64,000 nt of DNA from Cliona cf. orientalis (Eukaryota; Porifera; Demospongiae; Clionaida; Clionaidae), in the NCBI GenBank assembly GCA_963930775.1, contig OZ005697.1:4114292-4178291 (forward strand), given 5' to 3'. Below, piece by piece: positions 1-64,000 of the stretch (its first letter is position 1; every line of letters begins with the position of its first letter). Under the pieces are notes generated by a model. The model was given only the letters and a program-made list of their open reading frames with translations. It was not told the DNA's origin and did not search any database. The position numbers and the translations under genes were made by a program.

Positions 1-860
1 TGTTACCTTTCTGCTCTTATATGCTGTCCAAGATGTGGTAGCCACACTCTTCGATGAACGTGGAAGAGTTGTCTCGAGCTCCTGCCATGCCGTACCGTGT
101 GGCCGTTCGGTTGATTTAGAGCAGACGAGAAAACTTAAAATTCAAGATGTTTGACGAATTAGGAAGGAAATAAATTACTTAAACTTGCCGTTCGGGCTAT
201 TAGAATGTTCGAATAATTAGAGCGAGTACGGTAAGTTCAAACCAGCTTACGCACATAAAAATAATAGTACAATAAATCTCATAGCGTCGAGGGTCTTGCA
301 CCAGTGGTATTTATTCAAAATTAGCATTCTATTTCGAAAACGTTAACATTTGCAGGTGGGGGGGGGGGGGGGCTTTTGCCCCCCCCCCCCCCCCCCCGAA
401 ATGTGTTTGTTGGTCCTTAGCTGCATATTATTATTATAACGAAGTGGTAGCTAAATGGTTGCTATCATCATCATCATATATGCTCTCAGAAGCTACCAGA
501 AGCAATCTCAGGGGTTGTAAAATTAAAATTTTCCTGGGGGAGCATGCCCTCAGACCCCCATAGATGGGCATGGTTATGCATGCACTATGCTGATTCTTTC
601 CACTCCCCCCCCCCCCCCCGAGCAAAATCCTGAAATAAATCCTGTTGAAGCTTATTATTTGGCACGCCAGTATTTGTATATCACCTTGAAGCTGTAGGAA
701 ATTGTGGCCATGGAGTACTACTTAGTCTATCAAGTCACTAAATTTATTAGCAGTAGTCCTATAATCCAAACCGCAAAGTTTATTGTCTTGGATTTAGCAA
801 CAGTGAACTGTGAACTTGCTAGTATCAATAGCTTTAACAATAATAATATTATTTTTACAC
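1..860. other. Intergenic, repeat-rich; no gene seen
   Basis: No convincing coding exon. The stretch holds a G-run/C-run hairpin near 358-397 (listed separately), a second C-run near 605-619, and AT-rich filler. The segment around 535-560 carries a GGGGGAGCATGCCC-type motif that I believe recurs in invertebrate repeats, but I could not delimit an element. Confidence 0.5.
358..397. repeat. G15/C19 homopolymer hairpin
   Basis: A run of 15 G is followed by a 6-base spacer (CTTTTG) and a run of 19 C, so the two runs are perfectly complementary. The G run could also form a G-quadruplex. Similar G/C-run pairs are near 45230-45275. Run lengths in an assembly are unreliable. Confidence 0.8.
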
Positions 861-866
861 ATGCAG

Positions 867-1052
867 TCACATGTTCAGTCCAAGAATGGCAAGTTCCAAT
901 CAAGTAAAATATATGGTAATGCATCTGCAATACTGTCAGTGGTAGCCATTATTGCTGGATTTATTGTGAACTTTATTGGATTGCTCATTTGTGTGATATA
1001 CGTGGTGGCTGCTTCAAGATGTGGACTTTCTCATGTTGACAGTTGCCTTTAG
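867..1052 (+). CDS. Dispanin/CD225-like second exon, copy A (partial gene)
   Basis: This is a candidate internal-to-terminal exon that follows a pyrimidine-rich acceptor ending ...ACATGCAG and stays open to a TAG at 1050-1052. It encodes a short basic loop (SKNGKF), then NASAILSVVAIIAGFIVNF and a second hydrophobic run, which together read as one long membrane segment with an SxxA...N pattern near its start, as in the second membrane segment of CD225/dispanin proteins. No start codon or first exon was found 5' of it, so the partner exon may lie outside the window. It is about 75% identical by eye to the copy at 6809-7000. The family call is inference from pattern and length. Confidence 0.45.
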   Translation, partial: SHVQSKNGKFQSSKIYGNASAILSVVAIIAGFIVNFIGLLICVIYVVAASRCGLSHVDSCL

Positions 1053-1141
1053 CACAGTGAACATTGTTACAGCTAGTACATTGTTACTTTTATGAAATCT
1101 GTACGTACAGTAGTTCAATCATGGCATTCTTTAATCTATTA

Positions 1142-1370
1142 TACCGTATTAATTTTCTTCTATAAATTCGGCCCTTCTAATTATTCGGCACCCTTTACCG
1201 AATGATTGAATATAGTCTCTAATTTTTCGGCAAAGGTCGTCATGCGTATATGCTATAAACGGGAATGGAATGCGCACGCAGACAGAATGATGAATATTAA
1301 CCTCTAAAAATTCGGCGAAGCTAAAGCAATATTATTATTTCCATGCCGAATTTTTAGAAGAAATACGGTA
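1142..1370. mobile_element. Palindromic MITE with TACCGTA ends
   Basis: About 230 bp bounded by TACCGTATT at the left and AATACGGTA at the right. The next ~20 bases at each end are also inverted repeats (...TTCTATAAATTCGGC against GCCGAATTTTTAGAA...). There is no coding capacity. It belongs to a group of short elements with the same TACCGTA tips found at 11373, 20300, 21786 and 24729 but with different interiors. A TA target duplication, as in Tc1/mariner-type elements, is plausible. Confidence 0.75.
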
Positions 1371-1889
1371 ATATTATTTCCTGAGCCAGGAACACATGCA
1401 GCCATACAGTAAAATTTAATGTTAGGAATGTAATATAAAAATATCAGTATTGAAGGTAAAATTGTTCCACATGCATGCCTGCTAGTATAACACTTTTTGT
1501 AGTTGTTCTACATGGCACTGCCTGGTAGTAAAAACAGTAACAGTTACTGTTATTAGTGGTAGGTACCGGGTAATTATTATTATTGAGAAGCAAACTAACC
1601 AGTGGTCATGTACTAATGGAATCAGTAATGCTAGCTATAGCATAACAATTCTGCCTATAATAATATAGTCAAGTCTATTCAAATATGTAAGGTCAGGTCA
1701 GTCTAATGTGTGTGCTGCATTCCTACATCATGCATGATTTATGAAGACTCAAAATTTAGTGATAATGTAATTTCAGATGTACCATCTCCTAGTATAATGA
1801 ACACCACTGGTGCTAAACCCTCGACGCAGTCAGATTTATAGTAATGATATTATACTACGCAGGTAGCTATAAAGATGATTGTATAATAT

Positions 1890-2095
1890 TAGGCTGTATC
1901 TAAAATTTAGCACTTTGAGTACCGGCAAACTAGCCCACCAAAAAAGCTTAGAAAATTTTCGAAAGTGGAAGAAAAAAAAAAATCAAAGATCAAGCGGAAT
2001 TCGAACCTATGACCATCTCTCCATCAGCACCAGCCCTAGTCCACTCAGCCAACCCAGCTCAACGTTGCTGGTTGCTGTTTTTTGCCAACTTATCC
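1890..2095 (-). mobile_element. tRNA-derived SINE-like repeat (Leu/Ser-type head)
   Basis: Read on the minus strand, the segment has a pol III A-box-like TTGGCTGAGTGG near 2041-2052 and a B box GGTTCGAATTCC near 1996-2007, spaced as in a class II (long variable arm) tRNA. This is followed by a T-rich tail at about 1970-1990. The cloverleaf is not good enough for a functional tRNA gene. A SINE head or tRNA pseudogene is the best reading. Confidence 0.6.
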
Positions 2096-2149
2096 ATATG
2101 TCCCCTGACCCCGCCTTCGTAACCCTTGCGCATGCGTAAAACTATTAGG

Positions 2150-2386
2150 CCTATGCCGTATATAGCGCAACATACCCAGCATTCTGTTTATACGAAAAGT
2201 TAGCTGGCCGAGGTCGGAGAAGTCAAGAAGCTTAGAATCAGCAAATGACTCCAAAACTAGCGAACAAAGCGTTCTCTATGAAATCCACACAAATCATGAC
2301 TTTGGAACGCCATAAGGAACCTTATAACATCGCAATTTGGACTCGCAAACGAGGTATGTAGCAGTTAGCGTGGTAACAGACAGACA

Positions 2387-2425
<39 letters not shown>

Positions 2426-2470
2426 TGACTACCGTAACCTTCGCGCATGCGCCGAGGGTTAATTACATCT
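2150..2470. repeat. Dispersed repeat family A, copy 1, with (CA)n
   Basis: A ~320 bp repeat that recurs at about 24425-24705 and 45740-45990 and, decayed, at 52855-53030. Shared landmarks are TCAAGAAGCTTAGAAT, a segment around TGGAACGCCATAAGGAACC, GTATGTAGCAG, a GACAGACAGA tract and a terminal GC-cored palindrome (GCGCATGCGCC, 2443-2453). In this copy the GACA tract has expanded into a (CA)n microsatellite at about 2388-2422. No protein is encoded. Confidence 0.75.
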
Positions 2471-2474
2471 GTGA

Positions 2475-3690
2475 CTATATACCCACTCTTGCTCTTTGTT
2501 ACTGCCTTCCATAGCCTATAATTGTTCATTGTTCTGCATGTACGCAGCTTGTAATGTATTTGCTGGACATATGTGTCAGATACTCTCCATAATTATTTAC
2601 GGATTTTCAATCTCGGAAAGGCCATGGAGGCCGTAATTTTTTGATTGCATCATAATTGCCTCATGATAATCACAGAAAAGTAAATTGCTAATAATAAGTA
2701 TTGTTTTAGTTGGTTTATGGACTCTAATACCTTTTATAGTCAGGGAGAGAAAAACGCCTAATAGTATACATGTACAGGAACTTGGGCCACAGATTAATTA
2801 GGAGGGGGGAGAGGGAATGGAAGCGGGTGGATCTAAGCGCGTTCCTATTTTGCCGTATCCCTAATAATAGCGATTCCGGACACCCGATTTTTCGGCTCGA
2901 TATCGCAAAGTGGCGGCGATAGCAATATGTACGGTTAAGGTGTCGATAACTTCCTCTTGACGAGGCCTATTCAGCACTGGGTGTTTCCTGTTGAAAGAAC
3001 AAAGCTTGTTTGAGTTATGCACTAAAATAGATTTTTGCATACAAATTTCCATAAAGAAATCGCAAAGCGTGTGGTTAACCGATTCGGTTGATTCAAGGTT
3101 CAGGAGAAAGGCCATTCACTCAGGTAACTCATGGTTTGTGTTTCCTGTTCATAGCTAATTCCATTGCCAAGTTATGGCTGCTTTTATTGCCACAGGTCGA
3201 TCGTCCGGAATTGCCACTAATAAATAATATGATAATATAATATTATTATCGCTTGGATAAGGTTTCTGGATATACCTACATGACTCAAAAATGGAACTGA
3301 TTGGTCCATGATGCCCTAATGAGAACATCATAATATTATTATGCCTTACTGATCCTCACTACCAAGCTAAAATAATGCAAAAAAATTTCGTACCTCTAGC
3401 AAATTTAATGTCTAATATTAGAGATTAGCACAATAATTTTATACACATCAAAATGATCATTAAGACACAAGCTGTATACGGAATTATATAATTAGGATTA
3501 GATACGAGTTAGAAGTGTTGAACTGCTGTAGTAAACTTAGAGTAGCATTTCAAAACTTGACATCACTAGTGTAGTACCTAAAGCAATTATTACCGTCACT
3601 ATCATAGCAAGTACATGGTGCTAGATAACCGCTAATTGAGTTTCCAGTCACAGCAGTACCCAGATCCTGATTGTACTATGATTGCGTTGT
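2475..3690. other. Intergenic; no gene seen
   Basis: AT-rich sequence without a supportable exon. The part from about 3470 to 3640, just 5' of the dispanin-like first exon, has a diverged second copy at about 56870-57030 (shared landmarks AACTGCTGTAGTAAACTTAG and CTGTCACTATCATA variants). It is therefore either a duplicated promoter region or part of an unrecognised repeat. Confidence 0.45.
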
Positions 3691-3811
3691 TGGGTCAAGG
3701 TACAAAATACCACAGTGTAGTAAACAATGAGTACCTGACTGCTTGAGATTGAAAGGTGTGGCTTGCGAAGCGAGTGCCCTTCGTCGCTGCTAAGCTCCTT
3801 CTGGGTAAGAT

Positions 3812-4061
3812 ATGGCTGACGATGAAATGAAAGTTCCTCTTCAGTATCCTAGTGGCGGTGCAGATTCTAAATATACGCTGGGTGATCCAGCAGGAGTCAC
3901 TGCTATTGTCAGTCAACCCCAGCTGATGACACTCCCAGCTCCAGTCAGCTATAAACAGGACGACCTGGCCCAGGCTCACAGTTTCCTGATGCTGGCGATC
4001 ATTGTGGCCTTCTGTTATGGGTTCTTTCACATTCTCACTCTGTTGTGTTCTTTCTTGCATA
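3812..4061 (+). CDS. Dispanin/CD225-like first coding exon
   Basis: The ATG at 3812 sits in a good context (ATATGGCTG). The exon encodes about 83 residues: an acidic start (MADDEMK), a Pro/Gln-rich cytoplasmic-type N-terminus (QPQLMTLPAPVSY), and one strong membrane segment beginning DLAQAHSFLMLAIIVAF. It ends at a consensus donor (GTACGT at 4062). This order (proline-rich N-terminus, first TM, intron, basic loop, second TM) is that of small dispanin/CD225 proteins. The natural partner is the exon at 6809, but that copy has a stop and the phases (1 into 0) do not join cleanly. Either an intermediate exon is missed or the locus is decaying. The coding sequence itself looks functional. Confidence 0.5.
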
Positions 4062-4380
4062 GTACGTGAGTTTACAAAACAGCAGATCAGTTAATTAGTG
4101 AGGATACGTCCCTGTTCAGGAACACTTTTGCAGTTCACTCATAGATACAGATCAAGTGGCAAGAACGGCACCGCGAAAATTTTCAACCATAGAAGATAGC
4201 GCGCGGTGACCTAAACCCTGTCACAATAGCACGCGAAAATTTGGGTGCCGTTTATGCCACTTGACCCATAGATACTTTAGACTATGCGTATCTTTAAAGT
4301 ATCTATGACTCACCCCAATGGGCTGAGTGGTATTAGAGCAGCATTCTGAATTCTACCTTAAGATGACTATTTAGCAGTTG

Positions 4381-5395
4381 GGCCACTCCAAATTGATTGC
4401 TTGTTTATCAGGCCCGACCGACCCTAACTTTTGGTATTTCAATTTACAAATGACGGTTAATCAGGAATGGCCAAATGCGGCCCCGGGGGCCGTTTGTGGC
4501 CCCTGACCAATTTTTTATGGCCCCTGGCAGTAGTTGTGCTATGCATGAAAATTAATTTTAATAATTTGTGTACTCTAGCTACTCATATCTGAAATGGATG
4601 TTGCCTGCACATCATAATCCATGATCATACTGCTTAGCTATAAGGGAAGTGAACCAGTTATGAAACATGTACCAGTTATGAAACAAAGAGCTAATTAGAT
4701 CTAGTTTCACCTAAAAGTCAGTTTATAACTCACTATTTCATAACTGGAACTGTTTCATAACTGGTTCATTTACCTTATACTGTGTATGAAATGGAGCTTC
4801 AATCGTTCATTATAGTTGAAATGATGTGTTCCTTCGAAACAGCTGGCCTTATGGTTTGATTCAAGTGTATAGCTACCTCAAGCTTGAAATACAATCAGTG
4901 ATTAATCCCATTAATGTACGTAGTTACAGTCAGCTAGGTGGATCACAGCACACATTGCTAGCTAGCTAGCTATCATACTATAATATTATATTTGGTGATG
5001 TACTGAAATGGCACCAACGTGTGTTTTAATATTGAGATGTTGGCCCATGACCTTCAGCACCTTGGCCACCCCTGTTAATTAGAAAATAGATATACAGTTT
5101 CAAGCATGTGCCTAAGAGAAATGGAGAGAAAGGAGAGATGGCTGCCGCTAGCAGTTATGCATGGCCCAGTGTGGTGGTTTATAGGGGAGATACGGTAGCA
5201 AAGAGGCGAACGATCGTAAAATGCGACTGGAGTGACAACTTTGGTTCCTTGTTGGAGAAGTTTGTATGTATTATGTATGACATCACATCCTTTTATAATG
5301 ATATTCATATTTCTGTTTTCTTTTTTAAACCTACCTACCGACCCTAAGCTTTTGAGAGGGTAGCCCGATAAACAATTCACCAATTTGGAATGGCC
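4381..5395. mobile_element. Harbinger-like MITE, copy 1, split by a second element
   Basis: The ends are ~50-bp imperfect inverted repeats: GGCCACTCCAAATTGAT... at the left and ...AATTTGGAATGGCC at the right, each followed inward by a CCGACCCTAA-type motif. A second, uninterrupted copy is at 38586-39003 in the opposite orientation. Comparing the two shows that 4462-5074 is foreign DNA. Flanking triplets here are TTG/TTA, against a clean TAA/TAA in copy 2. GGCC tips plus a 3-bp TWA-type duplication suggest PIF/Harbinger ancestry. The interior includes a short open frame at 5108-5347 that is broken in copy 2, so I do not call it a gene. Confidence 0.8.
4462..5074. mobile_element. hAT-like non-autonomous element with 5-bp duplication
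   Basis: 613 bp. The left tip CAGGAATGGCCAAATGC and the right tip (reverse complement CAGGGGTGGCCAAGGTGC) match the classic hAT terminus. It is flanked by TTAAT on both sides (4457-4461 and 5075-5079). The empty site can be read from the related MITE copy at 38586-39003, which reads ...GGGTAATTAGAAA... across the junction. hAT elements usually make 8-bp duplications, so a 5-bp one points to the hAT5-type subgroup. No transposase is encoded. Confidence 0.75.
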
Positions 5396-5504
5396 TTAGG
5401 CCTATAAAACAACTTAAACAATAATATGATATCCATTTAAGATCCGAAATAGTATCCTAGTGATTTTGCTCAAGTAGTTTGTGGCTTATAAGATAATCTA
5501 TTAT

Positions 5505-5828
5505 GCCAATGTCAGTGGTGGCTTAGATCCTAAACTACAAATTCTAAGCCGCTGGTTGGTGTAGATTCTTAGCCAAGGGTAGTACATACTGGCTTTGATC
5601 CTAAGCCAAGGATGGCTTACATTCTTAGACTAGCGGAGGTGCATAGATCCCAAGTCATGATTGCCTTGGATTCTTAGCCGTGCAAGCACTGGCTAAGATC
5701 CTAAGCCGAGGATGGCTTAGGTACTAGTGGCTTAGATCCTAAGCGGAGGATACTAGTGGACTAGATCCTAAGCGGAGGGTGGCTTAGATCCTAAGCCTGA
5801 GGTTGGCTTAGATTCTAAGCTACCCTTG
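5505..5828. repeat. Degenerate minisatellite (GGCTTAGATCCTAAGCC units)
   Basis: About ten imperfect units built on GGCTTAGATCCTAAGCCGAGG, each unit itself palindromic (GCTTAGAT.CTAAGC). Spacing varies from about 25 to 50 bp. The last three or four units are the most alike, which suggests recent local expansion there. Confidence 0.8.
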
Positions 5829-6419
5829 GTTTATTAAAGTACAATTTTTTTACAGAATCCAGAAAAAAATATTCCAGATCTTAGATGGATACTGTTTTTA
5901 CGTGATTCTCATCCACCTTTTCTCAAAACATTTGGATGGGAGGATCCAGAGGCATTTCATTTTACTCATTAGGACATGTACACTAGCAAGAGTAGAATTT
6001 TGCAGTAGTCTGGATCATAATTATTTTCCAGATATTAAACTTGATAAAGGGTTGCTACTGTCCATGCGCAATAACAACAAAATTCATATAGGCCGCCTGT
6101 AAAATTGGGACAGGTGGGGGTGAGAATGGCCTTACTAATGTTTGATATTTCTGTGGATTGGCCCAAAAAACACAAAATTCTGCACCTGCTATACACACTA
6201 TATATAGTCAAGGGCTTGCTATAGTAAAGTCAAATGCCAAGCAGAGCAACCCTCAGCAGGAAGACTTATGTGAACTTACCAGCCAATGGCCCATCCACCA
6301 CACTGGGCCAGCATTCATTTATCCTCGCATTTACCGCATGATGTGAGCAGGTTCCATTAGCGGGTAAGGTATCATGGCACAATGCCTTTTGGTTGATTGG
6401 AAATTCCCCTAAGATATCA

Positions 6420-6780
6420 AAGTCCACTGCCCCCCCCCCCTCCCCGGCTGTGGAAATCATTTTAAGGTGACAAGTTGTGGTACATTTTCCTTCACTTTTG
6501 GTTTATCTGCGAGTACAACTAAATTTTGTGCACCTAATTTGATCGCAGGTTTGGCCCGGTCATATGACTCGCCAGTCGCAGCAATGTAGCAGTGCCATTG
6601 CCCGCTACACAAATTTGAATTGCCTATACACAGACTTGCTGACCAATCATAATTATCCAAGCTTTGTTCAAGTGCATCCATGTCACCCAGAGCTGGCCAA
6701 ACAAGAAAACAGCCCAAAGTCACCAAACCCCTTTCCCTCCTTGTGAGGGTGCATGGGATCTGGGGATCCGGATGAGACTA
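6420..6780. mobile_element. Diverged MITE related to the element at 46900-47228
   Basis: The landmarks TCATATGACTCGCCA, GCCATTGCC, AAATTTGAAT, GACCAATCA, GGCCAAAC and AAACCCCTTTCCC occur in the same order as at 46900-47228. The right tip GATGAGACTA matches ...CATGAGACTA there. The left arm is eroded and C-rich (about 6430-6444). The open frames here on both strands are unlike any family I know and are explained by the repeat. Confidence 0.65.
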
Positions 6781-6808
6781 AATCTACTCCTGCTATTAAT
6801 TTTTACAG

Positions 6809-7000
6809 TCACAAGTTTATTCCAAGAATGGCAAATTCCAATTGAGTAAAGTGTACGGCAATGCATCTGCAATACTGTAGGTGGTGGCCATTGTCGTTGG
6901 ATTTATTGTAAACTTTATTGGATTGATCGTTGGTGTAGTATACGTGGTGGCTGCTTATACATGTGGATTCTCTTGTATTGACAATTGTAACAATATTTAG
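6809..7000 (+). pseudogene. Dispanin/CD225-like second exon, copy B, with in-frame stop
   Basis: This follows a consensus acceptor (TTTTTACAG, ending 6808). In the frame used by copy A it reads a basic loop with SKNGKF, then YGNASAIL, a TAG stop near 6877, and on through a second membrane run VVAIVVGFIVNFIGL to a TAG at 6998-7000. The stop replaces a serine codon of copy A by two base changes. Everything else is conservative, so the decay is recent or the sequence carries an error. It lies 2.7 kb 3' of the exon at 3812. Confidence 0.5.
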
Positions 7001-7014
7001 GTAACGTTTATATT

Positions 7015-7300
7015 TTTACCCCACGTGCATGCGTAAGGGATAAAGTAATCGGTTGTGTCATTGTCGTCGTTGTCGTGAGCACAAAAATCGCCATATCTCA
7101 AGATGTAGGCATCTAAGCAACTCGTAAGCATAACAAATCAATCGAATTCGGTGAAAAACTGGCTTCAGTGTGTGTCAAATCGATAGACACGGTCCACAGG
7201 TGTTACAAATAGTGCCTTTTTGTTGGCTAACGTAGCCACACCTATTGACAGTGCCTACTCGATGCGTAATGCATGCCATTGTGTTTTCTGCTAATGTGCA
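7015..7300. repeat. Dispersed repeat family C, copy 1
   Basis: A ~280 bp repeat with a terminal palindrome (TTACCCCACGTGCATGCGTAA...), then CACAAAAATCGCCATATCTC, AGGCATCTAAGCAACTCGTAA, GGTGAAAAACTGGCTTCAGT and TTGTTGGCTAACGTAGCCAC. Other copies are at about 13600-13740, 41760-42045 and 47740-47995. No protein is encoded. Confidence 0.7.
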
Positions 7301-7699
7301 CAACTAAGTAGCCAAGAATAATATTATTATGACTGGTAAAGATCGTCGAAATTAATATATATAATGCTCGTGAAATCTATAGTCTATCCACATCCGCTGA
7401 CAGAACCAAAATTAATCATGGCCATGCACACAAAATCAACTCTATAGATTGCGCATGTGCGCGCGGGGTATGTGCTCTACAGAGCTCTAGTTTTTACGTG
7501 TACTATAGTAATAATATTATTATTTTCCTAAAGTTCAAATTTGATCATGATTGTAGCTACAGGAGTTCAGTCATGGCATTCTTCAGTTTTCATTAATTAT
7601 TTTTGCCACTTTGATGGAAGAAGTTGGCTAATTATGAGTCTCCTTGTGCTAATAAACTAAGCTGTATAACATTGTGTGTGTGTGCACAGTGCTAACATT

Positions 7700-7993
7700 T
7701 CACCATAGGCTACACTGACAATGAATGCACAGGAGTGCAGAACCCTCACCGCTATAGCTATATGCATACATATAGCATGGCTCACTGTGTATACTACTGT
7801 GCATGTTCAATATACTACTCCACTGGGCAGGACTTAATACGACCACTCTTCCTTTATGCCACGTGTATATAGAATGCGTATTTTCTCTATGACGACCCTT
7901 ACCATTTAGCAAAGAGGGTTGCGACAGACGGACAGACAAAAATTGCCAAACAATTGCAGTAACCCTCCGCCTACGCTTTGCGGCGAGGGTTAA
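7700..7993. repeat. Dispersed repeat family B, copy 1
   Basis: About 290 bp, shared in inverted orientation with 23020-23345 and in part with 29355-29470. Landmarks are GAACCCTCACCGCTATA, CATGGCTCACTGTGTATA, GACAGACGGACAGACAA, TTGCCAAACAATTGCAGT and the terminal palindrome AACCCTCCGCC...GGCGAGGGTT. The open frame across it is the shadow of a repeat. I see no gene between it and the ankyrin gene's 3' end at 8115. Confidence 0.7.
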
Positions 7994-8114
7994 TAATTGC
8001 CTCCATAATTTCCTCATAACCATGTACAAAAAAGTAAATTGCTACATACTAGGGATATAATAACGTGCACTATTATGTATGATCTACATGCATAATGTTG
8101 ATTGCATAATAATC

Positions 8115-11100
8115 TCATGTAAGTGTATCTTGTACTGAGTGTTGCCCCAGTGGATGCTTTTGGTTTACTGGATTCTCTGCTGCCTGATGATAAACATGTT
8201 CCTCAAGTTCACCATGTCGTTCATTGGCCTGAAGAACCTCCCGAAACGTTTGAAGATCAGTGATCCTAGTCCGTTGCTGATCGATATCAAGGCTCAGTGA
8301 GAGTGATAGACTTGCAAAGTCCTATAGCAGAGGTATACATCAATTGCTGTCCTGCAAAATTTAATTAAATTCTACCTGAATAAGTGATTCAGAAGAGGAG
8401 TGTGGGGGTTGACTGTATGTATACATCAGGTTAAATTCCTTCAGTTCCTGGTCAGCCACTTCCTGCGCTGTTCTGCCATACTGTGTGTATGTGGTATCAG
8501 ATTGAATGGTCATGATAGTATCTTTCTAGCCAATAGCTACGGCAAATAAATTGTGAGTAGAAGTCACTTACTTTATCCTTGATGCTGGCATCAGCACCAT
8601 GTGTCAATAGTAAATCTAAAATCTTGATATTATTGTTCAGGAGTGCAAAGAAAATAGGAGTCCATCCTATTCCAGGTTCCTGTGTGCAAATCAAATTAAA
8701 TGTAAGTCATAGTTATTCACAATGATAATATCCCAGGCCTGGGGTGTAGATAACTTTTGGTATAATGGGGGCACCTTGGGTTGCCACGCTTATTGTGACC
8801 ATGCCTACGCATAACCACATGGCAATGCAACTGAGAAAATCACTTATTAGAATTCCTGTACCTGAACACTCTGGCATTAAGAATAAGTGGTATTATACAT
8901 TAATTTACTCACACTTGGGATCCCTAAATTTGAACTGAAATGCTATGGATGACAATAAGTGACCAAAGTATGTAAGCAGTATTTTTACCAAGTGAGATAA
9001 TGGTACAATTTCAGTCACAGATACAATTGCAAAAAAGGTTTTACTGTTAACTTATCACCATCCACATCTCAATGTCTCATTCTCTATTAGCTGCTACTCC
9101 TCCCACCTTCATTTTCAAGTTGACTTGTGCACCATAGGTAATCAAAAGCTCAACCATGTGATCCAATTCAAGGTACACTGCACTGTGTATGGGGGCAACT
9201 CCATTCTGTGTAACGATAATAATGGTGAGCATGAGCCTCACATGTAATAATATTTACTTGTGATACACTATTATTATTAAAAATGCAGGGGCATGCATCC
9301 TCTGTCAGCTCGGGATGTGCATGTAAAGTTTACGACCACATGACAAAGAGGTCACACTGCGAGCTAGCTATAGGATATGTAGTTACATGCGAACAATTGT
9401 GTGAGATAGTTAGCCCTAAAATTTTGGTACTGTGATAGATTATCTACCTTGTCAAAAGAATCTATTGGTGCACCATTCTCCAGTAGCACTCGGGCAACTT
9501 CAACATGATTCTGTAGGACTGCTCTACGGAGAGGTGAGATTCCCTCCTGTATATGAGGTATATGCAATCATATTGAGTCATTACATCATGCAGTTTATCT
9601 GTATAATTTATATACATCATCTCTTTGGTCAGTGTGTGCTCCACTTGAAAGCAGTAATTGCACCATATCAGTTTTGCCATGGTAGGATGCTATACTGAGG
9701 GCAGTTTGCCCAATCTGCATGACCACAATAAGAAATATCTATAAGCTTAAGAGTGAACTGACAGAGCCTTCAGAAACAAATTTTGGATTCTCAAATTGTA
9801 CATAACTGCACTCTATAGCGATTATGACACACAGATGATAATTAAATCAATAGCTACATGTGAGAATTGAAGCAAGACGTGAGGTTGTAGTTATGCTTAC
9901 TTTGCCCTTAGCATCCACTTTGGCACCATTCTTGATAAGAATCTCTGCCACTTGGACTTGCCCGTCCTGACTTGCGAAATGGAGGGCAGTCCAGCCTTCC
10001 TGATAAAATTAATATTATTAATGAAATGTTCATCATCACGGTTTTCAGGTAGCATAATATTATGCAACATCACCCTTCTATAATCAGGCACAATGCCAGA
10101 CTGAGTACCTTATTCTGGACCTCACTGTTAGCACCATTCTTTAAAAGTAAGTCAACAATATCAGTATTCCCCCTGGCACTTGCGTGCATGAGACAGGTAG
10201 AGCCATTCTGTGTATTGTGGAGTGCCATGAAAAGTTAGTAACAATAATAACCTTAGGCTAGTACTCTAGAACACATAATAATTATTCCTATATAATATTA
10301 TCAAGCACTGTGCACATGTCGATTGAATGCATATCTCATAGCTATAAATTAAAGCAAATAGATTATCATGCACTTTCAACTGTGTGCTCTTATTATGGAG
10401 AAATGAGTATATTAGGTGGCATGGCATAACCAATCAAGAAGCGTATTATATAAGCCATGATTGTAATTAGCGGGACAGGCCATGGCCACTAACCAAGATA
10501 CAATGTAATATACACGTATTTATGTCTAGCTATAGAGATTTTGTGGGCGATCGACGTCCAATCACTTTATCCCTGGCACATGCGCATGGGGTAAAGCGCA
10601 GAGAAAATTCCGCGATGGGATCAGACTACACATCAGGTGCTGTAATCCAACTACCTTATCTTTGATATTGACATTAGCACGACACTGTATGAGCATCTCT
10701 GCCACCACTATGTGTCCTCTTGCGATAGCTGCTCCAAGTGGCGAGAACCCCTCCTGTATATGTACATATCCCATGCACACAATTCAAATGACTAGCTATA
10801 TAAACTGCACAAAAACATACGCTGTCCTGCAGATCAATCTGGGCTCCATGTTCTGTAAGCAAGTTAACTAGTTCAGCATTGCCACAGAAACAAGAATGCC
10901 AAAGAGCAGTGTGGCCAGTCTGTAGATAAAATTAACACACCTTCAGTAATGCAATCATGATACAAGACTAGTAGCACTTAATCCCGGTTCACAATACAAC
11001 ACTACATAATGCGTTGCATTGCCACTGTGTTGATCGATGCTTGTGGCACAATGCTAGGATAGACTCGGATCCTATCCTTGCGTTCCTATGCATTGCGTTC

Positions 11101-14100
11101 TTGTATAAGATCGTTAAAATATTTGAAATGTTTGCGTTGCAATGCAAGACCTTGTGTTGTATTATGAACCGGCCTTTACTTTGTCCTGTATGTCCAGTTG
11201 TGAACCAAATTTAAGGAGAATCTCTGCCACATTAACATGCCCCTGCCAGCAAGCTATATGTAGTGGTGGTAATCCATTCTATAAAATGAGATACCTCATA
11301 CTTTCTGATTCATATCAACAAGAAACATTATTCAGCATCATAATTATGTAGTTTAGATGTGAAATTATATTATACCGTATATATATATAGCGGATAACTT
11401 TTGGTGAGCATTAATTGGCGAAATAGCTCTCCATTGGTATTAATTAATTGGTGAAGTTTAAATTTGATGATCTGAATTCTTATATACTGCCATAGGCGCG
11501 CATGCGTTTAGTTGAACTGGTTAGCTTTTAAGTTGGTGATCTTTACCAAATTCGCCAAAATCGCCAAATTAAAACCTCACCAATGTTTCCCACTATACAA
11601 TACTACATGCAGGTCTCCATGAACCACTAGCTAGGATGGATGCATGCATTCATGCAGCAATGCACATAGTTCTAGCCACCATTCCTATGGAACAATTAGA
11701 ACTGAGGTTATCTGTACGATAGCTGGTGTTTTATGATTGTTGCACATGCACACATTCAAAGCTCATCTTACAATAATGCATGTTTATACTTACTTTATTT
11801 TGTGAGTTGATGTCAACCTGGTGTTGAAGGAGGGCTTTTATAAGTGCTATGTTACCAAACTTGCACGCCAACCAAAGGGGAGTCACACCATCCTGTAGTT
11901 AAATGGGTCATACTATATAAAGGGAAATGTCCAAGTTTTATGGAAGGCTAATTTGAATTTCAGCACGTTGAATGAATCAGGAAGGAGATAATTAATTAAT
12001 TAAACTTGCTATTCAGGGCTATTCTATGATTAGAGCAAGGAGTATGGTACAAACTCTTGCAATCGGCATCATAGATACTGAACAGCTAGTGATAAAATAA
12101 TATAATAGTGATGATCCCATAGCAAGCTAATCTGCTGCACATGAGTATTATTAATCCTTGGTGCATGCATGCACGAGGGTTACGGTAGTTGTTCTATGTG
12201 TCTATTATTATGCTAACTACTACATACCTTATTTGTGAGTCCAAAGTGTGGTTTTATAAGGTGCAGCATGCTATACTGGCTCCATGCTGGAATGGCTCGC
12301 GAGAATTTAGAAAAAATTCGACAAGTGAAAAAGAAAGTATAAAGCGAGATTTGAACCCGCTACATTCTGTTCCACACACAAGAGCCCCAACCACCACACC
12401 ACCGCTGTTGCCGCTGCTGCCAATCATTATTCCCCCCTATGATAGACAAACCCTAGATACTGTCACGTGACATGAGTCTGTGACCAAATGGAGGAAGCAC
12501 TTGAGCAAATAGCTCAGATAACTAGTCGTCAATCATTTTTGGGAGTGCTAAAACTTCTTTAGCCTCAGAACTTATAATAAAGAGAAAGTTTCACGTGATC
12601 CAGCACTTGTTGGCCAAATGTACATGTACATTCTGGTCATAATCACGTTTCATTTGCATTTATTCTAAGAATAATGGGTAACTTTCTCTTGAATAATGGG
12701 GTAGATAAGTTGAAGAATAATTATTTGAATAATGGCAAATTTAAAAGAATATTTGGCCCAGGCCTACTCCACGGAAACAAGCCACTCCATAGAAACAATT
12801 TCAACTTTGACGGTGACAAGATAAAGAATATCATCCTACTTGAATTTGCTGACTGAGCGAGGTTAGCTGTTGACTCTGAGTAGCCTAGCTAGCTAGCTAC
12901 GAGTGTAACAGTTTTGAACAGTTATCTGTCTGTACTACTATATTATTATAGCATTTAATAGTCCAGCATCAGTTTGGTCAACAGTAGTGACGTATGTCCT
13001 TTCAGTTTCTCGATTGAGAGAAGCGTGGTACATACACTGTACGAATTAGCTAGCTAGTTCTTGCATGTGGCAGGTGTGAATTAAATGATTGCTACATTGT
13101 GTCCTGTGTGGTATCCATTAGTGCACATAATTATTATGCTTCCTGTGCCTATGTAAACCGAGTCTGTAGTGTGGCCTGTTGGTGTGTATGCAGCTATATA
13201 GCTGGCTGCATTCTTAAATGGATTCCCTCATTATACTTCATATTCCTGACCGTTACCTCAGTGTCAAGTTCATAGTACTAGTATAATATATACACATGTA
13301 CCCTAAAGGAATTAATATCACACTATACATAAGGGAGTTATAATATTGCACACTAGCAGTGTGATATTAAGAATAACTGTTCTAAACTAGAGCTCTGTAG
13401 AGCACATACCCTGCGCACCCTGTAGCCACTGTAGCGTAGTATTGCATGCAGAGCTCGAGGTGTTTTATGACTTGATGATCCTTTCCAAGACTGAGCTTGA
13501 GCATGTACAGTTGCATCAGCACATGCCAATAGAGTGGGTTTGGTTGATAAGCCACAGGCATACTGAACAGAAAATGCACGATTTGTAGCACTAGTGAGCC
13601 GTTTTGAGCAATTCGAAACACGTATATACAAGCTCACTGATCACGCGAGATCTTGCAATTTTTGTGCCGACAATGACAATGACGATGACGACAGACATAC
13701 AAACCGATTGCTTTACCCCTTGTGCATACGCGCAGGGTAAAAAGGATATATATACTGGTCTATACGTTAAAAACAAGTTGCTGTTAGACTTCATATAGCA
13801 TTTTCAAGAGGTATATTGTAATAATGCAAATGCGATCCCGACCTGATCGCGATACGCCAGTACGTATGCCGCCACGATCACTGGACAGTACGGATGGAAG
13901 GGGCTGGATTGTGTAGGTTTTATCTATAAAATATTTGAAATAACAGCTGTCAGTAGCGACAACGGTGGTGGCTGAGTGCTTCGGCTCTTGTGTGTGGAAT
14001 GGTATGGAGCAGGTTCAACTCTTGCTGTACACTTTTTTCCCTGTCGAATTTTTGGCAGTTTGCATTGACGTTGTAACATGCATTGTGTGGATTTGTTGAA

Positions 14101-17100
14101 AACGCTTAGGTTCTGGCTGCTGACCACCACTGCTTCTTGGCGAGTTTTCGATAGAGAGCTGTCTGATATGCGATCACTTTTAAATTATTTTAAGAAGACT
14201 GGTATGTAGGTTTAGTGATAATTTGACTGACTCATCACTAGTCACTGTGGGCTATCAACTACTCTTCTTCTAGATCTGCTGATCTGGCATGCACATGGTA
14301 CTACGTATACGCAATTAATGCCGTGCAATCAGTATTAGCATATAGATGATATAGTATAGACGTACTACAGTGGAACCCCTCTAAAACGGACACCATTGGG
14401 ACCAACGATTGTGTCCGCTACAGCAAGGGTGTCCATAGCTCAGGGGTTAGTGGTTGACCATGCCCCTCCCATAATTGTGGCCAACTATGATAAAGCACGG
14501 CTCTGGACAACAAAAAAGAATGTATTGATGAGAGTTCTGTCAACTGACAGCTTATAGGCAAGAATTGGAGGCATTTAGGCTTTACTGTAGCTACTACCGT
14601 AGGTGCTTACCATGCTGCTGGTGGTGGTGGTGTTAAAGAGTTCAGTGTGCTACATGTTCAAGAACTTGAAAAGAAGGTTTTTTTTACTCTTCACGGTGGT
14701 CAGCCTTTTTTACGTACTGAGTTTGGTCCATCTTCCACGGTGCTTACTCCCATCGCCAAATGAACTAGGTCCCGATTGAAGATGTAGCCCATGCTAGAAT
14801 ATTATTACTCTTAAGTAATTATTACATACTATATTTTACATTTGCACCTCAAGTGGTGTGTGAAAAATACTAATAAATAAATAAATAGCAAGCGTCTGGG
14901 TTATATCCATCTTCCCAGCAACACCTCAGAGCTCGATGACTACATGTGTACACCAATGAATAGGCAGGGATTTCTTTGTAAAGACTGCATCGATGGCTTT
15001 GGGCCTTCCATCACTTCAGTTGGATACATGTGTTCCAACTGCACTGACGTTTGGTACGGCGTACCACTTTATGTACTGGCGGGAAACTTTCGAGGGAGAA
15101 AACTTTCACGAATTTCGTGATTTTTCAGCCATATATACGCGAAAGTTTTCTTCACGAAATTCTGGGCATGCCACACCCATTATGCGACCAGTTTCAAACA
15201 TTCCGCAAAAGTTTTCTCCGCGAAATGCACCTTTCCTACCGATCCACGAAAGTTTTCTCCCTCGAAAATTTCCCGCTATACGGTAGTCGCTGAAACTGAT
15301 CGATTTTTTATGGAACTCTTTGTTATGCGAGGTTATTCACTATTGCACAGGTTCAAACGGGACCAAAGTAAGTGTCCATTATACGGAATAGCGGGGTGTC
15401 CGCTGTTGAGGGGGTTCGAATATATTGAAGTCTATGGAAATACAATCCAGACATTCAGAATTGTCCGTTATATCGCAGGTGTCGGCCATTGAGGGGTGTC
15501 CGTTAAGCGGGGTTCCACTGTATATCATCTATGGCATTAGTGCATTCTTGTGATTACTCTCTACAACACTGCTAACAGTAACTTCTCCATCAGCCTCCAT
15601 GGCTTAGCTTGCAAATTTGCACACGCAACCGATAGATTACTGCTAGCTATAGCTAACAGTGCCTTTATAGTATGTCACTACAATTTCTTAGTATTTTAAT
15701 ACAATAAATCTCACAGCGCTAAGGGTTTGGCACCAATGGCTAACACTAGTCTTAATTTATATTATACAGGACTTAGTATTGCCATCTATTTGCACATGTG
15801 GTATATAGTATAGGTGCATGGCAGTGTATGAGGTCTGTGTACTTGTTTACTGCCCAGCTTTTATAGGCAAATTGCTGGCTATCAGAGGACTCGAGATGGA
15901 TGATCATAGGGTATACTCCAATGATGTTAACATAATAATTATTATGGGTTGATAAAAATATTCACTGGGGTACATTTGACCAAAGATCTTAAGCTAGCCA
16001 AATAAAATTAATATTGCACTGCTTTTTGTACACACCTCATTTCGGAGGTCTGGTAGGGCACCATAACGAATCAATAACTCTGCAACTTCAGTACTTCCAG
16101 TCTCACCAACAATGTGCATTGGGGTGCAACCATGCTATAAATTTAATAATAAAGTAAAAACAGCATTATATTGAAATTTTGTTTATATTGCTTACAGTGT
16201 CTTTCACATTGACTGACGCTCGATGCTCAAGAAGATATTTAATAGCATCAACTTTGCCACTGTATGTTGCAAATCCAAGAGCAGTTCCACCATTCTATAG
16301 AATTATTCAGAATTGCCCACTAGGACAACTTAGTATCACAATTATAAATAAGACTCATCTACATGTATCAGTGTTCCTAGTTCTAAGTTAATAGTAAATA
16401 AGTGGAGAGGGGGCAGAAGATATCCCCCTCTTAGAAATGGACTGGAGGAGCAACCATGCACCCAGAATGCCTGCAAGCTCGTTTAGCAGGTGGTCTAACA
16501 AACCCACAAGTTGTACCTGCAGCCAAGTGGGTTTCCCTGGGGCTGTCCTACAGTGGCCACTATAGGCAGGCTAATTTGTACTAGTGTAAACGCCATCATG
16601 TGGGACCTGGCTAACTGGCTGGTATACGCAATAGGCAGGTGCCATGGCCGTCTTATCCAGGCTGCATTCCATAGTGAATGCATTGTGGCTGTTTGGGACC
16701 TACAGGATGTGGCTGTATTAAGGAGGTGACTGCCTTATCCAGGTGACCGCTAAGGCAGGTTCCAAGGTTCCACTGTATAATGCTAGGATTTTTCATCTTT
16801 AGGGTTGATCATGATAATACAAACACCTGCTACAAAATAATCGTATACTCTCCTACATAGTTGTGTGCATAGTACCATTATTTACTTAACTTACGTGAGC
16901 TTTTACTTCAATCTTTGCCCCATGCTTCAATAACATGTCAAGAAGCTTGACAGAGCCAACCATACTCGCAAAGTGTAGAGGTGTCAACTGTGACTGAAAT
17001 TTGACCATGCCATGTTTTTCAATATCCAATGGATATCACAAGTAGTTCCTACAGCAATAGATTCACTACCTTGTTATGTTTGTTTACAGAAGCATGGTGG

Positions 17101-19666
17101 TCAAGTAGCACACTGGCAATTTCAGTATACCCATTGTAGCATGCAAACATCAAAGCAGTATTGCCAAGGTCATCCTGAAAATCAGCAAATTTAGTATATG
17201 ATAACAAAGACATTTAATGTCACTATAACATTCATGTCTTACATGTATGTCAACGTTGACGCCACGACTTAGAAGAGTTGAGATCTCATTGCAATTAGAA
17301 CAACCTTCAGTGCAGATTTTAAGCAAGCACTTTTCGTGTTCAATCTACAAAAAGTAGAGTATAGTGAAATGAGGTCAATTAAGTTTTGGATCCAGACCAG
17401 TGCCTAATACGAGCTTATCATAGAGTCGGTAGACTCTATAAGTAGGGATGGCCCGGATATGCCATATATGCAATACATTACAAATACCCAAATAATTTCT
17501 AAGTGTGAAAATCAGAATCTCCAGCAAATTGTGCATCTAACAAGAACAAGATCATTCATCAAAACAATTGTACACGTCAGAACCAGATGTTCAAAAAAAT
17601 AGGCCATTTCTCATTCTTTTCTTTCTCATTTCCAGGGCTAACTTAAGACTGTCTGGACCTCTCACCTTAGTTCTCATATAAATCTATTCTATTTTGTGCA
17701 GTGGCACGCTAGTTTGGTGTTATCTCGACAGTTACGTAATAGTGGGTGTGTACGGCGCATTATCGAATGGGTGTGTCTGATACGCCATTTTTGTGATATA
17801 ATGCACATGCTCGGAATGTGTTGCCATGGTGAAGTCATGTGACAGCACCTGGCCCTAGGCGCGCGCCTAGGCGAGCAAGCTCAGATGATTGCTGAGCTCG
17901 TACATCGCTAGCGCGTGCAATGGCGCGCTGGACCGATCATGGATATGAAGGTTCAAGGCTCGAGGAGCGGTAAGGCGCTAGGCATAGACGAGCTACTCGC
18001 TAGCACTTACAGTGCTAGTGCTACACTGGATCGATCATAGATGTCATACCTGATACGAAGGCACAAGGCTCGAGCTGCGGTATTAAATGTACAGATCATA
18101 AAATAATGCCGGGTAGCTAGCTGCTGCCAACAGTAGAACTTAGAACTAGGTTTTCTTCCTAAAAGGAAAAGTCTCATCACTACTTGGGCCGCCTAAAGCA
18201 GCCTTCTTTGTAAGATGGCATAGATCAGTGGCATTCCCAGGATTTGAGGGAGGGGGGTGCTAAGACATTCGCGCGCAAAATATTTAACCACGCCCCAAAA
18301 GTTGACCACACCCCTAATTACACGCGTTTTTGAAGGTAGCTGGCTGACAAAGAAGGGTGTTTTAGGCCAAATAACGACGAGAAACTGCTGTTTTGGGAGC
18401 GAATTTTAGAGGCCAGTAAGTTTATTGTTGGCGGTAGCTTCCAGTCAACGATTATCAATAACGATATTTGTCAATGAGCTACTGAGCTGGCTGTTGTGCC
18501 AGAGCTGATGGGGGTGCTCTAGCACCCTGAGCACCCCCCTGGGTACGCCACTATAGATAAATTACAATAAAAAAGAATAGAAACAAGTATAAAAACAATT
18601 GAAGAATGAAGTAGGGATGGCAGGATCAAAATGTACACAAACAAGAGATAATCGCATCTACTATACATCCCTACGCTTGCTTTTTGAGGGGTGCAAAAAT
18701 AGCCAGTAATAATGCGATTGAATCAAACTGATAAACCCGAACCATCGTGACAACTAGGGAACAATCTGCACGAATATCTCCCACATACCACACTCAACAA
18801 ACACGTCAACCATGATTAATAGGTGCACAATAGTCGAGAAAAGCAAGCATAGGGATGTATAGTAGATGCGATTATCTCTTGTTTGTGTACTTTTTGATCC
18901 TGCCATCTTTACTTCATTCTTCTTTTTATACTTGTTATAATAGAACCTACCATGACATCTTCATCATAGATTGTACGATCGCCGATGGTCACAATCACTA
19001 TTTGGTGTCGTCTGAAAAACGGAATGGCGTTCACTGCATTTGAGGCAATTGTGTCTGCATCCTGGGGAGACACGAGCCAAGTGACTATCAAACTTCCTTC
19101 GATCAGTTGATCAATCACTGCCGTCAATGAAGGAAGATCAAACTCCTCACTAAATGCATTCCATAGCTCACTAATGTATGATAACGACACCTCAGACAGC
19201 TTTCTGTTGAGTTTGAGTTTCACCTTTAGTTTCTGATAGTGTACAGTAGTGTATTTTTCCATCGTTGCTGCACTGCTGCTCTTCATTTGAGCTTCACACT
19301 TTTGAGGTTGTACATGCTTTATGTAGTCGATAATCTTTGTCGTTGCAAAGAAACCGGATAGATAGCCCTTGTAGTTACTCACAGCATCTCTGACTGAATC
19401 ACATTTTGGTAGAAAATGTTGAATAATCTTCTCGAGTGGACCATAGTGTTGGTAATCCCAGAGTCTTGTGACTGTTACTCTGTCAAACATCTTCACAAGG
19501 TCTGGTGAATCAGTGAGAAAGTCATCCCTCTGGAAGAAACCAACAAGAAATTGGCGTAGATTCAAAACGCTGACATCGCTGCTTTCCAATGCTTGACGAA
19601 CTATAACCAACAAAGATGAGAATCGACCTTGAATCTCTTCCATGTTGGAGCGGAGCAATTCCTGAC
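8115..19666 (-). CDS. Ankyrin-repeat protein 1 with conserved N-terminal domain
   Basis: Exons, 5' to 3' on the minus strand: 19666-18951, 17344-17243, 17174-17070, 16993-16895, 16294-16196, 16134-16036, 11892-11794, 11278-11180, 10919-10821, 10753-10655, 10207-10109, 9999-9901, 9714-9616, 9546-9448, 9205-9107, 8679-8572, 8480-8376, 8321-8115 (TGA). Every junction is GT-AG and phase 0 after the first exon. The first exon (238 codons) is a conserved domain with LWDYQHYGPLEKII, LPSLTAVID and a GSLIVTW core, shared with the paralogue at 44788. The next 15 exons each encode one ankyrin repeat (for example EGWTALHFAS..., NGLPPLHIAC...), twelve of them exactly 99 bp. The last two exons give a hydrophilic tail with no recognised domain. 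The 19666 exon starts in phase 1, so at least one more 5' exon exists; the Death-domain exon at 25757 is the likely start. A scaffold or adaptor role is inference. Confidence 0.85.
11373..11605. mobile_element. TACCGTA-type MITE in an ankyrin-gene intron
   Basis: The left tip TACCGTATATATATATAGCG and the interior AATTGGCGAAATAGC / GATTTTGGCGAATTTGG are inverted repeats, closing near ACTATACAATA at the right. About 230 bp, non-coding, eroded on the right side. Confidence 0.6.
12290..12455 (-). mobile_element. tRNA-derived SINE, copy 1
   Basis: On the minus strand: an A-box-like GGTGGTGTGGTGGTTGGGGC (about 12386-12405), then a B box GGGTTCAAATCTC (about 12346-12358), then a short unique stretch ending near TTTTTCACTTGTCGAA. 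A second copy with the same layout is at 27180-27335. The spacing between boxes fits a tRNA-derived promoter. The 3' body is short and there is no long A tail. Confidence 0.7.
13600..13745. repeat. Dispersed repeat family C, copy 2 (partial)
   Basis: Holds the family C end: GATCTTGCAATTTTTGTG, a GACAATGACAATGACGATGACG tract, then the palindrome TTTACCCCTTGTGCATACGCGCAGGGTAAA. It lies in the large ankyrin-gene intron 11893-16035. The small open frames on both strands here are repeat shadows. Confidence 0.65.
14890..15072 (+). pseudogene. Captured fragment of Cys-rich multi-span family gene
   Basis: An open 61-codon stretch inside the TIR element at 14368-15520. It reads LPSNTSELDDYMCTPMNRQG, then FLCKDCIDGFGPS and a final CSNCTDVWYGVPLY. 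This aligns residue for residue with LPNNITELNSYMCGPLNREE...LCSKCKNGYGPP in the gene at 32060-33975, including the cysteine spacing. It stops exactly where the nested MITE begins. There is no start codon or splice site, so it is a relic or captured segment and not an expressed gene. Confidence 0.75.
15074..15285. mobile_element. Palindromic MITE nested in the larger TIR element
   Basis: Left GGCGGGAAACTTTCGAGGGA, right CCCTCGAAAATTTCCCGC, then TATACGGTA. The interior has further inverted repeats (GAAAGTTTTCTTCACG / CACGAAAGTTTTC). It interrupts the captured gene fragment immediately 5' of it. Confidence 0.7.
16549..16777. mobile_element. CAGTGG-tipped MITE (mariner-like)
   Basis: The left end TACAGTGGCCACTATAGGCAGG and the right end CTAAGGCAGG...GGTTCCACTGTA are imperfect inverted repeats with TA at the borders. 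It lies in an ankyrin-gene intron, with TTATCCAGGYTGC-type internal repeats. It has no coding capacity. Confidence 0.55.
17415..18120. repeat. ~700-bp dispersed repeat, copy 1
   Basis: An inverted copy lies at about 51850-52590. Shared landmarks, in order: ATAGAGTCGGTAGACTCTAT, AGGGATGGCCCGGATAT, TTTCTTTCTCATTTCCAGGG, CTCACCTTAGTTCTCATATA, GGGTGTGTCTGATACGCCAT and TTGCCATGGTGAAGTCATGT. The left end is a short hairpin (AGAGTCGGTAGACTCT). Neither copy shows an open frame of useful length. Confidence 0.7.
18226..18553. mobile_element. hAT-like MITE, TAGAT duplication
   Basis: 328 bp. The left tip is CAGTGGCATTCCCAGG, followed by a GGGGGGTGC motif. The right tip is GCACCCCCCTGGGTACGCCACTA. It is flanked by TAGAT on both sides (18221-18225, 18554-18558), again 5 bp. 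No coding capacity. It lies between the ankyrin gene's conserved-domain exon and the first ankyrin exon. Confidence 0.75.
18582..18936. mobile_element. Long-TIR MITE (AACAAGTATAAA tips), copy 1
   Basis: 355 bp with ~90-bp inverted repeats: AACAAGTATAAAAACAATTG...GTAGGGATGGCAGGATCAAA against TTTGATCCTGCCATC...TTTATACTTGTT. The inner arms read ACAAGAGATAATCGCATCTA. It ends 14 bp outside the splice donor of the 19666-18951 exon. The same family occurs at 51316-51715, at an exon border of the kelch gene. Confidence 0.8.
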
Positions 19667-19790
19667 CTAAGAAATAATTGGTGATCATTGTTATTTTGCA
19701 CTATTATAATAGAGTCACATTGATCAATCACTGGCCAGATCCTCTTTTCCCACTTTTACATATCTGTAGCCAGTGAGACTTGTGTGTATA

Positions 19791-20175
19791 CAGTGGAACC
19801 CCTCTGACACAATAATAATTATGATTGGGACCAACGCTGTAGCGAGATATCCTTAGCTCAGGGGTTGTGGCTGACCACACCTCTCCTACAATAACGGCCA
19901 GCTATGATAAAGCATGACTGCAGACGACGAAAAAAAAACGTATTAAAGTAATGAGAGGTCTGTCAATTGATAGCTCCTTGGCAAGAACTGGGGACATATT
20001 ATTTAGGCTTTATTGTGACTACACTGGTCGCTGCATATGACTGACCAATAATATTATTTTAATGATGGGTGTAGCTATATAACAGGCCGTTATGCAAGGC
20101 TGTTCACTATTGCGCAGACTTGAACGGGACCAAAGTAGCTAAGTATCCGTTATATGTAATTGCAGGGTGTCCACT
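19791..20175. mobile_element. CAGTGGAACC-tipped element, eroded copy
   Basis: The left end is CAGTGGAACCCCTCTGACAC next to TA. The order of internal motifs (GGGACCAACG, CTCAGGGGTT, CTATGATAAAGCA, GTTCACTATTGCGCAG, GGTGTCCACTAT) matches the element at 14368-15520 without its captured segment. The right tip is lost. Confidence 0.65.
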
Positions 20176-20299
20176 ATGCACTAACAGACCTTATGATAAA
20201 TTTTTTTGTATGGCCAGTCAAAATGTCTGATGATGCACCAATATACATTAATTCTTTTTCACTATCAGTGCTGTACATGTAGCAGGGTATGTTGTGTAC

Positions 20300-20527
20300 T
20301 ACCGTATAGCCGGAAAATTTGGCGGGGAATTAAATTTGGCGGTTTGGCGGTCTATTATTACAACCGCCAAACAATTAAAATCCGCCAAAATTTCCTACTC
20401 GCATATATATATGTATGGCGATCCCGTACCGAACCGCCAAATTTAAATCCGCCAATATTCTTTCAAATAGCGATTTTGGGCTCAACCGCCAAATTTAATG
20501 CCCGCCAATATTTCCGGCTATACGGTA
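20300..20527. mobile_element. Palindromic MITE with TACCGTA ends
   Basis: TACCGTATAGCCGGAAAATT at the left, AATATTTCCGGCTATACGGTA at the right, with internal inverted runs of GGCGGTTTGGCGG / CCGCCAAA. About 228 bp. The long plus-strand open frame across it is a by-product of the palindrome. Confidence 0.8.
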
Positions 20528-20529
20528 TT

Positions 20530-21780
20530 ACAGTACATGCAGCTCAAGGCAGAGAATACCACCAGCAGCTCTGATGTACAGCTGCTGAGTCATTGTGGTC
20601 GGTGCTATAGGCTGACCCTAAGCCAGCCTCCAAAACCATAGTTGACATAGTGACAGCTACTACAGTGCAGCCCAAGCCAGTAAATAGAATGCTAGTTAGA
20701 CATTAGTGCTTGAACTGCGCTATTGAATGCTGCATTGATTAAACAGAAAAAGTGTCCGGATAATCAAGTGAACCAGTGGTAGGATCTGGACATACTGGCT
20801 ATTAATTTTATCCGGAAAATGTCCAACGTCCGACCTTTATCATAAGGTCTGCTCTAATGACGTTTGATCTAAACGTGTGATACATAGGATTGTTTGATTG
20901 GCTATAGTACCATGTAAGATTATTCCAGAAAGCAAAAAATTATGTTAGCTAATCAGTGCCAGCAGTGTATACAGTAACCACTAGTTGTGGAAGCGGGGAT
21001 GGGGGTATTTTCCTAGCCGCCATTTGTAGTACAGTGGAACTCTGCTTAACAGACACCCCTCAATGACAGATACCTGCATGAGATACAACAGAGAATTCTG
21101 AATGTCTGGATTTATTTCCATAGACTTCAGTATAATTATTCAAACTCCTCAACAATAGCAATCAATGTCACATGACATGTATGTATTCATGCAGCAACAG
21201 TAAATTCACTGTTGCCTGGACCAAAACCATCATTTGAAACAAGCCAGCAAGGGATGACAGTGCATGTCTATTTGTTTTGAGTGAAAAGAAACATGTGGTC
21301 ACATCCTCAAACCATAATTTGTTCCCCACAGTGTTGACAGTGGTTCAAGGAGGGGAGACCCACCCGGGTAGTGTTACCAGTAGTGGTTAATAATAATCAT
21401 ATTATGTATAATAATAATATTATTATGATAGCAACATAAAGCTAGTGGACTCAAACTTTAAAAAAAAGTGCCTAAACTGCAATTGTAGACATGCAGCTGT
21501 TTCGGCTTAATTGTGCTTCATCAGTGCAATTAATGCAGCACTAGGTGGGCCAGCCACCTCAACAGAAGATATAAAGCTCAGAGCCCTAATGTACTTATAC
21601 TATAATAGGTTTCATAAACGCTCCTAAAGGTCCTTTATTCAGACATGTTATAATAATACGTACTGCTTTATGAACACTATAAGTCTTTCAATGGCACAAG
21701 CTTAGGCAGTGAGGGGAGGGGGATGCTAAATAAAATATTTTCCATTGCCCCATTTATTCAGAAGAGTGCCTGCAAACATA
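20530..21780. other. Intron/intergenic; no gene seen
   Basis: This lies in the interval between the Death-domain exon and the conserved-domain exon. One eroded CAGTGGAAC-type end is near 21034-21150. The rest is AT-rich. The phase-changing linker exon expected for the ankyrin gene was looked for here and not found. Confidence 0.4.
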
Positions 21781-21785
21781 CTAAG

Positions 21786-22373
21786 TACCGTATCTCTCCC
21801 GAAAATAAGCCCCCCCCCCCCCCCCCCCCCCCCCCCCGTTTTTCAGCAGTAGACATGACCTAGACTGGGGAGGGGGCTTATTTTCGAATAGTATTTTGCC
21901 TCGAATATAAGCTCCCCCGTTGGTCACGTACCACGGGAAATATCCAGAGTTTGGTGTGTTTTTTTTTCTCCAAAACAGTGGCAGCGAGATGACCTATCAA
22001 GTAGACGGCAACAGACGACGATCGGTGGTGGGGAAAGGACTTGTTCCGTGTGTGTACGTCTTTAGAGGAAAGCAAAAGCATCTTGACCAGCTCATAAGTG
22101 TCTTCGCCAAGCTAGAAGTGCCGTCGTAACAAAATGACTTCAAAACAGGCTTTTCTAAAATCACCACCATATGCATTGTCAAAAGAAAAGATTCCCAGCT
22201 CTTTGTACTCGTAATCAATTGAAGGGCGGGGTTACTTACGTAGGTACGTGCTCGCGCGTGCATGTATGTGTGCAGTCTACTTGGTGGGAGGGGCTTATAA
22301 TCGAGGCAAAAATACCTGTGCAAGAACTTGAGGGTCAAAGAAGGGAGGGTCTTATTTTCGGGAGGATACAGTA
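21786..22373. mobile_element. TACCGTA-type TIR element with CCCGAAAATAAG arms
   Basis: The left tip TACCGTATCTCTCCCGAAAATAAG is followed by a 27-28 C run. The right tip CTTATTTTCGGGAGGATACAGTA is its inverted counterpart. Inner arms (GCTTATTTTCGAATAG; GCTTATAATCGAGGCAAAAAT against TTTTGCCTCGAATATAAGC) form a second nested pair. The small open frames inside look non-coding. Confidence 0.75.
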
Positions 22374-22379
22374 CATAAT

Positions 22380-23015
22380 ATTTTTCAGAGCCATTTACTG
22401 ACCAAAGAGTTCAATTGTAAGATTACTGTACTCTTGAGGTTGCCATGATTATAATACTTCTTATGTAATTATAGTATTTCAAATTTATTTTCACGTATAT
22501 ATATATATATACCCAGTAGATTTAACGTTGTATGTATGTATGTAAGGCTTCTTTGCTGTATAGTACAGGGCTGTATCACTCTGTATTGTTTTTGTAAGCA
22601 TTTGTACAATATCATGTAGTATGTAGTTATGATGCATGCACATTGTTTGACAAAACAAAATCACTTTCGATTTGTGTTCATACACACATAGTCACAAATA
22701 GCTATAGGAAGTGTTCGGCTAAACACTGCCCTTACGACAACTTGTTATCCATGGATTCATTTGCCCAGGGAATTTTGTCACATTGAAACTTTTTCATATG
22801 CCAAACTTTTACACATCGTTAGGCAAACAGTATACACAGCAAAAACAAGTGGACCACACTAATCTAATATGGGTTGCCTCCGTTGAACTGGCACATTAAT
22901 TCCCATCATAGTTATTGTAATCCAGTTAATTACAGGTACTTATCAAACTTGCCAGTTTGTGAGTAGCTATCAAAACTACGGTGTATTCTACTACTCCCAT
23001 GATGTATGATTGCAG
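22380..23015. other. Intron/intergenic; no gene seen
   Basis: AT-rich stretch with a short (TA)n at about 22497-22511. I see no exon or element with clear ends. Confidence 0.4.
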
Positions 23016-23019
23016 TAAT

Positions 23020-23345
23020 TAATCCTTGCTGCAAAGCATAGGTGAAGGGTTACTGCAATCGTTTGGCGATTCTTATCCGTCCGTTCGTCCATCTCCTGTG
23101 CTAAATGGTTATTAAGATCATCTGAGAGAAAGAACGCATTCAAGGCCTGCCCAGTAGTGTTGTAATGTGCAGCTGTTCCCTGTCTAAACAGTACCATAAC
23201 CATGTTTAACATTAACTTCAGGTGAAGGGTATGTACTCCTGATATTGAATTAATAAGCATATACACAGTGAGCCATGCTATATATACATGTGCATGAGTC
23301 ATGCATGCTTGTAGCGGTGAGGGTTCCGCACTCCAGTGCGTTCAT
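23020..23345. repeat. Dispersed repeat family B, copy 2 (inverted)
   Basis: The reverse orientation of the 7700-7993 repeat: it starts with the palindrome (TAATCCTTGCTGCAAAGC...GAAGGGTTA), then CTGCAATCGTTTGGCGATTC, CCGTCCGTTCGTCC, and ends at GCGGTGAGGGTTCCGCACTCC. The minus-strand open frame across it is a repeat shadow. Confidence 0.7.
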
Positions 23346-23349
23346 TATG

Positions 23350-24420
23350 TACTCTACCCTTAATGCAACTATGCATGTAGAGTGTATACAGTTACTGAAT
23401 GAATTTGAGAACACTCATGGGAAAAATGGTACATACAAATATGCCAGTTGGTTATTCACAAACTGGCATGTTTGACATACTTATATTAGTATTAATTATG
23501 ACGGGAGGTATATTTGATCCACTTCTTTTTACTGTGATAATATTATTATTATATGTAATACTTATAATGTTTCGAATTCTTCAGTCAGCTATTGCATCCA
23601 GTGTTGAAAGCCTCTCTGTCACACCTGCTCATCAATTCCGCATCAGCCCTGGACCCCTATTGCTATATAGTTAGATCTGTCTTCATCATCTGCCATCACA
23701 GAGCCCAACTATTGTGAGCTGCGTGTAGTGAGCTAAGGCCAAGAAAACTCAGTGGTGGACACAGGATTTCATTCAGATAGTTTCAAACACGTGTGATGCG
23801 CACATGATTGAGCATTTTGCAAGCTACACCCACTTGAAAAATGAAATTGATAAATTGAAATGTCTATCCGATAATTGATCTGTTTTTTTTGGTCCAAAAA
23901 TTTAATAATTACATCCACAACGACTTATAGTACCTTATAATATTATAGGAATGAAACTTCATGAAAACCACCTAGTCTGTCCTGATCTCCCTGATCCCAA
24001 TTTGTGCCTGATAGTGAGGATCAGGGAGATCAGGACATCCTCTTTAAAGAGGATGTTAGCAAACTGAAACCACTGAAATCCCCCTTAATTTTGTGTATCC
24101 ATGCATATCATCATGCAAAATTATTATATACAAAAAAAAAAAAAAAAAAAAAAAAGTCAGCTCCCAGCCTCCAAGAGTCCTTGAGGACTATGACCATAAT
24201 TATTATTATGCATGCAAATGACTGTCATATATGACCAGTCAGCGCTACCACATTGCTCCAATCAGTGATAAGCTAGTCATCTTGTTGGATCTACAAGTAC
24301 TATAGCTAACCATTGAGTTGAAAGGAAGCCACTAGTCTGTCGTCAGCTTTATCCGCGACTCGCAAGAAGGTGGCGGTGACCAGCGTCACTACTGCACATG
24401 CACTAAGGATTAGTATCAAG
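23350..24420. other. Intron/intergenic with short palindromes
   Basis: No supportable exon. A plus-strand frame at 23399-23674 has a hydrophobic stretch but no splice or start support. Two strong palindromes lie at 23980-24057 (listed separately), and a poly-A run of about 25 is near 24131-24155. Confidence 0.45.
23980..24057. repeat. Inverted repeat plus 20-bp palindrome
   Basis: CTGATCTCCCTGATCC is repeated in inverted form 17 bases later (GGATCAGGGAGATCAG), and is directly followed by the perfect palindrome CATCCTCTTTAAAGAGGATG. Together they can form two adjacent hairpins. They may be the remnant of an element; nothing nearby explains them. Confidence 0.8.
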
Positions 24421-24424
24421 AATT

Positions 24425-24705
24425 ATAAACTTACCGTATATAGCGCATGACACACAATGTTCTATTTAATCGTAGAGTCATGCTAACGCTAGCTGGAAAA
24501 GTCAAGAAGCTTAGAATTGAAATGACGCCAAAATTGGTGAACGAAGCGTTTTCGGAAAAATCCACACAAATCATGCGTTTGGAACGTCATAAGGAACCTT
24601 ACAACACCGAAACTTGGACTCACAAACGAGGTATGTAGCAGCTAGCGTGGTAACAGACAGATAGAACGACTACCGTAACCCTACGGCGCATGCGCCGAGG
24701 GTTAA
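24425..24705. repeat. Dispersed repeat family A, copy 2
   Basis: Contains GTCAAGAAGCTTAGAATTG, GAACGAAGCGTTTTCGG, TGGAACGTCATAAGGAACC, GTATGTAGCAGCTAGCGTGG and the terminal palindrome AACCCTACGGCGCATGCGCC...GGGTT. It is the cleanest copy, without the microsatellite of copy 1. Confidence 0.75.
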
Positions 24706-24728
24706 TAATTAATGAATGACATTGAGAA

Positions 24729-24939
24729 TACCGTAAGACCGGTTTTAATTGCGTAGTTTAATAATTGCGTTCTTGTCAAGTCAGGCCAAATTGCGAATCC
24801 AATAATTACGATGGATGACCCCGTACCGTACTGTAGTATACGTACACGTTTATGTTTGCAAATCTATTAATTGCGAAACGTAGAAAAACTCGCAATTCTC
24901 AATTAATGGATACTCGCAATTAAAACCCAACCTACGGTA
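24729..24939. mobile_element. Palindromic MITE with TACCGTA ends
   Basis: TACCGTAAGACCGGTTTTAATTGCG at the left, CGCAATTAAAACCCAACCTACGGTA at the right, 211 bp. Inner repeats of AATTGCGAA/TTCGCAATT are also inverted. No coding capacity. Confidence 0.75.
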
Positions 24940-25472
24940 ATGTTCACAAGCTCCATAGCTACTGCTTTCTGGAGGGTTTCTTGGATTGTTGGTGAAATCA
25001 AATCAATTTTTTGGACACAGTACTAAGTACAGTAGCAGTCAAAAATACATAACCGTAATACATGCCCAGTACACAGGGTAGGGTCAAATACTTACATGTG
25101 CACCATGAATACACCCGTGCTAACAGCTGCTAATTGAGCTATGATTTTACCTGGTGACGCTTTATTGCAATGGGTCTATAGCTATTGGCTACTATTGGTT
25201 TGCTAGTGCCATAACTGGGGCCAGCTGTTGGACTCCGACAATAGATATGCCCAACCCATACAACCTAGCATGGTCTTTTCTTCAAGACTACTGTGCCACA
25301 CTGCCAAACTGCCCGCTATTAGCACTCGAGCCCATGCAAAGCTAAGAGTTTTACAATATCGATGAGCACTGAGGAGGTAATCTTATGGAATCCAGGATTA
25401 TTGTACCATATCTTACATACCAATTGGGTTGTCAGATTCCAATGCACTCCTGCACTTCGCGACGGTACTCAC

Positions 25473-25757
25473 GGTCATAATGAATCTCTCTCTGATGTTT
25501 GCAGCCATAGTATTCATATCAATTTTCTCCAGAGCTCCAGCCAATTTCTCCCATGTGGCCTCCACATCGCTCTGGAGCCACTTGATCACCATCATTTGCT
25601 TCTGTAACTCGGGTGCATAGTTTTGAGCAATGAATTCGAGGAGCTCTGGCTTGAGTCCAAGATACAAGCCCAGTCCTTGCCAGTTGACCACTGCTTTGAT
25701 GGCCAGGGTCACATCTGCTTCTGGAAGGGTGTCTACCTGCAATTTTTCCGCCATCAT
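25473..25757 (-). CDS. Death-domain first exon, probably of ankyrin protein 1
   Basis: Opens with ATGATGGCGGAA (start 25757, or 25754) and ends at a GTGAGT donor after 95 codons in phase 0. The product has the six-helix Death-domain pattern: IKAVVNWQGLGLYLGL near residue 20, then LLEFIAQ, KQMMVIKWLQ and ATWEKLAGALEKIDM, with the conserved helix-2 and helix-5 tryptophans. Death domains mediate homotypic contacts in cytoplasmic signalling complexes. The nearest 3' exon on this strand is the conserved-domain exon at 19666, which needs phase 1. A short linker exon that changes phase 0 to 1 must therefore lie in the repeat-filled 5.8-kb intron; I could not find it. Alternatively this is a separate small Death-domain gene. 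Confidence 0.75.
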
Positions 25758-26496
25758 AATATAGATCTTACAATAATATGACCAAGCGTAGATCTATATA
25801 CTGAGGATGAAGTGATAGCGCTTCAAAACCACAATTATTATGACGTCGTCTCGCCGACTAATTAGATCACTACGCATGCGCAGTGTGGTTCGCGCGTTAG
25901 TTCGAGTTTCAGATCTGCATTGGTAAAATTGTCTGCCCTGAACCACCCACTATCTTTCTATTAAAATTGGCTACAATGTCAATGTGTGGTATCCATGGTA
26001 GATTGGCTGATAGCACAACTCCCAGGTCCAATACTCTCCCAAGTTGTTGACCATAGAGGTGCAATATACATATCTGGTTCCCGCCGTCTCATAAATTTAT
26101 AGTTATAGAACTCAAGTGGAGATCGTCTTCAGTAATTAGCTATCCTATGTTTCAATCCCTAGCTTGTTAGACATTGTTGAAATCTTGTGGGTAGTTGATC
26201 ACTCTGTATACGATCTATAGCATGTAATCTGCATCGAGAGTATTAATGCACGTGATTCTATCTCAGGCATGCAGTGGAGTGGAAATCATACTATAGACCC
26301 AGCCCCCGTGTATGTAGATGAGTAATTAGCTATTAAAAATAGAACAATTACTTAGTCTTATGTTATTCATTAGATAATTTATATCCATAAGTAGCTACAG
26401 TAGGAGAGGCATATCGCTGGATATGAGGAGTATTGCAAAAGTGTGATCATCTATAATACGTAAAATCATCATTAATTTTAATAATAGACAATCACG

Positions 26497-28813
26497 CTAA
26501 CGACAATCGTTGATATACTCCAGCCTGTTTCTCCTTACTAATTCTTCCTCCATGCAGTCCATTATTGTGTGATCTCTCTCTGTAAAGTACTTATTGTGGA
26601 ATATTGGCCAAGAGAGATTCACTTTACTTTTCACAGTGTGGAGGTCGCCACTCGTCAAGATGCAGATACCATGAACACTGTAGCCATGTTTGCAGAACTT
26701 GTATGGTTTCCCTATTTCTGCCGGTCCTCTTATCCAAGTAACCTTAGATATCTCTGGGGGAGGGGAGCTTATATTAGCATTGTATCCTCCAGGCACGCCT
26801 GCATAATTATATTATAATTATTATGGAATAATAAATTTTACTAGCTTATCAGAGGAGATTGGTCATAGATTCTAATTGTTTGCCACAGCAAAAATAATAT
26901 AGTGCATAATAATTATTATTATGGTGTGCGATAATTTAATGTGCATTCTGTAAAAATTGTGACCAACTTCTCGCTACACTGGACAAACTGTATGTACACG
27001 AGACTGTGGCCACAATGATTGGATAAGTACACAATGTCATGTAATTGTATCATTTAGCACACTGTGTAAACAATGGTCTTGCTGTCTCTACATTGGTTTG
27101 AACAAGCCATTTATCCTTATTTGTGACTGACCATGTAATGAGAGTGGATCTCGTTATGTACAGATATCCTACGAGAACTTAAATTTCAACAAGTGAAAAG
27201 AAAAAAAATAAGCATAAAGCAAGATTTGAACCCATTCTGTTCCACACACAACAGCCCCAACCACTACACCACCGCTATTGTCGCTGCTGCCAATCACTAT
27301 TTCCCCCCTTTCATAGACAAACCCTAGAGACTAACCCTGCTAACCATTGGCAACCCATCCCCAAACCCCCCAGCCCCTCCCATCCATATCGCGTATATTA
27401 ATATACATTATACACGTGCGTGATTGCGTCATAACCACGTGCCAATAATCTAATTAGGATGTCTGTACATAACGATTTCGAATGAGAGTGCTTGTTGTAG
27501 AGAACTCATCTCACATGCAATAATTGTCAGTACAATATTATTATTATATACATACCTGGAATCATATAAAGGGTGCTGTAAAAATTTTCCTCCGGCGCAA
27601 GAGCATCTTTTAAGAATCTGGACAGGGCAACTGCTACATCATCATTGAGTGTATAATTCACGAATTCTGGAGTCAGAGCAAAATATATCGTACTCTTATA
27701 GATTGTCAGATTAAATGGGATAGGACCCACGTCCACTTCAGTTTGAATTAAACTTGATGTGCCATTGTCTACAGTCCACTTCTTTTTGAATCTTACTAGT
27801 TCATACTTTCTACGTATAGGGTGAGAGTGAATAGCCGAGCTTCCTTTAAGTTGCCGTAAAAGTTGTACCATTTCCTTGTTAGTTCGAAGAGGTAGCTCTT
27901 TACCACAAAGAGAAATCACGTAACGCCATGGGTACTCGTGACGCCTCTTTAGAAGATCTCCAAAGCAGGTCATCTGAGCGTCCATCAAGGAGTGACGACC
28001 CCAATCAACTTCTCTTATAACGCTTGAAATAATGATACTGTCAAAGCAGTCGGCAAGCTTGTTGAAAAGCAGTTTCAGATCTTCTGAAGATCTGCTATCG
28101 TAGTGTATGCAGTAGATATTGTGTGGACGATAGAGTACTTTCAGCAGGCGATAAATTTGAAATGGGCTATTGTGAATGAGCAGTGCAAACGCTAGGGGAA
28201 AGTCTAACTCCTCCTTTGTAGTATAAAGATTATCCTCTAATTCATCCTTGAAATTCGTACAGGTATGATTCTTCACCAACTTGGAAAATCTCAATGCATG
28301 CTCTTTAGCTGGCCAGCTACGAGAAGCATGTCGAACTTGTAGCACTTCAAATTTATACTCATCGCTGCCTCCTTTGAAGAGTACTGTACAGTTGGCATAT
28401 ATTTCAGGTGTCACTTTGGTCACAGTACCTCTAATCCAGCTCCTGAACCCCCCAGGTGGAACTTTGCAATCAAAACCAGCTCCGCTACTTACAGATTTTT
28501 TGACATTGGAATGCTCAGTGTCCCGGTGATCCGGAGAGGATAGTTTCCATGCCGTTATGTTTTCCAACCGCTTCGTTCTTTGTAGTTTTGTCACGCTGAA
28601 TTCGGTTTCTGACTTGTTGGAGCTCTTAGGGGTTTCAGATTGCTCCGCATGAGGCACCAAATGATAAGCCTGACGACCATAGATATATATAGTATGCTCT
28701 TTGTCCACTGAAACTGGTACCGTTGGCAGCTTCGAAGTATAGATCGTGAGTGAAACTACTGTCAGCAAAGCGATCACAATAAAGAACTTGAAGCTGCGAA
28801 ACTGAAAATCCAT
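26497..28813 (-). CDS. Core-2/I-type beta-1,6-GlcNAc-transferase (GCNT-like)
   Basis: Two exons: 28813-27556 and 26798-26497, joined in phase 1 by GTATGT/AG, giving 519 residues. The product is a type II Golgi membrane protein: a short cytoplasmic tail, a signal anchor at about residues 9-25 (FFIVIALLTVVSLTIY), a Ser/Thr-rich stem to about 110, then the glycosyltransferase-14 domain. Family landmarks are FPLAFALLIHN, QIYRLLKVLYRPHNIYCIHYD, DCFDSIIIS, a WGRHSLMDAQM block, WRYVISLCGKELPLRTN, and APEENFYSTLYMIPGVPGG across the junction. The last corresponds to the SPDE motif whose Glu is, to my knowledge, the catalytic base of mouse C2GnT. Exon 2 carries RGPAEIGKPYKFCKHGYSVH, a GDLHTV motif and a CMEEEL end, as in vertebrate GCNTs. 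These enzymes branch O-glycans or poly-LacNAc; the exact acceptor cannot be told. Length and cysteines look intact. Confidence 0.92.
27180..27335 (-). mobile_element. tRNA-derived SINE, copy 2, in GCNT intron
   Basis: An A-box-like GGTGGTGTAGTGGTTGGGGC at about 27255-27274 and a B box GGGTTCAAATCTT at about 27221-27233 on the minus strand, the same orientation as the host gene. It is about 85% identical by eye to copy 1 at 12290-12455, including the flank CAACAAGTGAAAA. Confidence 0.7.
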
Positions 28814-29476
28814 ACTAAGCTACAAGCTACTAGTCGAGCCAGTATTAATTTTTACCGGCGCGTAAGGGTTAATTAAATTGGGACGAGCCTAATCAGTACT
28901 CGGAGCTACATGTAGGAGAAAACCGGTACTAGCTCACAGCGCATGCGCATAATTATCGCGCGGTAAAGATCGTCAACGTTGGCGCATGGCCGCATTTAAC
29001 TCTAAATATAGCTCACCAAAGACATGCCAGCTCGCATTCATTTTCGATCGAATAGACTGCTAGAAAACAAGAAAAGGTACCTTAAGGCATCAGTACAAGT
29101 ATCTACAGCAATAGTGAAGGCTAGGCCTTTGGCTTTAGTCTGGGTGCAACTTGGGGCCCGCGGACTTAATGTAAACACTGGGAATACTTTACATGTGATG
29201 TAAACTCCTACCATGATTAGATCGTGGCAGAAGTCATGTAAAATATCCCCATGATTAGCTAGCTAACCCAAGGGACAAAATTTAAATCTTCCCATGATAG
29301 AATCATGGCAATTTTACTACTTTTACGTAGCTACAGATCTGTATAGGACCATTATTAACCCTCGCCGCAAAGCGTGGGTGGAGGATTACTGCAATCGTTT
29401 GGCGATTTTTTTATCTGTCCATCCGTCCCAACCCTCCAGGACCTGTGTTAAAATGGTAAGGGTCATCCATGTACTG

Positions 29477-30730
29477 TAACAGTGGATTAATTCGTACATG
29501 TGTGGGCCATTGAACAGAAAAGGTTACGTATGTGGTGAGTGTAAGAGTGGATATGGGCCTGGACCATTTATAACATCATGTACAAATGTTGCCATTTTTG
29601 CCAAGACACCTGGCATGAGATTATACTGTATCTAGCGCTGGAATTTATTCCAATAACTACATTTTATCTTCTCATCCTTATCTTTCAAATTCGATTAACT
29701 GGCATCAGCACTAATGACATGTTTCACCTGTAGTACAGTCAGCTAATTGTGCTGGGATTTAATAAGGAGTGTGCAAGCCAATGGGCACCGTCGTTATTCA
29801 GTAAAATGAAATATAGCCGCAGTGGAACTCTTAGAATGGGCACTAAGAGCCTCCTTACTGTATATGGAGTGTTTAATCTCGACTTCTTTCACTACGTTTT
29901 GCCTCCATTTAGCATCAGTAGCAAGTTAAGACCTAATTCATGTTGTATTAATTGGTTATATTTCAGTGTTCTACCCTTTCCTACTAATTCTCCTCACATA
30001 GTTTTTCGTTGAGCTCCATGGTCTTAATTTTAGACCAATCATCTGATTATGGAGGCCATTTCATGGATGCTTCGCTCAAATAAGGAGAGGCTGGAACACC
30101 AAGAGTGATCTCATTGATGTCTATGCTTCTTTCTTTCTCCTTTCCTACAGCAAGATTTTATACCAGATTATTCTTACAGTGCTGATTACAAAAATTAATA
30201 TGTAACAGTTACTATTCTTTAGTTGATGGTCATGGCTCTCGAGAAAATTTTGTACTTAGTGCATGTTGATACCAGCATTGACACAAAAAGTGCAAGACAT
30301 TTATTGATTCTTTCTATTTATACTTTATTTTGCATTTGTCATTTTCCCAGCATGTTTACTGCTTCTATATCCCATCGAAATATTTCAGAGATTGCTATCA
30401 AAATGCACTTCAAATCGATTCAGAATAATCCTTCACATCTTTGTCGAGAAATTCCAGTCTTGTTACAGAGATGGACTTGATAGCGTGAAAGGTATAAGAA
30501 GTTTCTCAGGATTTTATTTTCTGTTGAGGCTTATACTTTATCTTGCTAACATACTAAATCACTCAACTTTTTGTTTTGAGATGTGGTTTGTTTGCGGATT
30601 TGTACTCACAGTGACTGCTCTAAGCACTCTGCAGACCTTATAAGGAACTACCATGAATGTTGTCGATAGCATCTTCTTGACACATTTGGCAACACTCTGC
30701 TATATTATAGTGTCTTCAAATAATGAAGGT
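29477..30730 (+). pseudogene. Multi-span Cys-rich family, decayed copy 1
   Basis: Aligns with 32445-33690 of the near-intact copy. Recognisable in order: the SYMCGPLNRKG-type motif near 29493, CGECKSGYGPG, the first membrane span region, RTGTKILLTIYGVFNLDFFHY-type sequence near 29840, the LRRGWNTKSDLIDV-type region near 30085, and SFSGFYFLLRLILYLA near 30508. Stops and frame changes are scattered, and the segment 5' of the Cys motif is missing. Open pieces are 29749-30012, 30223-30480 and 30392-30643, in different frames. Confidence 0.75.
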
Positions 30731-30739
30731 CAAATCCTA

Positions 30740-31435
30740 CTAGTAATACTTCTCACATGGTTTTGCGTTGAGCTTCATGGTCGTAACTTTAGACCAATCA
30801 TGTAGCTATGGAGGCCATTTCATGGATGCTTCACTTGACTAAGGAGAGGCTAGAACACCAAAACTGATCTCATTGATGTCTTAATTTGCTTCTTTCTTTC
30901 TCCTTTCCTACAGCAAAATTTTGTACCAGATTATTCTTACAGTGCAGGCTAAAGAAATACATAACTATTCCTTAGTTGATGGTCATGTCTCTCGAGCAAA
31001 TCTTGTACTTAATTTTATTGATACAAAGGGTGCAAGATACTTATTGATTCTTTTTTATTTTGCCTTTCATTTGTCATTTTCCCACCATGTTTACTGCTGC
31101 TATATCCTGTAGGAATATTTCAGAGGTTATTGTCAAAATGCACTTCAAATCGACTCAGAATAATCATTCACACCTTCATTGAGAAATTCCAGTCTTGTTA
31201 CAGAGACGGACCCAATTGTGCGAAAGGTATAAGAAGTTTCTCAGGATTTTATTTTCCATTGAGGTTTGCTGTGTATCTTATTCGATCAATAAAATTTCTT
31301 TCATTCTACTTTTCAATTTGAGACATGGCTTGTTCGCGGATTCGTACTCTCAGTGGCTGCCCTTCTTATTGCACTCTGCCGACCTTATAAGGAAACTACT
31401 ATGAATGTTGTTGATAGCATCTTGGATTTGTATAA
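30740..31435 (+). pseudogene. Multi-span Cys-rich family, decayed copy 2 (3' half)
   Basis: Starts at TTCTCACATGGTTTTGCGTTGAGC, equivalent to about 32966 in the near-intact copy, and runs to the region equivalent to about 33645. It has many stops. It directly follows copy 1 and is more similar to it than to copy 3, so it looks like a tandem duplication of already decaying sequence. Confidence 0.7.
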
Positions 31436-31439
31436 TTAA

Positions 31440-32055
31440 AGTAGTGTTTATTAATAATTAAGGTTGCTACCTCCTTATTGTATATAATATAGTATTTAAA
31501 GCGTCGTTAGATACAGTTAACATGTACTGGAAGGAGCCATTCCCCGTGGTAGGCAGCAACAAGGTGGAGTCAGTCAAGGGTTGCCATGCATGGCGTGGTA
31601 CCATAACTGCCTCATGCTAGTACTGAGTGAGGTAATTTAATTTACTGTGCAGTGAGTAATAATAATAATAATTATTCCCAGTACTTTTCTCAATGCACAT
31701 GCATGCACAGAGTATAGTGCAACTTAAGTTGTAATACTTATGTGAAAATTTATTAGAATATTATAATAATACTAAATTAGCTAGCAGATTATGAATACTA
31801 TTATTAATAATACATGCATAAATTGATCAGACTCTGTGGAGCTACTATATCGTTACAATCAGTCACATGATAGGGGGCTATCAGCTAGATTATGATTCTG
31901 CTATTAGCTATCAGTTATGATTCAGCTATCAGCTAGATTAGCTATGTCTCAGTGAGTGCACAGCTGGCGTAAACAGCTAGCTATAACTACCTAGTTCAGC
32001 AAATACTAGCACAATTAGCTAGATAGCTTTGATTAGTAAGCACTTCATAGCGAAT
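31440..32055. other. Intergenic; no gene seen
   Basis: AT-rich spacer between the second decayed copy and the near-intact copy. It holds a short direct repeat of ATCAGCTAGATTA/ATTCAGCTATCAG type at about 31875-31940. No clear promoter motif is recognised. Confidence 0.4.
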
Positions 32056-32059
32056 TAGA

Positions 32060-33975
32060 ATGAAATTTTTGAAGGTGGTGATCATAATATTATTATTACA
32101 GTTTCAGTCAGTGTCACATCATGCAATTGCCTTGTCAATGTACGCTCAATTTTCTCCAAGAGATAGTCATGTTCTGTTGAATCAAAACAGCTCTGATCAC
32201 GAGTGCCCATCAGTTTGGTTTGAGTACAATCAGGTTACACATGATTGTCAATGCATAGGTTATCTATTTGTGAATTGTGAAGGAGAAAATGTGTATGCTG
32301 ACATTCGTCACATATTGACGTATGATTCTACTAGAGGAATAATCTCTGCTGTTAAGATGAGGCATAAATACTTGGAAGGCTACAATTTGACAGTCACAAA
32401 AGATATGGATCAACTGGTATACTGCTGCCGAATAATATCACTGAACTCAATTCGTACATGTGTGGACCTCTGAATAGGGAAGAGTACTTGTGCAGTAAAT
32501 GTAAAAATGGATATGGACCACCTGTGATATCTGAGTCAGCATCATGTGCAAATGTGTGCTATTTGTGCAAAGATGCGTGGATTACGAAAGATTTATTTCT
32601 CTACCTTTCTCTCAATTTTATTCCTCTCACTCTGTTCTATCTTCTCATTCTTGTATTTCAAGTTAGGCTTACCTCTGCTCCAATGACATGCTTCATCATG
32701 TACAGTCAGCTAATGGTTTTGGGATTCTATGAAGAATGTGGCATCAAATCTGCTATTTCAGAGACTGTATTTAGTCAGATAAAGTTTATGGACAAGGGAA
32801 ATACTCTTAGAACGGGTACTAAGATTCTTCTTACCATATACGGGGTATTTAATCTTGACTTCTTTCACTACATTTTGCCTCCATTTTGCATCAGTAGCAG
32901 GTTAAGACCTATTCATGTCTTCTCTCTAGGCTACATATCAGCGTTCTACCCTTTCCTACTAATACTCCTCACATGGTTTTGCGTTGAGCTCCATGGTCGT
33001 AACTTTAGACCAATCGTGTGGCTATGGAGGCCATTTCATGAATGTTTTGTTCAACTAAGGAGAGGCTGGAACACCAAAAGTGATCTCATCGATGTCTTTG
33101 CTTCTTTCTTTCTCCTTTCCTACAGCAAAGTTGTGTATCAGATTATGTTAACTTTTGATTCTGAAGAGATAATAAGTCATTCTTTGATGGATGGCAAAAA
33201 ATCTCGTGCATATGTACTCAGTGCTGATCTTAGTACCTTGACGCTTACGAGATCTGATGGTTATATGATTTTTATGGTCTGTTTTTCGGCTCTTTTGGTT
33301 GTCTTATTCGTAGTCTTGCCGATATTTTTGCTGTGTTTTTATCCAACAAAAATCCTTCGAAATATTCTCTCAAAGTGTTTGAGCAGCAGATTACTTATTT
33401 TCCTTAACACTTTCATGGAGAAATTTCACTATAGTTACAGAGATGGATTAGATGGTACAAAAGACATGAGGAGCTTTTCAGGAATCTACTTTCTTCTCAG
33501 AATAATTATTTACTCTGCTGAGGCTTTTAGCAGAGCAACTATCAATGTGGATCCACATTTTGCTCGAGGAATTGTTTTCTCAGTTGCTGCTCTCATCATC
33601 GCTTTAAGTCGACCTTACAAAAGGAAGTACATGAATATCATGGACTGCATCTTGCTATTTCATTTGGCAACCTTCTGCTATATAATAGCATCAACTACCA
33701 GCTTAAATGACAAGCCTGCCGTTTTTCTACCAGTGATGTACGTGATGCTGGCCTTTCCCTTTATGTTCATTTTCCTGCTAGCTATTTACAGAATAACTTA
33801 TGGTGTGTTTAGAAAATGCTTCAGTCAGTGGTCACCACTGCCACAGTGTTCAGTATGTCTGAAAAGTGCAAAAGTTAAAATTGATAGCTATATACATTGT
33901 TATAACAGTTCACCCATTGCATATGTCATCACATCTAGTTTCACTATTGTCTTTGTGCATGTAATCAGAATGTAG
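32060..33975 (+). CDS. Cys-rich multi-span membrane protein (one frame break)
   Basis: Reads from ATG 32060 (signal peptide, residues ~1-24, MKFLKVVIIILLLQF) through a short extracellular part to a stop at 32473 in frame 2. The family continues in frame 1 from about 32400: LPNNITELNSYMCGPLNREE, a CxxC-rich module (LCSKCKNGYGPP, CYLCKDAW), then about 7-8 membrane spans and a stop at 33973-33975. The two frames overlap at 32368-32473, so one base has been gained or lost there. This is either an assembly error, a recent inactivating change or an unseen tiny intron. Conserved stretches include GTKILLTIYGVFNLDFFHY, LRRGWNTKSDLIDVFASFFL and KDMRSFSGIYFLLR. It is intronless or nearly so. The family is expanded here (five other pieces in the window). 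I know similar sponge proteins only as uncharacterised. A receptor or channel role would be guesswork. Confidence 0.75.
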
Positions 33976-33979
33976 CTGA

Positions 33980-34185
33980 GACCCCCCTATACTACATGTA
34001 CAGTTGTGACTATTATTATTTAACTTATTAAGTTAATAGCTGATCATGTATCACTAGCTGCCAAGTCTTGCAAGCATTAGTTACTGTACAGTTTGATCAA
34101 GTGTCTACAAATAATCCTTTCTTCTTTACAGTTTACGGCTACCAGCCAGTAAATGCTAGCTAGAATGAAATTTTTGCAGAGGTTG
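33980..34185. other. Spacer between family members
   Basis: A short AT-rich spacer. The last 40 bases resemble the 5' leader of the gene at 32060 (GAATGAAATTTTTG near 34162), so the duplication that produced the next fragment includes the start region. Confidence 0.4.
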
Positions 34186-34440
34186 TGAGTATACATTGAC
34201 AAGGCAACAGTGTGATGTGACACTACTCAACAGCTCTGATCACAAGTGCCCATCAGTTTGGTTTGAGTACAATCAGGTTACACACGATTGTCAATGCATA
34301 GATCATCTATTTTATAATATTGTGAAGGAGAAAGTGTGTATGCTGACACTCATCACATATTGACGTATGATTCTACTAGAGAAATAATCTCTGCAGTTAA
34401 GATGAGGCATAAATACTTGGAAGGCTATAACACACTAGTT
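34160..34440 (+). pseudogene. Multi-span Cys-rich family, N-terminal fragment
   Basis: A copy of about 32060-32390 of the near-intact gene: it starts at ATGAAATTTTTGCAG (34164) and includes CAGTTTGGTTTGAGTACAATC and ATTCTACTAGAG. It has a frameshift near 34305, lacks the membrane domain entirely and ends in unrelated AT-rich DNA. Confidence 0.75.
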
Positions 34441-34444
34441 ATTT

Positions 34445-35900
34445 ATTTACTGAATCAAAATCTAGGTAATAGCCCCCAACTGTCTGTAGCCATAGTACCT
34501 AACTTATTATAGATTGACAGCTGACTATAGCTATAATATTATGTGAACTAGATACTGGTTGCCAGTATAATATTATGATACTATATATACTTTCATGTAC
34601 CCTAGTATTAAATTAATATACATGACTGTATTAATAATTACTCAACTAACTATGATACCGAAATGCATAATTATTAGCTAGTTAACGTTTATATACACAA
34701 TCTTTGAATTCTGCCATGTTATCAAGAATATAAAAACACTTAATACTAGTTGTGAAGTACTATAATACGTAAAGCTACTCAAAATTGAATGTTTGTTTCT
34801 TCTATAAACCGATAGCAGAACCCCCCCCCCCCCTCCAACCCCCACATCCCTTCCAGAGCCACTGAAGCCATACAAATGCATGCTATCAATACTAAGAGCG
34901 CCATCAAGCGAGGTACTAGCTACTACAGTCAGTTGGGGACTATCAGGTTGATTAATAAATGAGGTACAACACTGGTCACATTATTATCCAAACATATCAT
35001 AGTAGAAGAATGTATACATAATTAAAATTAAGGGTATAGCTTTATTAATATCTGCACATGCTAACTTGTGCCCCCCTTCCCACTCACTCCTGACATCTTA
35101 CTTGAACTGTAATTATAGACAAACTTAGGCATTCCATGTTATAATAATATAGCAAAGAACATGTACACCAGGCACTTGTATATAAATTGATTATTATCTA
35201 AGCATATTATGATAATTAATATGTTGTTGAAAGTCAGTAGATAATCTGTTATTTTTTATAAACTTTCACACGTTCTGAGTAGCTAACAGCATGCAATGAT
35301 AAACCAATACACGCGACTGTACAACTTAACGTTCACACTTGCACATTCTGATTGACTAACAGATGAACAGCAGCAACTAATGAAAGACAGGAGTGGTATA
35401 GCGTCACTGTCGACATGGGATTGTATATTTAGCAGCTAGCTAAGTTATACACTTTATTCTTTATCATAATAATAATTATCTGCATGCGAGTAGATAGCTA
35501 ATCTGCTATTGCTTTCATAAATAATTTTCACACACTTCAAAGTGAGCTTCAATAGATAGTCAATCTGTTATACCCGCCATTTTCACATGCTACAGAAGGT
35601 AGTGTACTTTTAGGCTAAGTAGCTATTATGTAATGTACAGGATGTGATGTCATTGTCATTACTACACTTCTGTAACTTAAAATTCTGTGCACTTTGAACC
35701 TCAGTTTGCATGCATACTATGTCTCTAGCTCATCAAATATGAGAATGAGTACAGGGCAGTCCTGTCCATGCTGCATGGCAGCTATATAGATCAGTGCTAT
35801 AGCATGTAGCATGCCGGCTACAATAAAATTTGCATAAGTAAGAGAAACCTATACAAGTACCCCCGGCACTCAAATTCAGACTTTGCAGCAGTAGCTAAAA
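34445..35900. other. Intergenic; no gene seen
   Basis: AT-rich DNA with a C-run near 34819-34835 and several weak direct repeats. The short minus-strand frame at 34678-34881 is low-complexity (Gly-rich from the C run) and not supportable. Confidence 0.45.
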
Positions 35901-35904
35901 CGCA

Positions 35905-37337
35905 ATGAAGCTTTCAGGGTTACTATTGCTTCAGTGCTTGATAGTACAAATATATCACACTCAGTCTGTCCTTTCCCCATCAACAAGTACTCCCGGTACT
36001 CAAATTGCGCTATCTGTCAGTCAAGTTCATTCCACTCACTGTGTTCTATCTTCTCATTCTTGTATTTCAAGTCAGGCTAACTTCCGCTCTAATGACATGC
36101 TTCATCATGTAGCTACTGTCAGCTGACAGCGATGACAATCTATGGAGAGTGCGGTCTTGGTCTTAGCAACAGTGTTATTAGTTCAATGTAGAAGGTAATC
36201 TCAGAACGGGATCCAAGATTATTCTGACATAGCTAGTATGTTCAATCTCGATTTCTTTCTCCCTGCTTTACCTCCACTTTGCGTTAGTAGCTACCTGGTT
36301 AAGACCTATTCATATCTTCTTTCTTGGTTATGCATCAGCCTTTTATCCTTTTATTTTAATATTTCTTACATGGCTTTCTATTGAGCTCCATGGTCGTAAC
36401 TTTAGACCAATCGTGTGGCTATGGAGGCCATTCCATGGATGCTTCACTCGACTAAGGAGAGGCTGGAACACCAAGAATGATCTCATCGATGTCTTTGCTT
36501 CTTACTTTCTCCTTTCCTACAGCAGAATCATGTATCAGATTATGCTGACATTTAGTTTTGTAGACACAACCGATTACTCATTGACAGATGGGCACACAAC
36601 TCACAATTATGCGCTCGAGTATGATTTTAGTACCATTATACATAAATTTAAGACAGCAGATCCCATTTTCCTTTTTATGGCTTGTTTTGCAGCAATTTTG
36701 TCTCTTCTGTTCGTCATTTTCCCCATGATTTTGCTTTTTCTTTATCCAATAAAAACATTCCGAAGGCTTCTGTTAACAAACTGCATACATAATAGCCTCT
36801 GGATATTTCTCTATACTTTCATCAAAAAATTTCATTTTTGGTACCGAGATGGACTCAATGGTACGAAAGACATGAGGAGCTTTTCAGGGATTTATTTTCT
36901 TTTGAGGGTACTAATTTACCTTGCTGGGGAGATAAGTAGGGTAACTCTTAAATTTAATCCACCCCTCGTTGAAGGATTCGTATTTTCTGTTACAGCTCTT
37001 TTCATTGCTTTAAGCAGACCTTACAGAAAAACTTGCACGATATCATGGACAGTATCTTACTTTTGCATAATATGGCAACTATTTGCTACTTAAGAGAATC
37101 TCTAGATGACTCCATTAACAGGCCACGTTTTTTTTTTTTGCCGTTAATGCAGCTAATAATTCTCCTTCCATTTCTGGTTGCTTTCGCATTAACCACTTAT
37201 AGGTTGATTTGTGGATCCGGAACTCTTCAATACCTTCCAGGATCATTATTAAAGTGGTTAAAGAAAGCAAACCTTTACAGTCAAGATTTAGCATCTCAAA
37301 ATTTAACCACCCATCAGTGGGACAATAGCAGTACCTG
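35905..37337 (+). pseudogene. Multi-span Cys-rich family, decayed copy 4
   Basis: ATG 35905 opens a signal-peptide-like MKLSGLLLLQCLIVQI, then sequence jumps at about 36025 to the region equivalent to 32610 of the near-intact copy, so the Cys-rich module is deleted. Stops follow to about 36400. A long open stretch, 36413-37093, preserves LRRGWNTKNDLIDVFASYFL and KDMRSFSGIYFLLRVLIYLA. A further frame change near 37035 leads to 37033-37338. At least three frame disruptions plus the deletion argue for a pseudogene, though the long open segment suggests recent loss. Confidence 0.8.
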
Positions 37338-37344
37338 AATCATA

Positions 37345-38580
37345 TATTATTTTGCTAGACTTAAGGTCGTAAATTTAATGTTGTGCAAATAATATTATTA
37401 GCAAGTTTAGATTGCTGATTACAAACATTTGTAGCTTCTGTGTTAGACATGGAACATCATGATAATAAATTAAACTTTTACAACATTCACTCTTATCATC
37501 ACAAACAACGGATGAACTCACAATACTATGAAGCTTTGTGCTCCCCAGAGTCTCCACATGTATTGTAATATTATTACAATAATAAATAATACAAGATCTT
37601 CCTTGGCCTGCCTGGATTGGGATTGGTGTGACAGAGATTGAAGTGGCTGTGTGACATGGAGAGAGAGAGAGAAGGAATGAACTTCCTGATTATAATATTA
37701 TTACGTTGTCGGGATTATCACCTCTGGCATTTGCAGCTGAAAACTGCCGTAAGGTCTTGGGCATATAGCTAGCTATGACTTAGGGGTCACCCAGGATCTC
37801 CCTTGAATACAGGATAAAGCCTGTACCTCCACTACAGGTTGACTTTGGTCCCCTGTGACTGTGTCGGACACAGAAAGCCTAACTGGCTGCGGTAATGTCC
37901 GCAGTCTACCTGACCAGCGTTCCAGCCTATAGAGCTCGGAAGGTATGGGGAGGATGGGGTTAGCTATATTTTTTTTCATTCCACCTGAAACAATGCTTGC
38001 AGTTAGTTACGAGTTACAACTTGATGCATCACTGACCAGAGCTGGCGGGAGGTCTGATACACATGACTAGCTTGTAGTTACCAAGATAACATGCAAATAA
38101 TATAACATTATATCTAATTAATAGTCACAACAATCATTGAATAATTATGTTAGATGTTACAATCATGGAATAATGTGCATGAGCTAGTACCATGGTTAGC
38201 TACATCTATGAAGGTGAAAGGTCAACCTCCACTGTGTGACGACCCTTACTCAATAGAGCTGGAACCACCTTCTATAACATCATGGGAGTGAAGGACCTGT
38301 GAACCATCTTAGCTCCAATCAAGAGAGAGAAGAGTCTAATGGACTTAGCTGGCCAGGCTGGCTGTGGATCTGAGTGGATGGGTGTGTCAGGCTGAGACTA
38401 TATAGCTACCAAGGTGACGTCCTTACGTATACTGCAAACGTTCTAATTACAGCGCCAAAAAATTATTCAGAATTGCGCTTGGTGCTCCCATTAGAATCTT
38501 TGAGGTGCCAGTTTTCATATCTCTGACTGTACTTTGCGCTATAATTAGAACGATAATAATATTATCCAATGCCAGGTGGC
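37345..38580. other. Intergenic; no gene seen
   Basis: AT-rich, with a short (GA)n near 37658-37675 and no recognisable exon. The minus-strand frames at 37375-37557 and 37773-37979 are short and unlike any family I know. Confidence 0.45.
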
Positions 38581-38585
38581 GCTAA

Positions 38586-39003
38586 GGCCATTCCAAATTG
38601 ATAAGTTGTTTATCGGGCTACCTTCTCAAACACTTAGGGTCGGTAGGTAGGCTTAAAAAAGAAAATAGAAATATGAATATCGATCATTATAAAAGGATGT
38701 GATGTCATACATAATACATACAAAACGTGACCCAGCTTCTCCAACAAGGCACCAGAATTGTCACTCCAATCGCATTTTACGATCGTTTGCCTCTTCGCTA
38801 CTGTAGCTCCCCTAAAACCACCACACTGGGCCTCGCATAACTGCTAGCGGCAGCCATCTCTCCTTTCTCTCCGTTTCTCTTAGGCACGTGCTTGAAACCA
38901 TATATCTGTTTTCTAATTACCCGAAAATTTTCATTTGTAAATTGAAATACCAAAAGTTAGGGTCGGTCGGGCCTGATAAACAAGCAATCAATTTGGAGTG
39001 GCC
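38586..39003. mobile_element. Harbinger-like MITE, copy 2, intact
   Basis: 418 bp. Terminal inverted repeats of ~54 bp: GGCCATTCCAAATTGATAAG at the left, ATCAATTTGGAGTGGCC at the right, each with an AGGGTCGGT motif about 40 bases in. TAA flanks both sides (38583-38585, 39004-39006). It is the uninterrupted counterpart of 4381-5395 and gives the empty site for the hAT-like insertion there. Confidence 0.85.
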
Positions 39004-39469
39004 TAACATTAGAACGGCACTGTAATTAGAACTTTAATTTACTGTACAGGCTCGGATCCTAGCTGTCCTATGCTAATTAATAATATAACTTATGCAATAT
39101 TCCTTCTGGGAAGTTAAGTTATAGCTATCTACTTCATACAATTAGCACTCCCTCCCTCCACCCCCCTCCCCCCACCCAAAGCCATCTCCCACCATTTACT
39201 GCCATAGCGTCCCCATGCACTCACCACCCAAAATTTAATATCAAAGGCTACTCAGTGCAGTTAAGGACTGTCTCATCTGTGTTCATCAATGAAATATGCA
39301 CATTTTCAGGAGCTAATACTAGTGCCTTGTGTGACAATTGAGTACTGATCATGATATTGAAATTAAAGCCCAACTCTAGTACTTTCATAATATGAAACAA
39401 TAAACCACAAATATCTAATCAATTAAGCGGTATAACCGCGATTAGCCACGCCCTCTGAAACATTGTTTG

Positions 39470-39768
39470 TAGTTTTCCAACATTGTTCCTGTCAGATTTT
39501 TCTTACCTTAAGTAGACAACGTTAAATCTAAGCTGCTTTTCTTGATTTTCACCGAGGGAGATTCGGAAATAACATCGTGTTAAGAAAATAATTGCAAAAA
39601 ATGCCTTTTCAGCTACCCTGACGGTACGATCTTTCGCACACGCCCACAAAGCGGAGCGAGCAATCAACTGCTCCCTCGGCAGATCCTCGATAAATATCTG
39701 GAAGTTTAGCTTTCCATCATTCAAACTGCGAAACAACCCCTGGAACAATGTTGGAACTCGCAGAATGA
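39470..39768. mobile_element. Possible short TIR element
   Basis: AGTTTTCCAACATTGTTCC near 39470 and GGAACAATGTTGGAACTCG near 39740 are inverted repeats of about 17 matching bases. The minus-strand frame between (39503-39748, 81 codons) has no domain I recognise. This could be a MITE or a small unknown gene; support for either is weak. Confidence 0.35.
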
Positions 39769-39769
39769 A

Positions 39770-40520
39770 AAAAATTGCTCGATTATTGCAGTTATGCGGC
39801 TACACAGCCGTGGCTTGTACTACGCCACTATCGGGTGATGTCACGTCTAACCACTTAATTGGCCACAAACATGCACGCTAAGTGGCCGTTAGTACGGCGC
39901 GCGCGATAAGACTTGAGACAGTCCTTAAAGGCACTGAGTAGGCATGGGTGAAGTCTAACCTTGTATACTGTCCTCACTATCATGTATTATGTGCATGTAG
40001 AGTAGATCATCGAAATCCGGACGGTTTTTATAAAGCAACCCATAACTTTCGGACATAACAATAATTTTAAATGATAGAGTACTCAGTAGATAGAGCTACC
40101 AGTCAGCTAACGAATGACGCAAACCGTATATCCCAATCTTTGTTGCAACGCGTGCAAATTGTGCTCAAAGATACAGTGTTACAAATTTATAAACCGGACC
40201 TCCGCTTCAAATCTTGGACATGCTTGCATATTCTATCTTGGTGATGATCAGAATCGGTCAACGCTGCTACAGGTACATGCACTAGCAGCTAACTTCGGTC
40301 CACCATTTCGATTGTGTTTAGCCACGCCCACCAGTGGGACTCCACCCAGTCATTTTCGATGAATCGGACGCAAATAGAGGATGACTACTGACTAGCTCCA
40401 CTTGTAAGCTAAAGAAAGTTGTAGGAAGCATGGAATCATTTAGTATATGGCCTACCATGAGTGTGATTCCGACCAAACTCATCTAAAACCGCATTTCCGG
40501 GATTCGACGATATCCGATGA
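39770..40520. other. Intergenic 3' of ankyrin gene 2; no gene seen
   Basis: No supportable exon. The plus-strand frame at 40114-40362 has scattered cysteines but no start context, splice signals or recognised domain. Confidence 0.4.
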
Positions 40521-40528
40521 TTGGTAAA

Positions 40529-40626
40529 TTACTCTACATGTGGTATTGGTTGACCAGATTGATCTTCATCAGCTGTGTAGCAGGGAGGCTTCATAGAATC
40601 ACTCGGGAACTGCTGTAGCTGGTAAC
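40529..40626 (-). CDS. Possible alternative 3' exon of ankyrin gene 2
   Basis: Follows an excellent acceptor (T-rich, TTATTGTGCAG) and stays open in one frame to TAA at 40531-40529, encoding YQLQQFPSDSMKPPCYTADE and a short tail. It needs a phase-1 donor; I see no GT donor in the preceding exon, which already ends in its own stop. It may be an alternative exon, a relic, or chance. Confidence 0.3.
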
Positions 40627-40673
40627 CTGCACAATAATATTTTTATTTTGATTAGTACATAGCTAGCTATTTA

Positions 40674-43600
40674 TTATCTGCAAAACTCGCTTTGATAGGT
40701 CGACAACAAGCCATCTGCAATATCTACATGTATAGCATTCTCTGAAACGATATTGAGGAATTTAGTAAATTTTTCTGGGGCTATCTGAATTTCCTTCGTC
40801 ACTGCTTCGACCAGGATAGCAGCCTTTCCAGCTGGGGTATCGTCATTGGACATTTTGAGCTGTACATCGTGCTGAATGAAACTTGTGCTGAAAAGAACTG
40901 CAGCAATAAGGTCTGGATCACGGCTGGTCGATGGCTGCATGATGATGAACCAGCAGCTGGACCATCTCAATATTGCCTTCAAGACTGGAGGTATATAGGG
41001 GGGACTGTTCTCCCTAGAGAGAGAAAATTGTGGATTCATGTTGTCACATGAAATCTCCAAGAATGATGAAGCTATCCATGCACATGCATGTTAGCTTGAG
41101 ATGTGCTGCTCCATTGCATATTATTATCTTTATATTACTTACACATGCAGTGCTGTACCTTATTGATGTCCGCCCCATGGGCCAGGAGCAGCTCCACTAG
41201 CCTTGGGTGGTTGTTTTTAGCAGCAAAGTACATTGGTGTGAACCCATCCTGCATCAGAAATATATCCAGGGTAAGGCAAATCCAACAAACCCCTCCTACT
41301 GTATGTATACGTACTATAGTAAATTTCCCTCTCTACAAGGACACACACTGAAATAAGGACACTATCTAGGCTCCAAGCTAGATAGAGTGGTATCCAGAAC
41401 TATCCCCTAAAACAAGAGTATACTAGAACTCTGTAGAGCACATACCCTGCACACACATTACGCAATCTGTAGTGCCACTTTTGTGTGCATAGACTAAAAT
41501 TTGTGAAATTGGAAATGCTGCTTTAATATAGTTGTATGATAATATCCGAGCCAAAAATCCAATGATTCTCTCTCTGCCCCAGACCTAGAGACCTAGACTA
41601 GGAAGATATGAACTGCTATAACCTACATTTTGATGCATTCAGCTATCTTATTAATACATTCTGATTCGGTTCCACAGGGCATCACATTTCAGTCAGCGGA
41701 TAGCTACATGTAGCAGCACAGCCTAGCCAAACCAAGTCACAAGCATTTAATATTTCGACATTACTTACAAGTTCATGTTACCAGGCCACTAGGCACTGTG
41801 TTGTTAGGCGTGGCTATATGGCTAACAAAAAGACACTATTTTGTGACGCTCATGGATCGTGTCCCTCGATTCAAAGCAAACTGAAGCCAATTTTCACCAT
41901 GCCAAATTCGATTGATTCATTACGCTTACGAGTTGCTCAGGTGCCTAGATCTCGAGATATGGCAATTTTTGTGCTAACGACAACAACAACAGCAATGATG
42001 ATATGACCAATTATTTTACCCCTTGCACATGCGCGCGGGGTAATAGTATGAAGGCACCTCACTAATCATGATCAGGACATAGCTGTCCCAGGAGTGACCA
42101 CAACAGAGAGTTATGCACACAGTAAAACAGAGTCATGTTGCTCCAAATTGAGCTCACTATTTGCATATGCATCGATGCTCTATGATGGCCATGTACATAA
42201 TAATAGAGAAGCCTCCATCTTGCTCTAAACTGAGCATACCATTCTACCATGCTGACCCGATGATGGACATACAATGGTCTCACTTTACTAAAGTAGTTCA
42301 TATCAGCTCCGTGGTCGATGAGTAGAGCTGCTGGATCATAACAACCCTGGGAACAGGCACCAAACAGGGCTGTTTCTCCAAGTTCATCCTGCATGAGTTG
42401 TGGCAATGCAACAAATTGAAGCACTATAGTGCAAAATCCTCGGCGCAATAGTAATAGCAATAGCTAGTCTGCCTGTTGCAAATTTGCAAGCTAAGCCAAG
42501 CAACACTGTCACTATACAGTGTAGTTGTAATGCACTGATACCGCGTATCGATTGCATGCGATTAGGTAATATCTATTACATAATTATAATTTCATGGATG
42601 CCACAAACATTCTTGAATTACTCTGGGAGATCAGTAATCATTAAACTATTGCCCAGTTTTCTAAGCAATCATGCTGGAGCTACAAATGTGTGATCAAAGA
42701 TGACATCATAGGCATCCTACTGTCAATGACTAGCAATGACTATAGCAAGTACAAGCATCAATGTCTGTATACATGTGTTACTGTGTCTCACATCATTTGG
42801 TAGATCCACTGCAGCGTGGTGACGCAGGAGCAGTAGAACAATCTGGGTATGTCCTTTAAAGCTTGCTTTCCAAAGAATTGATGCTCCTTTCTGTAGCATG
42901 TGAAGGAGAGAGTTGAGTGAGACACTAGAGGACAGTGATTGAATGTGAGCAGTGGGAAGAGCTAGCCTGGGAGCTGAACAATGACCACTTCCTCACTATG
43001 TTTTAAACTAGCTAGTGCTGGCAAAAGTTGTCCTCACAGGAAAATCCAAAACATAGTACATACAAATTCACCAGTTATCATTGGAAACCTATAATCACCT
43101 TATTTCTGTAGTTCACATCTGCCCCATTCTTCACTAAAATCTCAGCAATATGGAGATGGCCATTGTTCACCGCTGTCACCAAAGCCGTTTCCCTGAATTC
43201 ATCCTGTACAAGACAATGAAAGACAGTAGCTAATTCTGCTATAGTAATTTTTCCATAAAATATAATAATGTACCTCACCTTTGTTGCCATGTCAATATCG
43301 GCATGATACTCAAGAAACAACTCAACGAGGTCTTGCCTCCCATGATAGCTGACATACCAGAGGGGATGGTTGCCACGCTAACATACAGAACAAGACGTCA
43401 ACACAGATACTTGTCTATTGCCATGCAGTGGCACCTACTTGGTCATAGATATCAGGATCTACTCCCTGAGCTAGGAGAGATGAGAAATCTCTGATATCTG
43501 CAGTTTCATCAACACAGAGCTCCAAAAATGTCTCCTCTTTAGCAGCCTGGGATATAGAAAATGGACAAGCCATGCATATGTTTTTAATAGTTAGTGAAAA

Positions 43601-44788
43601 TTTTAATAATTATCTACCTATAAATGCTGATACAATTATCCCAAAACCTAGTTTTCTTCCTTGAAATTTCTTTGTACTTAGGTCATGCCTACTTAATGTC
43701 ATGCTTCTTGGACATGCAGATGGGAGGTCGAGGCTCAGATAGGGTTGGTCAGTAGGCAAAAAAGTAAAAAACAAACAAACAATGAATCTCATTAGAAAGT
43801 CATGGATATCAATAAGATTCACCGTGCGCTGTGCTTGCTTCATCAAGACTAGACCAGGACACACAGGGTACTAAGCTTTGGCAAAATATGACAATCCTTC
43901 ACTGTTTGGGGGAAGCTCTTTTTTGCTGACACCAGATACTTGCACTGCTATTAGTCAAATTGAACACTGCTGTGGGAGTGGTCTAGTCGCTCAATCGAGC
44001 ATGCATTGTGGTCACATGATTGTGGCTTTTATTTTGGAAATCTCCAAAAATACTGTCAGTGGATCCAAGAAACATGAAATTAAATTGATGTAGCCTCACC
44101 ATTTGTTTCTCATCATAGATGATGACATCATCAATCGAGACAAGGACTATCCCATGGCTTCGGAAGAACTTTGACCTTGGAAGGATGGTGTCGGCGATAT
44201 GTTGTGGCACTCTCCATGTTACCTCCAGGCTGCCCACTACTATCCTATCAATGACTGCCGTCAGAGAGGGAATCTCGTACTCCTCAGCAAAAGACTGCCA
44301 CAGCTTCACAACATAGTCTAATGAAACCTGCGATATCTTTCGCTCAAGTTGAAGCACCACCTTGATCTTCTTGAAATGTTTTGGTCTGAGCTTTGCAGAC
44401 GGTTGATCACATTTCCCATCAGAATCATCAGCGGACAAATTCTGGTACTCGATATAATCAATAAGCTTTGTTGTGAGGTAGAATCCAGAGAGACAGGCCT
44501 TATATGCTTTCATAAGGTTCCCCACTTCTTGATCACTCGATAGAAACTTGTTGATCAGTTGCTCCAAAGGGCTGAAATGATGATAATCCCACAAATCATT
44601 GAGGGTGATAGTAGTAAATAATTTCTCCAAATTGAACGTCTCAGGAAAATTGCACTTAAAGAAGGTGATTAGAAAGTGCCTCACTCTCCTGATATCACTC
44701 TGGGATTGGAGAGCTGATTGGACTTCGACCACAAGAGTGGAAAAAAGCGCTTTTATTTCGTCCACATTGGAACGAATCATCTCCATAC
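40674..44788 (-). CDS. Ankyrin-repeat protein 2, paralogue of protein 1
   Basis: Exons 5' to 3': 44788-44100, 43546-43439, 43377-43279, 43203-43099, 42890-42792, 42388-42284, 41248-41159, then 41013-40674. The first (229 codons, phase 1 acceptor) is the same conserved domain as in protein 1: LWDYHHFSPLEQLI, IPSLTAVIDR, a GSLEVTW core and FFRSHGIVLVSIDD. Seven ankyrin exons follow, phase 0, 90-108 bp (for example DEFRETALVTAV..., DGFTPMYFAA...). The last exon starts a repeat (GEQSPLYTSSLEGNIEM) and would hit TGA at 40920. Removing a 34-bp GTGATC...TTTTCAG stretch (40921-40888) restores the frame into a helical segment (KAAILVEAVTKEIQ, PEKFTKFLNIVSE) resembling a CARD/death-fold, ending at TAA 40676-40674. 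Fewer repeats than protein 1. An upstream linker exon is at 47671-47609; no Death-domain exon was found. Confidence 0.8.
41760..42045. repeat. Dispersed repeat family C, copy 3
   Basis: Contains CAAGTCACAAGCATTTAATATTTCGACAT, AATTTTCACCATGCCAAATT, AGATCTCGAGATATGGCAAT, an ACGACAACAACAACAGC tract and the palindrome TTTACCCCTTGCACATGCGC...GGGGTAA at 42013-42042. It lies in an intron of ankyrin gene 2. Confidence 0.65.
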
Positions 44789-44889
44789 CTGCACAGTTGT
44801 AACATTACATTATGTATTAAACACATACAGTATACTGAAAAATTCAGCACACAAACTAGTCTAAGAGCTCTCTCGAACATAAACCCTCG

Positions 44890-45740
44890 GCTCGTTGCAT
44901 GGCATTAGCTAGCTAGGGCTGGGGATCCGGACATGGCTAATGTTATGCAGTGTTGTTCAAGATTCAACAGCTCTCAGCAATGAATGACAACCCTGGTATG
45001 TTGTATCGAGCACCACATGTATATACTGTGGTGCCGGCTATTGCATGTCCAATATTATCGTTGCAATTTTGCTCATGTATGGGTCCAAGCACTGCATGCA
45101 TGCATACATACATGTACAAGCTTAGCTAGCCAGACTATCATACAAAAGTCAGTATGCTTGCAAGCTATCCAGCCTTAATAGTCTAGGTGAAGGGGCTGGC
45201 TACTAGACTACATCACTAGCGTAAGAAGCAGGGGGCTTGGGGGGGGGGGCTACAGCCCCCCCCCCTCCCCCCCATCTTGTCAGCCAAGTGGGCGTAAACC
45301 TAGGAAGATATTTATTCTACTAGGCCTTGACATCTTCAGATTTGTGGTGTAAAGTCTATTTTACAGCCAAATTAGCATAATAGTGGGCATGGTTTGAAGG
45401 CATACGTATCGTGTGATCCAAAAAAATTTTTGCGCACCTTGCACACTATTTACAGCCCCCTGTTCAAAAACAGCTTCTTACATATAGCTACATTGTATAC
45501 TAGTCCAGCCTATGTTCGCAGAAGTGGGTGTAACCACTCCTCAAGAATGCACACAATTATGCACGTGTATGTATATGCCTGATCAGCAGTTTTGTTACAC
45601 ACAAAGATAGTACAAGCCAAGAAGCGTTGTTGATAGTCTACCGTGATCAGTGATGATTCAGTCAAGTTATAAGAACTATCACTACTCCTACACACTAGTC
45701 TTCTTGAAAAGAAGCCATCGCTGTCTCCTTTGTCCATTGT
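44890..45740. other. Intron of ankyrin gene 2; no exon seen
   Basis: Contains a G-run/C-run pair near 45230-45275 and AT-rich filler. The minus-strand frame at 45510-45737 resembles part of a stretch near 14200-14280 (CAAGAAGACTRGTRTGTAGG, TGACTCATCACT motifs), so it is probably repeat. Confidence 0.45.
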
Positions 45741-45990
45741 GAGCTGGTCAAGAAGCTAAGAAGGTCGTGGTGGTCAGCAAATGTCGCCAGAACTTCTGAA
45801 CAAAGCATTTTCAACGAAATTCACACAATGCATACGTTGAAATCAGCATATGTAGAAAGCAAAATGATACCGAATTTCAACGTGTAAATGAGGTATGTAG
45901 CAGCTAGCTCGATAACAGACAGACAGATGGACAGACAGACACACGGAACGATTATCGTAACCCTACGGCGCATGTGCCAGGGGGTTAATA
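45740..45990. repeat. Dispersed repeat family A, copy 3
   Basis: Contains GTCAAGAAGCTAAGAAGG, CAGCAAATGTCGCCAGAAC, GAGGTATGTAGCAGCTAGC, a GACAGACAGACAGATGGACAG tract and the palindrome CCTACGGCGCATGTGCC...GGGTTA. Decayed relative to copy 2. Confidence 0.7.
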
Positions 45991-46733
45991 ATTTGCTCAA
46001 GTCTCACCAACTTCTTAAAGTATCGTGTAGCAGGTAATTTTCGTGGGGGGCTAATTTTCATCATTTTCGTGACTGCTCTAACAGTCATATCACGAAATTT
46101 ACACCCCACGAAAATTTGCCACAGTAGGTAACGGTCGTCTGGTGAAAGTTGCCGCAAGTGTGTGCACAATCATAATTATGGTCAAACGCATGACATCTGC
46201 CTCCAATCTGTCGAGCATCTGTGATCATCGAACACAGTATGAAACTGCAAAATCTCTGTTTCGATAACAGTCATTGGTACTAGGTAGGTTTGCTCGATGA
46301 TGGCGAACGGGTGTGGATAAAATTACACTAATTAGATAACCATGCCTATTCTAACTGGCAGAAAAGAGTGTAGGGGTACACTCTTTCCTACCTGAGAAAC
46401 AGAGGCAGGCATAGTCTAAATTTACCAGTGGTGGATCCAGGATTTGTAGAAGGGGGGTTCTTATGGCGAAATTTTTGAAGCCACGCCCACTTTGAAGTGA
46501 AACCATGCCCATTCTATCGCTTTTGGGAGAAACTATCGGTCCTACCAGTCCAATCGATCTGTTTTTGAACGAATTTTCAGTTAAGCATGCTAAGGTGAGC
46601 CATAGCAGTAGTTTTCTTAATTCTGTAGACAGAGAGGGGGCTCCATAATTTTAGCCTATCAATCAGTACTTCTTAGTGATAGGTGCATTCCATGGAACCC
46701 TAGGAACCACCCTAAATCCGCCACTGCTTAGGG

Positions 46734-47332
46734 TAGTCTCACGCACCAGCCCCTCCTACGCAAAAAGTGAGAAAGGGTCTGAGCGTGACTAGTCTCGCAG
46801 GCCAGTGACCGCGAACTTTATTGTATACACGTACACAGCTACTTCGTGCATTGCGTATGTCCCGGATGGTCATGTGACTAGATACTGCCATTTCATTGGT
46901 AGTCTCGTCCCCAGACCCCACCCTCGAGGAGGGAAAAGGGTCTGGTGAATTTGGACACAATCCTTGGGCCAGGGAAAGGAATTTGAGCGCTCCAATGAGA
47001 TTGCAGCTTTAGCGTAGTCATATGACTCGCCAACCGCAGCGCCATTGCCTGCTGTATAAATTTGAATCGTCGGCCCGCGTGCCCATGACCGCCGACCAAT
47101 CAGATCTAAGGTTTATTTGACCACTGCCATGTCGGCGCGTGCCCACTGAGCCGGCCAAACCAAGGAAACGGTCCAAATTCACCAGACCCCTTTCCCCCTT
47201 TTTGGGGTGGGGTCTGGGCATGAGACTATTTCATTGGTAGTTCATATAGCCTACACGGGGACAAGCGGATGGTACGTTATTTATCAGACCCTTTCTCGCT
47301 TTTTGCGTAGGAGGGGCTGGCGCGCGAGACTA
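46734..47332. mobile_element. TAGTCTC-tipped element (nest level 3)
   Basis: Left TAGTCTCACGCACCAGCCCC, right GGGGCTGGCGCGCGAGACTA, with matching CTACGCAAAAAGTGAGAAAG / CTTTCTCGCTTTTTGCGTAG arms. Direct repeats GCTTAGGG lie at 46726-46733 and 47333-47340. An 8-9-bp duplication with long TIRs recalls Mutator- or P-type elements, but no transposase is present. Confidence 0.75.
46900..47228. mobile_element. TAGTCTCG-tipped element (nest level 4)
   Basis: Left TAGTCTCGTCCCCAGACCCC, right GGGGTCTGGGCATGAGACTA, with inner arms AAAGGGTCTGGTGAATTTGG / CAAATTCACCAGACCCCTTT. A perfect 9-bp direct repeat, TTTCATTGG, lies at 46891-46899 and 47229-47237. It is inserted inside the related level-3 element. 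A diverged copy is at 6420-6780 and a broken end is near 47996-48018. Confidence 0.85.
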
Positions 47333-47608
47333 GCTTAGGGTCAGAGGCTTAGGGTGGTGCCCAGGCACCCTAGGCACCACCCCTGGATCCGCCACTGTTT
47401 ACGGTGTGGGGATACACTTGAACCTTGCCTCCGTTTTTCAGGCAGGAAAGAGTGCGGGGGTACCGTGACTCTTTCCTGCCGAGTACTATAATAGTATTCA
47501 GGCAACAAACAGTGCAGGGTTACACTCTTTTCTGCCTATAGTTTAAAAGATTTTCAGAAGAAAATTTAATACAGTAAAGGTAGCTATATGTAATGTTCAT
47601 AAACTGAC

Positions 47609-47671
47609 TTTGTTGTTTCTTTGCCGGGGCTGGAGGTTGGACAACAGCAGAAGGTACTTGTAGTATTTCTG
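47609..47671 (-). CDS. Linker exon, probably of ankyrin gene 2
   Basis: 63 bp between a strong acceptor (TTTTCCCTAG) and a GTCAGT donor, encoding EILQVPSAVVQPPAPAKKQQ. It starts and ends in phase 1, exactly what the 44788 exon needs, and a Pro-rich linker is a plausible lead-in to the conserved domain. The 2.8-kb intron that follows contains the four-deep element nest. The exon 5' of it (phase 1 donor, presumably a Death domain by analogy with gene 1) was not found. Confidence 0.5.
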
Positions 47672-47739
47672 CTAGGGAAAAGCACAAATAATAATTAAAT
47701 TTTGACGGGACACACTAAATTCAGTTAAGCTTCCCCATT

Positions 47740-47995
47740 GCATGCAGGTGAGCGGTCATTACCCCGCACACATGCGCAAGGGGTAAAGTAATCGGTATTG
47801 TCGGTCATTAGCATAAAAATTGCCAGATCTGGAGATCTAGGCATCTGAGTGACTCGTAAGTACAACATATCGGTCAATATGGTGGAAAAATTGGCTTCAG
47901 TATTCTTCAAATTGCTTGCTACGAGTGTCACAAATACTTTATTTTCTTGGCCATGCCTATGGACACTGCCCACTATGTGTTTTCTGCTCATGCGC
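47740..47995. repeat. Dispersed repeat family C, copy 4
   Basis: Starts with the palindrome TTACCCCGCACACATGCGCAAGGGGTAA, then GTAATCGGTATTGTCGG, CATAAAAATTGCCAGATCTGG, GAAAAATTGGCTTCAGT and CTTGGCCATGCCTATGG. It lies 5' of the linker exon. The minus-strand open frame across it is a repeat shadow. Confidence 0.7.
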
Positions 47996-48019
47996 TAGTC
48001 TCGTCCCCAGACCCCACCT

Positions 48020-48460
48020 GTAAGGAAATGAACTCTATGAACTGGGACTCATGAACTATTGACTATTAATTTACTCTCTATTTATCAGTTGTTATTTTCA
48101 CGTGATACTGATGTGTATCCATGTGCTTGTGTAATTATTCTCATGAAAGAGTTGATATTGTACGGCATGGCGCTGTGAACAGTCAGTTCCTCATGCCGTA
48201 CACTTTCAGCCAAGGAGATCTAAGCTAGACCTACAAGTGGACAGAGGGTCCGACTTTAAAGCATGGAAGGCTCAATGGCAGGCCTACTACAGCCTATCCG
48301 GCCTCTCGGAAGAGACCACCACTACACAAGTCCAAGCACTCACACTCTGCTTCTCCCGCGAGACTATCCCCATAGTGGACAGCCTCGGACTCAGTGATGA
48401 ACAACGAGGCATGCATGCATATGCCAAACAAGGTGCTTGTGCTCATACATGTACATAAAT
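48020..48460 (+). mobile_element. Retrotransposon 5' fragment with gag-like frame
   Basis: An open frame from about 48205 encodes RGSDFKAWKAQWQAYYSLSG and QVQALTLCFSRETIPIVDSL before it is lost near 48420. This is the pattern of an N-terminal Gag region of Ty3/gypsy-type elements (DFxAWKxxWxxYxxLSGL). The ~200 bp before it (about 48019-48200) has the right place for an LTR/leader but no second LTR is visible. The insertion abuts a truncated TAGTCTCG-type MITE end at 47996-48018. No protease, reverse transcriptase or integrase follows. Confidence 0.6.
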
Positions 48461-48464
48461 GTCC

Positions 48465-50270
48465 GTGTTCCAATAGTTATAGCATCACCAAAACATTCTT
48501 TTGGATTAATTGTGTATAGTGCATCTGTAGTACATGGATTTACATGCTGTGCTAACTTTACCGTATGCTGATGTATTTTACTTTTGTTGTGCAATTGCTG
48601 TTGTATAATGAGCATGTATAATAATATAATAATGTTACCTATAATTATTATATCATCCTCCAGAACATATTCTGATCACGACATAGGTGTATACAGGGGT
48701 GGGGGGAGACACCAGGGGCATGTGTCCCCCCGGGATCAACTAAGTTCACCCTGTTTGAAACAGTTACGTCATTAGTCCCACCCGCTTCACACAGCCCAGT
48801 GCATCGTTGACCATACTACTAGTATATGCAGTCTGAACCACCCGTAACACTAAAGCACAGCATCAACAAAGGAAGTCAGAGAGCTAGAGAAGGTTGAGGG
48901 CCTTGTTCTGTCTATTTGTGCCATGGTCTGAAGAATAGGTAGTCGTACAGCAGGGATGATCACGCCAGAAGGAGCTTGGATTGTTCCAAATTTAATAGTA
49001 GTTTTACTACAAATGTATGCGTATACTCTTATATTAAAAATAATGGTGAGGGTACTCGTAGAAGGTGGAGGTGCAGATTCCTACAGTTACTGTAGCAGCT
49101 TGCTCTCTTGGTCAAGTGTATGCCTAGTCGAACATGAATTAACGGTGACAGGGTATCTTTAATACTTGAATGCATCAAAGATTTATAGTATTAAGTACAC
49201 ACTCTGCAAATAATAATTTTATTTGGTGCAGGTGCCACAGTCTTGTTGCTCAGAATCCTTGGCAATCCCCACACCCGTTCCTCTTTCTGGTCCCAGCTGC
49301 ATTATGGAAAACGTATCCAAGTTATGAAAAATGTAAGTAGATGGGTTACACGTACATGTACAAGTACGACTCCCCTCTCATAGCTCTTCACATATCTACT
49401 GGAACAGTAACAGTTTATTTGATCAGCTGACAGTACCATTGCTGACCACTGTAGATACTCTAGAAATTGGAAGATAATTGTACGTATGTACTTGTGTAAG
49501 TGTATGTGTGTGTGTATACATGTACCTTGACTTTGTTGAACATGGGTATTCAGAATGTTTATCCATGGATCCTATTATAAACAATGATGTCTTAGTTTAA
49601 TGCACCTTCCGTAATCAGTCATAGAATTAGAGGAGAAATTCTCCCTTTATGCAGGATATGGAAAAGAATGAACATCAAAGTGACTATAATGTATTGTATT
49701 TTTACCTTATTTTAATTTGTGTGTCTGTATACTAATTTATTCTCTTTTCCACCAACAATGTATTTTCAGACCTAGCCTCGTAAAGGCCCTGAGTATGAGG
49801 CTATTCCAGACCCGGATTTTGATGATCTACTGTACACGTGTCCATAGCTAGTCACAGTTGCCTTTGCATGTGACAAGAGCAAGTCATCAAGGTATCCCAT
49901 CCTTCATAGCAGGTATACCATTCCTTTGAAGTCCCTTGATACAGTAACTACCTGTCCAACCAACTTAATGTAGTGTTTTCAAAGGAAAGTAAGTTCCATA
50001 CTTCCGTACAGTGAAGATGTGTACACAGGGAGAGCTGGATGTTGATGTGCAAGGTATCTGGCAGTGACAACCCTTACCTAGTACCTAGCACATAGCACGC
50101 AGCTAACGGACCAACGATATGCACTGTGCCACGTGAAGCGGGTGGGACCCAATGACATAACCATTTCAAATAGGGTGATGATTTTGTCAGTGTCCCCCCG
50201 CAACCAGCAAGGAGCAATACTGTAATATGCCTGAACTGTATAAATCTTGTGAATATTGGAGCCTCGGACT
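48465..50270. other. Intergenic, repeat debris; no gene seen
   Basis: AT-rich DNA with a GACACCAGGGGCATGTGTCCCCC segment near 48708-48731 (possible hAT-like end). A minus-strand open stretch near 49235-49315 (LGPERGTGVGIAKDSEQQD) has a possible acceptor but no context. None of it is strong enough to call a gene. Confidence 0.4.
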
Positions 50271-50278
50271 GCCCTAAC

Positions 50279-50560
50279 TCATATTGTTGAACTAGATACA
50301 TTCCTTAAGAGCCTCGGTTTTGAAGTGCCCTTTCAAAGCTTTAATTTCTTCAGCTTGGCATAGCTCTCTTTCACTAGTGGGCAGGCAACCATACACAGTC
50401 TGGGCTCCTCCCACCAATTGTACACACAACCACAACAATTTCGCAGTATCGTCCCATTTAATGGCTGCCATCGCTTTAAAGTGCTCAATCCACTCAGAGA
50501 ACGTACTAGCTAGTTTCCTGAAAAAGGTTCGGGGGTAATTAGCAGTATCCCGGTCTCCAC
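50279..50560 (-). mobile_element. Gag-like retroelement fragment
   Basis: The minus-strand frame is open for more than 80 codons without an ATG: LASTFSEWIEHFKAMAAIKW, then DDTAKLLWLCVQLVGGAQTV and YGCLPTSERELC. The W-[IV]-xHF...W-D-x-x-x-K-L-L-W-L...L-x-G-x-A order is that of Gag proteins of Ty3/gypsy-type elements. It sits just 3' of the kelch gene. No LTRs or pol region are seen. The plus-strand frame at 50320-50538 is its shadow. Confidence 0.6.
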
Positions 50561-50687
50561 CACCTGACTCAGTGGTGCGATGGCAGCCCGGATTAAATGG
50601 GCGTGTATCCCTACTTCATCCTTTAATTTTCATACTTATATAATAATATTGTATAATTATGATATTCAAGTGTTGCATGCTGAAAAT

Positions 50688-53600
50688 TTAAATCAAAACT
50701 ACTCCAAAGTCTACACGTACAGAGTCCCCTATTTTGGTGCGGCCACCAACTACAAATATCTCTCCGTTAGGGAGAACTGTGCAAGCACACTGCCATCGTT
50801 TAATTGGTAAGTCGCCAGCTTTGACCCAGCTCCTGCTGCTAGGTTGATAGTTGTAAATGGCTGAGTTTCCATTTCCTTCAACTGTCATGAGATCTCCATT
50901 GATCGAAAACTAAGACAGTGGAGTTCATCAGTGGAATTTCAGTTAGAATCTGCCATGGTGATGGTTGAGACGGTGAAGTATTACCAGCAGAATGCGAAAG
51001 AGCTTATGAGATGAGCTCATCCAAACTCGCACAGAATACATGCTTGTTTCTTCCTTGAGAAGTAAATCCACTTGACAGATATCACGTTACCATTGATGGC
51101 TGAAGATGTTTCTGAACATCCACTAGGTATCGGTGATCCTTCATACCACTGTCCTGAATGTGTATCTAGTATCTCTACCTTGTTTGAACGAAAATTAGCG
51201 ATAACGGATGGTGAATGCCGCGGTGTTGGCACCTCATGATCAGGAAAGGGGTGTGTCCAAGTTCGTGATCCTTCATCCCACATAATTTGTCAGGATACCA
51301 GTTGCTCCATTGAATAACAAGTATAAAAAATGATGGTGAAATAGGGATGGGAGGGCTAAAAAGTATACAAACAAGATTTGTAAGGATAATCATGTCCACT
51401 AGACATCCCAGAGCCTATACGCATGCTTTTCTCGGGTATAGCTAGCTATCATGTGCCTGTTGATGATGATTCATTGGTGCTATCCTTAACCGAGAGAAAT
51501 TAATGTTATCCCCTAGCTATTATTATGGCTTGTACGTAGGGTTGGGGATTGACTATCGCACACTGCCTGGTTATTTTTTTCCTGCTCTTACTCAAAAAGC
51601 AAGCGTAGGGATGTATAGTGGACATGATTATCCCTACAAATCTTGTTTGTAGCTATACTTTTTAGCCCTCCCATCCCTACTTCACCCTTCAATTTCATTG
51701 TTTTTTATACTTGTTTCTGTTCTTTTTTGTTCCTCTCAGTTAGTGTAATTCATCAATGCTATCTATTATGATGTTCTCATTAACTCTTAACTTCATTTCA
51801 ATGGTGTAGTGGTATAATAATAGTATACTTGTCCAGGATGACAGGCTGAAATTGCTTGCGCGCAAGTCGTAGCCACGCCTCTCACCAGGTCGCACCGCAT
51901 AGGCGAGCCGCTCTAGATCAGGCTCGCCGGCATATAAACACTGAGTCAGCTCAGTGACTAGCCTCTTTCCCAGACCCAGAGAAGCTGCTACCAACATTAA
52001 ACTTACTCGTTTTTAAGGCCTGGGGTCGCTCCCTAAACAGCAGTTTTTCACGGACTAGCGCTTTCTCAGGCTTCTGTCAGGTCGTCAGTCTAGTCTGCCC
52101 AAGCTACGTAGCTCGAGTATCGATGCGGTGGCGCGCATTGGCCAGCGCCAACTCCTGTCACATGACTTCACCATGGTATCACATTATGAGCATGCGCATT
52201 ACATGACAAATGGCGTATAAGACACACCCAATCGAACAATGCGCTGACCAAACCCACCATTACGTGCTACAAAATAGAGTGGATTTATATGAGAACTAAG
52301 GTGAGCGGTCCAGAGAGTCTTGAGTTAGCCCTGGTAATGAAAAAGAAAGATTGCCAGGACAATACTTTGGCTATTTTTTTTACACAGCTGGTTCATGACA
52401 TACCTGATCATTTCCATGGTTTGATAGATAGGGTATTCTGGTGTAGATCACGAATATGAGAGTTGAAAATCTTAAAATTTAAGTTGCTCTGAGTTATTTA
52501 TGTTTTTGTAATGTATTACATATAAAATTACTATGGCAATATCCGGGCCATCCCTACATACTTATAGAGTCTACCCGACTCTATGATCACTATAGCTTGT
52601 ATGGTGGTTGACATACCATAATAGGGCATATCTTTTCCTCGCCTCCACTTCAATTTTAGAGTAGCTTTTGATGGTGACTGCAAGAATTTTCAGTGACTGT
52701 ATTATGCACCCACTAGATTAAATCTGATACCAAGACTATGCTCACCTGTTTTGTAGCTTGTCCTTCTGTCCATTGTGAAATGTCCTCCTACACGTAACTA
52801 TACATGATAGTAGCTAATGAAGCACTATAATTATCTTTATCTACTGAATCAGATGAACTATTTTGAAGCTTAAGTAGTCAAGAAGCAAAAACAGTTGTCA
52901 GCAAATGTCGTCAAAAGTTTTAAACAAAGCATTTTCAACAAAGTGCATTTTAAAAATGCCATAAAAGCCTAATGGCACCCTGTTTTCAATGGTATATGTG
53001 GCACCTAGCTCCTAGCTTGGTAACAGACAAATAACTGAATTAATATTATTATTGTGAATATGGGACTCACTTTATGTCATTCTGTACCTGCGATCCCAGT
53101 AGCTGGATATGACATGTCTTTAGCTCTCTCAGTAGTCTGTTGATTTCAGCATCTCTCTCTTTTATCTCTTCCTCTTGTGCCCTCAACCGAGCCTCTCTGT
53201 CCTGCATGTTTGATGTATAATAATATTATTATTGTGCAGTTTAATGACTAGCTACAAGACAAGTGTGCTTGAATGTGCATAATTATTACCTGCAGGATAT
53301 GTTGGATGCTGCTCAACTCAGCACCTTTTTGCTGGAGCTCAAGTATTGTTTGTCTAAGTTCTTCCTCATTCTGTTGTATTTGGATATCTTTCTGCTGTAG
53401 TTCAGTGGTTGTTCGCTGAAGTTGTGCCCCAAGCTCCTCCTCGCTCACAGCCTATGCAATGATAATTAAAGTAATTAAAGTACTCATAATCATACAAACC
53501 AGGTCCTTTTCATGTTGTAAATCGGCAGTCTGTTGATGAAGCTTTGCATTAGTATGTTGAAGTTGTTCCTCAATCCTAGCTCGCTCAGCCTGAATGAGTG

Positions 53601-55050
53601 GCAAATAATATATTATAATAATATTATACGCAATCATGTACTTCAATGAATCATTCATGCTGTGTCCTACTTGTTCCTGTTCCAGCTCCTGTTGCAGGTG
53701 GTGAATCTCCTCATTCTTAGCTGCTAACTCATCAGTCTTTCTCCTCACCTCTGTCTCTCTTCCCAGTATAGCTCTCATCATCACCACCTGTCTCACAGCA
53801 TCAGCTCTGGCTACTTCTCCACAAGCTCCATCGATAGCTGGCTTCATTTCTTCCAGAGATTTTAGCACATCTTCAGTTGTGGGTCTTTGTGCAGCTGCGT
53901 TTTTCAGGCACTCTTTCACCAGCTGTGCAATAGGGTGGTGTCCATACTCTGGTAATTTTCGATCCAACTGATCAATGTATATTTGACGTCGCTCAACCTC
54001 AGAACGTGCCAAGAGGTTTTCTTGATTATCAGGATCAGGATATGTGGGCTCCAAAAGCTTTCCAGGAAAAATCTGTGTAAAGAAATCCAATCATAATTAT
54101 ATTTTCAATTTATTATTGTGATTGTAAACTTCAATTCTTTGGGGAATAACATTCTAGTTGAATGTTGACTATTTTAAGTCATTCCCAAAGATATTAGTAA
54201 GACTTGATATTATTAATTGCTTCATAGGTAGATAAAACTGTTACATAGATGGTATTTATTAATCCATATAAGTTAAGTATTAAATAACCTGTAATCCAAT
54301 AAAGATTCCAAGATGCCCTAACGAAAAGATGTCCAGGCTGGGGCCGTATCGAGCTGTATCAGTGAGTGCTTCAGGAGGCATGTACACCAGTGTCCCTGGA
54401 TTTTGAGACAATGTCTGAGCTAGTTGACCTGGCTGGATATTCACAACACGAGAATTCCCAAAGTCTGTGATTTTGGCAACAAGAGAGGGAGTCAAAAGCA
54501 CATTCTTTGCCGTCAGGTCCCTGTGGATGATTTGAGGGTCGTGGTTGTGTAGATAAAACAGGCCCCTGGCTATGTCCTCGAGCATGGAGCGCTTTAGGGC
54601 TAGAGGGATGTTGGGGACACTCTCAAGTAGATCATCCAGGCTACTATCTAGTCTTTCCATCACCAATACTGGAAGTTGACAGTTGGGGAGGAAACACAGA
54701 CCCAGGAACTGGGTGATGTTTGGGTGACGAAGATCAGACATCAGCTGGCACTCCTGCACATATTTGGCAGTAACATCTCTCACTCCAACATTTCCAACGT
54801 CCAATAGAATCTCGTGGATCTTCTTTCCAGCACACACTAGCCCATTCACCTCAACCTGAAAAAGGGCATCGCCATCTTTAATAGCTGCTAATAGCACCGA
54901 TAATATTAACCTTTCATTAGCTATTACCTCCTCCACTGTTCCGTAGGACCCAGTGCCCAGCTGTCTACCAGTGGATCTCGCCTGCACTACGAATCGTCGC
55001 AGGTTCCTGTCGTTTGCAAGCCCTCGAAAGTGATCTCTCAAAGTAGCCAT
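50688..55050 (-). CDS. Protein kinase + coiled coil + kelch-repeat protein
   Basis: Exons 5' to 3': 55050-54928, 54855-54289, 54072-53671, 53589-53500, 53451-53290, 53201-53088, 52787-52746, 52677-52617, about 51290-51086, 50909-50688 (TAA). The first seven junctions are phase 0 GT-AG. Kinase (residues ~25-300): LGTGSYGTVEEV loop, CAGKK lysine, HRDLTAKNVLL catalytic loop, DFGNSR, a VYMPPEALTD APE-type motif and DIFSLG; TK/TKL-like. The active-site residues are present. Residues ~325-500 are heptad-rich coiled coil (LQQELEQEQ, EEQLQHTNAKLHQQ, EIKERDAEINRLL). The 52677 exon (KATLKLKWRRGKDMPYY) is the usual lead-in to kelch blades. The last two exons give about two blades (WYEGSPIPSG..., AIYNYQPSSRSWVKAG, EIFVVGG). 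Four or more blades are missing where a MITE and a 700-bp repeat sit, so the 3' part may be damaged. Confidence 0.82.
51316..51715. mobile_element. Long-TIR MITE (AACAAGTATAAA tips), copy 2
   Basis: 400 bp, same family as 18582-18936. Left AACAAGTATAAAAAATGATG, right CATTGTTTTTTATACTTGTT, with inner arms GGGATGGGAGGGCTAAAAAG / CTTTTTAGCCCTCCCATCCC and an inverted AAACAAGAT...GATAATCATGTCCACTA. It lies directly 5' of the penultimate kelch exon, where its splice acceptor should be. Confidence 0.8.
51850..52590. repeat. ~700-bp dispersed repeat, copy 2 (inverted)
   Basis: The reverse-orientation counterpart of 17415-18120: GACTTCACCATGGTATCA, ATGGCGTATAAGACACACCC, TATATGAGAACTAAGGTGAG, CCTGGTAATGAAAAAGAAAG, ATATCCGGGCCATCCCTACA and the terminal AGAGTCTACCCGACTCT hairpin occur in mirrored order. 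It occupies the kelch gene's intron between 52617 and about 51290. Confidence 0.7.
52855..53030. repeat. Dispersed repeat family A, copy 4 (decayed)
   Basis: Recognisable by TAGTCAAGAAGCAAAAACAG, GTCAGCAAATGTCGTCAAAA, AAACAAAGCATTTTCAAC and a residual GTAACAGACA. The terminal palindrome is lost. It lies in an intron of the kinase-kelch gene. Confidence 0.55.
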
Positions 55051-55059
55051 GTCGTATAT

Positions 55060-55870
55060 TACTAGCGGTACACTTCGTGCATAAACATCCTCGCTCAGCT
55101 CAGCGGAAATTATCTAATAAGTGAAAATGGCCCATGCATAAAAAATTATTATGCGCATGTACGTACTTACGTACTTCTGACCACGTGCAAGTAACGTAGG
55201 GGGTGTGTTTTGCGCTAACTTTGTTAGATACTCCATAGTCAAGTATTACGATTACAAAAGTTTCAACTGAAAGACGCTGGTGACAGCACTGAAGCTAAGA
55301 GTTAGCGAATAGGTAGCCCACAAGGTCTAATATTGCTGATGTAAGCAAACGATCCAGAGATCTCTAATCAACAGAAGACGATCATTTTGAACGTCGCGAA
55401 AAAGACTTTTGGGGGTGATTCAGTTCAGCGGTGCTGTAGCCATGTACACTCTGTGAGAGTTTCACAAGGTAGAACTCCATGTTTGACATTTACTGCTACT
55501 AAAATGAAACCAGTATCGAATTGTACGAAGAAAAGCGAGGTTTTAAAGTCGACGTACCATTTTATAGTCCGTCGAACGAAATCAGAAAAACTGTGGATCT
55601 GTGACTACCATGGTTCTTCGTGAATGTAGCTGACCATGTTTGAAATCCTATAGAGCTGGCGATGGAGCTTGAGTCACCTTGGCGAGCAAGAACGAAATTT
55701 TAGAGGGCACGCGAAAAGTAGCCATTGAAGCCATACGATCTCGGCCAAATCCGAGTAGAGGATCTCGCTTCGCTCGAAACAATATTATAGGTCTCGCGCG
55801 CAACATCGGTTGTGGTATAATTCACCCGCACGCGCATGCGCATAATCTGAGAATAATGATGTCTAACGAA
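55060..55870. other. 5' flank of kinase gene; no gene called
   Basis: Probably the promoter-side region of the kinase-kelch gene. Two plus-strand frames (55387-55623, 55679-55894) lack recognisable domains, convincing start context or splice links. CpG is more frequent here than nearby, especially 55720-55840. Confidence 0.4.
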
Positions 55871-55872
55871 AA

Positions 55873-56350
55873 TTTCAGAGGAGGTTGGACATGACGAGCA
55901 TTTCAGTCGTTCCGATTTACGCTATAGTCACATGACCTTGGTATGCAATTATGCTGCCACGCGTTCAAAAGAATGCCATTTGCGACTGTAGCTGGCAGCT
56001 AAAATGTTTGCGTTTGTGTACTATGGCCAAATCTAAAGCTGGAATGGAGATGAATCGTGTAGATTTAATGTTATAACATCGAAAGAAGCCGACTACGATC
56101 GACAAATACTGTTTTTGTTGTTGCCATTCTGAGAAACGAGTTTTCTCGATTTGCAAGAAGTATGAGGGGGTGGACGGGCGGGGTATGGCGCTGGATCTTC
56201 TTTTCTCATGGATTTCAACTTGCTTTCACATTTAAAACTGTCTTCAAGACTTTAGATCGTGACTTAGAATTTGTACAGTATTGTATATGGGGCAACACGC
56301 CCACTTTTTGTGCGCACGTGATCGTGTCCAACCTCCTCTGGAAAATTTAC
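55873..56350. repeat. ~480-bp inverted-repeat structure
   Basis: TTTCAGAGGAGGTTGGACATGACGAG near 55873-55898 is inverted at about 56323-56347 (GATCGTGTCCAACCTCCTCTGGAAA), with about 20 of 23 bases pairing. This looks like a TIR element of unknown class. The frames inside are short. Confidence 0.5.
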
Positions 56351-56411
56351 ATGTAGCATTATTGTGGGCGTGGCTACGTTCTGGCTTTTGGAGGGGGGAA
56401 AGCTGGGTGTT

Positions 56412-56413
<2 letters not shown>

Positions 56414-56453
<40 letters not shown>
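56414..56453. repeat. Run of 40 C
   Basis: An uninterrupted C homopolymer preceded by a GGGGGGAAAG stretch about 20 bases 5'. Length is likely assembly-dependent. It produces the spurious Pro- and Gly-rich frames seen across it. Confidence 0.9.
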
Positions 56454-56459
56454 AGATAA

Positions 56460-57430
56460 TAATAATTATTAACATGAGTAGTCTATGCAGACATTGATAC
56501 AGATTGGTTGACCTGAATTGGCCGGCAAGGTAGTCATTAGTATCGAGAATGAGTGTGGCTGCCAAAGTGTCCATAAACTGTTCCCATAACTAGTATGCAT
56601 TATGGCAGTGTTTGCAACCAACCTTCCATCACTTTGTTTGCCATTTGTTGTACCTTACTCCCACCATTCGTACACACAAACATAAACTAGCTATAACACA
56701 CATACAAAAATACAGAATAGCATTATTATAAGAAACACACACACAAACAGTGTATACATGAACACACGGATATGCTCACACACACACACACAATGTCATA
56801 TTATTGCCATGCATGCATATACACAATGTCATGATGCAGGAGTAGATAAGGGTTAGGAGTATTAGGAGTAGCTATAGGAGTATTGAACTACTGTAGTAAA
56901 CTTAGAATAGCTAGCATTTCATAAACTTCACGTCACTAGTATAATTATTATACATACTTGGAGCAATAATTAATGCTGTCACTATCATATGTAACAAGTA
57001 CCTGCTGCTAGAAAAGTACTTTCCATTCACCCCAGTATCTGAAGCAATTAGCTACTATACTACTACACATGCTATATAACGTGGTCTACCTAGTACAACA
57101 TTATGATAAGACTATAGCAATCAGACACAACTTGTGGTATCAAGTTTCCGAAATGCTGCAGTATGCAGTTCTATCCCTTATCTACTTCTGCATGATGTCA
57201 TCATGACAATCATGTGACTGGAACACACTGTAGCTACATGACGTACATCAGAAAGTAAGACAACTTGATTAGCATGTTATCAGCCACTGTTCATCCTCAT
57301 CATTATTACATATATTTGGGTTAATATTAAATTTTGACCATTAAATTTTAATTATTAGTGACAATGATTTGTGGTGAATTAGGGCCATAAGCACAAGTGC
57401 ACTATATCTAGACTATCTAACAGTGAGGCC
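56460..57430. other. Intergenic; duplicated leader segment
   Basis: No exon. The part from about 56870 to 57030 is a diverged copy of 3470-3640 (upstream of the dispanin-like exon): ACTACTGTAGTAAACTTAGA and CTGTCACTATCATATG mark it. The rest is AT-rich with CA-rich patches. Confidence 0.45.
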
Positions 57431-57435
57431 TACTT

Positions 57436-58121
57436 CTAGAAAGCGGCTGTTCCAAAGTCATACGAATTGTTCACATCATAAGAGTTAATTGCTTCTGATG
57501 AATTTCCCATATCATACGACCTTTGAGACTGTAAATTCTGCAGAGAGTATTATTCATAATATATATGAAGGATGGAATCTGATACTAACTCGTAAAGTAA
57601 CCATCCCCTAGCTAGCTACGTGTATGGCACACGTGATCTTCAGCATAATACTGTTTACGTACTTTATGGACAATATCAACATCCTACCAAGCTTTATACG
57701 TATAAGAAGCTGGTGAGCAAATGGATACCTACGGCACTATCTAAGTAAGGTAAAATTTAACAATAATATTGGTTACTGGCTTTCAGGAACATTTAGTATA
57801 TCTCATTTGCACAAATAATGGGTATGAAATTTTATCCGTCGGTAGGATGGATACAACACACTACATTTATAGCAGTGGCTACTGTAACATAGCTGCTAAA
57901 TTTGGCTATGCATACCAGGTAGTTGGTACGAGGAGGTACTCTGTCATGATTGTGAGTGTACTGCGGTGGCTGTGTGTCAGGCTCACTGTCCATAGGATTA
58001 CGGCTGTGAGGATAATATGCTGGAGGAACAGTCTGTGGTTGGGAGGTCCTTCTACCGAACAAAAAACAAAATTAAGCATTGTCGGTTCCCACCACAATGG
58101 TCCTATCTCTCTCTCTTTCCC

Positions 58122-58157
<36 letters not shown>

Positions 58158-61100
58158 ATACATGTGGACACTGTCACACATACACACTAGTACACACAGA
58201 AATGCACTGATACACACTCAGAGTATCAAGTTATACACTGTAGTTCTGCTTCAGTCAATAATCTTTATGTGAGTGCACTGTCTATACTTGGCAGAGACTG
58301 CATGACTTTACTCACCCAAGCAGAGCCTGTGCTCCATAAGCACTCCACACTCCTGGCCCACTCACGGCAATGGGGGCTGATATCACCATCTCTGGCGACT
58401 CCACATACTTAAACTTCGACCTACATTTTAGGTACAGATTTTACCGTAGCTCCAGACAAAATATATAACTCGTAACAGTTGCAGTATGTGTAGTTGAAGA
58501 GGTTAGACTGGCATGATGCCAGTCAGCAGTACTGACAACATTTTGCCGAGACACACCTAACATGGCTTCAAAGAGCTACATCTTTTGAGCCTGATTTGAC
58601 ACTTGTAATCAATTACAGTGCAATTTCATACCTGGTGAGTGATCCAGCATACTGAGCAGCTACTGTTTGTATCAAGATCAAGAACATAACCAATCCACAT
58701 CCAAGCATCAGCAGGATAAAGCCATCTTCGCTGTATTCACAAAATATTATTGTAACCTTAGCTGGATAACATAATACTGATGATAGGAGAGAGAGGAGGA
58801 GAGATCGAGAGGGAAAGAGAGAGAGAGATCTAGAAAGAGGGAGGGGGGAGGGGGAGGGGGAGGGGGAGGAGAAGAGGGAAATGTGGATTGCATTCGATAT
58901 ACCTTGTACTATTGCAGAGAGTATCAAACTGAATTAAGACGCTATTATTCTGCTATGAAGAACAATAATTATCGTTACTATTGACATTACTATAATAAAT
59001 AATTATTAATTGTTGAAAAGTGAAATTACCGGTGAGCTCATTACACATGTATCTGCCAATTGTAATTGCACATCTCGGCATTGATCAGAAAGGCTCTATA
59101 ATATTATATGAAAGAGAAACATAAGGCTGTAATTTAATGACATTTCACATTGCAATAATTAGTGAAACTAACGATGAGATAAGCAAATAGCACTCCAGCA
59201 TAGACTGATGTGAGAAAAGTGATTGTGGCATAGAAACCTATAGGACTGTGTAATAAATAAACATACAATAAATTGGCACTCATTCAAATAATATGATTAT
59301 TACAATTATCATAGTATACCACAACTGTACTCACACAGAGACAGCAGCTGTTGGTGATCTGCACTTTGGTGCACACGGAAAGAGCAGCAGTGTAATGATG
59401 GCAAAGAGTAGAACAAAGCCAATCCATGCTAGTGAAGAATAGTGCCTGCAGACACAATCATATTGGTGGAACGGTAATCTATAAACTGTTGGAGGGTGGG
59501 CCTGGGGTACTTGGATTGGTCCAATCCTATTTCATTTACACTGTGCTAGAGTGGGAAATTATCGTGGGAGAAATAAAACTTTTTGTGAATTTGGTACTAT
59601 GATTTCGTGGCCATCCACAAATCATAAAAAAATATTATTGGAAATCTTGCAGCTTACTTCTCATCAGCGATATCAGGTATACATTGTAACTGGAAAGTAC
59701 AATACCCATCCCCCCTATAGCTTGTAATCTCTGAAGTGATCAGTTCTCCCTGTACCCCAGTCACACGAATAAGCAAAGTGTTTACAACAAACCTGAATCG
59801 TTCAAATGTTCTTAAGTCAAGATTTGGTTCAGAAGTGGATGCATTTGTGTCATTAGTCCCAGTGATGTTCATGATAGATCCAAGATCTACAAAGTTCTGT
59901 ACGATCCCAGCGTCAAATCTTATCTCCAGCCATAATATTACTCCTCCAAGAGCTCTGCTCAGGAAAAAGAATGACCAGTTTAGCTTATCGTTTCATTATC
60001 CAAGCCAGTGCTCCAGATCCTGGACCACATGACACTGTACATGCATTATTTTGTTTGGTATTTATAGGTTTAGCTCCAAGCATGTAAACATACCTATTAA
60101 TACTATCACAGTATCGTATACTGCATGGTAATGGAGCATAAAATTAATGAAAAATGAAGCATAAACAAATATCATAATGTTGTATACTTCATGGTAATAG
60201 TATCGCGTACCCATTTTCAATTATTCACCATTGGCCTATCCTATGAACACCCTATTCCTCTTGTACCTTGCATGCAGTTTGCCTGTTTTAATTAAACTAC
60301 ATTAGTCTCTAAAGCAATGACAAAGGTAGCAACTTACAATGTTAGAAGGACCATGAGAACTGTCGTGCACCCACAACAGATACGAAGTCGCTTTGGTTTC
60401 TTCTCTTTACCCCTCTCCCCACAACAAAAACAGCAGCAGACAAAGCAAAAGTAGAACCAGGTCACGAAGAGCACAACCACTGTACCCATGACAATGACTG
60501 CACCCCAGAACCATGCACGCTGCATAGGAAACACAACAATACACATATTATAGTCAAGCATTGTGACGCATTAATGAGTTCAGTTATAGTATGCATTGTA
60601 TGATTGAATCCATTGTATAGTGTATTTTGACTAACATGTTCTCACAGATGTTGATAATCAAATAAGCTCAATAAGGTTACAGCATCGGGTATTGTCAACA
60701 TGTTTCTATACTCCCCTAATGGAGGCTGCCAATAGCAACCACATACATACATCGCTGTAGGCCCTCTGTGTGCATAAATTTGTAGCTGTCAGTTGGCCAA
60801 GGATGGCTATTAGTGCATACCATAGAAATGGCCTACTTGTATCTAGCTATATTATGTGTTTACAGTGGTGCAGCCTATTGAATGCAAGAGGCCTGCATAG
60901 CACATCAAATGTTGTTAATGGATCAGAGTGCCTTTCAAATGAGCCCATGCACTTTATGACATGGGAAACTGCTGGTTTGAGTAATTCAAAATTGTATAAT
61001 CCTTATCATCCGGCTTGTCAAGGTTCTCAGCTGGAAAGTATTATAGTGATTGTGAAGCATGCACGCATGCACACACAGTACTCACATTATTATGCACACA

Positions 61101-61517
61101 TGCACACTCACACACATAATAATTATAATATAGCTAGCTACCCACTGACACACACTAAGTCTAGTCCAATACAAAAACACTCGGGGAGTTCCTGGGGCTT
61201 GTGCACACTTAATTTTTCGACAGCTTTCTGAATTTAATCAAGTTAGTAATAAGCCCTTGCCCCTTGATCATTATTGCGTTTCTGTATCATCACTGTAGCA
61301 TCAAATTTAATATCTAGAACCCTACAATTATTATTATAAACTACATAGTGACACTAGACTATGGATAGCTACTTCTGTTGACAGTATAGCTTACCACGAA
61401 CATATCAAAATTCGCAGTGGATACTTCGACATTGTCTTCATCAAAGTTGCTAATAGTTGGTAGCTCTTGAAGGAGACGCACTAGTACAGACACGCTCGAG
61501 CAGGTGCTGCCAGACAT
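57436..61517 (-). CDS. Multi-span membrane protein with PPxY motifs, 444 aa
   Basis: Eleven exons, 5' to 3': 61517-61395, 60519-60338, 59954-59658, 59445-59335, 59245-59173, 59095-59030, 58952-58903, 58730-58632, 58420-58316, 58051-57916, 57528-57436 (TAG). All phases match and the total is 445 codons including stop. Topology: a 41-residue N-terminus without signal peptide (MSGSTCSSVSVLVRLLQELP); TM1 (WGAVIVMGTVVVLFVTWFYF) running into a Cys cluster (FVCCCFCCGERGKEKK); TM2 (TTVLMVLLTLALGGVILWL); a loop with MNITGTNDTNAST glycosylation sites; TM3 (WIGFVLLFAIITLLLF); TM4 (YATITFLTSVYAGVLFAYL); a second Cys/Asn loop (SLSDQCRD, NSVLIQFDTLCNST); TM5 (LLMLGCGLVMFLILIQTV). The tail has VPPAYYPHS and QPPQYTHN, PPxY-type WW-binding motifs. 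The juxtamembrane Cys cluster recalls tweety- or prominin-type proteins, but I cannot place the family. Confidence 0.85.
58105..58160. repeat. (CT)n microsatellite in intron
   Basis: A CT-rich tract (TCTCTCTCTC with a few CCC interruptions) just 5' of an acceptor region in the PPxY gene. Frames through it give Ser/Leu-rich nonsense. Confidence 0.85.
58780..58880. repeat. (GA)n/(GGGGGA)n microsatellite in intron
   Basis: A purine tract moving from GAGAGAGA to GGGGAGGGGGAGGGGGA units, between the exons at 58952-58903 and 58730-58632. On the coding strand it is a polypyrimidine tract. Confidence 0.85.
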
Positions 61518-61764
61518 CTTGATCAAAGAAAAAACAAACACGTATCTACATCAACTCTACATTGCTCTACCGCAGTCCGTGTCACAAAGCACGAGGTGTG
61601 GCCAACCTTACGTAACGTCATCAGCACGCACGAGATTGTATTCTCATGCGCATGAGCGAGCATAATATCACTAGTATTATTGACGCTGCGTGGCGCAATT
61701 TTACATCCGGCTGCAGATAATTAAATATGGTAACAAAGGGATATGCATCTAATGAACTATGCAC

Positions 61765-63889
61765 TTAGTTATCTGCTTCAGGTTCAGTAGCTGCATGCAT
61801 GTTTTCTTCAACTATGGCACTGTCTTCTTGGTTGGTAGCTCCAGCATCTAGCTGGTCAGAATCGTTCAATGGTTCGTCGTCTTCTCGTACACTGCTGAGG
61901 CCTTGGGTTTGTGAGACAGGACTGGCTATTAGTGGTATACTAAGACTATTGTCAGAATCTCTTCGTATCACCTCATCATACTGTAACAATAAAAGGATAA
62001 ATTTTGGTAAACCTGGTTCTATTATTAATCTTTTCACCCAGCCACATGCACCTACTACCCACTAATAACTAGAGTAGAGATTACTAAAGTTATAAACCAC
62101 TTACTGAGGGTGGTGCTTCTTTTGGGTATGTTATTGTTGACATATTAAATGCCTGAGGGTATATAAAATATTACAATAATTTTTGTGGTTTCCAGGTGTA
62201 CATTCGATGATGACAATATTAAGCAATACCGTTGACAGCAAGAACTAGCGCCTGGTTCACAAGCCTGCAACTATTACTTGAGCAGCCGCTTAGACTGAGT
62301 ATTCATGTGAACTATGTAGTTAACTAGGAAATGCCATGTAGATTGTGGCCAGCAAACACCTGTACATAACTAGGTTAGGCCTATTGGGCCCTCTTCATAG
62401 AGTGCTGTCAACAATAGACTATAGAAATAGTTGTGTAATTGGTTCATTCCCCACCTCGTGGGTATGCGAGCTGACATTCAGGTTGTGGCTCTCCAAATTT
62501 GTGCCCACATCTCTGTATCCAATAGAGGAAGATCTCTGTGGCTGTGGCCTGTGGTGATGCTGACGGTGAGAAGATCCTCTTGATCTCAAACTGTAGCAAT
62601 GATGACATAATATTTTGCATACATGGCATACCACAATGTCATAAAGGAAGGCATCCTCTGTACAATATTATACTGTGCTGAATAGAACAATATTAATTGC
62701 TGCATACGTGAAAGTTCAGATAGGGTAAGCAAAATTTAATTCCAAATCTAGGGAAAATATTCCAGTCCCTGTGCTTATGGTGTGCATTCCAAACCAGAGA
62801 CTGAATATGCGTACTTAATAGTATTACTGGGTGAGAGATAAATGGCCAGCCCCTTCTGGATGTGTCCACTTTATGACAAAGAAGCCGTTTTTTTATGCTT
62901 AGCACAGAAGTTTAAATGTGCTACTTAATGCTTACATAAACGCTTCATCAGCAGTAGAGGTAGATGTAGACCTCGCGATATTTCTTGTTCTTGCAGGGTG
63001 CTGTTGACCCTGATGATGCTGAGGTCGGCGTTCCTGTGTGTGGTGGTTGGCTTGTCTCCTTCTCTGCGGACGCTCTCTGTACCCCCTGCCGTTAATTAGT
63101 TATTAGGCACTGATATCAAAATTGAGCAGTGACACTTACTGGGTCACGATTACTGTATAGACTCCTCCAATTAGTTGTCCTAGCACAAGCAAGAGTATCA
63201 AGATTCCATACGCACCAGCTGTCGTGTAAACTCTAGCACTGTTTGTAAGAATAATAATAATATTACTAATCTATTATTATGATAAGGTCAAGCACCACGA
63301 TACTTAACTCATGATCAATCTAGTGGCTAAATTCGACAGTGGTTAGGTCATTCTGGTTACTTTAGTAATCAATGACTGACTTACAAAGACTGTCTTCCAC
63401 AGAATATTCCCAGCGTCCGTAAGAAAGGAGCATTTCTCTGTATACATAAGAGAAGCATAATTGTTATACACATAATGATATGATCTAACAATTGATAAGT
63501 TTACCGTTTGGTCACACCACCTACCACCACCAAGGTCATAGAGGTCATAGCAAACAGCAGAAAAGAACTGCAGGGGGATCAAAATAATGCGATATAGCTC
63601 TATGATAATGATAGTATACTTGTTATAGGTACATGTAGTTTACCAAAAGGGTTCCAAAGAGTACACTGGCAGCGAGTGAACCAATGAGAGTACAGAGAGC
63701 CTCCACAATTAGCATACTGGTAATCGTGAAAATTTATCATAGTATTTCTGGTCATCAGATGGATATTCATTAGCTTACGTCACTACTGGAGCAGAGGACT
63801 TGGAGATTGGAGTGCATATGCACACACTGAGGAACATAATCGCTAGTATCACCAGCAAAGATCCAAGAAAAGCCAGGGTAATCCAAAAT
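61765..63889 (-). CDS. Multi-span PPxY membrane protein, 5' end outside window
   Basis: Exons, 5' to 3': 63889-63779, 63716-63644, 63567-63505, 63437-63385, 63238-63140, 63076-62936, 62590-62455, 62152-62105, 61980-61765 (TAA). All phases match, about 313 codons visible. Segments: TM (FWITLAFLGSLLVILAIMFL), TM (MLIVEALCTLIGSLAASVLF), an extracellular-type loop with cysteines (CYDLYDLGGGRWCDQ, LGIFCGRQ), TM (AYGILILLLVLGQLIGGVYT), then a long cytoplasmic tail rich in Arg/Gln/His (RPQRRRQANHHTQERRPQHH), a Ser/His-rich part, PKEAPPSYDEVIRRD, and an acidic end. PPSYDEV is a PPxY motif typical of membrane proteins that recruit WW-domain (Nedd4-type) ligases; that function is inference. Four spans with a Cys loop would fit a tetraspan protein if one TM lies upstream of the window edge. 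It is 250 bp 3' of, and on the same strand as, the preceding PPxY gene, but the two share no clear identity. Confidence 0.8.
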
Positions 63890-64000
63890 CTGTTACCAAA
63901 GCATAGATATTTTACCATCACCATATATAACCAATACCACTAGTTTTGCATTAAATTATGATTTACATGCATTGTGTGGTACTGGTTTGAGATTTAAATA

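Follow-up and report, generated by a model that had tools for sequence, protein, structure and literature searches.

What is the conserved block carried by the first large exons of two ankyrin genes of the sponge Cliona cf. orientalis, and to what kind of protein do these genes belong? We analyzed a window of 64,000 nucleotides containing both genes. The sequence blocks that the initial annotation saw in the two exons were borne out at the correct coordinates. They lie in minus-strand open frames (18909–19700 and 43983–44804); both core exons are coded on that strand, the plus-strand translations containing many stops. A single BLASTP comparison of the two exons gave 103 identities over 240 residues (43%, E = 1e-63), slightly above the earlier estimate by eye of 35–40%. 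Since a whole-genome search with the gene 1 exon returned 107 matches (down to E = 2.4e-4, a few rows being fragments of one copy), this likeness of sequence is not due to chance. The best overall explanation, to which we assign a probability of about 0.75, identifies the exon as the constant core of an immune or cell-death adaptor of the sponge TRADD-N type. Its helical half, probably a death-effector fold, would be followed by a divergent RRM-like TRADD-N domain; in gene 1 a Death domain precedes this core, and an ankyrin array follows it (Table 1).

Table 1. Features of the two ankyrin genes, in window coordinates.
Feature	Positions	Strand	Remarks
Gene 1 Death domain exon (open frame)	25416..25793	−	Pfam match about 25488–25688; candidate GT donor, phase 1, at 25420
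Gene 1 core exon	18951..19666	−	Helical DED-like half (probable) and TRADD-N half
Gene 1 N-terminal half	19311..19664	−	Five-helix module, probably death-effector-like, with LWDY-H-x-PLE block
Gene 1 TRADD-N domain, divergent (predicted)	18951..19238	−	hhalign 95.0%, E 4e-8; RRM/ACT-like elements
Gene 1 Gly-Ser of TRADD-N uS motif	19092..19097	−	β2-β3 turn
Gene 1 ankyrin repeats	8575..17168	−	14 matches, one partial; home-made ankyrin HMM
Gene 2 core exon	44100..44788	−	DED-like half (probable) 44439–44786; TRADD-N 44100–44390
Gene 2 ankyrin repeats	40927..43374	−	6 matches; home-made ankyrin HMM
Gene 2 CARD-like piece, 3′ end	40677..40943	−	Candidate part; reading frame other than that of ankyrin repeat 6

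The gene 1 exon consists of two modules, an N-terminal helical region of ~118 residues and a C-terminal TRADD-N region of ~95 residues, where the initial annotation had proposed one domain without a named fold. An alignment was built from 42 of 44 fetched copies, two being omitted for a stop inside the match. The Leu-Trp of the LWxY motif is invariant (42/42) and its Tyr is present in 41 of 42 copies. The TRADD-N superfamily is characterized by a tiny residue followed by Ser (or Cys) in the β2-β3 turn (PMC8195603); the aligned copies have GS in 40, GC in one and KC in one, that is, GS or GC in 41 of 42. The same genome also encodes proteins of the Pfam TRADD-like_N type (PF20694; loci L049–L069), in which a helical half likewise precedes TRADD-N. 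The 14 that we aligned were drawn from PF20694 matches and all match that model at E ≤ 1; they carry GS (8 copies) or GC (6 copies) at the same turn. The two alignments match over the whole exon with an hhalign probability of 97.9% (E = 6e-13, 198 columns), and each half matches alone (TRADD-N half 95.0%, helical half 95.7%), compared with 0.1–0.2% for controls against a Death alignment and 0.3% for one half against the other. In a search of 3218 open frames (≥40 aa) from the window and loci L009–L048, an HMM of the 14 proteins placed 44/44 core exons inside the top 46, with the gene 1 exon among the weaker members (E = 0.0012) and the next frame at E = 2.1. Because of this profile-profile match and the signature turn, the C-terminal half is assigned to the named TRADD-N superfamily, and by these sequence criteria it is almost certainly a divergent member.

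Structure prediction, suggested by the initial annotation, gave a confident model of the N-terminal half (AF2 pLDDT 93.1) and a moderate one of the C-terminal half, described below. The N-terminal model has five helices, and its nearest neighbors suggest that it probably adopts a DED-like fold. The tandem DEDs of caspase-8, the vFLIP MC159 and the DED of PEA-15 superpose with an rmsd of 3.3–4.5 Å over 85–91 columns and are the only neighbors under 9 Å among the 50 Foldseek matches listed, although these matches are weak (E = 1.8–4.1). DED-TRADD-N pairs also occur in several animals (PMC8195603). A less likely but serious alternative is that this half has no death fold and represents a distinct five-helix adaptor, as yet unnamed, which travels with TRADD-N in sponges. 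The module has five helices instead of six, of which the first (27 residues) and last (30 residues) are long, and Foldseek gave no match at E ≤ 0.001 in PDB or BFVD. Its profile resembles neither five sponge DEDs (hhalign 1.9% only) nor the Death alignment, and no Pfam DED match was obtained in the 42 copies. The low-rmsd neighbors and the published DED-TRADD-N pairs nevertheless favor the death-effector fold.

The core family lies in clusters, with about a hundred copies in the genome; 93 of the 107 matches are stop-free inside the match. Since the mean dN/dS is 0.25 over 78 pairs of gene-2-like exons (n = 13), this group, the one in which dN/dS was measured, is under purifying selection at the sequence level; the gene 2 core exon itself has values of 0.22–0.36 against 12 close copies. 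In 10-kb loci of 22 relatives searched with home-made HMMs, a Death or Death-like frame lies upstream in 18 (none within about 4.5 kb in the other 4) and ankyrins lie downstream in 19. Several of the upstream frames are merely Death-like (L015, 17.1 bits; L017:9562-9900, 22.2 bits; cut-off 22.6). In one copy (L026) Death and core share a single open frame. In gene 1 and most of the 22 relatives, TRADD-N therefore occurs once and is flanked on either side by another globular domain.

The proposed order of Death domain, conserved block of ~238 residues and ankyrins holds for gene 1, as for most relatives. Its Death domain is well supported (Pfam Death, E = 4.3e-7, 30.4 bits against a cut-off of 22.6) and lies 5.7 kb upstream of the core exon. 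The phase of the candidate donor of the Death exon agrees with the acceptor phase of the core exon, as read in L009, L010 and L011, which suggests that the gene 1 parts are spliced into one protein. The ankyrin HMM was seeded with eight of the gene 1 repeats, and Pfam Ank scores above its cut-off on the two gene 1 pieces tested.

The same order was not recovered for gene 2, for which neither two home-made Death HMMs nor tblastn with the exons of relatives found a Death exon in the window. Its ankyrins score 18.8 bits with Pfam Ank (one piece tested), below the cut-off of 21.1. Similar repeats occur in L015, L016, L017, L019 and L023. The gene 2 ankyrins have a dN/dS of 0.25–0.45 against five relatives, which indicates constraint in the gene-2-like group; hypervariable ankyrins in this group are accordingly unsupported. 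The death-fold-like end that the initial annotation saw in gene 2 was recovered as a CARD-like piece, whose join to the gene is a candidate only. It has 58 matches in the genome, itself included, resembles a piece that precedes NACHT domains on C19 and C3, and shares 38% identity over 85 aa with L075. That relative matches Pfam CARD at E = 2.4e-4 (21.5 bits) and L076 at 16.7 bits, both below the cut-off of 23.9; the gene 2 piece itself has no Pfam CARD match.

These features of gene 2 bear on a second alternative, unlikely but again not negligible. Under it, the family is expanding, and both genes in the window, in particular gene 2, are decaying or rearranged members that encode no complete protein. 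Gene 2 has no counterpart of the Death-like exon of L015, despite 86% DNA identity between their core exons; the CARD-like frame clashes with the overlapping, different frame of ankyrin repeat 6; and 14 of the 107 genomic matches contain stops. On the other hand, the gene 2 core exon and repeats are open and under purifying selection relative to their relatives, and no part of gene 1 is missing, its candidate splice phase also being a fit. Well below both alternatives in likelihood is the proposal that the five helices of the N-terminal half form a new adaptor fold, which travels with TRADD-N, and that some members, such as gene 2, have swapped Death for a CARD-like tail common to NACHT proteins; if true, ankyrin-TRADD-N proteins would plug directly into NLR-type receptors. 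NACHT itself, which had been proposed as a possible neighbor of the core domain, was rejected: none of at least 104 NACHT matches, a lower bound from scoring 103 of 490 candidates, lies in the window, and the closest pair judged by eye, on C6, leaves about 19 kb between core and NACHT.

The scaffold, earlier thought to be uncharacterized, belongs to an architecture class published in 2021 together with a large sponge expansion. In the account of Kaur et al. (eLife 2021, PMC8195603), the NCOA6-clade TRADD-N expansion of Amphimedon queenslandica comprises 357 proteins; in most architectures TRADD-N comes after 1–3 Death-like domains and before a C-terminus that varies, ankyrins or SH3-LRR being the commonest forms, and such genes are thought to couple the sensing of invaders to cell death. 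The Cliona family has the same order (Death-like, TRADD-N, ankyrins), a very large lineage-specific expansion and a GS-type turn; we liken the two by architecture and turn. Gene 2 differs from the Amphimedon proteins in that no Death domain was found and in adjoining the CARD-like piece. Within the Cliona genome, the PF20694-type proteins carry CSFFNY-x-[IL]E in the helical half where the core family has LWxYxHxPLE. Downstream of their TRADD-N are ankyrins (by Pfam in L049, by eye in others) or, in L062, a kinase seen by eye; upstream is an exon that appears Death-like by eye, that of L049 having no Pfam match at E ≤ 0.01. The cnidarian, bivalve and amphioxus DED-TRADD-N proteins, similar in architecture, have a DED directly before TRADD-N and a variable C-terminus, with ankyrins in some (PMC8195603); gene 1 has an extra N-terminal Death domain by comparison. 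Vertebrate TRADD is an adaptor that also pairs TRADD-N with a Death domain (PMC8195603). That Death domain is C-terminal, whereas in gene 1 it precedes TRADD-N. Vertebrate TRADD is not known to carry ankyrins. The two genes look like members of an already described kind; their less familiar components are the helical half and the CARD-like piece.

An innate-immunity or cell-death context, as first suggested, is likely, and a tentative scheme can be drawn, although we put the odds of the whole slightly below even. The ankyrin array would bind a ligand or partner. TRADD-N, positioned between constant and variable parts, would keep its neighbors inactive and might be switched via the surface around the Gly-Ser turn, following the model of PMC8195603. 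The Death and DED-like domains would recruit other death-fold proteins, leading to a defence or death response, and the CARD-like piece of gene 2, if joined to the gene, would take part in recruitment. It is decidedly improbable that the family is instead a non-immune scaffold, cytoskeletal or transcriptional, like giant ankyrins or NCOA6. TRADD-N is indeed present in the transcription coactivator NCOA6 (PMC8195603) and ankyrins are generic binders, but the clustering within about a hundred copies, the Death or Death-like frames in 18/22 relatives and a CARD-like piece common with NACHT proteins argue against such a role.

The model of the C-terminal half is moderately supported as an RRM-like two-layer α+β fold (strand-helix-strand-helix-helix-strand-strand), with means of 48–92 for 10-residue blocks, β2 unformed and residues 185–189 under 50. 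Its nearest folds, none with a significant E, are ACT, BMC and cadherin-23 MAD28; Foldseek gave no match at E ≤ 0.001, and the 50 matches listed contain no TRADD structure. ACT-type relatives of TRADD-N are named in PMC8195603. None of the 42 copies matches the Pfam-A TRADD models (PF20694, PF13820 and others) at E ≤ 1, and none of the 46 genomic PF20694 matches falls on the 107 core-exon places; PF13820 has no match anywhere in the genome, its control also giving none. It is highly improbable that this half is another RRM/ferredoxin-like domain (e.g. ACT-type ligand binding) merely resembling TRADD-N, as the ACT and other ferredoxin-like Foldseek matches and the lack of a direct Pfam match might suggest, given the PF20694-type profile match over both halves, the same module order and the same GS/GC turn. 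We also considered an unrelated enzyme or an ACT domain for ligand binding, and dropped both after sequence, Pfam and Foldseek searches.

Several stray matches were recorded. A PDB match to the BP39L lectin (27–32 residues, E = 0.0041 and 7.8e-6) and a C-type lectin match with the N-terminal profile (E = 0.00085) were rejected as chance, no stretch passing alone. SWIB matched 2 of 42 copies (best E = 3e-4), and the Foldseek search of BFVD returned one further low-rmsd match, unnamed. The PF20694-type profile matched nothing in PDB under E = 0.06. No prokaryotic or viral relatives were confirmed with one short peptide pattern each (20 and 18 stretches).

The TRADD-N adaptor reading gives a name to a formerly unnamed conserved block and sets boundaries for two modules, each testable separately. 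With none of 42 tested copies matching, the Pfam TRADD models overlook a branch that has about a hundred copies in this genome, and therefore Pfam-based counts would miss it. In an early animal, NACHT receptors may be physically linked to a TRADD-N/ankyrin gene through the CARD-like piece.

The core exons of the two ankyrin genes in the window were correctly placed and likened to each other in the initial annotation, but they do not translate on the plus strand; the minus strand is open for both. Their identity, put at ~35–40% by eye, is 43% over 240 residues by BLASTP (E 1e-63). A search of the whole 216.8-Mb genome with the gene 1 exon gave 107 matches, clustered on contigs C9 and C10 with the rest elsewhere, and 93 of these are stop-free within the match; not all 107 are separate copies, as a few are pieces of one copy. 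A divergent copy in locus L027, used as a second query, also returned 107 matches, mostly at the same places. Two copies from the window and 42 from fetched loci were collected, and 42 of these 44 were aligned after exclusion of two stop-bearing copies. Pfam SWIB is matched by two of the 42 (best E 3e-4).

Features in the window and their basis
Feature	Position	Strand	Basis or remark
Gene 1 core exon	18951-19666	-	open frame, homology
Gene 1 Death exon	25416-25793	-	Pfam Death above cut-off
Open frames directly upstream of gene 1 Death exon	26500-28819	-	glycosyltransferase-like by eye
Long open frame	32368-33975	+	opposite strand, between the two ankyrin genes
Long open frame	36233-37093	+	opposite strand, between the two ankyrin genes
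CARD-like piece	40677-40943	-	adjoins last ankyrin repeat of gene 2, different frame
Gene 2 core exon	44100-44788	-	

Structure prediction, a check that the initial annotation had proposed, resolves two modules and a linker when AlphaFold2 is given the 42-copy alignment. Residues 2–118 form a five-helix bundle (10-residue blocks score 84–96 in nine of the first 12 and 71, 70 and 55 in the remainder), the linker (119–141) scores <50, and the C-terminal half follows the order strand-helix-strand-helix-helix-strand-strand, with strand β2 unformed. The first 120 residues, predicted separately with 56 sequences, reach a pLDDT of 93.1 and a pTM of 0.85.

The C-terminal half is very probably a TRADD-N domain (probability about 0.93), as judged by profile comparison and a Gly-Ser/Cys turn; the earlier view that the segment has no named fold fails for this half, while the N-terminal half is only DED-like. 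Pfam TRADD models give no direct match at E ≤ 1 in any of the 42 copies. PF20694 (TRADD-like_N) has 46 matches at E ≤ 1 in the same genome, 24 of them above cut-off, and none overlaps the 107 core-exon places. From 21 fetched PF20694 loci, 14 proteins were aligned, near-duplicates and short ones being excluded; each of them hits PF20694 at E ≤ 1, which their selection guarantees. The core-exon and PF20694-type alignments match in hhalign at 97.9% (E 6e-13, 198 columns), and the C-terminal halves by themselves at 95.0% (E 4e-8). Controls against an alignment of 13 Death frames gave 0.1, 0.2 and 0.1%, and one half against the other gave 0.3%. When an HMM of the PF20694-type alignment was run against 3218 open frames (the window and loci L009–L048), all 44 core exons fell inside the top 46, with the gene 1 exon a weak member (E 0.0012) and frame 47 at E 2.1. 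The two remaining frames, L026:8621-9439 and L042:1057-1500, look like additional family members. The turn, a mark of TRADD-N according to section 8 of PMC8195603, is Gly-Ser in 40 and Gly-Cys in one of the 42 core-exon copies, and Gly-Ser in eight and Gly-Cys in six of the 14 PF20694-type proteins. Foldseek gave none of 718 matches to the C-terminal half at E ≤ 0.001; folds of the ACT, BMC and cadherin-23 MAD28 types were among the 50 matches listed, and a TRADD structure was not.

The N-terminal half is, by its hhalign match (95.7%, E 9.5e-9), homologous to the helical, CSFFNY-containing half of the PF20694-type proteins. A Foldseek search with it found no significant match; among the 50 matches listed, only caspase-8 tDED, vFLIP MC159 and PEA-15 DED superpose with an rmsd below 9 Å (3.3–4.5 Å). 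Profile comparison with five DEDs of the same genome gave 1.9%, that is, no sequence match. With reserve, the modeled bundle may be called DED-like.

A Death domain ahead of the core, claimed for both genes, is present in gene 1 but was not found for gene 2 within the window by two HMMs and tblastn. The gene 1 Death exon has a candidate phase-1 GT donor at 25420, in keeping with the core-exon acceptor, which is also in phase 1; loci L009–L011 show the same fit. Ankyrin matches number 14 in gene 1 and six in gene 2. The relative of gene 2 in L015, whose core exon shares 86% DNA identity with that of gene 2, does carry an exon of Death-like character (17.1 bits and E 0.006 with Pfam Death, under the 22.6 cut-off), but as a query this exon has no match in the window. 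The Pfam Death cut-off is also passed in L022, L026 (two frames), L027 and L016:8020-8559, and is missed by L017:9562-9900 as it is by L015. Among 22 copies in 10-kb loci, at least 18 are preceded by a Death or Death-like frame and 19 are followed by an ankyrin match, by HMMs partly built from these loci; the upstream count is a lower bound, because the room upstream is mostly ~4.5 kb and the gene 1 Death exon sits farther away. The clearest sign that Death domain and core belong to one protein is L026:4307-5437, where both share a single uninterrupted 377-residue frame (Pfam Death 1.1e-13).

The death-fold-like C-terminus ascribed to gene 2 stands in part: a CARD-like piece does adjoin the ankyrins, but in a different frame, and it has no match to Pfam CARD. 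Its last 61 residues have 58 genome matches including itself, 47 of them on C14, the site of many NACHT genes. At C19:2760016-2760180 and C3:4926054-4926221 the CARD-like match precedes NACHT and, by length and strand, the two are one open frame. The C19 copy (38% identical to the gene 2 piece over 85 residues) matches Pfam CARD at 2.4e-4, slightly below the cut-off. The genome carries a large death-fold and NLR repertoire, with very many matches to Death (1292 candidates, of which 150 were scored), to DED (86 at E ≤ 1) and to NACHT (at least 104, with 103 of 490 candidates scored). Such numbers of Death, NACHT and TRADD-type genes would suit a sponge.

Mean dN/dS for 13 gene-2-like exons is 0.32 in the N-terminal half, 0.16 in TRADD-N and 0.25 overall, and the ankyrin repeats of gene 2 give 0.25–0.45 against five relatives; a sixth, L014, was excluded (dN/dS 0.24, dS 1.1), three of its repeats having best matches of low identity. 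Core and ankyrins are therefore both constrained in this subgroup, within which the ankyrin array is not fast-evolving.

In one PF20694-type locus (L062:295-1899; C5:10.50 Mb), the TRADD-N half runs on in the same open frame into a part that is kinase-like by eye; a kinase is one of the C-terminal TRADD-N fusions of Amphimedon (PMC8195603). The main text of PMC12909245, on sponge NLRs, mentions neither TRADD nor ankyrin. According to PMC8195603, Amphimedon has 357 TRADD-N proteins; one to three Death-like domains stand ahead of TRADD-N in most of their architectures, and ankyrins or SH3-LRR are the commonest C-termini. The same paper proposes that TRADD-N keeps neighboring domains inactive and is switched via the surface around the Gly-Ser turn. 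Gene 1 has the same order of Death-like domain, TRADD-N and ankyrins. Since such architectures are described there, the core-exon family is a divergent branch of an already described class.
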